A stretch of 45,967 nt of DNA from positions 1-45,967 of the IMG/VR virus record IMGVR_UViG_3300044912_000023, one strand, 5' to 3'. The notes beneath the pieces were generated by a model that worked only from the letters and a program-made list of their open reading frames with translations, was not told the DNA's origin and ran no database searches. How positions within the stretch are numbered: the first letter of the stretch is position 1; every line of letters begins with the position of its first letter. A program made the translations under genes and the position numbers. This DNA comes from a virus. Below, piece by piece: positions 1-45,967 of this stretch.

Positions 1-1072
1 CTCCACCGCCACCACCGCCTAGAATAGTACCATTATTTATGAAAGTACTATTTCTAGCATAGTGAGTATTCCAAAAGGCAATAGCTCTTCCAGGATTTGT
101 AGGGGGATAGTCCCAATAATAAGACCAACTTGCATGATTAAAAGGTTCAATATTAGTGCATGTTTTAATACACATTACTAAATTACTATACATACAAACA
201 ACATCACCAGGCTGATAAGTTGTATCTGTTTCGTAATGACCTAATACGTAGTCAGAAGGATCTACATTAGCTATGCCTGAATATACAAATGTAAAGTCAT
301 GATCACTACCTACATCAATGCCTATAATTAACTTAGGTGCTTCCCATAGATAATTATTATTACCGGCAAGCACAGTCATTACTACATTACCATTATAATT
401 GTTACTATCATAGATTGTTACATTTCTATGTATTGACATGCTGAAGTTAGTATATGTGGCCGGTGCACTACCTCCTAATTCAGAATCAGCAACTCCTTTT
501 AGCCTAAGAGCAAGTCTAAACCATCTTATATCATATCGATAAGTTACACTATGATTTGGGTAGTTTGCATCTGCGGTGCTGCCTACACCATATGGCGTAG
601 CTGGATAAAAGCCATCCTCAAACGACCAATCTAAGAGCTGTACATTAACTGTGTTAGAAGGCAGATAATCAATTCCATTAAATCTAATTACAATAAACAC
701 TTCATAATATCCGTACATTGTATTACGAAGATCACCCGAATAACCGAAATTAAATACAGCCCCTTTTGTTAAAGTATTCCCAGCTGCAATATTTACCCAA
801 TAGCCATCTTTATCTTTCCATCTACCTCGTAGCTGATATGTACCATAAGTTTCACCACCTGTCCACGTAAAGATACAACTATTTTGGGTAATAGTATTAA
901 CAGATAAAACTGGTGGCGTATTGTTTTCAGGTGAAAGGTCTGGATATAAATTTACAGGAGCAGGATAAGGGTCTGCTAATAATAAATCTCTAACTACAGG
1001 TTCATTTAAGCTTGTTGTTGCTGTTGTAGTTCTGCCTAAGTCTACATTTACATCACTTATGCTGTATGGCAT
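1..1072 (-). CDS. Tail fibre tip / adhesin-like protein, 3' end cut by window edge
   Basis: An uninterrupted reading frame of 357 codons starts at the ATG at 1072 and runs off the left edge. The start has a GAGGA ribosome site 9 bases upstream and overlaps the end of the preceding fibre gene by 20 bases, so translation is probably coupled. Residues about 45-115 are beta-rich and look like a fibronectin/Ig-type module. Residues about 283-318 have the spacing of a CBM5/12-like chitin-binding module (Tyr, Gly-Asp-Val-Val, then Pro and Trp). The visible end is a run of six glycines, reminiscent of the glycine-rich tips of phage adhesins. The product is inferred to sit at the distal tail and bind a surface glycan. 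Family is not certain; position after a fibre and composition are the main arguments. Confidence 0.6.
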   Translation of the reverse strand, partial: MPYSISDVNVDLGRTTTATTSLNEPVVRDLLLADPYPAPVNLYPDLSPENNTPPVLSVNTITQNSCIFTWTGGETYGTYQLRGRWKDKDGYWVNIAAGNTLTKGAVFNFGYSGDLRNTMYGYYEVFIVIRFNGIDYLPSNTVNVQLLDWSFEDGFYPATPYGVGSTADANYPNHSVTYRYDIRWFRLALRLKGVADSELGGSAPATYTNFSMSIHRNVTIYDSNNYNGNVVMTVLAGNNNYLWEAPKLIIGIDVGSDHDFTFVYSGIANVDPSDYVLGHYETDTTYQPGDVVCMYSNLVMCIKTCTNIEPFNHASWSYYWDYPPTNPGRAIAFWNTHYARNSTFINNGTILGGGGGG

Positions 1073-4000
1073 TTCTAAGTTCCTCTATAATTTCTTGTTG
1101 AGCTTTAAAACCCTCAATAAGTAAAGGTATAATTTTAGCGTAATCTACCGCTAAGAATCCATCACTACGTTTTCTAACAGCTTCTGGTAATACTCTTTCT
1201 ACTTCTTGCGCAAGTACACCAACATCCCATTCCTTAACAAAATCAGAATCTTGTTTAGCATAATAATCTTCTGCCCATTTAAAGTTGTTACCTGATATTG
1301 ATTTTAACTTTCCAATAGGATCATATATCTTACGTACACATTCTTTTAATCTTTCATCAGAAGAATAATAAGCAGTAATATTAGCATTTGATTGGAAGTT
1401 AGCATTTAAAGTTACAGTAGATCCGCTATATGAAAACAATCCAAGCAACGTGCCTTCCGTTGAGTTAATACCAGATAAAGAAGTAGGCCTATTTGTTACG
1501 TTACTGCTCCAATCTGCGCCAACGGTAGCCCCGGCTTCTGCAGAGCTTTCATTCATACGATAAATAGTTACCATATAAGAGTATCCGCCAATAGTACAAG
1601 TGGCTGTTGCTGCGCGAGATGTACCCATATTAGACGTACTAATTACAGCATTTTGAGCACTAGTAGAGGGATTCCCACCATTAAAGCCTGAAAATGACCA
1701 TACATAACTTGTACTAGTAATATCTGACGACTTAACAGCTGTTAGGGTTATATTACTATTACCTGATCCAGAATATATGTTATCAACCGAATAGAAAGCT
1801 AACTCTCTGCTAGATGTTATAAATAGATTAGGGCCAATATCTCCTTTATCGCCTTTTGGAATTGTTAGGTTTAACACAGGGCTAGCACTTGTTCCACTTA
1901 TACTTGCAGCACTACTAGAGCCTGCGCTACCTGTTGTAACTGTACCCACACTAAATGCGGCAACAGGCCCAATATCACCCCTAGGGATTGTAAAATTAAA
2001 TACAGCTGCAGATGTAGTTCCGCTATTTGAAACTGCAGCGTTTGTGCCTGCATTACCAGTGGTTACTGTACCTACAGTAATACTACCTGCATTACCAGCA
2101 TCCCCCTTATCACCCTTCGGTATTGTAAAGTTAAATTTAGCGGCTGTAGAAGTGCTTGACGCATCCAATGTAACACTAGCAGATGAGCCTGCAGTACCTG
2201 TTGTAGTACTATTAGCTGTTATTGTAGGCGGTAATCCTTGATCACCTTTTGGTATTGAAATATTAAGGATAGCCGAAGAAGCTGTACCTACGTTCGTAAT
2301 GGCAACATTAGAGCCAGCAGCACCTGTAGATACAGTACCAATAGAAATTGTTCCCGCATCACCCTTATCACCTTGTGGTAGTACAAAATCAAAACTATTA
2401 TTTAAACCTGTTAATGTGCGAGTTACAGCAGCTGTGATACCTTTTGTAACAGTCCCAATAGAAATGGTTTGTACAGCACCCGTAGCGCCTACATCTCCTC
2501 TAGGTATTGTAATATTAAGAATACCAGCAGACGCTGTCCCTGTGTTAGTAATTGCAACAGTAGAACCTGGAGCACCTGTAGCTATTGTACCTAATGCTAA
2601 AGTACCTGTATCACCTTTTGGACCTTCATTTACAATAGGTACATATACCTCATCTATCTTAATTGTTCTAGCAGAATCTGAATAGATGATTGCTTTAACG
2701 TAACTTGAACCACTAGTAATAGTTGCAGCCTTTGTTGAAGTACTTGCAGCAGAGGCATTAACTTCTACGCCATCTAAATACACACGCCAAAACGCTGCAT
2801 AATCTACGAAAGCACCAACCCCTGTTCTAGCATACGAATTAAAAGTAATTTGAGTTTTATTCAAAGTTCCAGTTGCAGCATTCTTAGTTAGGATTGGATC
2901 AACAGGCTCTACCTTATACATAGTAGTAGAAACCCCATCAATACCATCAGCACCTCTAATTCTAACCCAATCATATGCAGCAGCACTAGTAGACTCTGTA
3001 GCCGTCAGCTTATTTACAGCAATACCCATAAACTTCATAGTATCGCTATAAGTATCTGTCATGCCTGTGCCATCAGCAGCAGTTGCATATTTAATCCAAG
3101 TATAAGAGCCTGGACCAGACCCGCTAATAGGATAGATTACAGCATCTGACCAAGTAACATCTGTTGTTACATCTACTGTTTGGCTAACAATCTTTGCTCT
3201 AACTACCCAAAGCGTCATACCACCTGGTGCAGCACCTGGATAAGCTGTCCATGAATTAGAACCGCCTGTAGGCCAGCTATACGTGTCATCTGCCCATGTA
3301 TAAGTAGAAGTACCTGAAGGTTTTATAGTAGGCTCATCTACTGCCCATTTATACATTTCAATAAATACACGGCTTGTACCGTTATAAGCTTTTGGAATAC
3401 TCAGTGCAATTGTACGGTCACTAGGTGTGCCACCTAACGTAACTGCAGCTGTTGTACCTGCTGCTGTAGATGTAGCTGTTACGCTACTAATTACGCCTGC
3501 ATCACCTTTCTCACCACGTGGCAACCCAAAGTTAAATACAGCGGCTGTAGATGTCCCTGAGTTAACTACAGTAGGAGTAGAACCATATGCTATTGCACTT
3601 ACAGTACCGACATTGATTGTGCCAGTATTGCCTGTATCACCTTTTGTCCCTGTATCACCCTTTGGTCCAGGAATCTCAATAAGCTGAGGTGCAATGAATT
3701 TACTTGCAACTGTAGGGCCGTTTGCAGTTAACTTTGCGCTAATTACTAAACCCCACCGACAAGTAGCTAAAGGAACATTAACAGCACCATTATTTAAATT
3801 ACTTACAGGTATAGCATTACCTGCATAGCCATATTGTGACATTGAGTAGGCTGACCAGACTACGCTAGTGACATCTGAAGTAGACGTTCCTAAGCTTTTC
3901 AATAATGAAAATATTAAAAACTCTAATACAGGAACACCTGTTATATGATTACAATCAATATATGTAGTACCGCCTAAAATATCATATCTCTCAGCAGCAC

Positions 4001-4859
4001 CTGGATCGCCCTTAGGCAGTACAAAATCTAGTGTAAAATCACCAGCAGTGCCTGTCTTAGTTACAGAAGGGTTATCACCCTTTGTTACAGTACCTACTGT
4101 AAAGTTAGCGGAGACACCGGAAGCACTCATAGCTGTTGGCGTTTTAGGTATCCAAGCAATTGAGCCACTACTTGCCATCCCTGCGGTTACTTCAACAGTA
4201 TTTGTAACTCTCCATAATGTTTGCCCTAAGACAGCCGCTGGAGGGTTTACAGCCCAACCGTTAAGTTGAAAACCTGCGTCTGCCGCTGTTACTCCTGTTA
4301 CCATATCTCTTGTAAAACTGCCAACAGGGTTTTGCGTAGGTGCTGAAAGAGCTACTTGGTAAAAAGATATATCAAACAATGACTTGCCCGATTCTCCTGT
4401 AGATGTTAATAGCGTCCAGTCAGCATTTTCTTCTGGTGTAGAGCCTTGATTAGCTCTTAATGCCCACCATTTCTTTCCTTGATAGCTTACTACATCGCCT
4501 TTTGAGTAATAATACGATCCTGAATATAAACCTAAATACGCATTGTGAGTTGAATAAGCTTCACAATTAAGATCTTCTGGACCATCTACTAGTGTTGCTA
4601 TGACATCCCAAGTATCTGTTGCTGGGATATATTGAGATAAAGTATTAGGGGTAACTGAAGTGTTAACCCACAATTGCCCCATTACTTGTTCTGTCGGCGC
4701 TGTTGCCGATTTAGTCGGAAGGACTGAAATATAGCTCCAGTCCTCTCCATTAAATTCGACAGTAGTACCAGGTTTTATAACTTGTCCTGTAGTAGGATCA
4801 GTTACATTGGCGTCAGCAGTGTTAGTCCACTGATCACCTGCTGCTACGTACGTTGTCAT
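1053..4859 (-). CDS. Tail fibre with collagen-like modules and C-terminal peptidase S74 chaperone
   Basis: 1268 residues. Residues about 110-150 resemble a CBM5/12 carbohydrate-binding module (Gly-Asp-Val-Val-Ser-Tyr, later Trp-Thr). About nine copies of a roughly 40-residue beta module follow, each ending in an Ile/Leu-Pro-Lys/Arg-Gly-Asp-Lys-Gly collagen-like stretch. The last 102 residues are an intramolecular chaperone of the peptidase S74 family: SDERLK at residue 1167, then VGVLAQEVERVLPEAV and VDYAKIIPLLIEG. In this family the domain trimerises the fibre and then cleaves itself off just before the Ser of the SDERLK motif, so a mature fibre of about 1166 residues is expected. ATG at 4859 has an AGGAG site. 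It lies 8 bases after the tail hub gene. It is inferred to be a receptor-binding fibre. Confidence 0.88.
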   Translation of the reverse strand: MTTYVAAGDQWTNTADANVTDPTTGQVIKPGTTVEFNGEDWSYISVLPTKSATAPTEQVMGQLWVNTSVTPNTLSQYIPATDTWDVIATLVDGPEDLNCEAYSTHNAYLGLYSGSYYYSKGDVVSYQGKKWWALRANQGSTPEENADWTLLTSTGESGKSLFDISFYQVALSAPTQNPVGSFTRDMVTGVTAADAGFQLNGWAVNPPAAVLGQTLWRVTNTVEVTAGMASSGSIAWIPKTPTAMSASGVSANFTVGTVTKGDNPSVTKTGTAGDFTLDFVLPKGDPGAAERYDILGGTTYIDCNHITGVPVLEFLIFSLLKSLGTSTSDVTSVVWSAYSMSQYGYAGNAIPVSNLNNGAVNVPLATCRWGLVISAKLTANGPTVASKFIAPQLIEIPGPKGDTGTKGDTGNTGTINVGTVSAIAYGSTPTVVNSGTSTAAVFNFGLPRGEKGDAGVISSVTATSTAAGTTAAVTLGGTPSDRTIALSIPKAYNGTSRVFIEMYKWAVDEPTIKPSGTSTYTWADDTYSWPTGGSNSWTAYPGAAPGGMTLWVVRAKIVSQTVDVTTDVTWSDAVIYPISGSGPGSYTWIKYATAADGTGMTDTYSDTMKFMGIAVNKLTATESTSAAAYDWVRIRGADGIDGVSTTMYKVEPVDPILTKNAATGTLNKTQITFNSYARTGVGAFVDYAAFWRVYLDGVEVNASAASTSTKAATITSGSSYVKAIIYSDSARTIKIDEVYVPIVNEGPKGDTGTLALGTIATGAPGSTVAITNTGTASAGILNITIPRGDVGATGAVQTISIGTVTKGITAAVTRTLTGLNNSFDFVLPQGDKGDAGTISIGTVSTGAAGSNVAITNVGTASSAILNISIPKGDQGLPPTITANSTTTGTAGSSASVTLDASSTSTAAKFNFTIPKGDKGDAGNAGSITVGTVTTGNAGTNAAVSNSGTTSAAVFNFTIPRGDIGPVAAFSVGTVTTGSAGSSSAASISGTSASPVLNLTIPKGDKGDIGPNLFITSSRELAFYSVDNIYSGSGNSNITLTAVKSSDITSTSYVWSFSGFNGGNPSTSAQNAVISTSNMGTSRAATATCTIGGYSYMVTIYRMNESSAEAGATVGADWSSNVTNRPTSLSGINSTEGTLLGLFSYSGSTVTLNANFQSNANITAYYSSDERLKECVRKIYDPIGKLKSISGNNFKWAEDYYAKQDSDFVKEWDVGVLAQEVERVLPEAVRKRSDGFLAVDYAKIIPLLIEGFKAQQEIIEELRNAIQHK

Positions 4860-4867
4860 TTATACTC

Positions 4868-7800
4868 CTATAAAATTAAAGTTGGTAAAACGTTACCTGC
4901 CAATAAGCTTTTAGCAAATATATCATTAGCAGTTTTAGACCAAGCAGGTAGTTTGCCCTTCGAGTTGATAACACGAGTATAATAACCGCCTGTATCTGTA
5001 ACCAAGGCTTTGGTTGCAACCTTATTAGCGTTCATTAACTTAACAGTTTTAAAGATTTCGCTAGATGATAAATCAACAAAAGGCTCCCATTGACCGTTAC
5101 GACCTCTGTATAGCGTTCTTGTACCATTTAAGTTTACTGTTGTGCTTAGCAGAACACTACCCTCATACGGTATAGTTGCTGCTGGAGTGGCTTGTATTAA
5201 TCCTCCAATCTTAGCTTCTTTTGGTTGCCAGAGTAGGCGATCTATATCCCAATATACAATACCATTTGAGGCTACACCAGATTGAACATCAGCTGAAGTA
5301 TTCTTCCAATAAAATCCAGGCTTGTTTGGCGGTTCAATAGGAGAGCTGTAAGTATGAATTATACCCTCTTTTGAAGCACGAGCTGCATTAAACTTCTTAA
5401 TAACTTCGTCTTCAGTAAGCTGAGACCAGCCAGCACTATTAAAGTACCCATAGCTTAGATGTTCAATACCTGCTGTTGTACTTCCTGAAGTGTTTAGCCA
5501 ATAGTCACCAACAATTGCGAACTCATGCGGTAATGAGCCTGCTGTATCTTTTAACACATATGACTTGTTTGCTGAGAATACATACCCTGTATTAGCCGAT
5601 ATAACCATTGGCGTATTAAATGCAGCAGGACGTTTAAGACTAGACTTAATTGTTGAATCTTTAATGCCCTTTGTATACGTATTTTCGCTAATAAGATGAT
5701 ACGCAAATACGGCAATATTATAATAATTCAAAGCCTTCTTAGTCTTCATAGGCATGTTTGAAAAAGTATATTCACGCTGGTCAACATCTGTTGTGACAAA
5801 AGTGTGCTTAACAGTAAGTTTATTTAAATCAATCATAGCATCGGGAGAAGTATTTGTATCTTCTCTTAAATAGATAAGAAAGCCATCAATAGGATTTATT
5901 AGCGTATTCGTGATTGGATCTAATATCTGTGCTAGAACATACTCCCATTTGACCAGGATATCAACATTAGTTTCTAATGTGCTACCAGTCAATACCATTC
6001 CTGTTCCATCCATTGGATATGTAGGGGCTGGTACTGTAGCTGTCATGCCTGCTAATCCGCCATTATTTGTTAAATCCCAATCACCGATTGCATCCGACAG
6101 CGTAACAACCTTGGTACCACCTACATTTACACCTGCCTTTATGATTGCCTGTGTTTGTGGTTGATACAAATTACCATTAACGTGACTACGAGCTATTGGC
6201 CCTACAATTAAAAATCTCTTACCATAAGTTAACCTATCAGGTCTAGTAGCTGTTGGCAAATTTCCCGCAGCTTTATAGACACTATCATAAACTTCTCTAA
6301 AAGCACAAACAAATACTGTTCTAAATAGTGTTGTTTTAGACTCAGGTATTTCAACTGTAAAGTGTGCACTAGCCACTGTAGAGTCTACGTCAATAAACTT
6401 TGCATCTGGTTTTGCAAATAAAGTTTTATGAGTAAGATCACTTATATTGGCTTGTTCAGGTAGTGTAGCCTCATAATAGATAAACCCATCTATATCTGTT
6501 AAACTTCCTGTAAAGTAAAAGTCAATAACTAGATTGACATTACCAGAAGTACAACCAATAATATTATAGCTAAGTGCTAAATTAGTTACGGGTACAATCT
6601 TAGCGGTGGACTTATTGTTAGTTACGTCAAAATCAGCAATAGTTTCTGTAAGCTTGTTAATAGCTATTGTATTTCCATAACTATCCTTTAAGCCGGCTCT
6701 TATATACAAGTCTCCGGTAAATAGACTGGGAGTAGCTAGGGGGTGAGTTCTTACAATAGTAGATACAATATACGATTTCTTTTCTTTAGTACCAAGCTCT
6801 ATAAGAGTTGCACCTTTTTGAATAAGCTTAGCTTGTCCAGCAGATATTGCACGATATGCAAAGATAAAGACTACTCGATAGGGTATTGCCTTTGCTTCAG
6901 GCATTTTTACTTCATACTTATATGTACCGTTATCTATAGCTACATAATCTTTTGCATCAATAAATCTTGCAGCAGGATTAATAATCATCTTTGCAACTGT
7001 AGGAGCAGCTATATCAGCGGTTGGCAGTCCAGTAGCGTTAGGTAATACAGTTTGCTCTAAAATACAAAAACCATCAATACTGTCATCTGCACCAGTTGCA
7101 GGCGATATAACAACTCCATTATAGAAGAAATTAAGCGTGTAATCTACATTGCCCGAACTATTTGCAGAACTATCGTAAACAATAGGCGCTGGTGTTGTAG
7201 GGATTATAGGTAATGCTGTTATTGCCGTTAATGTTCTGTTATTACCGTCATTCCAATCTGTAATAACTGTATACAGATCTGTTAAATTGGTCGTTGTGCC
7301 TGTTTTATCTTCAATTACATCGCCCTTAATAATAACATTACCGCTATACTTTGTTGTACCGGCCTTAAGGACAGGAGATACATAGTATGGTATTTTAGTT
7401 GTACCATCGGTATAAGTGGCTTTGGAAGTTTTAGCACCTGATGCATATCTAAATGCAAAAATATATACAGCATGATTTAGTGCGCCAGGAACATTAGCTG
7501 CTTCAACAGAATACTTGAATCTACCATTTGGCTGTAGTATGCCATTAGCTGCATCAACAAATTTTGTAAATGTCTTTTTAGTCTCCATAATTTGCTTTAC
7601 AGTCAAATTTTCAAATTGGACTAAATCTGCAGTATCTTTACTTATAACACAAAAAGCATATCCAGATGTTACAGCTATTACATTACTTGCTTCAAATGTG
7701 ATTTGCAGATTTACACTACTACTGACAGCATCTGCGTTAGAATAAGTAAATGCAACCGTACCATCAGTAGGCGCTACTAATGCTACGTTACTATTAATAA

Positions 7801-10800
7801 CATTTACTCTAAGGCCGTTTTCAAAGATTTCAGATACTTTGATTGTGGTGCCGTCTTCCAGAGTTATTTCCATGTCTTTGTTTACAACATCAGTATAACG
7901 ACTCGGCGCACTCTTTTCTACAATAGTGGTGCCAAGCACTGTTGGTGAAGAAACAGCATAATACTCACCTTTGTGCTTTAATTTGGAGAAGGCGTAATTA
8001 TCCCAGGTATCTTTTGATAGTATTCTAAAAGCAAATACAAAACCAACTCGATGACTTTCCGTACCCATATCGGGTACTCTAACAACTCTTGAGCCTGTAC
8101 CAATTTGTACAATCTGATGTTTAATATTGTTTAAAACATCTTCGCAAGTATAATCAGAAAGTATATAGTCAGTTGTACCTGGGGCATATCTAACGTTATT
8201 ATAGCATACTACAAAACCACTTATGGCTGCATCAAGAGGGTATTGCCAGTTTATAAAACCATCAGTACGGCCATCTCCATTTTTATCAGGAGAATACGTA
8301 ACTGTAATATCTGTTACAGGATTTAAGACTGTTCCATTTACACTAAGTTGTTCCTTACTTGTATTTAAAAGATCTAAAACGCCATCAGGAAATTGCTTCA
8401 CAAGTGATTGCGCTTTCTTAAACGGGCCTAGTATATTTCCATACTGATCTTTTATTGTAATAACAAATATAAGTCTTGCAACACCTTGTGTAATTGTACC
8501 AAAATCTTTACTCGTAACAACCCCGTTAATTACTTCTAAAGAAGGTGTACCTGTAAGATTTTCTTTTTCAAAAGTTACACTATAGGTATTAGGTAATGCG
8601 CCAACAAGCGTAACAGCAGTTGCTGAGTACACAACATCTACATTATTGTTTTGAACAACAATACCTGTAGTTGCATTAGAATAATCAGAAACATCTGCCA
8701 ATGTTGTAGGAATATAAACTAATTCTTTTGTTAACCTTATATCAATTCCGGAACCTGTTTCACCCTTTTCACCTTTAATCTTAAATGGTGTACCAGTAAC
8801 AGTAGTTAAAAAGCCATCACTACTTGTGTCAATACGCATCCATTCAGTAGTGGTACTTGGTGCTTGTGACCACCCTGTAGCTACATTAGCACTGTTAAAG
8901 TAATACTTTGTATTATTATCATCTAAGATTTGCTTTGGAAATGACCATGTTGTAGTTGTTATCAAAGGATCTGTACTAATAGATGCATGTGATTCCCAAA
9001 GAATACCTGGCAACGGAGGAATTCCATCTTTCCATTCGGTATTCACCGGAAGACTGCCAGAAGTAAGGCCTGTTGGTGCTTCTAACGGTGGATTATTTGC
9101 AGCACGTCTAGTGAATACAGTACTCTTAAATACTGCATAACCGTCATCACCTTTTTCACCTTTTATCTTGAAAGGTGTTCCAGTAATAGTTGTTAAGAAC
9201 CCGTCAATACTGGTATCAATACGCATCCACACAGTATTAATGTCTGGTGTTTCAGACCAACCTGTAGTTGCATTAGTAGTATTAAAATAGTACTTAGTCT
9301 TATCATCATTAATAACAGCTTCAGGATCACTCCAAATAGGCGTAGCTGCAGTAACATCATTTGTAAATGTAGTGTATGATTGCCATACAATACCTTCACC
9401 GCTTGGTATACCATCTTCCCATTCTGTTTCTACAGGACGCGGTTGTTCAAAAGAACCACCAGTAGGCTTTGTATTAACAGGGTTATTTGCAGCACGTCTA
9501 GTAAATACAGTACTCTTAAATGAAATAAAACCAGGATTACCCTTCTCACCCTTGATCTTGATCCCTGTACCATATACAAAGTTTACACCATCAACGGATG
9601 TACCAATACGCATGTATACAGCGCCTTCAAATTCATTGTCTTGCCATGTACTATTGTCAGAACTATTTGTAAGACTGAATTGATAATCCGTATTGCTATC
9701 ATCTAGAATACGAACAGGTGTAGACCAGTTGGTAGCTGCTTCTGCAGGATCATTTGAAAAAGTTCTATATGAACTCCAGAGTACCCCAGGTAAGGCAGGT
9801 ATTCCGTCAGTCCATACTCCATCGGTTGGCAAACCATCACTATTAAAACTACCACCAGAAGGTAATGGAGGTGTAGGTAAGGGAATCCCTTTTGTTCTGG
9901 TGAATACAGTACTAACAAAACTTGTATAACCAGGAACGCCTTTTTCACCTTTTATTTTTGAAGGAGCACCATATGACCAAGTTGTACCACCATCTTCAGA
10001 ATAATTAATACGCATATAGATTGCAAGCGTAGGGTCTTTACTAGCATCATCAGAATCGTACCACGCATTGCTATCAACAGGATCGCTATTATTAAGCTGA
10101 AACTTAGTCTTGTCGTTAGTAACCATTAAAGTTACTGTATTCCAAGTAGAATCTTGTGGCGATTGGCCGTCACTAGTAAATAATCTATTAGAAGTATAAA
10201 TCTTACCTGTACCAGCAGGAATACCATCAGACCAGGGGGCACTAGGAATACCTCTTGGAAATGTACCGCCAGTAGGCAAAGGTGGTATTGTATTGCCTGT
10301 ACTTCTAGTAAACACAGTAGATAAGAAACTAGTTTGAGGTGCTTCGCCCTTAACCTTATAAGCTGCTCCCCATTCCCATGGACCATCTGCACCATCTTTA
10401 GATATACCAACTCTCATATACAACGTTGTTAATCCAGGCGCATCCGCCCAGTCTGCATAACTTGTTGTAGGTGGATTGACAGAGCTATATTGATACTTTG
10501 TTGTAGCAGTGTTTGCCACTAACTGTGGTGTTTGCCATGCCGTTTGATGCGGTGGTTGCTCGTCAGCCGTGAATATTCGCGTTGTCTGCCACAAGCGTGC
10601 CGTGCCATCAGGGATGCCATCCTCCCACGCCAGCGTGCCAAGTGGGTCAGTTGCTGTGCCTGCTGTGGGTGTCGGCAGTAGGTACGTACCACCAGTCGGT
10701 GCAACAGGCGGTGTATCACTCGCATACCGTAAGAACGCATAACCAGTTGATTGCGGTTGTGATAATGACTTCTCTTTCATACGCGCAGACTCGACACCAA

Positions 10801-13800
10801 TACCGTAGTAGTCGTATCCAGTCACTGTGTACCAACGATCTAAATCGTCAGCTGTAGGAAATGTACAACTATTACTAACTGTTGTTACTGTATTTTCTGC
10901 AGTTGTTGCTGTTTCAGTTGCATATTGTTTAAATTCATACTTAACAATATCATCTTCAGACATGATTGCAGCTTTTACAAACACAGCCTTAACAGTTGGT
11001 GTTAGTTCTAAAGTTGTTACTAAAGGTGCTGCATTCGTAATAGTAGAAACTTTAGGTGTTGCCGATAGCAATCCTGCAGAATCAACTGTATATACACGAA
11101 CTTTAAAGCTACGAGTTAATGTTCCGAACAACTCTAAATTCATTGTATCAGTAACTAGCAAAGAACCTGCATCATCTTTATCAGGTGTAATTACATAAGC
11201 CTTCTTTAATACATCTGCGGTAGTAAGCACTTGAACAAGATAATGTTTTAAGAAAGTACTTGCTGAACGGTTTGAAGAATTAGCTTGCCAAACAATCTTA
11301 GCGTCTTTAGAATCAAATACTGTATCGGTACGTCCTTCAATAGTTAATACTGCAGGCGCATCTAATTCTGATACACTCAAATTAAGATCAACACCATCAA
11401 AGGTAGCTAATATAACGCCATTATAAACTTCAGCATAATCTGTTGTAGCTTTAATAATCTTATCATTAACAAAATCAAAGTAGATAAACAACAGGCCTTC
11501 TGTCCATGTGGCTGTACCCGCTGGTAAAGCTTTTAATAGAACACCGCTCTCATATACATTACAGGCCGTCCAATTTACAATAAGATTACTACGTGACACT
11601 GTTAACCCATCAAATAGATACGAGTCATAAACATCTATTATTTGTGCTTTATCACCAGTATAGATTGTAGTAGAACGACGCCCAGATGTGCTAACAGCCA
11701 TTACTGAAAATATTGCGCTAAAAGCTTCTAGCTTAGGTAATACATAATAATTTTCAGCTACGCGCCCTAACTCCCTAAAGATTGGAGCATTGTTAGTTCG
11801 AACGGGTCCATCGGCTTCGTGTACAGATACAATATAATAAGCCAAATCTACAGAATCACTTGGAGCGTCCCAAGTTAAAGTACCTGATGTAATTAATCGG
11901 GAACTACCCGTAGGTATGTATTTAAGATTTCTTGGCGGATTAAAAAGATTACTATAAATATTTGGCGGAACCATAAACTGGTCATCTTTTTGCGACCAAG
12001 CTAATTGTAAATGATCAAAGCGTTGCGCGGTTACTTCACAATTATTGCCCTCAACAATCTTAACAGAATTGATTCTAAATATTTCACCTGCAAGATTAAG
12101 TGTAGGACTGTTGAGTTTAACGAAATCGCCAGGCTCTAGATAATTCTCTCTTACAACATATTTGAATTTAATTACAAAAGACGATCGACTCATCCTTACG
12201 TATTCTTCTGCCTTAGCTGCTGCATGATAGGGGTCTGTCATTGCTTCAACTGAAGTTTCCATTTCTAACTTAGTACCGCCATCTTCTTCTAAGAAGACTG
12301 AGTATGTCGTACTAGTGTTATCAATTTCTAATACATCTGAGTAAGCTGATTCACGAGTTGTCCACAATATTTTAGGGCCATTAGTCATCCTAGCAGCTAC
12401 AGCTTTGTCTCCCTTAGTATTTGTTCCCCATATTTCTATATGAAAAACTTGTGTTTCACCCGGCAGAATTGGTAATGTGATTGTAGATGTTTTTACTGAT
12501 TTCCAGTCTTTGTGTTGTTGATCTAAATAAAGGTTACTAGTGGTTTTGTCGCTAACCTTAATTCTAATCTGATTATCACCTGTGTACTCTAACTTAACAG
12601 GTCCGAGCAGATTAGTAATGGGGTCCATAACATCTTCATAAGTCAAAATGATATGATAGCTTAAGTATGTAGTATTAAGAGTAGATCCCCAGACACCTAC
12701 AGAGTTTAATAAATTGGCGCCCTTATTAAAGGTACCATCATCATTGTCTTCTGTGTAACTATAATCTGCAATAGGGTATTTCTTACCGCCAACACCTTTA
12801 TAAACCTTACCAGGAAACTTAGGAGGCCAGCTTACAGAATCTTCTTTAAAATTAGACAATTCATTATGAAACTTAACTGTACAGTAATTTAAGCGATCAC
12901 TAGCTGAAGGTAAATTAATTTCAACTTCTTGGTCAAGCACTAAGTCATCTTCACCAAGCTCAGCTACAATAAACAAATCATCATTACTTGTATGTGTGTA
13001 TTGAAGACTTAATTTATACTGCCCTTGTGACCACACTAAACGTGCATCACCCATACTAGTTAGCATGCCGGTGATATTATCTCTAATTGGCTTCTTAGTG
13101 TCAATGACCATGTTGCATTCATAAAGAGGCAAAGCTCTAGTATGAATATTGCGATCTCCTTCTGTATTCTGCCAAATCTTTCCCGCTGTTGTTACACTTG
13201 GCTCAACAATATAATCACAAACTAAAGAAGCAGCTTCAAAGCTTGGAAGATTAATCTCTTCAATAGGAATTGATGCACCAGAGAGACCGTCTAATAGATA
13301 GTCTAACAAACACCAAGCTGGGTTATTACTATACTCAAAATTTGTATTTAGTACTCCATTTACAACCTTACGAACTTTCTTGCCTTCTATATAGAACTGT
13401 AGGCTAGGTGGTTGGCTAAACTGTGGATCGTCTCTATCTGTACGTACTGTAGCAGAAGCATATACCATATTATTAAAAGTAGCATCTGATCTTTCAGGGA
13501 AATTAGCTGCAATAATACTGTCTGCAACATTCATCGCTAGGTCGTAATGTACATCAATCCTAACAGCTGTACGAGCCTTTTTCGGGTCACTCCATTTATG
13601 CTTTTCACCAGTAGCAAGGTTATCTGGAGCACCAAATGTAGCTAAGGTTGCGTCATCTAAATAACGCGATGATTCTAATACAACATCAATTACACCACCA
13701 ATCGGGCCTTGACAAATTGCTTGTTGAAAGTATAAAAATTCATTCTTCCTACCGTTAATACTTTTTGCTAATTGAGTGAGAATTTCAGTTGTACCTGTAC

Positions 13801-14164
13801 TAGCTACTTTTAACAGCGTTGCATTTGGTCCACGTGGATTTTGAACTACATATTTTTCTGCAGTCCAATTTACCGTATGATTAACACCTGTTGCAAACGT
13901 TCTATCTGCATTAGGTGCTACGTAGTTAAAGTCACTAGATACTGCATGAAATACACGTGCGCCACCTACCATAGCTCTTCCATAAACTAGTGGGAGATCT
14001 TCTGACTTTCCTTCAATAACAACTTCAGCTCCTTTACGAGCTTCTAAAGCACTTGTGTCAAAGGCTGGTGGTGTTTGCATTAAGCTATAAATTGTCATTC
14101 CGACTGAGATAGCAACCATTGCTACCATAAGCCACATGCCAAGTGTTAGTGTTAAAAATACCAT
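4868..14164 (-). CDS. Giant tail hub / host-specificity protein, lambda J-like
   Basis: 3098 residues, far longer than lambda J (about 1130). A hydrophobic segment occupies residues 1-28. Residues 30 to about 680 carry J-type hub features: LPLVYGRAMVGG, an ICQGPIGG motif, a VKFHNE...SVSWP segment, and the ending YLEPGDFVKLNSP. Fibronectin-like modules follow at about 720-1130, then five repeats of about 120 residues (1142-1804) and about five of 170 residues (1950-2840). The protein should cap the tail tip as a trimer, with the repeats forming an extended arm. The start ATG overlaps the stop of the upstream gene (TAATG), which supports coupling. A 240-base GC-rich patch lies inside the first short repeat. 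J-like identity is by motif and position; the repeat functions are unknown. Confidence 0.82.
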   Translation of the reverse strand: MVFLTLTLGMWLMVAMVAISVGMTIYSLMQTPPAFDTSALEARKGAEVVIEGKSEDLPLVYGRAMVGGARVFHAVSSDFNYVAPNADRTFATGVNHTVNWTAEKYVVQNPRGPNATLLKVASTGTTEILTQLAKSINGRKNEFLYFQQAICQGPIGGVIDVVLESSRYLDDATLATFGAPDNLATGEKHKWSDPKKARTAVRIDVHYDLAMNVADSIIAANFPERSDATFNNMVYASATVRTDRDDPQFSQPPSLQFYIEGKKVRKVVNGVLNTNFEYSNNPAWCLLDYLLDGLSGASIPIEEINLPSFEAASLVCDYIVEPSVTTAGKIWQNTEGDRNIHTRALPLYECNMVIDTKKPIRDNITGMLTSMGDARLVWSQGQYKLSLQYTHTSNDDLFIVAELGEDDLVLDQEVEINLPSASDRLNYCTVKFHNELSNFKEDSVSWPPKFPGKVYKGVGGKKYPIADYSYTEDNDDGTFNKGANLLNSVGVWGSTLNTTYLSYHIILTYEDVMDPITNLLGPVKLEYTGDNQIRIKVSDKTTSNLYLDQQHKDWKSVKTSTITLPILPGETQVFHIEIWGTNTKGDKAVAARMTNGPKILWTTRESAYSDVLEIDNTSTTYSVFLEEDGGTKLEMETSVEAMTDPYHAAAKAEEYVRMSRSSFVIKFKYVVRENYLEPGDFVKLNSPTLNLAGEIFRINSVKIVEGNNCEVTAQRFDHLQLAWSQKDDQFMVPPNIYSNLFNPPRNLKYIPTGSSRLITSGTLTWDAPSDSVDLAYYIVSVHEADGPVRTNNAPIFRELGRVAENYYVLPKLEAFSAIFSVMAVSTSGRRSTTIYTGDKAQIIDVYDSYLFDGLTVSRSNLIVNWTACNVYESGVLLKALPAGTATWTEGLLFIYFDFVNDKIIKATTDYAEVYNGVILATFDGVDLNLSVSELDAPAVLTIEGRTDTVFDSKDAKIVWQANSSNRSASTFLKHYLVQVLTTADVLKKAYVITPDKDDAGSLLVTDTMNLELFGTLTRSFKVRVYTVDSAGLLSATPKVSTITNAAPLVTTLELTPTVKAVFVKAAIMSEDDIVKYEFKQYATETATTAENTVTTVSNSCTFPTADDLDRWYTVTGYDYYGIGVESARMKEKSLSQPQSTGYAFLRYASDTPPVAPTGGTYLLPTPTAGTATDPLGTLAWEDGIPDGTARLWQTTRIFTADEQPPHQTAWQTPQLVANTATTKYQYSSVNPPTTSYADWADAPGLTTLYMRVGISKDGADGPWEWGAAYKVKGEAPQTSFLSTVFTRSTGNTIPPLPTGGTFPRGIPSAPWSDGIPAGTGKIYTSNRLFTSDGQSPQDSTWNTVTLMVTNDKTKFQLNNSDPVDSNAWYDSDDASKDPTLAIYMRINYSEDGGTTWSYGAPSKIKGEKGVPGYTSFVSTVFTRTKGIPLPTPPLPSGGSFNSDGLPTDGVWTDGIPALPGVLWSSYRTFSNDPAEAATNWSTPVRILDDSNTDYQFSLTNSSDNSTWQDNEFEGAVYMRIGTSVDGVNFVYGTGIKIKGEKGNPGFISFKSTVFTRRAANNPVNTKPTGGSFEQPRPVETEWEDGIPSGEGIVWQSYTTFTNDVTAATPIWSDPEAVINDDKTKYYFNTTNATTGWSETPDINTVWMRIDTSIDGFLTTITGTPFKIKGEKGDDGYAVFKSTVFTRRAANNPPLEAPTGLTSGSLPVNTEWKDGIPPLPGILWESHASISTDPLITTTTWSFPKQILDDNNTKYYFNSANVATGWSQAPSTTTEWMRIDTSSDGFLTTVTGTPFKIKGEKGETGSGIDIRLTKELVYIPTTLADVSDYSNATTGIVVQNNNVDVVYSATAVTLVGALPNTYSVTFEKENLTGTPSLEVINGVVTSKDFGTITQGVARLIFVITIKDQYGNILGPFKKAQSLVKQFPDGVLDLLNTSKEQLSVNGTVLNPVTDITVTYSPDKNGDGRTDGFINWQYPLDAAISGFVVCYNNVRYAPGTTDYILSDYTCEDVLNNIKHQIVQIGTGSRVVRVPDMGTESHRVGFVFAFRILSKDTWDNYAFSKLKHKGEYYAVSSPTVLGTTIVEKSAPSRYTDVVNKDMEITLEDGTTIKVSEIFENGLRVNVINSNVALVAPTDGTVAFTYSNADAVSSSVNLQITFEASNVIAVTSGYAFCVISKDTADLVQFENLTVKQIMETKKTFTKFVDAANGILQPNGRFKYSVEAANVPGALNHAVYIFAFRYASGAKTSKATYTDGTTKIPYYVSPVLKAGTTKYSGNVIIKGDVIEDKTGTTTNLTDLYTVITDWNDGNNRTLTAITALPIIPTTPAPIVYDSSANSSGNVDYTLNFFYNGVVISPATGADDSIDGFCILEQTVLPNATGLPTADIAAPTVAKMIINPAARFIDAKDYVAIDNGTYKYEVKMPEAKAIPYRVVFIFAYRAISAGQAKLIQKGATLIELGTKEKKSYIVSTIVRTHPLATPSLFTGDLYIRAGLKDSYGNTIAINKLTETIADFDVTNNKSTAKIVPVTNLALSYNIIGCTSGNVNLVIDFYFTGSLTDIDGFIYYEATLPEQANISDLTHKTLFAKPDAKFIDVDSTVASAHFTVEIPESKTTLFRTVFVCAFREVYDSVYKAAGNLPTATRPDRLTYGKRFLIVGPIARSHVNGNLYQPQTQAIIKAGVNVGGTKVVTLSDAIGDWDLTNNGGLAGMTATVPAPTYPMDGTGMVLTGSTLETNVDILVKWEYVLAQILDPITNTLINPIDGFLIYLREDTNTSPDAMIDLNKLTVKHTFVTTDVDQREYTFSNMPMKTKKALNYYNIAVFAYHLISENTYTKGIKDSTIKSSLKRPAAFNTPMVISANTGYVFSANKSYVLKDTAGSLPHEFAIVGDYWLNTSGSTTAGIEHLSYGYFNSAGWSQLTEDEVIKKFNAARASKEGIIHTYSSPIEPPNKPGFYWKNTSADVQSGVASNGIVYWDIDRLLWQPKEAKIGGLIQATPAATIPYEGSVLLSTTVNLNGTRTLYRGRNGQWEPFVDLSSSEIFKTVKLMNANKVATKALVTDTGGYYTRVINSKGKLPAWSKTANDIFAKSLLAGNVLPTLIL
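5650..8310 (-). repeat. About five ~170-residue repeats in the distal part of the tail hub protein
   Basis: Copies share an Ile-Asp-Gly-Phe core followed about 90 residues later by a VFIFAYR-type strand (variants VFAFRILS, IFAFRYAS, IFAYRAIS, VCAFREVY, VFAYHLIS). They are strongly diverged, so the array is old. The fold is probably fibronectin/Ig-like. Boundaries are approximate. Confidence 0.65.
8755..10740 (-). repeat. Five tandem ~120-residue repeats in the tail hub protein
   Basis: Within the 3098-residue protein, five modules in a row share the order STVFTR, Pro-Thr-Gly-Gly, Trp-x-Asp-Gly-Ile-Pro, a Trp/Phe/Thr-rich middle, YMRI or WMRI, and a closing KIKGEKG. The last two are close to each other also at DNA level, while the first is divergent and GC-rich. 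Such arrays lengthen distal tail proteins and are hot spots for module exchange. Confidence 0.85.
10501..10740 (-). other. GC-rich island inside the tail hub gene
   Basis: Hand count gives about 137 G/C in 240 bases (57%), peaking at 65% in 10621-10680. The next block downstream in coordinates, 10861-10920, is 33%. The island coincides with the first of five protein repeats, suggesting that this module was acquired from, or recombined with, a GC-richer phage. Confidence 0.7.
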
Positions 14165-15000
14165 TAGATTCTACCCCACTTTAATACAAGAGCTTCTGAT
14201 CCTTCAAAGATTTGGTCACAAGAGGAATCTTTTGGAGTTAACTGACGTACATAATCTCTGCTTAGAAATAATGAATTCTTTGCGTCTAAGCTTCTCATTG
14301 GACTTGAACCAGTTACTTGTAATACAGCTTCGCCCATTTCTTGTGTCTTAATCGAGTATGCCGTACTATCTACACGTCCTTTATACACTAAAAGAGTATC
14401 AGAAAATTTGAAAAAAGGCAGACAAGTGTCAACATTTAAAAAGCCTAGTCTAACTTCAATAGGATAACCAATTAAATTATTAAACACAGTTTCCATTGAT
14501 TCTAGCCGTGGATCATTTAGTAAAATTCTAAATTGTTCTCTATCTACGTTAGTAGTAGCTTGTGGTGCATCCACACTTGCAATTGTATCATCTGAAATGT
14601 AGCTATGCCCTGGCACAGGAAGATCTGCAGAATCTAGTAGATCTATATCCATAAACAAACTTGTACTATGTATTACATTGTATTCAAATGTAACTTTTGT
14701 ATTTACAAGCTTTGCACTTGTTAAGGCTGGTGTGATAGTTACAGTAGTTGCAACAGTATCAGAAAGATCTCCGCCTGTAACAACTGAATAACTACTTGTA
14801 TCGCCTGCAAATTTAACAATTGCGCCAGCTCTTATTACTTTATTTTGTGTTGGAACTGCAGGGAGTAAACTTATTGTAGTGGCACCTACTGCAGCAGCAG
14901 CTATCGTGCAATCTGTTTCTTGTAGAATACGAAGCATATAAAAAGCTTCAATAGTATCTTGTTGTAGTGCCCACTTTACATTTGGGGTAAAAGTTATCAT
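14164..15000 (-). CDS. Distal tail / tail-tip protein
   Basis: 278 residues. It lies between the tape measure and the J-like hub, where siphophages encode the proteins that link tube to hub (lambda L and similar). The N-terminal segment, residues 1-25, reads as a beta-rich tail-tip protein without a signal peptide or membrane segment. The gene overlaps both neighbours by one to four bases (ATGA with the upstream gene, TAATG with the hub gene), so the three are probably made in step. No catalytic motif is visible. The call rests mainly on position and size; I do not recognise a specific family. Confidence 0.55.
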   Translation of the reverse strand: MITFTPNVKWALQQDTIEAFYMLRILQETDCTIAAAAVGATTISLLPAVPTQNKVIRAGAIVKFAGDTSSYSVVTGGDLSDTVATTVTITPALTSAKLVNTKVTFEYNVIHSTSLFMDIDLLDSADLPVPGHSYISDDTIASVDAPQATTNVDREQFRILLNDPRLESMETVFNNLIGYPIEVRLGFLNVDTCLPFFKFSDTLLVYKGRVDSTAYSIKTQEMGEAVLQVTGSSPMRSLDAKNSLFLSRDYVRQLTPKDSSCDQIFEGSEALVLKWGRI

Positions 15001-15629
15001 AACGCCTCTATTAATTTAATAACGCCATTATCCATTAGTAAACCGTCTTCATATACCATCCCGGTTACTACTTCTGTATCATATCGTACAGACATTCTAA
15101 CATCATCACTATATGTGATTAATGTACCTGCTGGAACTGCTTGTCTTAGCTGTGGGAATATTTTAAGTGTTGTCACCTGTGTTTCTGACATAGTGCAATT
15201 CTCGATAACCATATAGATCTTAGAATGATTTGCAAACTTAATGAATGTCCCGCTAGGTATTAGCTTACCTGCATTTATAGCTGTCATAGCAATAGCAAGC
15301 TGAGTTAAGCCGGCTACTCTATTAACTGTATCTGTTTGAACAAGTCCCTTAGCAGTTGTTTTTGTAAAAACAGCATAATTTTGAGGGACTATAATTTGAT
15401 GTACTGTGTCGAAACCCTTTGTTATAAAGTTTACCATCAAATCGTTAGCTGATTCCTTGAGAGGAGATAGACGAGTCTCTATCTCCCATCTCTGAGAAGA
15501 TCTACGTTGGATCGCACGCTTTAACGAAAGGGTATCCGAGACAAATACTGGCTGATTGCTCTTTACAGTCAATGGGACTACAAAGGATGCAATTATATTG
15601 CCTGAATCATCTAGGATACCGTGTATCAT
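14997..15629 (-). CDS. Distal tail protein (tape measure-proximal)
   Basis: 210 residues, starting in a TAATG overlap with the tape measure stop. Near residues 35-56 it has a charged LKRAIQRRSSQRWEIETRL segment of the kind seen in phage distal tail and baseplate-hub adaptor proteins that sit immediately after the tape measure. The rest is beta-rich with Val/Thr strands. It likely forms the ring between the last tube ring and the J-like hub. Function is inferred from order and this one segment; alternatives such as a lambda M-like protein cannot be excluded. Confidence 0.55.
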   Translation of the reverse strand: MIHGILDDSGNIIASFVVPLTVKSNQPVFVSDTLSLKRAIQRRSSQRWEIETRLSPLKESANDLMVNFITKGFDTVHQIIVPQNYAVFTKTTAKGLVQTDTVNRVAGLTQLAIAMTAINAGKLIPSGTFIKFANHSKIYMVIENCTMSETQVTTLKIFPQLRQAVPAGTLITYSDDVRMSVRYDTEVVTGMVYEDGLLMDNGVIKLIEAL

Positions 15630-18600
15630 TATCGTTTAATTCCTGCTTCTTTATTTTGTAAATTAACACCGCTCGCAATTGTAGGCATCATCTTAAAGAT
15701 TTCTGACTTAGTTTGACGAGAGATATCACCTGTTATATTAAGGTTAACTACCTGTTGAGTACTCTTTGTTGACTTATCTACCGATATTGGTTTAAAGCCT
15801 TTTGAAGTCGGTGTTGTCATAATGCCACTTGAAACGCCAGCTAAACCACCTTCTGCAAAGTGTTGACGGCCACTATTTAAGCTATGGAGAAGACCAAGGT
15901 TTGCCTTAGTAGCTGCGGCATTAACAACAAATTCGCCATTAGATATCATTGCAGGAATAGAGTCCGAAGTACCAGAGCCTGGTCCAACAATCTTTCCACC
16001 AGTAGCTGCTTTAGTACCGCCAAATAAACTCATAATACCGCCACCACCTGCACCGCCACCAAACAGCTTCATTAAGGGGCCAAGTAACTGCGAAATCATG
16101 CCCATAATACCACCTGCACCACCTCCGCCACCGCCTTTAATCATACCACCAATACCACCAACTAGTCCTGGAATCATTGTTAGCAAACCGCCTAGGGCAC
16201 GATGTTGAACCTTTTTACCAGCGTTGATAGAGTGTAATAACCCTAGATTACCCTTAGTAGCTGCTGCGTTTACGACAAACTCACCGTTAGACAAGTTAGC
16301 TGGAATAGAGTCAGAAGTACCAGAACCTGGGCCAACAATATGTCCACCAGTAGCAGCCCCAAGACCAAACAGACTGCCAAGACTTCCAAACATCTTACCA
16401 AAATCTAATTTTGAAAAGAAGTCAAAAATACCATCAAACATTCCACCGCCACCACCAACCATACCACCTGAAGCCGATAGATCACCCATACCTACACTAG
16501 ATATTGGTGTTAATCCAGGCGTAGCGCCATAACCGCTTGTATCGGCAATACCCTGAGTGGTTGCACCCTCCATACCTGTCTGTCTAGAGAAATTTGTCAT
16601 ACCCTCTGGAATGCCGTTTAAGCCGATTGTACTGCCATTAAGACCGCCAAAACCACCAGCACCGCCACCCATACTGCCAGTGGCTGCAAAGTTTTCTAAG
16701 GCTGTTGCGGCTGTTTCTAAGTGTTGAGATGCGGCTAACAAAGACTCAGCGGCTTGTTCAGCTTGCTGACTAGATAGCATGCCTGCAACACCACTAGCAA
16801 TAGAACCTAATGAACTTAGGGCTGTTCCTGTTTTACCGCCAATAGCTCTTCCTGCAAGGCTTGTACCCATTGAGACAATACCGCCTAGTGAACGTTTGAT
16901 TACTTCACCACGATTAATACGCTCCAACATTTCTCTGTTTTCTTTGGTAGCCTTTGCATTAACTACAAACTCACCATCAGATAGCATTGCAGGTATAGAA
17001 TCAGAAGTAGTTGTACCACCGCCTGAGACTGGTCCGCCATTAGCAAACTTAAGCTTAAGACTATCTAAGGGGCTTGTAGCACTTTCAGGCTTACCTGAAC
17101 TAGTCCCAACGCCCTGCCCAGCACCCGTAAAGAATGACATAATTCCTGTAAAACCATCGCCTATTAAACTAAAGAACCATTTAATAGGTTTCATAATTAT
17201 ATCCCACAGGCCTGTAGTGTCAGGGGTACTCTTAGCTAAAGAATCTGATAGACCAGCTGACCAGCCGTTCTTGTTACTGCTACTCTTATTATTAAATAAG
17301 CCTGTAACATCAGCATCAAAAGAATCCATTTTACCAAACAACCCTGTACGTGGATCTAATGTCTCCATAGGATTGCCGGAAGGTGTTAATGCACTACCAG
17401 CTTTAGTTGTAAAATTAGCACCAAGATCTTTTAAACCACTACTCCAGTCACCGCCTTTAGTTGCCATATAGCCCAACCCCGCAACGCCTGCGGCACCGCC
17501 AACCCACGGCAAGGCACTCATCAAGGCACCACCGATTCCGCTTCCTGTGGCTGCGTTAGCGGCACCAGAAATGGCACTCCCGCCTGCAAATCTGTCCACC
17601 GCGTCAGAGAATTTTGTAGCTGCCGCCATTTGAATCTCTTCAGGCGTAGCGTTATCAAGATCAGAAGTCAAATTGCTAAACCAATTACTAACGCCAGATG
17701 TAAATCCTTCCCAACTTCCTTTGCCAGATAGCAGGCTTTGAACACCGCCACCCAATGCGCGGAAACCAGAAGAAAGTCCTGTACCTGTTTTACTTAACAT
17801 TTTACTAAGCACTCCGCCTTTGCCAAGGCCAATACTATCTGTTACAGCATTTGTAAAGATATCTACAGTTTGATCTTTAATCCCTGTAATAAGTTTGTCA
17901 GCAAAAGTTTTAAATATAGATTTACCCTTATCACTTTCTCTGTTTAAAAGACCTTTAAATGCGTCCTTAAACGTAGAGGTTAATGACTCTGCAAATGTCT
18001 TACCTGCCTCTCTAGCAGCATTAGCAGCTTCTAAAGTTTTATCTTTAAGGTAACCCTCTGCATCCGCCAAATCAGCTAACTGTTTGCTTGTTTCCTGGGT
18101 TGACTTTCCAGCAATACTGTCTTTTGCCAACTTATCTTCTAAGTACAATTTCTGAATAGCCATAGATTTGGCAGTAGCTTTATCTGCTTCACTCATCATG
18201 CCAGTTACTTCAGTACCAATAGAACTAAATTTATTTAAGAATCCAGTAATATTATCTTTGTTAGCTGCCGTATATGCGCCAGCTTTTTCTAATTTAAGCT
18301 CAGCAATATTAGCATTTACACCTTCAACAAAAGAATTAATTTGATCATCAAGATTCTTTAGCGCTTGCGTTGCTGCTGAAGCATCATAACCTTTAGTACC
18401 AAGACCTTCTGTAAGTTGTTGCTGTACATTAGCTCTTGCTTGCGTCATTTTGTCTAATGCAGCAAACTGAGAACCAGATAATGTTTCTAATGTTTTAGGG
18501 TCAACACCTAAGGCATCTCCATACTTACCAGCCAAAGGCTTATTGCTAGTATTAAACTTTTCTAACAATGTACGCGCTTCTTTGGGAAGAGCATTCTTTA

Positions 18601-21600
18601 GGATTTCTAACTCATTAGCAGCAGGGCGTATATCTACTTGTTGTCCTAACATTTTAACATCTTTGTTAGGCAAATCTGCCAGCTTTAGTTCAGGTAAATT
18701 AGTATTAACACTTACTTGATCTGCAATCTTTTCAGCTTTATATTGATAATCATAAGGCTCATTATACGATAAGCTATTTGAAATGTTTTCACGGACTTTA
18801 TCTAAAGTATTGCCAATCCCATCAGAAGCAAAGTTACCAAACATTCTATTAAAAGAATCTAAGCGATCAACCATTTTAATGGCTTCGTCTTGAACAGTAA
18901 GGTTTATACCACCTACAATAATATCAGGACTAGTTCCGCCATCTAATGTGTTTGGTTTGAAAGGCTTGCCCAGAGTAATTTTACCCTGTATTCTTGTTAC
19001 ATCTTCATAAGAAGAACCAGATGGTGGTGGTTCTATTAGATTTTCGTAGCCTCCGAATGGTATGAAATTTTGAAGGTTTTTGTTAAAAGAACCAATAGGA
19101 CTTCTGCGTACTGCTTTGTCTAATACTGGTTTTAATATATCATAATTCTCAAAAGGTCCAGAGGCTTGTTTTGGCGGAGCAACATTACCTGCAAACGTAT
19201 CATACGCAGTCATTACCTTAGAAACATATGGAACAGTTTCCTTAGGCTTAGGCAAGTAGTCTAAGAAAGTACCACCACTAGCTTTAGCTTTTGCATTAGC
19301 CTTCTGTACACTACCTTCTCCAGCATTGTAAGCTGCCGCTACTTCTGGGAAAGTTGGGAACAACTTCATTAAACGCTTAAGATATCTAGTACCTCCAGAA
19401 ATAGATTCCTCTGGATCAGTACGATCAGAAACACCATAGTATTCCGCCGTTGTAGGCATAAGTTGCATGATACCTACTGCACCCTGACTGCTTACAGCTT
19501 TTGTACTAAAATTATTAGTTTCGCTTGCAGCAATTGCTTTAACAAGTTCAAAAGGTACTTTATTTATTTCAGCGTACTTTCTAAACAATTCATCGTATCT
19601 GTCACTAGTATTGCCAAAATCTTTTGTAGGTTTTGTTGTAACATCAACAGACTTGTTTGGTGGTACTTCAGTAGGCTTGCCGCCATTGGCAACTGTATTG
19701 GCATTTAATGCAGCTGTGTTAAACTTCAACGCATCTTGCACGCCATCTAATGCTACTGTGTTAAGCTGTACATCAGTAAATCCAACAGACTCTAATAGGG
19801 ATTTTCCTACTTTAGCAAATTCTTCAATGGTCTTTTCAGGGCCAAGCTCTTTTAGTCTATTCAAGACATTTGCTTGATCTTCATTCAAAGGGCCACTTTG
19901 TAACTCAGTTAGAATATTTAAGTTGTAAGCTCTATCAGTAAGTGATTTTCTTGCGCCTGGATCCATCTTTCCAAGTTCAGTAGCATCTATCTTAAGATCT
20001 GGAAATGCTTTATTAACTTGTTCTAATGCTTTACCAATACCACCGTGAATAGCTGCTTCAGCCTTATCAGCAAGCATTGCAAAGAATGATAGCAATGGTT
20101 GATAGCTAGATAATGCTTGGATATTTTTGCCAATACGAATTGCAACGCTATCTAGTACATCACCGCTATTAGTAATAGCTTCTGAGAGTTGTTGTTTCAA
20201 AAGTTTAGCAGTATTAGCAAGACCATTTGCAACACCTACAGATAGCTGTTCAGAAAGATTCAATCCATTTGAATTACCACTTAACTCATTTAAAATATCT
20301 AATGTATTTTGCTTAGCAGTCATTTGTACACGTTCTGTTAAACGTGCTAACGCCTGTAAACTATTTAGGTACTTATCAACAGCTGCTTGATCATTAAGTT
20401 CAATAGAATCTGACTTCAAAATATTAATGTATTTTGCAAGACCAGAGAATTCTTTTAAGAGACTTTTACCTCTTGTACTTAATTTATTAAGATCAATACC
20501 AAGAGCTTCTGCTACAGTACTAAACCCTGACTTATCGAGAGTTGCTGTAAATTTCAACAATTCAGTAGTACTTTCGTAGCCAGCTGCCTTACGTATCAAG
20601 CGTTGCTGTTCTTGCGGAGTTGTAGCCATAGATAGCTGAGAAGTTACAGAGGCTTTACCTCGGCTTAAAGCTAACGCAGCACTCATTTGATCTAATGTTA
20701 TTCTAGATCTTTGTGCGGCAGTTAAACCTAAATCAGATACAGCTGACATCATACTTTCGCCAGTTGTATTCTTCAAAACAGCTGCAAGATCATCTGCCCT
20801 TAACTTAAGATCTTTCAAAGCTTTTTGTTTAGCAATTAAATCTTCTTGTGGTAAGAACTGTGACTCAGGATCATCCAAATCTTTCTTAATACGTGCTATT
20901 TGATTACCAATACTCTTCAACTCTAAGAAAGTGTCTTGAGGTAGCAAATCAACACTTAATCCGCTAAAAGCAGCTTCAAGAGTCGCACTTACAGACATTG
21001 CAATCGGTGTTAATGCTCTATCTACGCTATTTAGCAATTTATCAATATCAACAACTAAGTCTAACTGGTGGTCAGCAACTGCATACTCTCTTAATATATT
21101 TAATTGCTCTTTATTAAGTAATAAGTTATTAGTTTGCTCTACACCAATCTCTCTGTAACTGCCTAAGACTTTTGAAGCATCTGCTGCATATAGGTTTGTC
21201 AACTTAGCACTAAGAGCTTCTGGTGTTTTAAGCATGTTTTCAAAAGCATTTTGCTTAGTCTCAAACCTAAAACCAGGAAGATTCTTTTGCTCTTGTTTTC
21301 TACGAACCAATTCAGCTGCGTATCTCTCTTGTAATATCTCATTACGCGCCTTAGCTGCACTTCTTTCCGCCAATGGCAATAAGTCAATATTTTCTAAAGA
21401 AGGCTTTTGTAATTTATTAAGCGACTGGTCTTCTACAAACTGAATCTTACGAATACGTTCTCTTAGGGTGTCTGTAAGATCTTCAGACAAGTACTTAAGC
21501 TCTTCTGTCAAACCTAGATTGATATCGTTGCCTAATTTTGTAACAGCCATTTGGCTTGATAAGTACTTATCAGCTTCTAATGTTTGCAAATAAGTTCTTT

Positions 21601-24600
21601 TATCAGCAAGTCTTTTCTTTTCAAACAAATTAGCATTGCTAAGCTCATTTGTAGGAAATTGTGTTTGCTTTACAAGCGTTTCACCACGAGCTTTAAGATC
21701 TTTACCAACATCAAAAGAACGTCCTGTCAATTGGAAGTCTTTAAGATTGTCTAAAGTTACACCAAGCGGTTTCCAGAATCCAGGTTCATTCTTAGCAATA
21801 GCTTCTCTAGCAGATACTTGTTTAAGCACTTCAGTTTGCTTTTTAGCAGCGTCTGTCCACTCTGTCAAAGCATCAATGTTTCGATCTATACTAGCATAAT
21901 AATTAGCTGCTAATGTTTTATTATCAAACGTTGCACCTTCAGGAGTAACCTCATATCTAAACTTCTTGAAATTTGCGTATACAGTGTCTAAATTAGAAAG
22001 CCTATCTGCGTACTCTAATGCCAATGGAGAACTTTTATCCATTGATGTATATGCTTCATTAGAACTCTTTACAGAGTTTACAAATGAAACTCGAAGATTT
22101 TCAGCTTCAAGTCTTGCTCTATCCATTTCAGACAAATCAGGGCCAATTGGTTTTATTTCTGCCCTTTTACGAGGATCATAAGTTGTCTGTATTTCAGGCA
22201 TAAAGCCTTGTTTAGACGGGAACTGTACATAATTTCTAGATAAGTAATCTGTTAGATTTCTGTTTGAAAACTTAGATGTAACATAGCCTATTGCAGCACC
22301 AATCGCAGCACCAACACCAGCTGTTATAGGTTTATACAAGGTAGGTACTGAGAATCCTAAGGCAGCACCTTCAATAGCACCAGAAGCAACTGCTGTACTA
22401 ACATCTTCTTCTAGCATTTTAACGCCAGTAAAAGCTACTGCAGTTCTTACAAGATTACCACCCTGCCCAGACATCCATTGACCAAGTGCAGCTGCCCCGC
22501 CTTCTCCCGCAACAACAGGAGCCGCTTCACCAACAGCTTTTAGCAATCTTAGCTTATTGCCTACAAGAACCATTATAGATGCAGCTAATGCTTCTTTCCA
22601 GTTATCTCCAATAAACTCTAAAGCTTGAGTACCACGAGAAGGATCTACTGTATTGCGCGTATCAAGCATAGTCATTTGATTGGCCATAGCTTCTACGTCA
22701 ATCTTAGTCTTAGCTGCAAACTCTTTTGACACACGAGATAAAGCTTTTAAAGCTTCTGAAGCTGCATTTGCAGTCTCATCTGCTACCATACCCATTTTCA
22801 ATCTCTCAGCCATTGAAGCAGCTAAAGCTTCTTCAGTACGCTTTTGAGTATCTTTGAATACAGTTTCTTCAGAGTAGCTAAGTTTACTCATGTCAATCTT
22901 AGAAATATCAAAAGAAGGAGCTAGTCCTAATTTAGCAGCCTCTATCATGCTTGATTCAGTGAGACCTGTCTTAGCATCTTTTGGTTCGCTTTTAAGACCT
23001 ATTGATTTCTTAAAGCCTTCCCACAACTCTGACATTCTATCCCATAGCGTTTTATGTGCTGTTGAAATAGAGTCCCAAGCAGCTGCCAATGCAACAGGAA
23101 TCCATGTCCATTTAAATAGCTTAAGATTTTTAGTATTGCTTAATGCGTTAAATACACCAGTTACAATATCTCTGCCGTAAATACCAGCAACTACTGCTCC
23201 GATGCCCAGCCCCATTGAAATACCATCTTGAGAACCATCTGACATCATAGAACCAGCTTTTGCGCCTAGATAGCCACCAGCGGCTAATAATCCCGCACCA
23301 GCAATACCCGCACCTGCAACAGCAGGCATATTATGACGAATAACAGAACCCTTACCTGCCGCCATTCTTTCGGCATGTCTTTGATCAAGGAATTCTTTTT
23401 GCGTGAGTCTAACACCAGATAGACTTCTTTGTACTGCATCCATTGCCATGAATTCAGCAGCGCTACCTATACCACGTCTTGCAAACTCTTTTGCATTTTG
23501 GCGTGCCATCCAATTTTCATTAGCTTGATTTCTTTCCCACTCTAGTTTAGCATTTTTACGAGCATCTCTTGCTGCTAATTGAGTTTCGTTTAATCTTTGT
23601 GGACGAGGAGGTGCTGTCATCGTTGGCATTATAGGCGGAACCATTGTACCAGGAGCTGACCGCTCAAACATATATTTTTGAAGATTATAAGAACGCGTTG
23701 CTGCTTCATCAGCTGCAATTGCAGTAGCATTTTGTCTTTCCCAACGCTTTGTAATCTTGTCCATTTGAACATCGTGTGCTCTGCTTAAGCCTACCTTCTT
23801 AGCACTCTTCATCATAAAGGTGCCAATAGCAGCAGGAATTAACAGATGACTCAAAGGAATTTCACCGCCACCAGGTACAGGCATATTACCTAAGTAATCA
23901 AAGCCCATTGAATGCCCCGTCCCCATGAAGCCTTCTTGTTCTCCACGTTTCTTTGGATTTGCTATTGCATTTACAAGGTTGCCAATTACATATAAAGCCA
24001 TTAACAAACTAGTTGCACGATACGTAGCTGCAGCGCTAATGCCTTTCATTGCAAAGTCTACTGTACCGCTAATAACTTTTAGAGTATTTGCAAACCTACG
24101 CATGCCGCTAGAAAGCACATCTAATACTGCAATGGTTTCTTGTACACCAAAAGCATTTCTCAAGCCTTTCTTATCAGTAGCGTTGATAAAGTTTGCCCGC
24201 GCTCTTTCACCGCCTGTTGCCATATTTGCAGCAGCAACCGCATAACTAGGCGCATTCATATATTGAGCAATACGAGATTTACGCGCAGATGCTATAGACT
24301 CTGCCAATACGCCTTCAGGTAACCTAAATGCCTTTGTAGCAGCTCTACTACCAACTGCTGCTGCACCTTGTAGTAGCATATCTACAGTTCTTAAGAGAGG
24401 CAATGCAGGTGCGAGTGTTGCGTTAGTATAAGCTAATTTAGCAAACTTAGCGTCTAGCTTCATAAACATTGCATCTTTTGCAATAATAGCTGCTTCTAGT
24501 CTAGCGTTAACAGCAGTTCTTAAGGCTATCCCAGGTCCACTCATATAAGCTGCATACGCGCCTAATGCACTTAACCCTGTTCCAATTGCACCAAAACCAA

Positions 24601-27600
24601 ATAGCTGAGGAGCATAAACAGCAGCTAAGAATCGCAAGACAACTGCCATTGCACTTCTAATTCTAACCGTAAGTAATTCAAGCCCTGCTAATTCTGGTCT
24701 TCTGAATTGAATCGTTTCTAAATACAAAAGTCTAATAACGCCTACCAAGCCTTCAACAGCCATGCTAAATATTGTCTTTAATGTATAAGACAGACCACTC
24801 ATAACAAGTGCGCCACGGTCAATATTTGCGTAAGTAGCTGCTGCAAATCGTTTGTATTCCTTAAATACAATCATTGACACACCTGTTGCTGCAGTAACAG
24901 CTAGCAGTATTTGTGTCGTAGTTGCTGTCATAGACTCCCAAAAGTCTAATGTTGCTTGTAACGGATTTGCGTCTGGAAACATTGGGGTTGGGATTTTCTC
25001 AGAATCTTTATCTTTAGCAGAGTAATTCTTAAATGGAGAATAATTATCAGAATCTATAGTTGCACCTTGCGCAGACATAGCTGACAATAAAGAGCCAACT
25101 AAAAACAATGCTGTAAATATTTGCTTTGGTGTAGGTATGATTTTGTTCAGTAAAGAACCGCCTTTCATGTTTGCAATTTTATCTTGCAAACGCTTCATAC
25201 CAGATTCAATACCAAGGATAAACCGATCAAAGAATCCAGAAGTATTGGCATCTCTTCCTAATAGCAAATGCTGAAGAAAAGTACCGCCATTTATTTTATT
25301 ACTTTTGCTGAAAGCTTTAGATAAGTGATCACTTGTCTTTAAAGAAATATTGTTCAGCTCTCTAGCCATCCATTGGGTAAACCCGCTAAAACCGCCAGTA
25401 CCAGACATTGTGACTTCTTTTCTCCACTTGTCTCTTACTTTGCCCCACACAGGACTACGATCCATTGCATTGTGTAGATGCGACAACATTGGATCAAGTA
25501 CACCTGTTTTCAAATCTTTAAGACCTGATTCACCTGTTAGTGCTAACCAAATCAAACCGCCTCTTGCGATTGCGTGCCCAATTACATTATCTTTGTACAA
25601 TGAATTAAACATGCCTGAGAAGTCCATCATCAACCCTGTAATAGCAAGGCTTTGAGTTCTGTTTGTATCATTAAAGAATGCTTTAGACATTTTGCCTAAA
25701 GGAGTAGGTTGTCCACCTGCAGTCTTATTGCCTGTGTAAGTACCCATAAAGAATGACTGTACACTACGCTGACGCTGTAATACATCACTCAAACCTTTGC
25801 GGTAGACACCTAATTCAACCATTAGTCTTACAAGAGATCCGCCAAATAGCCAAGCACCCAACAAACCTACTGCTGGTGCAGAACCAAACAAAGACGCAAT
25901 CTTAAAGATACCAGAGAATATTACACCAAGGTAAGGAAGACCTGTCAAGAAGTTTTCCATAAAGTTGCCAAAGAATGCAAAGCCTTCTCCAATCAATCTC
26001 GGTATATCTACAAGCGAACCATTAACAACACCAGATGCAATATCACCTGCTGCTTTGCCTAACTCTACGCCTAAGCTCTTATCAAAGGTATTTGCAGTAA
26101 TCGTAATAGCTAGTGATGTCCCTGCAATAATTGAGGAGGCTAGCAACCAACCGCCAATTACACCGTCTGCAATAACTTTAGGTAACGAGCTGAAAATCGT
26201 TGCCATTACTGTGGCTGAAAAGGCTTGTCTTAATGCCAATGGCCATGTGTTAAACCAAGCTCTAAATCTTTGATTTACAAAAGATAGAACACCAGACATT
26301 GTATCAGTGAATGAATATCTCAAACCTTTGAATAGTAAATCATTTGAAAATACATCTCTTAAGAATACAACAGACTTTTGTATAGAGTCCTCAATAGCTT
26401 TAGCGTATCCAGCTAAGTTAGGTGAATAGGCATATAGTTTGCTATTGAGTTTGAACATTGTTTTCGACAAATCAAGGCTAGCTATCCTATTTAAAACACC
26501 GCCAATCTTTGTATAAATGACTTCAAACAAGTCAATTACATTGTCTCCAAAAGTCTTGAGGCCTACTGAAGTATTGCCCCATAAGGTTGCAGATGTGTAT
26601 ATGATTTCATCAATAGTATCTGTCCACCAAGAATGTGCAATAACAGCGTCATATATCTCAAAGAACACTTGAATAACAGCATCACCAAAAGCTTGAATTG
26701 GAGCTAATGCTTTTATCAGAGTATCTGAATAATATTGTACCTTGTCTACCAAGGCTTCAAACCAATTTGTTAAATCTCCTCTTAAAGCTAATTCGGAGAA
26801 TGTTGTTATCCAATGTAAAAGTACATTTAAAACCTCAACAAATACACCAGAAGCATAAGACGCAGCGTCAGTAAGTGCACCAAATAAATCTATCTTTGAC
26901 AACATTGCTGTTGCAGATACAAGGCTATCTAAAACTTTATCAAGACTTTGCTCTATGTTTGAAAATACAACATGTACCTTAAAGGCAATAGGCATGTCTA
27001 TTTGCGCAAACTTAGGCAATACTAAATTAAGTCCTTCTGCTAGTCTATAGTATAATTCTTCAGTGAATGTTTCAGAAGCATTTACTAGAGAATTCATTAA
27101 AGAGTCTACTAGACCTGCCACTGTTACCATTAAGTTTCCAGCAATTCTTGCAAGCTTTGAGCCACCAAAACTAACACCAAAAAGCTTTTCAAGTATATTG
27201 TAGCCTGCTAGAGTTTCTCCAAGATCTCTTAAACCAGATACAAGATCCGTAGAAAGTGTTAAAAATAAAGAACCTACAAAACTGCTAATAATTCCAGCAA
27301 CAGAGTCAGTACCAAAGACAGTATCTCTTAAATTCTGTATTAATTGTTTAGACATTCTGTACCAGACAATTTCGCCACCTATATTAAAGGATCTCATTTC
27401 CTTTATTATGAATGCTCTAAAACGACCTGTGACAGATTGCTCATATGCCAAGATTTCTGCACTAACTTTTACTAATGTATTTCTAAGAGTTAATGCTGTT
27501 ATTTCGCCAATAGCTTGCATAGGTTTTAATAGATAAAACATATCATCGCCTTTGACAGAGCGTAGCATTTTGCCAAACATTTGCCAACGCATGATTGCGA

Positions 27601-28621
27601 TATCAATAGCAGCAGTAAATTGAGTTACAAAAGGCTCTATTACTGTGGTTATAAACCTTGTCAAACCAATCGTATCTAGAGAATGCTGTATTGCATATAT
27701 TGATATCTCTAACATTTGCTTAACAGGCTCTAGCAAATCCTCAAGTGGATTCTTAAAACCCACCAAAGAAAATCGCAAAGCATTTCCAAGTAAGTAAGCC
27801 TTGTCAACAGACTTTCCTAATTCTTGTGAAAGATTATAAACACTCTTTGAAAGCTTTTCAGACAGCGCCAAGCCTTTGTCAAATTCAACAAATACATAAG
27901 CTGCATTTTCTTTTAACTTTAAGAAACCTGTAGATAATGTAGGTACAATATTTTTGAATTCTTTATTAATTGTTTCTGCTTGATCTGCAAGTGCTTTGAA
28001 GATTACTTCAGAAGTTATTTCTCCCTGAGCAGCAATAAGTCTCATTTGACCTAATGTGACACCCATACTGTCTGCAATCATGCCTGCAATACGTGGTGTT
28101 TGCTCCATTACAGAGTTTAATTCTTCGCCTCTTAAAACACCAGAGGAGAAAGCTTGACCCAACTGAGTTAAAGCTGCTTTAGAGCTTTCTGCAGAAGAGC
28201 CTGAGATTGCTACTGCTTGTTGTATTGTTTTAGAAGACCGTGCTAATTTATCAATATCAACATTAGTGTTACGCATTGCGCGTCCCATTGCAGTAAATAC
28301 TTCAACGGTTTCTCTATAAGTACCATTGGTTTCATCTGCAATATTTCTAAGTCTTACTTGTGTATCATATAATTCGTTACTCTTACCTACAACTAGTGCA
28401 ACTTTGTTTTCCATCTCTTGTAAAGATGATGTAGTTTCTTCTACATACTTTAGAAGCTGATCTGCTGCAAAGGTGGTTCCAATTGCTATAAAAGCACTTT
28501 TGAAGCCATCGGCCATTGAATTCACACTTTGTGAAATTGACTTAACCGTAGTATTTACTTCCTCTAGATTTCTCTGTGCTTTTCGGGTATTAGCATCGAC
28601 TTCAATTACTATACCTGACAT
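15629..28621 (-). CDS. Giant tape measure protein with lytic transglycosylase domain
   Basis: 4330 residues, one of the longer tape measures for a siphovirus-like phage. Residues 1 to about 240 match the tape-measure N-terminal domain (TIGR02675 type), including GQAFSSGVLRGEELNSVMEQ. The long middle alternates amphipathic helices with hydrophobic segments (for example about 830-960 and 1280-1420). Residues about 3000-3145 are an SLT-type lytic transglycosylase: probable catalytic Glu3034, then AVSSQGAVGIMQLMP and AAYNAGEGSV, expected to open peptidoglycan during DNA entry. The C-terminus is glycine-rich with three copies of a TSDSIPA...GEFVVNA motif. ATG at 28621 has a GGAG site. An intrinsic terminator lies just upstream. 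At about 1.5 angstrom per residue the tail would be near 650 nm if the protein is unprocessed. Confidence 0.95.
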   Translation of the reverse strand: MSGIVIEVDANTRKAQRNLEEVNTTVKSISQSVNSMADGFKSAFIAIGTTFAADQLLKYVEETTSSLQEMENKVALVVGKSNELYDTQVRLRNIADETNGTYRETVEVFTAMGRAMRNTNVDIDKLARSSKTIQQAVAISGSSAESSKAALTQLGQAFSSGVLRGEELNSVMEQTPRIAGMIADSMGVTLGQMRLIAAQGEITSEVIFKALADQAETINKEFKNIVPTLSTGFLKLKENAAYVFVEFDKGLALSEKLSKSVYNLSQELGKSVDKAYLLGNALRFSLVGFKNPLEDLLEPVKQMLEISIYAIQHSLDTIGLTRFITTVIEPFVTQFTAAIDIAIMRWQMFGKMLRSVKGDDMFYLLKPMQAIGEITALTLRNTLVKVSAEILAYEQSVTGRFRAFIIKEMRSFNIGGEIVWYRMSKQLIQNLRDTVFGTDSVAGIISSFVGSLFLTLSTDLVSGLRDLGETLAGYNILEKLFGVSFGGSKLARIAGNLMVTVAGLVDSLMNSLVNASETFTEELYYRLAEGLNLVLPKFAQIDMPIAFKVHVVFSNIEQSLDKVLDSLVSATAMLSKIDLFGALTDAASYASGVFVEVLNVLLHWITTFSELALRGDLTNWFEALVDKVQYYSDTLIKALAPIQAFGDAVIQVFFEIYDAVIAHSWWTDTIDEIIYTSATLWGNTSVGLKTFGDNVIDLFEVIYTKIGGVLNRIASLDLSKTMFKLNSKLYAYSPNLAGYAKAIEDSIQKSVVFLRDVFSNDLLFKGLRYSFTDTMSGVLSFVNQRFRAWFNTWPLALRQAFSATVMATIFSSLPKVIADGVIGGWLLASSIIAGTSLAITITANTFDKSLGVELGKAAGDIASGVVNGSLVDIPRLIGEGFAFFGNFMENFLTGLPYLGVIFSGIFKIASLFGSAPAVGLLGAWLFGGSLVRLMVELGVYRKGLSDVLQRQRSVQSFFMGTYTGNKTAGGQPTPLGKMSKAFFNDTNRTQSLAITGLMMDFSGMFNSLYKDNVIGHAIARGGLIWLALTGESGLKDLKTGVLDPMLSHLHNAMDRSPVWGKVRDKWRKEVTMSGTGGFSGFTQWMARELNNISLKTSDHLSKAFSKSNKINGGTFLQHLLLGRDANTSGFFDRFILGIESGMKRLQDKIANMKGGSLLNKIIPTPKQIFTALFLVGSLLSAMSAQGATIDSDNYSPFKNYSAKDKDSEKIPTPMFPDANPLQATLDFWESMTATTTQILLAVTAATGVSMIVFKEYKRFAAATYANIDRGALVMSGLSYTLKTIFSMAVEGLVGVIRLLYLETIQFRRPELAGLELLTVRIRSAMAVVLRFLAAVYAPQLFGFGAIGTGLSALGAYAAYMSGPGIALRTAVNARLEAAIIAKDAMFMKLDAKFAKLAYTNATLAPALPLLRTVDMLLQGAAAVGSRAATKAFRLPEGVLAESIASARKSRIAQYMNAPSYAVAAANMATGGERARANFINATDKKGLRNAFGVQETIAVLDVLSSGMRRFANTLKVISGTVDFAMKGISAAATYRATSLLMALYVIGNLVNAIANPKKRGEQEGFMGTGHSMGFDYLGNMPVPGGGEIPLSHLLIPAAIGTFMMKSAKKVGLSRAHDVQMDKITKRWERQNATAIAADEAATRSYNLQKYMFERSAPGTMVPPIMPTMTAPPRPQRLNETQLAARDARKNAKLEWERNQANENWMARQNAKEFARRGIGSAAEFMAMDAVQRSLSGVRLTQKEFLDQRHAERMAAGKGSVIRHNMPAVAGAGIAGAGLLAAGGYLGAKAGSMMSDGSQDGISMGLGIGAVVAGIYGRDIVTGVFNALSNTKNLKLFKWTWIPVALAAAWDSISTAHKTLWDRMSELWEGFKKSIGLKSEPKDAKTGLTESSMIEAAKLGLAPSFDISKIDMSKLSYSEETVFKDTQKRTEEALAASMAERLKMGMVADETANAASEALKALSRVSKEFAAKTKIDVEAMANQMTMLDTRNTVDPSRGTQALEFIGDNWKEALAASIMVLVGNKLRLLKAVGEAAPVVAGEGGAAALGQWMSGQGGNLVRTAVAFTGVKMLEEDVSTAVASGAIEGAALGFSVPTLYKPITAGVGAAIGAAIGYVTSKFSNRNLTDYLSRNYVQFPSKQGFMPEIQTTYDPRKRAEIKPIGPDLSEMDRARLEAENLRVSFVNSVKSSNEAYTSMDKSSPLALEYADRLSNLDTVYANFKKFRYEVTPEGATFDNKTLAANYYASIDRNIDALTEWTDAAKKQTEVLKQVSAREAIAKNEPGFWKPLGVTLDNLKDFQLTGRSFDVGKDLKARGETLVKQTQFPTNELSNANLFEKKRLADKRTYLQTLEADKYLSSQMAVTKLGNDINLGLTEELKYLSEDLTDTLRERIRKIQFVEDQSLNKLQKPSLENIDLLPLAERSAAKARNEILQERYAAELVRRKQEQKNLPGFRFETKQNAFENMLKTPEALSAKLTNLYAADASKVLGSYREIGVEQTNNLLLNKEQLNILREYAVADHQLDLVVDIDKLLNSVDRALTPIAMSVSATLEAAFSGLSVDLLPQDTFLELKSIGNQIARIKKDLDDPESQFLPQEDLIAKQKALKDLKLRADDLAAVLKNTTGESMMSAVSDLGLTAAQRSRITLDQMSAALALSRGKASVTSQLSMATTPQEQQRLIRKAAGYESTTELLKFTATLDKSGFSTVAEALGIDLNKLSTRGKSLLKEFSGLAKYINILKSDSIELNDQAAVDKYLNSLQALARLTERVQMTAKQNTLDILNELSGNSNGLNLSEQLSVGVANGLANTAKLLKQQLSEAITNSGDVLDSVAIRIGKNIQALSSYQPLLSFFAMLADKAEAAIHGGIGKALEQVNKAFPDLKIDATELGKMDPGARKSLTDRAYNLNILTELQSGPLNEDQANVLNRLKELGPEKTIEEFAKVGKSLLESVGFTDVQLNTVALDGVQDALKFNTAALNANTVANGGKPTEVPPNKSVDVTTKPTKDFGNTSDRYDELFRKYAEINKVPFELVKAIAASETNNFSTKAVSSQGAVGIMQLMPTTAEYYGVSDRTDPEESISGGTRYLKRLMKLFPTFPEVAAAYNAGEGSVQKANAKAKASGGTFLDYLPKPKETVPYVSKVMTAYDTFAGNVAPPKQASGPFENYDILKPVLDKAVRRSPIGSFNKNLQNFIPFGGYENLIEPPPSGSSYEDVTRIQGKITLGKPFKPNTLDGGTSPDIIVGGINLTVQDEAIKMVDRLDSFNRMFGNFASDGIGNTLDKVRENISNSLSYNEPYDYQYKAEKIADQVSVNTNLPELKLADLPNKDVKMLGQQVDIRPAANELEILKNALPKEARTLLEKFNTSNKPLAGKYGDALGVDPKTLETLSGSQFAALDKMTQARANVQQQLTEGLGTKGYDASAATQALKNLDDQINSFVEGVNANIAELKLEKAGAYTAANKDNITGFLNKFSSIGTEVTGMMSEADKATAKSMAIQKLYLEDKLAKDSIAGKSTQETSKQLADLADAEGYLKDKTLEAANAAREAGKTFAESLTSTFKDAFKGLLNRESDKGKSIFKTFADKLITGIKDQTVDIFTNAVTDSIGLGKGGVLSKMLSKTGTGLSSGFRALGGGVQSLLSGKGSWEGFTSGVSNWFSNLTSDLDNATPEEIQMAAATKFSDAVDRFAGGSAISGAANAATGSGIGGALMSALPWVGGAAGVAGLGYMATKGGDWSSGLKDLGANFTTKAGSALTPSGNPMETLDPRTGLFGKMDSFDADVTGLFNNKSSSNKNGWSAGLSDSLAKSTPDTTGLWDIIMKPIKWFFSLIGDGFTGIMSFFTGAGQGVGTSSGKPESATSPLDSLKLKFANGGPVSGGGTTTSDSIPAMLSDGEFVVNAKATKENREMLERINRGEVIKRSLGGIVSMGTSLAGRAIGGKTGTALSSLGSIASGVAGMLSSQQAEQAAESLLAASQHLETAATALENFAATGSMGGGAGGFGGLNGSTIGLNGIPEGMTNFSRQTGMEGATTQGIADTSGYGATPGLTPISSVGMGDLSASGGMVGGGGGMFDGIFDFFSKLDFGKMFGSLGSLFGLGAATGGHIVGPGSGTSDSIPANLSNGEFVVNAAATKGNLGLLHSINAGKKVQHRALGGLLTMIPGLVGGIGGMIKGGGGGGAGGIMGMISQLLGPLMKLFGGGAGGGGIMSLFGGTKAATGGKIVGPGSGTSDSIPAMISNGEFVVNAAATKANLGLLHSLNSGRQHFAEGGLAGVSSGIMTTPTSKGFKPISVDKSTKSTQQVVNLNITGDISRQTKSEIFKMMPTIASGVNLQNKEAGIKR
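15860..17050 (-). repeat. Three copies of a TSDSIPA/GEFVVNA motif at the tape measure C-terminus
   Basis: Copies lie near 16900-17050, 16215-16350 and 15870-16010. Each encodes Gly-Thr-Ser/Thr-Ser-Asp-Ser-Ile-Pro-Ala, then Gly-Glu-Phe-Val-Val-Asn-Ala, then Ala-Thr-Lys and a Leu-rich tail, separated by glycine-rich linkers. The latter two are nearly the same at protein level and clearly alike in DNA. This motif is frequent at tape measure C-termini, which contact the tail tip. Confidence 0.85.
17461..17580 (-). other. GC-rich island inside the tape measure gene
   Basis: Hand count gives about 75 G/C in 120 bases (62%) in an otherwise AT-rich gene. It encodes a Gly/Ala-rich hydrophobic stretch around residues 3680-3720, of the type that could enter a membrane. 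Glycine and alanine codons raise GC by themselves, so import is only one explanation. Confidence 0.55.
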
Positions 28622-28632
28622 TTAAATTCTCC

Positions 28633-28664
28633 ATTAAAAACCCCCTTACTTAAGAATAAGGGGG
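28633..28664 (-). terminator. Intrinsic terminator upstream of the tape measure gene
   Basis: Perfect 8-bp stem CCCCCTTA (28641-28648) with TAAGGGGG (28657-28664), an 8-base loop, followed on the minus strand by TTTTTAAT. It lies between the HK97-gp10-like gene stop and the tape measure start, only about 20 bases before the latter. It should lower transcription of the giant distal tail genes unless read through or antiterminated. Confidence 0.85.
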
Positions 28665-28669
28665 TAGTA

Positions 28670-28963
28670 TTATTTAGGTGTAACAATTACACCATTAGGG
28701 CTTACATTTTCATTTGCAAGCAGAGTTCTTTCTATAAAATGCGTGGGCGCTTGTGTACTGCTCCCTGCATTGAGTCTATCAATGTATTCAACATCATTGC
28801 TTATCTGACCGTCTTCATATTTCCAACCTGCTCTAGCTCTACCCGTATCTATAGGTGTTGCTGCACGTAACTCTTCCACTAATCTCTTAGCTTCTTTGTT
28901 TTTGATAATTTCAGACTTTTGTTTAAACTCTGACATTAAATTTAAATCAATTTTCATATTCAT
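28670..28963 (-). CDS. HK97 gp10-like head-tail/tail completion family protein
   Basis: 97 residues. The central part has the family pattern: EELRAATPIDTGRARAGW, then an Asn-Asp-Val-Glu-Tyr-Ile strand, and LNAGSSTQAPTHFIERTL. HK97-gp10-like proteins act at the head-tail junction or in tail completion. Such a gene is normally placed before the tube gene, whereas here it follows the assembly chaperones, so it may instead serve the tape measure end. The ATG overlaps the upstream stop (ATGA). A second in-frame ATG two codons later is an alternative start. A terminator follows the stop. Confidence 0.75.
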   Translation of the reverse strand: MNMKIDLNLMSEFKQKSEIIKNKEAKRLVEELRAATPIDTGRARAGWKYEDGQISNDVEYIDRLNAGSSTQAPTHFIERTLLANENVSPNGVIVTPK

Positions 28964-29612
28964 TTAAGAACAGACTCCCCGCCTGTGGCAGTTGCAAGTT
29001 TCTGGAAGAATCCAGAACGCTTAAAGCTGCTGGTATCAAAACTACCATCCGAATTAGCCTTGGAGGGCGGATTATAAATAGGCTCTAATGAAGTAAATAG
29101 CTGCCAAGGCTTTTGATTAACACCCTGTGCCTGTAAAAGTTTGGAAGCACGATCATCTGCTCTCCACTCTACAGGCCGCCTTTCAAAATAGTTAAACCAG
29201 CCTAAAAGCTCTTCATAAGTCATATCTTCATATAACTTGCTAACAGGCATTTTAAGCTGATACGCTATTTCAAAAATAGGAAGCTCTTCGTCACTTAAGA
29301 CGACTTTCCCTGATCTTGACCCATACCTGAGAATTTCATAATATCATTTGAAAGTCTAGATAATTCATCCATTGGAAAGTTATCAAAATCATCATCGGTT
29401 AATTCGTCACCGCCTTCTACAGCAGAACGAATTACTAGTTTCAAAACTTCCAAACCAGCAGTCTCATCTTTTTCAATATCTTGAGCACGCTTTTGGATTT
29501 CTACAACTTCTGCTACTGTTAGTTTCGAAATTTTAACATCACTACCTAAAAATTTAGTAGATTTGTTCATTTTTTGGCCGACTAGACCTTTAATACCTTT
29601 TGCTTCTGACAT
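28960..29612 (-). CDS. Tail assembly chaperone GT fusion made by -1 frameshift
   Basis: Reading 29612 to 29304 in the G frame, then re-reading the base at 29304 and continuing in the -1 frame to the stop at 28960, gives a 217-residue product. The frame downstream is open from the slip site, with no stop before 28960. The layout matches lambda G/GT, where the longer product binds tape measure and tube protein during tail assembly and is absent from the mature virion. The T part (about 114 residues) has a TYEELLGWFNYFERRPVEWR segment and a disordered C-terminus. An internal ATG at 29250 could in principle start the T part alone, but no good ribosome site is seen there. Confidence 0.85.
29295..29612 (-). 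CDS. Tail assembly chaperone G
   Basis: 105 residues from the ATG at 29612 (AAGG site 8 bases upstream). An earlier in-frame ATG at 29642 lies inside the preceding gene without a better ribosome site, so I prefer 29612. The protein is helical and acidic at the end (GGDELTDDDFDNFPMDEL), as in lambda G-like chaperones. It ends 9 bases after the slippery heptamer. The short form is presumably made in excess of the fusion. Confidence 0.82.
   Translation of the reverse strand: MSEAKGIKGLVGQKMNKSTKFLGSDVKISKLTVAEVVEIQKRAQDIEKDETAGLEVLKLVIRSAVEGGDELTDDDFDNFPMDELSRLSNDIMKFSGMGQDQGKSS
29304..29310 (-). promoter_or_regulatory. Programmed -1 frameshift site GGGAAAG
   Basis: In the G frame the heptamer reads G GGA AAG, allowing slippage to GGG AAA. 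It is the same heptamer used in lambda G/T. It is three codons before the G stop, and the -1 frame is open to 28960. Confidence 0.9.
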
Positions 29613-29613
29613 A

Positions 29614-29829
29614 TTAGTTACCTTGATTGTTTGGGCGTTCATTTAGTTGCGCTCTCATTTGATGTAATACGGATAATGCTTCAAACGCTTCCGCTGATTT
29701 TTCAGCTGAAAGTGAACCATCTTTCGTACGTTGGAATGTTTTATTAATACTGACGTCTATACTTTTCAGCATATGTTTAACGGTAATACCGACAACATAG
29801 TCAATACTGAATGGTTTAATTTTAGCCAT
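29614..29829 (-). CDS. Small protein between tail tube and chaperone genes
   Basis: 71 residues from the ATG at 29829. The frame is open further upstream to 29895, but that would overlap the tube gene and cross the terminator hairpin, and the protein begins naturally at MAKIKPFSIDY. The sequence is mixed alpha/beta with a basic N-terminus and a C-terminal helix; no motif is recognised. Position directly after the tube gene and before the G/GT pair suggests a tail assembly accessory. The ribosome site is weak (GAGA). Confidence 0.6.
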   Translation of the reverse strand: MAKIKPFSIDYVVGITVKHMLKSIDVSINKTFQRTKDGSLSAEKSAEAFEALSVLHQMRAQLNERPNNQGN

Positions 29830-29837
29830 TGTTGTCT

Positions 29838-29867
29838 CGAAAAGAAATGGAGGGCCGAAACCCTCCA
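29838..29867 (-). terminator. Intrinsic terminator after the tail tube genes
   Basis: Stem TGGAGGG (29848-29854) with CCCTCCA (29861-29867), a 6-base loop and, on the minus strand, a TTTCTTTT tract right after the stem. It lies in the 46-base gap after the second tube gene, where partial termination would keep tube protein in excess of the downstream assembly proteins. Confidence 0.88.
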
Positions 29868-29875
29868 CAATTAAA

Positions 29876-30568
29876 CTAAGCTGCTGTATAAGCACCTTTA
29901 ATTTCTGATTGAACCGAGATAGTAAGCTTTGCTGTCATTGCTTCGGTTAAGCTTGAAGTTACTTCAATAGCTTCAATTTTACCTAAGAAATAGAAACATG
30001 AATGCTCGCTATCACGCAATTCAGTTGTTGTAAAGCCTGAAGGCTCTGTGCCTAATAAAGTAAAGCGGAATACATAAGTCTTCCCATCACCAACTCTTGG
30101 CTGACGACGTCTACCCTCTTCATCATACACATATGCATCTGCCCATAAACTAGGAATATAGTTTAAAGTGATTTCCATATTTGGAAGATCGGCTTGTCCT
30201 TGTACTTGCTTAGAAGTTTTAGAACCGTATTCAGGAACCTTTGTGATATTCGCAGGTGTACCTAAAGCAGGGAATTCTTTTAAGTGAGTAATACGAACAA
30301 ACTCTGCAGAGCTAGCAGCAGACCCTGGTGATACATCATTAGTAGTATCAATCAAATCTGCGAAAGATACGCCACCAGGAATAGTATCAGCATCAATAGT
30401 TACTAATCTTGATTTATTGTCAAATAATTTACCAAGCTTATCTTCAACGGTAAGCGGATTACTAAATGCACTGTCCCAGTCTGAGTTACTGACAGGGTAA
30501 TTAGTCATTGACAAGTCTGAGAACATTACCGCTGTTAAGCTAGAAATGTGACCTTTTGCTGTTGCCAT
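29876..30568 (-). CDS. Major tail tube protein, copy 2
   Basis: 230 residues, beta-rich. It is a paralogue of the gene just upstream: residues 95-139 are identical to residues 53-97 of copy 1, and the C-terminal EAMTAKLTISVQSEIKGA block is shared. It is followed by a terminator and then the chaperone genes, the usual position of the major tail protein, which polymerises into the tube. A strong GGAGG site precedes the ATG at 30568. Compared with copy 1 it carries about 40 extra residues near 35-90, which could form a surface decoration. Which copy is the main tube subunit cannot be told from sequence. Confidence 0.85.
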   Translation of the reverse strand: MATAKGHISSLTAVMFSDLSMTNYPVSNSDWDSAFSNPLTVEDKLGKLFDNKSRLVTIDADTIPGGVSFADLIDTTNDVSPGSAASSAEFVRITHLKEFPALGTPANITKVPEYGSKTSKQVQGQADLPNMEITLNYIPSLWADAYVYDEEGRRRQPRVGDGKTYVFRFTLLGTEPSGFTTTELRDSEHSCFYFLGKIEAIEVTSSLTEAMTAKLTISVQSEIKGAYTAA

Positions 30569-30577
30569 AAGGCCTCC

Positions 30578-31147
30578 TTAGTTGGTGAATGCGCCTTTAA
30601 TTTCAGATTGTACTGAAATTGTTAGCTTAGCAGTCATAGCTTCAGTTAGGCTTGAAGTTACTTCCAATGCTTCCATTTTACCTAAGAAGTAAAAGCAAGA
30701 GTTCTCAACAGTAGCCAAGTTAGCAGAAGTCGGATTAGATGCAGCCTCTGTACCTAATAAAGCAAAACGGAAGATATAAAGCTTACCGTCACCCACTTTA
30801 ACACCTGTTGCAGTGTTAGTAGTTTCATTATAAAGCTCATTTCCTTTCCATAAGGTAGGAATGTAGTTGAGTGTGATTTCCATATTTGGAAGATCAGCTT
30901 GGCCTTGTACTTGTTTAGAAGTTTTAGAACCGTACTCAGGTACTTTAGTAATGTTTGCAGGAGTACCTAAAGCAGGAAACTCTTTCAAATGTGAAATAGA
31001 TACGCCGATGTTATCAGTAGTACCAGCAAATTTGCCGTTATAGTTTGCTTCTGTAGTAAGCGCGTTCCATGCTGAGTCTGAGCTTGGTGTTATATTTACT
31101 GATAAATCAGAGAACATTGCAGCGGTTAAGCTAGAAATGTGTGCCAT
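30578..31147 (-). CDS. Major tail tube protein, copy 1
   Basis: 189 residues. It shares start (HISSLTA-MFSDLS), middle (45 identical residues) and end with copy 2, so the pair arose by tandem duplication. Many third-codon positions differ in the identical stretch, so the copies are not recent and the protein segment is constrained in both. The ATG at 31147 has an AAGGA site, two bases after the tail terminator gene. Both are probably virion tube components, either mixed rings or one specialised for an end of the tube. Confidence 0.85.
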   Translation of the reverse strand: MAHISSLTAAMFSDLSVNITPSSDSAWNALTTEANYNGKFAGTTDNIGVSISHLKEFPALGTPANITKVPEYGSKTSKQVQGQADLPNMEITLNYIPTLWKGNELYNETTNTATGVKVGDGKLYIFRFALLGTEAASNPTSANLATVENSCFYFLGKMEALEVTSSLTEAMTAKLTISVQSEIKGAFTN

Positions 31148-31149
31148 TG

Positions 31150-31560
31150 TTATTCCTTACAAAAATAATTAAATGTGATAGAGTAAGTGACTCTATATAG
31201 TGAAGGCGTGTCCTTATCAACACCGTTAGGACTAATTGAACTAAACCCAAATTGAGTTTGAGCTGTATCCGTTAGATGTTTTATAGACTTATTCACTAGA
31301 TGAGAATCAAGTGCGTCTGCTATCTCGAAGGCACGTCTTGTACCCTCTCCGGCAGGTATAAAAATATCAATTATGAGAATACCTTTTGTAGAGTTACGGT
31401 TTAAACCGTTTCCACTGGGTATCACAGAGACGCGAATAAATTCTTTGCCACTGCTCACAGCTATATAATTTGTCGGGAATGTTTTTATATCTTCTGCTAC
31501 CCACTCAGGAGAAGCAAATACACTAAAGACATCCTGTTCAAGACTTACGAATTTTCCCAT
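31150..31560 (-). CDS. Tail terminator-like protein
   Basis: 136 residues with a central beta region (FIRVSVIPSGNG, then GILIIDIFIPAGEGTRRAFEIADAL) and the size and position of DUF4128/lambda U-like tail terminators, which cap the tube and join it to the head. It lies directly between head closure and tube genes. The start overlaps the upstream stop (TAATG). No residues are diagnostic, so the role is by fold-like pattern and order. Confidence 0.7.
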   Translation of the reverse strand: MGKFVSLEQDVFSVFASPEWVAEDIKTFPTNYIAVSSGKEFIRVSVIPSGNGLNRNSTKGILIIDIFIPAGEGTRRAFEIADALDSHLVNKSIKHLTDTAQTQFGFSSISPNGVDKDTPSLYRVTYSITFNYFCKE

Positions 31561-31901
31561 TATAATGTCCTCGTAAGCTCTAGTACGCTAGTGTATGTAT
31601 TTGAGATGATTATAGTACCAATAGTCCATTCCACCCCGTTATTCACAACAGTAGAAAATAAAGACAAATCACCGACATCCTTATTCTTTAATAGAATTTG
31701 TAAGGATTCTGAATCTTTTGTCTTTTTAGTTTTTAATGGAATGACCTTTACGGGGATACTGGTTATTACACCAGTGTCCACAGTACCAGTACTAAAATCA
31801 AATTCTTTTGCAGCCTTCTGAAAGGTTACAAGAACCGCTAAGTCCTTGGCCATATTAAAAGCCATATTCAGCTGACTACCAATAAGTCCTTTATAGGCCA
31901 T
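31560..31901 (-). CDS. Head closure / head-tail stopper protein
   Basis: 113 residues. Pattern of an N-terminal helix followed by beta strands, with VTFQKAAKEFDFSTGTV and a C-terminal VEWTIGTIIISNTYTSVLELTR. Size and placement between the adaptor and the tail terminator fit a connector stopper of the SPP1 gp16 type. It overlaps both neighbours by TAATG junctions. Confidence 0.6.
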   Translation of the reverse strand: MAYKGLIGSQLNMAFNMAKDLAVLVTFQKAAKEFDFSTGTVDTGVITSIPVKVIPLKTKKTKDSESLQILLKNKDVGDLSLFSTVVNNGVEWTIGTIIISNTYTSVLELTRTL

Positions 31902-32383
31902 TAGTTAGCCCTCCACCATGTTCTTGCGCCACTATTAGACAATAAAGGCTTAATATAACTCTTTACTATTCTTGGTGTTTTGTTGGCAGGCATTACTGTC
32001 TCCAATACAATGTCACCTAGCTCCAAGTTTTTAACCATACCTGTATCGTCATAGAGGCCATCATTATTTAATAAATGATAAGCAAGTTCATACGTAGCAT
32101 TGACAATTCTACCAGGAACCTCTATACTATTTAAAGACTTCATAGTGCCTAGTTTCGGATCAAAGTATTCAGCTTCTTTACGAGGAAAGGCTAAGTCTTG
32201 TGTTTCGCTAGAAATTATCCCAATCCAAACCATCTCATCAAGTATCGATGTTGCAGTGCAAAGAGCTTGTTCTTTTTGAACTTCAGCTGCATCGGTCCAA
32301 GCAGCAACATCTAGCTTGTTTTCAAAATAAGTATCGGCCTCTGTCAAATCAGCATATGAATTAACACCTTTAACGAGTGCCAT
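31901..32383 (-). CDS. Head-tail connector adaptor (DnaT-like domain family)
   Basis: 160 residues. ADLTEADTYFENKL, ALCTATSILDEM, and LAFPRKEAEYFD are typical of the phage adaptor family often annotated as DnaT-like. These bind under the portal and form the first connector ring. A DNA-replication role is unlikely in this position. The stop overlaps the next start (TAATG). Confidence 0.8.
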   Translation of the reverse strand: MALVKGVNSYADLTEADTYFENKLDVAAWTDAAEVQKEQALCTATSILDEMVWIGIISSETQDLAFPRKEAEYFDPKLGTMKSLNSIEVPGRIVNATYELAYHLLNNDGLYDDTGMVKNLELGDIVLETVMPANKTPRIVKSYIKPLLSNSGARTWWRAN

Positions 32384-32393
32384 AACCTACTCC

Positions 32394-33644
32394 TTAAGAA
32401 TGGAATACTGGTAAAATACCCAATGAAAGTGCAGAAGCTGTTTTACGTGTCCAAGTACCTTTAACGTTTGCACGGTTAGAGATAAGAGCAGCTTGTGTTC
32501 CTGCAGCAGCAACTACTGAAGTTGTATTACCGCCAGAAGTACTGCGGTATGAAGCGTAATCAGCATCTGAAGGGAATGCAGTTGAAATACCATTCCAATC
32601 ATAACCAGCAGGAGCTAGTACATAACCCCAACGTGACCAGACAGAAGTAACACCACCACCTTTGTATTTGTTAGCGTCACGGTATACTTCAGTTGAATCA
32701 GGCACTGCTAATGTTTCCATTGCAATAGCACCTGGTAAAATGATGAATGAAGTTTTAGTACCAACAATATCAACACCAGCACCTGCATTAAGTACAGCAA
32801 GATCAGATGCACTTAAAGATTGGTTAGCCCGTGTTACAATCAAGCGGAATTTACCGTTGAAAATTGTTTGGAAGTTAATATTACCTTCGGTTACAGTTGT
32901 TTCATCAACAAAGTTAGCTGAACGGAAAGAAGCTAAAACTTCTGGAGATACAGCTAAGTATGCCCAATCTGGTTCATAGTCTTTGAAAGCTTTGCCAAAT
33001 GCATCTAACAAGCCTTCTGCTCTTGAAGCACCTTGGTACGCATAGTTAAGAACGTTGTCTCTATCTTTACCGTTTCCAGAAACGATTTTGCCTGCACCAG
33101 CAGTAGCTGAACCGATATCTACATAAAAGCCATAAGTTGCGTCAGCAGGATCGTTTGACCATGATTGACCACCAGCGCCAGCTGTACCAACTAATGCTTC
33201 AGAGATAGCTACACCTTTAAGTACAGAAAGAATAGCATCATGTTCGTCTTTAGCACGAGTTTCACCAAAGTCACGACCAATTTTAGCTAAACCATCTTGA
33301 CGAGTAACTACTTCAGTCATATTGACTTTTTCAGCACCGTGTGTACGTACAGTTTTAATGTAAGTACTGAAGTCAGATGTATAGTTAGTTTTCTCGCCAT
33401 CAGCAGCATCTGTTAATGATGCAATGTTGATTTTAGGGTTTAAAGGTTTCAACCAACGCATTTGACCAATAAAGGTTTCTGTGTTAGTGTCAATTTGTGG
33501 GTTGCTAGAGGTAATTCCAGTACCAGATAACTTACGAGCATTAGTATAAGCTTCATCGCTGTATGCGCCGATTGCTTCTTGTAATACATAGTTGTTATTA
33601 TTACCAGCTGTTCCGCTGGTATAGGTAACGCTATTTGCTGCCAT
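32394..33644 (-). CDS. Major capsid protein
   Basis: 416 residues following the scaffold gene. The sequence has the features of an HK97-fold capsid of the group with an N-terminal arm: a TFIGQMRWLKPLNP region near 60-75, an EAL-type helix around 145, and a C-terminal SRWGYVLAPAGYDWNG typical of this class. A large 45-residue Ala/Thr/Ser-rich tail is at the end. The ATG at 33644 has an AAGGA site. The scaffold is a separate gene, so a fused delta domain is not expected. Confidence 0.9.
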   Translation of the reverse strand: MAANSVTYTSGTAGNNNNYVLQEAIGAYSDEAYTNARKLSGTGITSSNPQIDTNTETFIGQMRWLKPLNPKINIASLTDAADGEKTNYTSDFSTYIKTVRTHGAEKVNMTEVVTRQDGLAKIGRDFGETRAKDEHDAILSVLKGVAISEALVGTAGAGGQSWSNDPADATYGFYVDIGSATAGAGKIVSGNGKDRDNVLNYAYQGASRAEGLLDAFGKAFKDYEPDWAYLAVSPEVLASFRSANFVDETTVTEGNINFQTIFNGKFRLIVTRANQSLSASDLAVLNAGAGVDIVGTKTSFIILPGAIAMETLAVPDSTEVYRDANKYKGGGVTSVWSRWGYVLAPAGYDWNGISTAFPSDADYASYRSTSGGNTTSVVAAAGTQAALISNRANVKGTWTRKTASALSLGILPVFHS

Positions 33645-33659
33645 TTTATTTCCTTAATA

Positions 33660-34307
33660 TTAACGGCGAAGCTTTCCTTCTGCCGCGAGTTTGAGTACCT
33701 CTTCCTGAGACATCGCAAAGATTGATTTAGGCGAGTTATCAGGAAGATTATTTGTTCCAGATGGTGTAGTACCGCCGCCTGATGATGGTTTGGCTTTAAA
33801 CAAGAAAGAATTATCGTCATGTTCAGAGAATTGTTTTACAAACGTTCTAAGATCGGCACCACTCTTGTGAACCCAGACACCATTCTCATTTTGAATAAGT
33901 TGACTGGCAATATCCATATAGGCCATATCGCGAGCTTTGTCACTTCTAAGCGCATAGTTTGCTAGTACAGTTTTGATTTCTGCATCACGAGCAAGCTCTA
34001 CGTTACGCTTTGTTACAGCTTCCAATTTAGCTTGGGTCTCTGCTAACTGAAGTTCAAAGGCTTCTTTGTGTTTCCCTTCTTCTTGTAGACGTGCTATATT
34101 AGCTTCTTTTTCTTTCTGTTCATACTCTGCAGCTTTTCTTAAAGCCTCGTCACGCTCTTTGTACGCACTGTCAAGTTTTGTCTTGATTGGCTTAAGAGCT
34201 TCTTGGATCTTGCTGTCCACGTCATCCACAGGAGGAGTGGGAGTAATATTATCCGGAGCAGGAGTATTAGTTTCTTGTGTTTGTGTTTCATCAGTTTCGG
34301 TAGACAT
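33660..34307 (-). CDS. Capsid scaffolding protein
   Basis: 215 residues. Acidic, Pro/Thr-rich start (1-30), long charged coiled coil (about 35-110), and a basic C-terminus ending LAAEGKLRR, the usual build of a phage scaffold that binds the capsid protein through its C-terminal helix. It is the first gene after the non-coding region. The ATG has an AAAGGA site. Confidence 0.88.
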   Translation of the reverse strand: MSTETDETQTQETNTPAPDNITPTPPVDDVDSKIQEALKPIKTKLDSAYKERDEALRKAAEYEQKEKEANIARLQEEGKHKEAFELQLAETQAKLEAVTKRNVELARDAEIKTVLANYALRSDKARDMAYMDIASQLIQNENGVWVHKSGADLRTFVKQFSEHDDNSFLFKAKPSSGGGTTPSGTNNLPDNSPKSIFAMSQEEVLKLAAEGKLRR

Positions 34308-34340
34308 TTGTTTATTTCCTTTGAGTACAACTCTTTATAT

Positions 34341-34361
34341 ATTATAGATACAATCTATAAT
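34341..34361. repeat. Inverted repeat with 3-base loop
   Basis: Arms ATTATAGAT (34341-34349) and ATCTATAAT (34353-34361) are a perfect 9-bp inverted repeat around ACA. It may be an operator overlapping the putative promoter, or a hairpin promoter for a virion polymerase. Confidence 0.6.
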
Positions 34362-34368
34362 GTTGGAA
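34341..34368 (-). promoter_or_regulatory. Candidate sigma70-type promoter for the scaffold operon
   Basis: On the minus strand a TATAAT (34346-34341) lies 16 bases after a weak TTCCAA -35 (34368-34363). The start would be about 30 bases before the scaffold ATG. The -35 matches only half of the consensus. Confidence 0.3.
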
Positions 34369-34387
34369 TCACTAAATTTTATATTTA

Positions 34388-34405
34388 GGGTTAATTTAAC
34401 GGGGT
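34388..34405. repeat. 18-base direct repeat, copy A
   Basis: GGGTTAATTTAACGGGGT, identical to the copy at 34498-34515 (110 bases away). Each contains GTTAA-T-TTAAC, an inverted repeat around one base. On the plus strand it is followed by TATAAT at 34408. Confidence 0.9.
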
Positions 34406-34485
34406 TCTATAATGATTATATAGTATATTACTTAGTATAATAGATATTATAATAAGAGATAATACTATATATAATGAATATAGGG

Positions 34486-34527
34486 GGAGGCAGGGAAGGG
34501 TTAATTTAACGGGGTCTGCCTCCTTTT
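34486..34527 (+). terminator. Plus-strand terminator-like hairpin
   Basis: GGAGGCAG (34486-34493) pairs with CTGCCTCC (34516-34523) across a 22-base loop, followed on the plus strand by TTTT. There is no T tract on the minus strand, so it would not act as an intrinsic terminator for the Tad2 gene that ends at 34534. It may stop antisense transcripts or act as a structural element. Confidence 0.4.
34498..34515. repeat. 18-base direct repeat, copy B, in a hairpin loop
   Basis: Identical to copy A. It makes up the loop, apart from four bases, of the hairpin at 34486-34523. No third copy was found by eye in the window. Confidence 0.9.
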
Positions 34528-34533
34528 GTGTAC

Positions 34534-34752
34534 CTAAACTAGTACCCAATCATCTGCTAACAAATCTGCTACAGACGGTACCCATGTGTCAAAAGAATTT
34601 CTAACGTTCTTAATGACAAAGTGTGGGCATAGTTCTGAAAATTCAAAATCATGTGCTTTTACTAACTTAACGTACATGTCTTTTCCATTCCAGCCTTCAC
34701 GTGCTAGCTTTTGACCAGCAATAATCATATCTAATGCGTGACTAAATCTCAT
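34534..34752 (-). CDS. Tad2-like (DUF2829) anti-Thoeris protein
   Basis: 72 residues from the ATG at 34752, which overlaps the upstream stop (ATGA). Earlier possible starts (TTG 34779, ATG 34770) lie inside the upstream gene. The sequence fits DUF2829/Tad2: MRFSHALDMI, GQKLAREGWNGKDMYVKLV, and the ending WVPSVADLLADDWVLV. Characterised Tad2 proteins are tetrameric sponges that sequester the cyclic ADP-ribose signal of Thoeris defence. The DUF2829 match is clear; the anti-defence role is inferred from family. It is unusual among head genes. Confidence 0.8.
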   Translation of the reverse strand: MRFSHALDMIIAGQKLAREGWNGKDMYVKLVKAHDFEFSELCPHFVIKNVRNSFDTWVPSVADLLADDWVLV

Positions 34753-34883
34753 TTGTGTGTTGCTCCACATATAGTACAACGAAATTCTTTCTTCTGGGTT
34801 GCGTTCATAACACGCATTCCAGTGCCATACAGCTTATCTTGTGCTGCATGTTTGCAGTTACACTTTTTAATCTCAGCTGACAT
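34749..34883 (-). CDS. 44-residue zinc-ribbon-like protein
   Basis: ATG at 34883, one base after the upstream stop, with GGCGGA as ribosome site. Cys residues at Cys-Asn-Cys (8, 10) plus His12, and Cys-Thr-Ile-Cys (36, 39), ending with a His, could bind one zinc. The layout resembles small zinc-ribbon proteins frequently seen in phage genomes; function unknown. The TGA overlaps the Tad2 ATG, supporting both. Confidence 0.75.
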   Translation of the reverse strand: MSAEIKKCNCKHAAQDKLYGTGMRVMNATQKKEFRCTICGATHK

Positions 34884-34884
34884 A

Positions 34885-35256
34885 CTATCCGCCTGTTAAT
34901 TTGCATTTTAATTCATAGCCCATTAGAGGCCATACTTTACTAATAGCGTTTTCTTTTGCAACCTTACGCCCAATCTCAGCGTCAAAGTTTTCAGGAGATG
35001 CACAAGCAGATTCACCTGTTACAGTAAACCCGTTACGTAATACTACTACGCAAAAAGTTAATAAGGCTAATGGGATTAAGTCTAAATTATCTTCTTCAGG
35101 CGATTCTTGGGCTACGTAAGTATTTGATGCAATTGCACCTAAACGACCATCGTAAGCTGTAAAGTAATGTACACTCTTAATATTACTTTCAATATCTGCA
35201 GGTGTAATACGTGGTGCTGTTAAGCCTTTTGCTACGATTTCTTGTTCAATATTCAT
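34885..35256 (-). CDS. N4 gp49 / Sf6 gp66 family protein
   Basis: 123 residues. The ATG at 35256 follows the polymerase gene stop by two bases. A TTG start at 35283 would overlap that gene and has no support. The family signature is visible in residues 67-115: TFCVVVLRNGFTVTGESACA, then SPENFDAEIGRKVAKENAI, and VWPLMGYEL. The family is widespread in phages of diverse types and has no well-defined biochemical role that I know of. Its placement directly after the polymerase fusion may be meaningful or may be chance. Confidence 0.88.
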   Translation of the reverse strand: MNIEQEIVAKGLTAPRITPADIESNIKSVHYFTAYDGRLGAIASNTYVAQESPEEDNLDLIPLALLTFCVVVLRNGFTVTGESACASPENFDAEIGRKVAKENAISKVWPLMGYELKCKLTGG

Positions 35257-35258
35257 TG

Positions 35259-38200
35259 TTATCCAATTCCATAAAAACCCCAATCATTTTCAAATTTAGT
35301 AGGATCGGGTATTGTTGATAAAATATCCTCTTTAGTAAGGATATCAGATTTCTTCAAGCGTTTACCACCAACAATAGAAACACCTTCTACAGGTATTAGT
35401 CCTTTGTCTATGGCTTCTTGAAGGTATTGATCATAAAGCTCTTTAGGCAATCCACGAGCCTTCATCTCATTTAGTGTAGCTAACACTGGATTAGCATCCA
35501 ATGTTTTTGCGTATAATTTACGAATACCATCACGAGCATTTAGCATATCTGCAGCATTAGCAAAGAACGCGTCATGAATAGTACTAGTTGCAATGCCATT
35601 TTGTTTGCCCCATAGGTGAAAGTTCTTAACCAATGTAGCGTCATTTGAATGGTTACCATTAACGGCAAAAGCAGTACGTGCCTTTCCTGCATCAGCTATA
35701 TCGTTAATCTTACCATCAGCATTTACAAACTGTTCCCACCAAGTTGCTTCTGTCTTTTGAGGTATTTGCAAGATATTGTTTACCCAATTACCATCCCTGT
35801 CTTTATAAGACAATCTCTCTTCAAATGTTTGAGTAAAGTTCTGTTCAATGATTTTACCATCAAAATTAACCCAAGGTACATTTGTCCAAGACTTAGGAAG
35901 CTTGTTAGCATAAAAGATTTCTATACCCTTAGATATTTCAATCTTATCTACAGGTTCAATTTTAAGTACTTTAAAGCCAGTACGTCTATCATCAGGGCCT
36001 TTTACACCATAGATAATATCAGCTAAAGAGCCGTCTGGTTTCCAGCCATTAAACCTTTTTAAGAACTTTTCAGTTACTGCTTCTCCTGCCTTTAAACCTA
36101 ATATCTCGCTAATACGATCAGGAAGTACATAACCTCTCTGATAAGGTCTTAGGGCAGCTGTACGGCCAATAGATTTCCAGTCAAGAGCTGCTTCAGAAGG
36201 CTTAGAATTAACTAAGAAATCTTCGGCAAGCCTGCCAAAGAACTTAGTAAAGTCTTTTAAAATAGGCACTTGTTCACTTAGATGTTCAGACATTAGTTTT
36301 GCAATAGCAGCAAAGTCTGCTGGTGTTACAACTCTATCATATTGATGAGACATCTTTTCAACTAACTGCCTAGTCTCTGGATCGAGGAAGTAGAGCGCTT
36401 CCATAATATCGTCCCCAGGATCTTGGCCTTTATTAAAGATATCGCGTACATTTGCTCTGAGCTGTTTGAGCTGTTCAGCTGTTTCAGGATCGAAACGTTC
36501 GTATCTTGCTGCTCTTGCAGAAATCTCATTAAGTACCTTATCACGATCAGACGCTTTAACGACCAACGTGTTACCCTGCTTGTCCAAGACTTTTGATAAT
36601 TTACCTTCCACATTAAGGATGCCAGTTCGTTCACCAGCACCATAAAACGTAACCATGTTCTGAGCTTTCGCAGCTTTTCGTAAATCTTTTTCATTTAACC
36701 CTAACTTCTCGTTTAATACTTTAAAACGAGGATCATTATAAGTGGCAGCAGCAATTTCATCATATAGCCTACGCTTTTGATTTGTAGGTACAACATTAGA
36801 TAATTCAGCTAACTGTTTGTTCTTTGTTGTTAATGCAATAATTTGAGCACCAGAAGATGAAGCATCTTGTTCAAGCGCTAATGCAGTTTTATAGGAGTTC
36901 ATTCTATTAGTTGAAGCTAAATTTTTCAAATCTGACTCAGACAAAGTGTAATGCAAAGGACTACTTCCAACATCTGATTTAGTTTTTATTTCAAATGTTT
37001 TAGATGTTTTAGCTGCATATTTCAATCTATCTACACCTCTCGAATGCCCAACTACTAATGCTGCATTTTGATCAGGTTCAGTAAAATCTGCGCCAATGTC
37101 AAATTCAACTCGATAACCGTTATTTTCTAACTTAGCTTTTATGTCGTTATAAAACTTATCAGCTAACGGATTACCTTTTATAAACTTAGGGTTACCTTTT
37201 ACAATAACAGCTAGTGGTTTTTCATTTAGATAATTATCTATCTTAGCTGACTCCATAGCAAACCTAAAGAACTTGCCTAGCTCTTCGCCATCTACTAATT
37301 GTACCATTTCTGATTCTAATATAGCGCGAATGTCAGCAGGCTTTGCACGTAACATCTTATTACCAATCTCTACCATATCAGGCCATAGCTTATCAGCAAT
37401 CTTTTGCCTACCAGTAAAGGATAATGAATTATATCGTCCTTCAAAGGTATCGTTAAGACCGCCCATGAATGCACCTATTTGGTCTCTAAAGTTTCTGTAT
37501 CCAGCCTCACCAAGCACTTTTGATTGTTCTGTATTAAGGAACGGTCTGAAGGATTCTCCTGACTGAGGACTAATGAGTCCGCGATCATATATACGAGCAC
37601 GATGGTCAACAAAAGCATGGTTACTAAAAGAATATTTTCGAGTCCGTAGCCATTCCATTGATTTGAATCTTTCATAAGCATCTCCTCTTGAAGATATGTA
37701 ATGTTTGTATTCATTCAATTCGTTGTACTTTTTGGCATTACCTCTGTCGTCTTCGAAGTACAATAATTTCTGAGTGAAATCATAGAAGTCTTCGTCAATT
37801 TTGTATTTAGACTTAGATGCCCAGTTTAAAGCATCTGCCAAATTCTTATCAACAAACTTCTCAGGAAAATCACCAAAACTATTTGTAGATGTAATAGGTA
37901 TACGTGTATCTTCTAAACCTAGGAGACCTCTGTCAATAAAATAAGTCTTATAGCCCTCGCGGAATATTAACTTGTTCTTATCCGTTGTAACGCCAACACG
38001 CAGGCCGACATCCACTTTCCTTGTGAGCTGTGCATACTCTTGTACACGAGGATCAGTCACACGTATGTTATATGACAGAGTGTCATAATAAGGCCCAAAC
38101 AAACTGTTACTCAATCTACTTTTCATTCTTCGTTTTTGTACACCAAAGGTTTCTACTTCGAAGAATTTCTTTACATTCTTTGCTTCTAATAATGCCATAC

Positions 38201-40193
38201 CTGTGCTGTACCATTCACGTCTATTACCATTTAAATTGGCAAGATTGTATAAATCTCTGCCAAGTGCTACAGCAAATTGATCTCTATCAGGCATATCAGC
38301 AAGACTCAGCCTATGAGCAAATTTCAAATAAAATTGTGTTAAAGCTTCTTCGCTGATACGTGGCTTACCATTTGGCAACAACTTAAGTTTAAGCGGTATT
38401 TTATAGTCAAAGGTATTGCGCAATTCTCTGGCTATTTTAGGCGCAGTGGAATCTTCCCAGTTATTCTTAGCACGTATATTGCTGATAAAGTTATCATGCA
38501 AGTCTTGTAACTGAGTAGGGCCTAAGATAGGATCAATGTAATTATCTTGCTTAAGCTTTTTAAGTACATCAATATCAGCACGTAGTTGTGTTTCTAATGA
38601 ATCAGATACATTCATTACATCAAACTTAATTTGGCCCTGAACAACAGCTTTAAAATTATTCCACTGCTCGCCATTATTTCTAAACCTAGTAAAGATAATA
38701 CGGAGATTATCTGCTACTACAGCTCTCTCATTTGCACCCATCTTTTCATCAAGGCTACCAACAAAATTTTCGATAAAATCCTTATCTGCCTGTTTTAATG
38801 TTGGACTTTCGCGTAATAGTCTAAGGTTATTATTTAGTACTTGTACGTTAGGCTGGTATAGCCTTGTGTCTTCGTAACGGCCTGTAACTGGATTAAAGAC
38901 TGTTTGATCTTCAGTCGGGAGATTGTTTAGCACTCGTGATTTGGTAGCTTTCTTGGTGTGTATGAGGGCACCGCGATAGTTTGTGAGTGATAGAGTACCA
39001 TCTAATTCTCCAGCTTGTAATAAATAATAATCTCTTAATGTTTTTACTAATTCTTTATTATCAAATAAATCTTCAGGTGTCATTATCGGCAATTGCATTG
39101 CATCTAACTTAGCCTTAGCATTGGCAAACTTCTGGGTATCATTAGGAAGTACATAAGTAGAATCTGTCATCTTACGTAACTCTTTGATACCTATTGTATT
39201 GCCTTCATCATTAGTAAATTTGTCTAAAGTAAGTTGTTGAGAATTAAACATACCTACTTTCTTATAATCACCTAAGTGTCTTAGTTGAACATCTTGTGGT
39301 TGTCTTAGCAGCCAGTCGTTATAGCTTTCTTTTAGTGGAGTATTGCCATCATAGAAAGCCTTTTGTTTATCCGTAAGTCCTGCTAAGTTTCGCTTACGTA
39401 TTTGAGCAACACTTTCTAATTTAGAAATATCATCCCATGATTTAAATACAGGTGTTGTTGTAGAACGGCAATGCCAATGAGCTGGAGGCAAGTGTACAAC
39501 ATCTCCTATCTCATAAATATGGCCATCTCTTCCTGCACACAAAGGTGTAGTACGAGCATCAAGTACCGCAACGTATTCCCAACCTAATAGTGCTTTTGCA
39601 TTAGCTTTATATATTGCGTGGTCAGCCTGATTTGTTACAGAAGTAACTGCAGTAATGACTAAGCCTTTTGCTTGGTTTCTAGTTATATTGTGAACATTTC
39701 CTGTACGTACTGCTAATGCTATTTCATCAATAGTATTACCATCTGCAATTCCTTTTCGAATTACAGCTTCAATTCTAATCTTCTCATTTTTAGAAATACC
39801 TTGCCACCCTTGTTCCATTGTTTGATTTTTATAGAGCGGATTAGCAAGCGCAATTTCTTCAGCAACACGAACTTTAGGCCGTTCAGTACGCCATATATGC
39901 CCCATTGCTACTTCTACTTTTTGGTAAGCAAAAGAGAGTTGATCTGTAGTCAAAGACAGTAAATCCTTCTCTACTGAGTTGTTAATTTGTGAATACGTTC
40001 TATGCAACTCTTTATCTAATGCAGCTTTAAAAGGATTCATACCCTCAAAAGCTTTTATTAATTTGTCCAGACGAAGGATATGGCCATCAATGATTACATC
40101 AACCTTACCAACTACCCTTCTCTCATGTAGTCGTAGCATTGCTGCGCGATCTAGTGTTTTATCATAAATTTGTGTATTAGCATTAATGGCCAC
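35259..40193 (-). CDS. MuF head protein fused to a T7/N4-class single-subunit RNA polymerase
   Basis: 1644 residues (about 180 kDa), GTG start with AGAGGT 8 bases upstream. Residues 1-250 are a MuF/SPP1 gp7-type minor head domain (LDARTTPLCAGRDG, then LPPAHWHCRS; Cys219, Cys242). Residues 250-560 are unassigned. From about 560 the sequence is a T7-family polymerase: Asp863-His-Arg-Ala-Arg-Ile-Tyr aligned to the DWRGRVY motif; Asp1110 in QDASSSGAQ (T7 Asp537); Arg1172, Lys1176, Met1180, Tyr1184 (T7 Arg627, Lys631, Met635, Tyr639, same spacing); His1540-Asp1541 in STIHDAFF (T7 His811-Asp812). Two insertions relative to T7 lie at about 990-1095 and 1200-1450. It follows the portal gene and precedes scaffold, so it should be packaged in the head. 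Enzyme activity and ejection are inferred; nothing suggests a pseudogene. Confidence 0.9.
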   Translation of the reverse strand: MAINANTQIYDKTLDRAAMLRLHERRVVGKVDVIIDGHILRLDKLIKAFEGMNPFKAALDKELHRTYSQINNSVEKDLLSLTTDQLSFAYQKVEVAMGHIWRTERPKVRVAEEIALANPLYKNQTMEQGWQGISKNEKIRIEAVIRKGIADGNTIDEIALAVRTGNVHNITRNQAKGLVITAVTSVTNQADHAIYKANAKALLGWEYVAVLDARTTPLCAGRDGHIYEIGDVVHLPPAHWHCRSTTTPVFKSWDDISKLESVAQIRKRNLAGLTDKQKAFYDGNTPLKESYNDWLLRQPQDVQLRHLGDYKKVGMFNSQQLTLDKFTNDEGNTIGIKELRKMTDSTYVLPNDTQKFANAKAKLDAMQLPIMTPEDLFDNKELVKTLRDYYLLQAGELDGTLSLTNYRGALIHTKKATKSRVLNNLPTEDQTVFNPVTGRYEDTRLYQPNVQVLNNNLRLLRESPTLKQADKDFIENFVGSLDEKMGANERAVVADNLRIIFTRFRNNGEQWNNFKAVVQGQIKFDVMNVSDSLETQLRADIDVLKKLKQDNYIDPILGPTQLQDLHDNFISNIRAKNNWEDSTAPKIARELRNTFDYKIPLKLKLLPNGKPRISEEALTQFYLKFAHRLSLADMPDRDQFAVALGRDLYNLANLNGNRREWYSTGMALLEAKNVKKFFEVETFGVQKRRMKSRLSNSLFGPYYDTLSYNIRVTDPRVQEYAQLTRKVDVGLRVGVTTDKNKLIFREGYKTYFIDRGLLGLEDTRIPITSTNSFGDFPEKFVDKNLADALNWASKSKYKIDEDFYDFTQKLLYFEDDRGNAKKYNELNEYKHYISSRGDAYERFKSMEWLRTRKYSFSNHAFVDHRARIYDRGLISPQSGESFRPFLNTEQSKVLGEAGYRNFRDQIGAFMGGLNDTFEGRYNSLSFTGRQKIADKLWPDMVEIGNKMLRAKPADIRAILESEMVQLVDGEELGKFFRFAMESAKIDNYLNEKPLAVIVKGNPKFIKGNPLADKFYNDIKAKLENNGYRVEFDIGADFTEPDQNAALVVGHSRGVDRLKYAAKTSKTFEIKTKSDVGSSPLHYTLSESDLKNLASTNRMNSYKTALALEQDASSSGAQIIALTTKNKQLAELSNVVPTNQKRRLYDEIAAATYNDPRFKVLNEKLGLNEKDLRKAAKAQNMVTFYGAGERTGILNVEGKLSKVLDKQGNTLVVKASDRDKVLNEISARAARYERFDPETAEQLKQLRANVRDIFNKGQDPGDDIMEALYFLDPETRQLVEKMSHQYDRVVTPADFAAIAKLMSEHLSEQVPILKDFTKFFGRLAEDFLVNSKPSEAALDWKSIGRTAALRPYQRGYVLPDRISEILGLKAGEAVTEKFLKRFNGWKPDGSLADIIYGVKGPDDRRTGFKVLKIEPVDKIEISKGIEIFYANKLPKSWTNVPWVNFDGKIIEQNFTQTFEERLSYKDRDGNWVNNILQIPQKTEATWWEQFVNADGKINDIADAGKARTAFAVNGNHSNDATLVKNFHLWGKQNGIATSTIHDAFFANAADMLNARDGIRKLYAKTLDANPVLATLNEMKARGLPKELYDQYLQEAIDKGLIPVEGVSIVGGKRLKKSDILTKEDILSTIPDPTKFENDWGFYGIG

Positions 40194-40204
40194 GGTAAAT
40201 ACCT

Positions 40205-41800
40205 CTATTCTTTAATTGGTTTAGCTTTCTGCCCCTGTTTAGCAGCTTCTAATTGCATTGAATATTGATCATTGTATTTTGTAGAGGCTGGGATAATCAG
40301 CTCATCTTGATTAATTTGTCCCATAGCTTCTTCATCATCATACTCAGCATTAAGTATATCATTTGCTTTAAGCATTTGTAACCACACTGGTCTAGGCAAC
40401 AAGCCTGATTGATACCATTGTGTAATTAAGTTTAACCACTCAGCACCTAATGGTACTGGATCAAAGTCTGCAGATAGTTCAAACTTGATATCACAAGCCT
40501 TGCAGTCTATATTATACCGCCAGTTTAGCATTAAACATATTGCTTGTTTCATTGTATTAGATATTTTGGTACTAAGAACAGCAAGCTGTGCTGTCTGAGA
40601 TGCATTACGCAATTCTAATGCAATACCAGATTGTTCATTTTCTGTTGTTAGCATTCTAATGCCAAGCTTAGCCATTTCATCCATTGTAGATAAAATTGCA
40701 GCTTGCATGTCGGATAGTGCGGCTGTAGGTGTTTCTAGTACAGTTGCAGTATCGCCTTGTCTTAACCGTATCCAAGAGCCTAAGCCTGCTTGTACAATAT
40801 CATCAAACTCTTCATCAGGCATATCAGAAGCAATAACAGGAGTGTAGGTAGAAGCACCATACAATAGATGATTCCTTCTACTAATTTTATTATATAAGCT
40901 AATTTCTTTATCAACGATTGGAGAAAGCAATGGAGTAACTGGTGTAATGTTTCCATTTAAAGGCCACGCAGGTATGTGATTTAGTTTTTCGCCATTTGCC
41001 AAAATATTATCAATTACTTCTATAAGCTGAAATCCTCCTGCTGGAAGCAACCTGTCATTCTTGTTTGCAGCGTCACCTGGCTTTAGGGTTTGATCACCAT
41101 TATCTGCAATTGTGCCTTGATAAATACGAATTCTATACTCATCACTCTCATCTAGCTCATGCACCCAAACTGCAGGTACCCGAATTGCATGGAATTCATT
41201 TGTAGTATAGTCATCCATATATCCTTTTACAATAACCCTGTTTAATACTGTTTTGCCAAACATATTTGTACGTGTAGACCAATTTATAATTGTTTCAGCT
41301 TTCTGTAAAATAGGGTAAGGCTTTATTTGCTCTTTGGTTTCTTTATCAAGAAGATCTGAATTAGAAACACGGGGATAATCAATGAAAACCCAAGCACGTG
41401 ACGTTTGTACTTCTTCCCACAAAATATCATCTAAGAAAGCCACTAAAGTAGAGTCATCTCTGCCTATGTTATTTGTTATCCAATCTAATGCATCTTCTGG
41501 AGCATTTTCTGGTAACTCTACAATAGGTGGTTTTCTTAACATACCGCCTACTAACATTTTTGCAAATTGTGCAGTAATGCCGGGCAGCTCTGCTTCTGCT
41601 TTATAGAAATCGTACTGAGCACCACTCATTGAAGGAGAAAAAGGTATTAAAAGATTAGACATCCGAATCAAATCTAAATGTCCATCTAATTCTTTGACTG
41701 CGCGTTCACCATTACAAACAGCACGACTTTTAGCCCACGAAGATATAAAATGAATGTATGTCTGACAAGGATCTGCTACTGTTTTAACGGTGCCTGTCAT
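40205..41800 (-). CDS. Portal protein (DUF4055 type)
   Basis: 531 residues. It carries features of the DUF4055 portal family: QFAKMLVGGMLRKPPIVELP near 80-95, an IGRDDSTLVAFLDDIL segment and VFIDYPRV, followed by the wing and clip regions, with LRLGIRML and ALELRNASQTAQLA near 380-410. The portal forms the dodecameric ring through which DNA enters and leaves. It is followed directly by the MuF fusion, the standard portal-MuF order. The ATG at 41800 follows the previous stop by one base. No terminase is seen upstream within the window. Confidence 0.85.
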   Translation of the reverse strand: MTGTVKTVADPCQTYIHFISSWAKSRAVCNGERAVKELDGHLDLIRMSNLLIPFSPSMSGAQYDFYKAEAELPGITAQFAKMLVGGMLRKPPIVELPENAPEDALDWITNNIGRDDSTLVAFLDDILWEEVQTSRAWVFIDYPRVSNSDLLDKETKEQIKPYPILQKAETIINWSTRTNMFGKTVLNRVIVKGYMDDYTTNEFHAIRVPAVWVHELDESDEYRIRIYQGTIADNGDQTLKPGDAANKNDRLLPAGGFQLIEVIDNILANGEKLNHIPAWPLNGNITPVTPLLSPIVDKEISLYNKISRRNHLLYGASTYTPVIASDMPDEEFDDIVQAGLGSWIRLRQGDTATVLETPTAALSDMQAAILSTMDEMAKLGIRMLTTENEQSGIALELRNASQTAQLAVLSTKISNTMKQAICLMLNWRYNIDCKACDIKFELSADFDPVPLGAEWLNLITQWYQSGLLPRPVWLQMLKANDILNAEYDDEEAMGQINQDELIIPASTKYNDQYSMQLEAAKQGQKAKPIKE

Positions 41801-41801
41801 C

Positions 41802-41999
41802 TTAGCCTCTCATAGCTTTGTTAAACTCATCCATTGTTCCCTCAAAGGTTTCTCCAGAAACAGGGCTATGCGCTGTTACTACGCCATCTGCACTTATTGC
41901 TAAGTCCCAATCAGAAGGTGTTTGACAATAGAATGGTGCAATCTCAACAGTGTTGACTTTAGCAACTGGTACTGCTTTTGGTTCAATTAATTCACTCAT
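41802..41999 (-). CDS. Small protein between endolysin and portal
   Basis: 65 residues starting in an ATGA overlap with the lysozyme stop and ending one base before the portal start. The C-terminal part (TPSDWDLAISADGVVTAHSPVSGETFEGT) looks like a small beta-hairpin domain followed by a helix. No cysteines pair up and there is no membrane segment. Function not recognised. Confidence 0.65.
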   Translation of the reverse strand: MSELIEPKAVPVAKVNTVEIAPFYCQTPSDWDLAISADGVVTAHSPVSGETFEGTMDEFNKAMRG

Positions 42000-42451
42000 T
42001 TTGTAAGTCCTAAAAATTTGTTTGATTCACGTTTGCGTCTATTGGTCAAGCCGACAACTACCTTACCGTTATCTTTATTCCATCTAAGGAATTGAGCAGC
42101 CACTTGTTCTTTCGGTGCGCCTGCATTTAATAAACGTAATAGTGTAGAGCCTTTGAAAGCAGGGCCACCAATATTATATGTTAATTCGACCAATGCATCG
42201 AATTCGTTTTGGGTTAAGGATACAGTAACAGACTTGTCTACTGCGCTTACGTATTGCTTAAGGGTAACCTTGAAAAGCTGTAACGCTCGTTCCTTAGTAA
42301 TGGGAGCGTCTTTCATAGTAACTTTGGTACCATCTTCATAGAAGGTACTGCCAAAGCCAATAGTAGGGACGCCCTCACCATCTGGATACGGTTGCGATCT
42401 AAACCCTTCAGAACCTTTTAAGTCTTCTGCGCCTTTATCGCTAAGTTCCAT
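41996..42451 (-). CDS. Endolysin, glycoside hydrolase family 24 lysozyme
   Basis: 151 residues with the phage lysozyme catalytic triad: Glu15 in SEGFRSQPYPDGEGVPTIG, Asp24 and Thr30 at the usual E-8-D-5-T spacing, then NEFDALVELTYNIG and a C-terminal GLTNRRKRESNKFL, all classic for GH24. It hydrolyses the peptidoglycan glycan strand at the end of infection. No signal peptide or SAR anchor is visible, so a separate holin should release it; none is recognisable here. Unusually it lies upstream of the portal rather than after the tail genes. Confidence 0.93.
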   Translation of the reverse strand: MELSDKGAEDLKGSEGFRSQPYPDGEGVPTIGFGSTFYEDGTKVTMKDAPITKERALQLFKVTLKQYVSAVDKSVTVSLTQNEFDALVELTYNIGGPAFKGSTLLRLLNAGAPKEQVAAQFLRWNKDNGKVVVGLTNRRKRESNKFLGLTK

Positions 42452-42453
42452 AA

Positions 42454-42621
42454 TTAAGCCGCTGTAATAGCTGCAACAGCAACGCCAATAGCAACTTCTT
42501 TTGCCACGTCTTGTACATCAGGGTTAGTCACAACTTTTTCTGCAACATCTGCTGCTTCGTGTACAGTGTGATTAATAGCTTTTCCTGCGTCTTTAAATGC
42601 TTTGTCTAAACTGTTTTTCAT
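42454..42621 (-). CDS. 55-residue protein with alanine-rich C-terminus
   Basis: The ATG at 42621 overlaps the upstream TGA (ATGA) and has a strong GAGGA site. The sequence is an amphipathic helical stretch (SLDKAFKDAGKAINHTVHEA) followed by VAIGVAVAAITAA. The hydrophobic end is about 13 residues, too short for a normal holin span. It sits directly upstream of the endolysin, so a lysis-related role is possible but unproven. Confidence 0.65.
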   Translation of the reverse strand: MKNSLDKAFKDAGKAINHTVHEAADVAEKVVTNPDVQDVAKEVAIGVAVAAITAA

Positions 42622-42725
42622 AATAGTTCCTCTACGATTGTTTCAACAACTTCTTCAACCACATCGTCGGGCACCACAAGATCAACGACTTCTTCAATAA
42701 TATCTTCTAAAATATTTGCGTACAT
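42618..42725 (-). CDS. 35-residue acidic micro-protein
   Basis: ATG at 42725 with an AGGAG site six bases upstream; stop TGA overlaps the next ATG. Nearly every residue is Asp, Glu, Val, Ile or Leu (for example EDIIEEVVDLVVPDDVVEEV), giving a strongly negative amphipathic helix. The ribosome site and overlap make translation likely. Function unknown; a DNA-mimic or protein-binding decoy is one guess. Confidence 0.6.
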   Translation of the reverse strand: MYANILEDIIEEVVDLVVPDDVVEEVVETIVEELL

Positions 42726-42788
42726 TGTAAACTCCTAGGTTGGTTTGCTAAGTAACCTACTTAGCGAGGGAATAGGGAGTAGTCCCTG
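42726..42788. promoter_or_regulatory. Non-coding gap with two adjacent hairpins
   Basis: GCTAAGTA (42747-42754) and TACTTAGC (42758-42765) form a perfect 8-bp inverted repeat with a 3-base loop ACC. AGGGA (42774-42778) and TCCCT (42783-42787) form a second small hairpin. Neither is followed by a T tract on either strand, so they are unlikely to be intrinsic terminators. They lie before the lysis-side micro-genes. Confidence 0.6.
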
Positions 42789-42965
42789 TTATATAATTAA
42801 ATTGGCAGGCGCTTCCTGTACAGGTATGCCTCCAATAACCTCAGCAATATTGCCATTAGCTAGCCATTCTAAATACTGAGTATAGTCAGAATTATTTTCA
42901 TCTAAAGGAATCACTGCATTATCTATTGTTCTGAGAACCGATCGATCATCTATTAATTTATACAC
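42789..42965 (-). CDS. 58-residue fibre-associated protein, GTG start
   Basis: GTG at 42965 directly follows the upstream TAA and has GGAG seven bases before. The segment IPLDENNSDYTQYLEWLANGN matches a motif common in small phage proteins and fibre-linked N-termini (Asp/Asn-x-Asp-Tyr-x-x-Tyr-Leu-x-Trp-Leu-x-x-Gly-Asn). It is short and has no membrane segment. The role is not known; co-placement with fibre genes suggests a fibre-related or chaperone task. Confidence 0.7.
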   Translation of the reverse strand: MYKLIDDRSVLRTIDNAVIPLDENNSDYTQYLEWLANGNIAEVIGGIPVQEAPANLII

Positions 42966-43913
42966 TTAAAGCTCCGCATTTATTGTTGCAGCGACTGAAT
43001 TATAAAATAGCCAAAAACCAGCAGCTGTATTTGTTGCACTAAAAGCTAAAGAAGTAGTACTACCAGTTAAATTTACAGCACTTATATTAGTCGCACTAAA
43101 TGACATTACAGTCGATGGACTTATTCGTTTAATAGCCTGCATTGGTATAATGCCATAATTATTTGCAGCGGCTGCTGTTGGATTATAACCAGACCATCTG
43201 AATACAGTTGATGCTATTACTTCTAGGTATCGTTGACAAAGTGATAACTCTTTTCCAATAGGTCTATAATCAAAAGCCGTTGCAGCATTACCTTGTTCAA
43301 GCTGAGCTGTCGCAAGATTCCATGTACCGCTTGTTTGCGCACCAACAGTAAATAAGATTTCTATACCAGTTGTTGCTGCAGCTGGCATCAAAAATGTCAT
43401 TGAGTAATTAGTTAGTGTAGATGTAATATTGAAATTTTGATTTGTAACAGCTGTCTTGGTTGGAGTACCAATCGGTCCAAATATATCTGATGTATTTGCA
43501 TAAGAGATGGCAACATTCATTGTTGTTAATAATGAGTTACGCGCCATGAACGACAATGTCACATATTTACCAGCAAGGTCTTGTGAATTCAATGCTTCAA
43601 TTCTTTGTCCTAGGCCTACAGTTGCTACACTAGCTGCCCCAGTTATTTGCGCAGTAATCGTACCACTAACAGCAACAGGTTGTATTGTGACGTTAGCGCC
43701 TGTGCTATAACCAAACCATCTATCCAATTGATAACCAGTTGATACTGTTGGGACAGTTACCCCAGCCGTTATAGTTTGTGCAGCAATACCACGTTGGCTT
43801 ATATTAAATTGACCATTAATAAGTCTATTTTTATATCCAAAATTTGATGACATTGCTACAATGCCAGAATCAGCTGTTATTATATTAGTTACATGATTGA
43901 CATTAATAGCCAT
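42966..43913 (-). CDS. Tail fibre / carbohydrate-binding structural protein
   Basis: 315 residues with the pattern of a phage fibre family: KNRLINGQFNISQRG at 28-42, GYQLDRWFGYS, RIEALNSQDLAGKYVTLSFMARN, and AQLEQGNAATAFDYRPIGKELSLCQRY at about 203-230. These are beta-sandwich carbohydrate-binding-module-like structural proteins of the virion surface. The C-terminus is Ser/Thr/Ala-rich. ATG at 43913 has an AGGGG site, two bases after the previous stop. Confidence 0.75.
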   Translation of the reverse strand: MAINVNHVTNIITADSGIVAMSSNFGYKNRLINGQFNISQRGIAAQTITAGVTVPTVSTGYQLDRWFGYSTGANVTIQPVAVSGTITAQITGAASVATVGLGQRIEALNSQDLAGKYVTLSFMARNSLLTTMNVAISYANTSDIFGPIGTPTKTAVTNQNFNITSTLTNYSMTFLMPAAATTGIEILFTVGAQTSGTWNLATAQLEQGNAATAFDYRPIGKELSLCQRYLEVIASTVFRWSGYNPTAAAANNYGIIPMQAIKRISPSTVMSFSATNISAVNLTGSTTSLAFSATNTAAGFWLFYNSVAATINAEL

Positions 43914-43914
43914 A

Positions 43915-44208
43915 TTATACCCCTACGGCACCTGCCATGTCAGGTTGTTGAACTACCCAGTTATAAGATTTCTCAAGAAACGCTGTACCGTTTTGGGCTT
44001 CAATTTCTAATAATGGTACATGATAACGTCTAAAATCGACATCACGAGTATCTTCATTAAGCGGACGTGAAGCATATCCCACAACATCAATCATAACTGA
44101 GAATGTCGCACCGCGTTCACGACCAATGGATGATGTAACAATACGGAAGTAAGCACCTGAAAAAGGAACTCCGTAATTGCTTGTTTGTAAATCTAATTGA
44201 ATTGCCAT
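43915..44208 (-). CDS. 97-residue small structural-region protein
   Basis: ATG at 44208 with a strong AAAGGAAA site. The sequence (LQTSNYGVPFSGAYFRIV, then VDFRRYHVPLLEIEAQNGTAFLEKSYNWV) is beta-rich and soluble. Similar small proteins often sit between fibre genes of tailed phages, perhaps as a fibre or baseplate accessory. No function is known to me. Confidence 0.65.
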   Translation of the reverse strand: MAIQLDLQTSNYGVPFSGAYFRIVTSSIGRERGATFSVMIDVVGYASRPLNEDTRDVDFRRYHVPLLEIEAQNGTAFLEKSYNWVVQQPDMAGAVGV

Positions 44209-44224
44209 TTTGTTTCCTTTTAAA

Positions 44225-45967
44225 TTAGTAACCTATTACTTCCGCTGTGTCAACCACTGCTACCCATTTTGTTCCTACTGCAGCTCCTGTAACTGTTACG
44301 GCTAATGCACCATTTGTTGTATCTGCTGTAACATTACATTCCCAAGAGGGTGTTGTCTTAGCTAAAGTAGTCTTAGCTGCACTAAGTAGCTGTGTACCTG
44401 AAGCTGCGCCTGTTCGTAATATTACACCTTCAAATTTCCATCCAGCGGCTTCTCCAACAGTTCTAACCGCAGTAACTAAAATAGAAAACGTAAATACACC
44501 TTGATTCGGTAATACAACTTGATTTGTTGCTCCGGCCACCGCCCCATCTGATGTTATTACAGTTGGTGTGGTATTGTCAGTTGCTCCTCGAAGTACCATT
44601 TTACCAGATTGTGCGTCACCATTTGCTGCAAGTTGCCCAGAAGCATATGCGTACTTACCATACTGATTTGTTTGTGAATAGTATCCAATGGCGAATGTTT
44701 TATCTGCAACGGCATTATTGCTAGTACCAATTGACACACCTCCATTAGATGTAGTACAACTAGTTCCAATAGCTATACCATTTGAACCATTATTAAGTGC
44801 AGCATTACCTATTGATATTGAATTAAAACCATTGGTTGCGGCATTTTTACCTATCGCAATAGAATTATTAGCTTTTGCCCCATACGAACTCGTATTATTC
44901 GCAATAGCAGCAGCAAAGCTATCTGTGCCAGAAGCATAAGAGCCACCTAGTGCCATTGCGCCAGAGCCAGTTGAAGCTGTAGCTTTTGTACCGCTCGAAT
45001 TGTACCCAATTGCAACAGAATAATTTGATGATGCTAATCCGCAGAATGCAATAGAATATGAACCTGACGCTGTTGCGTACGACCCAGCGTACGAACCTGC
45101 ACCAGTAGCATTTGCTGCTTTACCTATCGCAAAACCCCCGTCACCTGTCGCAACTGTATTGTTACCTATCGCTACAGAATCATTATTATTTGCTTTAGCA
45201 AGGTATCCCATAGCGATACTTTGCAAACCTTGCGCACCATACGTATTCGTATTACCAGCAACACCAGCAGCGAAACTATTAGTCCCGGATGCATAAGAAC
45301 CACCTAGTGACATTGCTCCTGCGCCTGTTTGAGCATATGAGCCATTACCCCCTGAATTTACTCCGATTGCAGTTGAATACCCTGAATTAGCGTTTGTTTG
45401 AAAGCCAATAGCCATTGATTGACTACCAGAAGCGGATGAGCCATATGACAATGCAACAGCCATACCACCAGACGCAGTAGCATTTCCACCAATTGCAACA
45501 GCATGCCCACCAGTAACAATAGGGCGGTTTAATGTTTTATCATAATTTTCGGCATATAACCGCATTGGTTTCTTATTATCTATTTCCCAATTTGTTCCAT
45601 CACAAACAATATCAAGACCTTCACCACGTCTTAATATAAGCGTGCTTATACCATCAATCGTTTCAGTTAAATTTGGGTCAATCGTAATTGCATCCGTTGC
45701 AATATTGGAAGTATTCCAAATAGTACAAGTAAACCCTGCACCTAATGTAGCCGCAGCAGTTAAACTAATAGTAAACGTACCACTAGTACAATTGATTATT
45801 TTCCCTAAGTCCCCAGCTATAACTGTATAAGCAGCTGTTTTATTTGCAATTGTTTTAGTGGCACTTGCTCCACCACTAATAACTAAATCACCAGAACCTA
45901 GTAATGTAGTGCCATTGACAGTTTTAATATTAGTTGCAGATACTAGAGCAGCTTGCTTAGAGTTAAA
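44225..45967 (-). CDS. Tail fibre with YadA-like head repeats, 5' end cut by window edge
   Basis: The frame is open from the right edge to the stop at 44225 (580 residues visible). An ATG at 45565 is internal: the upstream frame continues with fibre-like sequence (KTVNGTTLLGSGDLVISGG) to the edge. Residues visible after that are about a dozen SIAIG/AVAIG-type 14-residue repeats of the trimeric autotransporter (YadA) head type, as in AIGNNTVATGDGGFAIGKAA. The C-terminal 120 residues form a separate beta domain. The repeats build a left-handed trimeric beta-roll, so the product is a trimeric fibre. Confidence 0.82.
   Translation of the reverse strand, partial: FNSKQAALVSATNIKTVNGTTLLGSGDLVISGGASATKTIANKTAAYTVIAGDLGKIINCTSGTFTISLTAAATLGAGFTCTIWNTSNIATDAITIDPNLTETIDGISTLILRRGEGLDIVCDGTNWEIDNKKPMRLYAENYDKTLNRPIVTGGHAVAIGGNATASGGMAVALSYGSSASGSQSMAIGFQTNANSGYSTAIGVNSGGNGSYAQTGAGAMSLGGSYASGTNSFAAGVAGNTNTYGAQGLQSIAMGYLAKANNNDSVAIGNNTVATGDGGFAIGKAANATGAGSYAGSYATASGSYSIAFCGLASSNYSVAIGYNSSGTKATASTGSGAMALGGSYASGTDSFAAAIANNTSSYGAKANNSIAIGKNAATNGFNSISIGNAALNNGSNGIAIGTSCTTSNGGVSIGTSNNAVADKTFAIGYYSQTNQYGKYAYASGQLAANGDAQSGKMVLRGATDNTTPTVITSDGAVAGATNQVVLPNQGVFTFSILVTAVRTVGEAAGWKFEGVILRTGAASGTQLLSAAKTTLAKTTPSWECNVTADTTNGALAVTVTGAAVGTKWVAVVDTAEVIGY

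Follow-up and report, generated by a model that had tools for sequence, protein, structure and literature searches.

In the siphophages P23-45 and P74-26, gp96 is a giant single-chain tape measure protein (TMP) of 5,002 aa, and the tail is very long: a review states only >800 nm, and 875 nm is the upper end of the reported lengths quoted in a paper on phage Douge (PMC13033339). P23-45 carries a virion RNA polymerase (RNAP), a two-barrel enzyme on the TMP N terminus, whose unusual flat shape was linked by its authors to passage through the tail; a second, non-virion RNAP is also present. Phage N4 likewise packages a single-subunit RNAP in its virion and has a second phage RNAP, but N4 is short-tailed and its virion RNAP is not known to be fused to a MuF protein. 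MuF head proteins are believed to accompany the DNA on delivery, and fusions to MuF are believed to carry effectors in this way; in SPP1, the MuF protein is a minor component bound to the portal in one or two copies. The Gordonia phages Hotorobo, Woes and Monty also have a very long TMP gene (9,984 bp), shorter than the one described here, and a measured tail of ∼540 nm; the passages on them consulted in PMC4982279 mention no virion RNAP.

The window analyzed here is the whole of a 45,967-base stretch, IMG/VR virus record IMGVR_UViG_3300044912_000023. It is a fragment from an uncultured tailed phage, with the genes for head and tail all on the minus strand. The tail module runs in the order adaptor, terminator, two tube proteins, chaperones, Neck1-like protein, TMP, Dit-like protein and a huge tip protein. 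The features on which the analysis rests are as follows.

40205..41800, minus strand, portal protein, encoded just ahead of the MuF-RNAP (PHROG 145, E = 3e-55; DUF4055)
35259..40193, minus strand, MuF head protein fused to a single-subunit RNA polymerase (MuF-RNAP), 1,644 aa, 187.0 kDa
31150..31560, minus strand, tail terminator (PHROG 179, E = 3e-8)
30578..31147, minus strand, major tail tube protein, copy 1 (PHROG 158, E = 3e-6)
29876..30568, minus strand, major tail tube protein, copy 2 (PHROG 158, E = 1e-8; 57.6% identical to copy 1)
29295..29642, minus strand, tail assembly chaperone, G-like frame (position, a weak Phage_TAC_7 match and the frameshift architecture)
29304..29310, minus strand, slippery heptamer GGGAAAG for the -1 frameshift from G to GT, in frame X XXY YYZ
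28960..29303, minus strand, T-like extension frame of the chaperone (weak Phage_tail_T match; PHROG 337, E = 1e-4)
28670..28963, minus strand, tail completion or Neck1-like (HK97 gp10-like) protein (PHROG 169, E = 5e-11)
15629..28621, minus strand, TMP, a single open frame of 4,330 aa, calculated mass 463 kDa
14997..15629, minus strand, distal tail protein (Dit-like), directly after the TMP (PHROG 1302, E = 2.5e-14)
4868..14164, minus strand, 3,098-aa protein in the tail-tip (J-like) position (position and a weak fn3-like stretch)

No sheath gene was recognized in the tail module, and the gene order marks the tail type as non-contractile, that of a predicted siphophage. The 3,098-aa protein at the tip position has no PHROG match. 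Adjacent tail tube paralogues occur as a pair in the window and in four relatives (G002, G003, G008 and G016), and singly in other relatives; the idea that long tails go with tube duplication was dropped, the pattern being inconsistent among relatives. No structured RNA or intron was detected in the window at Rfam thresholds. The sole genome match is a contig in a gammaproteobacterial metagenome-assembled genome, and it is also recorded as a viral contig of the same length; therefore, the match does not settle the host assignment.

The module order, with GGGAAAG ahead of the TMP, is that of lambda gpH with gpG/gpGT, and the heptamer is identical to that of lambda G. A slippery heptamer in the correct frame is found in nearly all relatives (GGGAAAC in DSS3_VP1 and CCCAAAC in G013); none was found in EBPR siphovirus 1, and the upstream region retrieved for G009 is too short to show one.

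The TMP gene starts with ATG, with GGAG 7 nt upstream, and continues for 4,330 codons with zero internal stops. The chance of an open frame this long at 38.6% GC is ∼10^-127. An identical 4,330-aa frame is present in two further IMG/VR contigs from other samples (L063 and L064), and a third phage, G002, has a 4,352-aa TMP that is 69% identical end to end. Between G002 and the window, dN/dS is 0.10–0.33 in every 300-codon block except one (codons 3925–4224), which shows almost no changes, so that its dN/dS is uninformative. By these ratios, the frame is under purifying selection throughout. Selection, the improbability of the frame and the copies in other contigs together argue that it is translated along its length, and a chance or artefactual frame is ruled out by the selection and the identical copies in other data sets. 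In the exceptional block, pS is 0.004, compared to about 0.5–0.7 in most of the gene; this near-identity even at silent sites indicates a recent exchange of the C-terminal region. TRF found no tandem repeats in the TMP DNA of the window, whereas a 5,895-aa relative does have repeats.

The preliminary description of this stretch had read positions 15629–28621 as a 4,330-residue tape measure. The frame is exact, and the domain matches bear the assignment out. The features located within the protein are listed below.

27875..28438, minus strand, TMP_3 N-terminal domain, residues 62–249 (Pfam PF20155, E = 1.1e-46)
25817..26176, minus strand, hydrophobic (membrane-like) segments, residues 816–843 and 900–935 (Kyte-Doolittle scan)
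19277..19588, minus strand, SLT lytic transglycosylase domain, residues 3012–3115 (Pfam PF01464, E = 9.8e-24)
16871..17053, minus strand, DSIPA...GEFVVNA C-terminal motif, copy 1, residues 3857–3917
16178..16363, minus strand, C-terminal motif, copy 2, residues 4087–4148
15836..16006, minus strand, C-terminal motif, copy 3, residues 4206–4262

In addition to TMP_3, a known tape-measure N-terminal domain, the protein matches many PHROG tape-measure families (down to E = 1.6e-64), and its N terminus matches a solved phage tape measure, chain M of 9occ (phmmer, E = 3e-18). Its gene occupies the siphophage tape-measure position, after the tube genes and the frameshifted chaperone pair and before the Dit and tip genes. 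The SLT domain, which is the best-modelled part of the AlphaFold model, retains the catalytic Glu 3034 and the GIMQLMP and AAYNAG motifs. Weaker hydrophobic segments lie at residues 1235–1301 and 1536–1554, and relatives have similar segments. A 100-degree hydrophobic periodicity extends across most of the protein, and residues 2165–2977 are 85% helix in the AlphaFold model, at low confidence (mean pLDDT 50). These features are consistent with a mostly helical ruler, in line with a rise of 1.5 Å per residue. Residues 3601–4200 are glycine-rich (20–28% G+P), and a helical form is not required there. The third C-terminal motif is the copy common to the C termini of most TMPs compared. Neither the P23-45 TMP nor lambda gpH has significant sequence similarity to this protein. 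A polymerase fused to the TMP, as in P23-45, was considered and rejected, as no RNAP domain was recognized in the window TMP and it has no such similarity.

The expected tail length was calibrated on eight published phages: T4 (TMP 590 aa, tail 92.5 nm) and phage G (2,893 aa, 450 nm; PMC8570332); TP901-1 (937 aa, from 810 + 127 in the text, 118 nm; PMC5099701); Douge (1,699 aa, 269.6 nm; PMC13033339); phiCbK (1,964 aa, 300 nm) and Colossus (2,155 aa, 336 nm; PMC3556154); Tsamsa (3,123 aa, 440 nm; PMC3903500); and Hotorobo (3,327 aa from 9,984 bp, ∼540 nm; PMC4982279). They span 0.126–0.162 nm per TMP residue, with a mean of 0.151. Regression gives a slope of 0.157 nm/aa (r2 0.98) and, for 4,330 aa, a length of 670 nm with a 95% prediction interval of 595–746 nm, which is an extrapolation past 3,327 aa whose far end is supported only by P23-45. 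Since the measured phages fall within 0.126–0.162 nm/aa, the TMP would predict a tail of about 650–670 nm (plausible range 595–760 nm). The preliminary estimate of about 650 nm thus agrees with the calibration, as a prediction from which C-terminal processing could take 3–11%. Its comparison with lambda also holds: gpH, at 853 aa, is about one fifth of the window TMP (ratio 5.1), and the predicted tail is several times as long as lambda's. By this estimate, the tail would be among the longest known, but neither a record nor a new kind of thing.

The actual tail could deviate from this value in either direction. It would be clearly shorter than 600 nm if the TMP were cut during assembly or if part of it did not span the tube. 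Lambda gpH loses a piece close to its C-terminal end by trimming, and the three DSIPA...GEFVV copies (the motif itself at residues 3873, 4104 and 4220), which resemble the gpH C terminus at a non-significant level (E about 1), could be processing sites. The Tsamsa TMP appears as two bands (280 and 100 kDa), yet the Tsamsa tail of 440 nm still fits its full-length 3,123-aa TMP (PMC3903500). A cut at the last or the first motif would cost just 3–11% of the length (637 or 585 nm), and the frame is under purifying selection; we regard a tail much below 600 nm as very unlikely. A longer tail of about 700–800 nm, as in P23-45/P74-26, would result if parts of the TMP were more extended than a helix. 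P23-45 itself, with 5,002 aa for >800 nm (up to 875), gives 0.16–0.175 nm/aa despite its folded N-terminal RNAP, and a fit that includes it at 875 nm shifts the estimate for 4,330 aa to 715 nm (626–805 nm). All eight other phages are at or under 0.162 nm/aa, which makes the longer tail unlikely, although less so than the shorter one. A tail near 670 nm is the preferred prediction.

The second unusual component of the window lies in the head gene block. The MuF-RNAP gene, located between the portal and the scaffold/capsid genes, encodes a Pfam Phage_Mu_F domain at residues 141–246 followed by RNA_pol (PHROG 241 and 414). Motifs A (D), B (K..YG) and C (HD) are invariant across relatives, including DSS3_VP1, so the catalytic motifs needed in a virion RNA polymerase are intact at the sequence level. 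A profile search of the PDB matched T7 RNAP only weakly, in the region of motif C (E about 0.002); the AlphaFold model of the core has low confidence (mean pLDDT 49) and is too poor for a fold search. The polymerase of 180 kDa noted in the preliminary description is present, but its mass is 187.0 kDa, and its fusion to a MuF head protein was not visible to that description, nor were the longer TMPs and the second RNAP of relatives. The enzyme differs from that of P23-45 both in kind, being T7-type, and in its carrier, being joined to MuF instead of the TMP.

The same fusion occurs in the roseophages DSS3_VP1 and DSS3_PM1 (Noahvirus, Naomviridae), whose TMP N terminus is homologous to that of the window. 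In DSS3_VP1, the protein labelled 'minor head protein-like protein' (QGH74596.1, L071:6243-10634) is a MuF-RNA polymerase fusion in a named phage; its RNAP core is about 33% identical to that of the window. DSS3_VP1 has a second RNAP, as in the relatives of the window, but its TMP has just 1,655 aa, for which the ruler rule predicts a tail of about 250 nm, and the shared features seen between DSS3_VP1 and the window are the MuF-RNAP and the TMP N terminus only. EBPR siphovirus 1 (JF412302) has a MuF-RNAP 58% identical to that of the window and homologous TMP termini; its TMP is annotated as two frames of 1,211 and 2,141 aa. At the split lies a 70-bp tandem duplication with small differences (L070:40535-40674), possibly an assembly error.

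The MuF-RNAP gene carries additional segments in the window and in several relatives. In the window, an in-frame insert of ∼103 aa just before motif A (residues about 988–1090; window ∼36920–37230) is absent from L004/L005, which are otherwise 96–99.7% identical, and recurs in L030. Another in-frame insert of ∼230 aa follows motif B in L007 (13307-13999), L016 and L030 (13631-14326); it contains KYIAMQVVEELGEFLDE and has no Pfam match above cutoff. Group I introns (Rfam RF00028) interrupt the gene in L008 (13224-13459) and L028 (14219-14425).

All the relative contigs of ≥60 kb that were tested contain a second, stand-alone RNAP of ∼750 aa; the window is a fragment without the corresponding region, and the second enzyme is known from its relatives. 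In G009, G011 and G028, the gene for this RNAP is broken at a common position (query residue about 519) into two frames separated by about 0.5–0.8 kb, suggesting that an intron or insert lies between them. A separate second phage RNAP is also found in N4 and P23-45, and by this parallel the MuF fusion is probably a head-packaged virion RNAP that passes the tail unfolded. Its presence in the virion and its injection are suggested by the MuF fusion and the gene position. It would work in the same way as the N4 virion RNAP. Folded compactly, a protein of 187 kDa would measure about 7.5 nm in diameter (estimate). The T4 tail tube measures about 4 nm inside, and the narrowest point of the Douge tail is 2.1 nm (PMC13033339); ejection would therefore require unfolding.

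It is also conceivable, if rather improbable, that the enzyme is not ejected, either because it is retained in the head or because it serves late genes and is linked to a head protein in one chain without further significance. Its gene is located in the structural gene block, and in SPP1 the one or two copies of the MuF protein are bound to the portal as a minor component. On the other hand, the separate ∼750-aa RNAP, present in all ≥60-kb relative contigs tested, makes the fused RNAP dispensable for later transcription, fusions to MuF are believed to carry effectors, and the two-RNAP logic is that of N4 and P23-45. We favor ejection of the MuF-RNAP. The preliminary description considered ejection of a polymerase through such a tail remarkable; this is overstated, because a virion RNAP on the tape measure has already been described for P23-45 (5,002-aa TMP, >800 nm) and Hotorobo has a tail of ∼540 nm. 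Virion RNAPs have precedents, while the MuF fusion seems to be undescribed: no description of it was found in the papers searched.

A MuF-RNAP profile led to 267 viral contig stretches with a relative, of which the larger contigs were examined. Within the window's own lineage, where RNAP identity is about 80% or higher, TMP frames range from 3,370 to 5,895 aa; in more distant relatives they are mostly 1,900–3,300 aa. The 5,895-aa TMP is a complete single frame that recurs without change in three contigs, each from a different data set (L090, L091 and L094:1277-18988), and would correspond to a predicted tail of ∼0.9 µm. It exceeds the 5,002 aa of P23-45, which is the longest in the papers searched. 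From about residue 3670, it contains 66-bp tandem repeats that encode a 22-residue W/F-containing unit. L095 is 99.98% identical to L094 over 12,252 bases and then switches to a different repeat; it ends about 650 bases past the switch, where an assembly error is possible. L096 is 94–95% identical to L094 up to the switch point, then differs too, and continues for 1.6 kb. The divergence of both from L094 begins after about base 12,060–12,250 (TMP residues 3,600–3,660), and the repeat regions are unrelated. Near-identical phages thus seem to have different C-terminal repeats, which suggests rapid turnover at this end of the ruler.

We assign a probability of roughly 0.78 to the overall reading, in which the TMP is the ruler of a flexible siphophage tail of ∼670 nm and the head-stored MuF-RNAP is ejected down its tube. 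In this scheme, chaperones G and GT, the latter made by the -1 frameshift, would coat the TMP, which sets the length of a flexible, non-contractile tail. Tube rings would stack from the Dit/J tip complex along an alpha-helical TMP bundle up to its end, where the terminator would cap the tube at ∼670 nm (about 600–750 nm). On infection, the TMP would be expelled first, its SLT domain opening the peptidoglycan and its hydrophobic segments possibly lining a channel. The DNA would be next, along with the portal-stored MuF-RNAP, unfolded within the tube. The polymerase would then refold in the cytoplasm and transcribe early genes, including the gene for the second RNAP.

The unusual parts of this system are the MuF-linked polymerase and the still longer, variable rulers of the relatives. 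A more far-reaching proposal, which we hold tentatively and at somewhat less than even odds, is that this lineage has the longest tail rulers yet recognized (up to 5,895 aa, predicted 0.8–1.0 µm), lengthened by hypervariable C-terminal repeats that are swapped between near-identical phages, and a MuF-RNAP delivered unfolded from the head through the tube. Fast C-terminal turnover would alter tail length between close relatives. As predicted here from genes, the lineage adds to the few phages whose tails exceed half a micrometre, and its related rulers spanning 3,370–5,895 residues make the ruler rule testable at the long end. The MuF-RNAP is proposed to be a second, independent solution to passing a virion RNAP through a long narrow tube, an idea made testable by the deposited DSS3_VP1 and DSS3_PM1.
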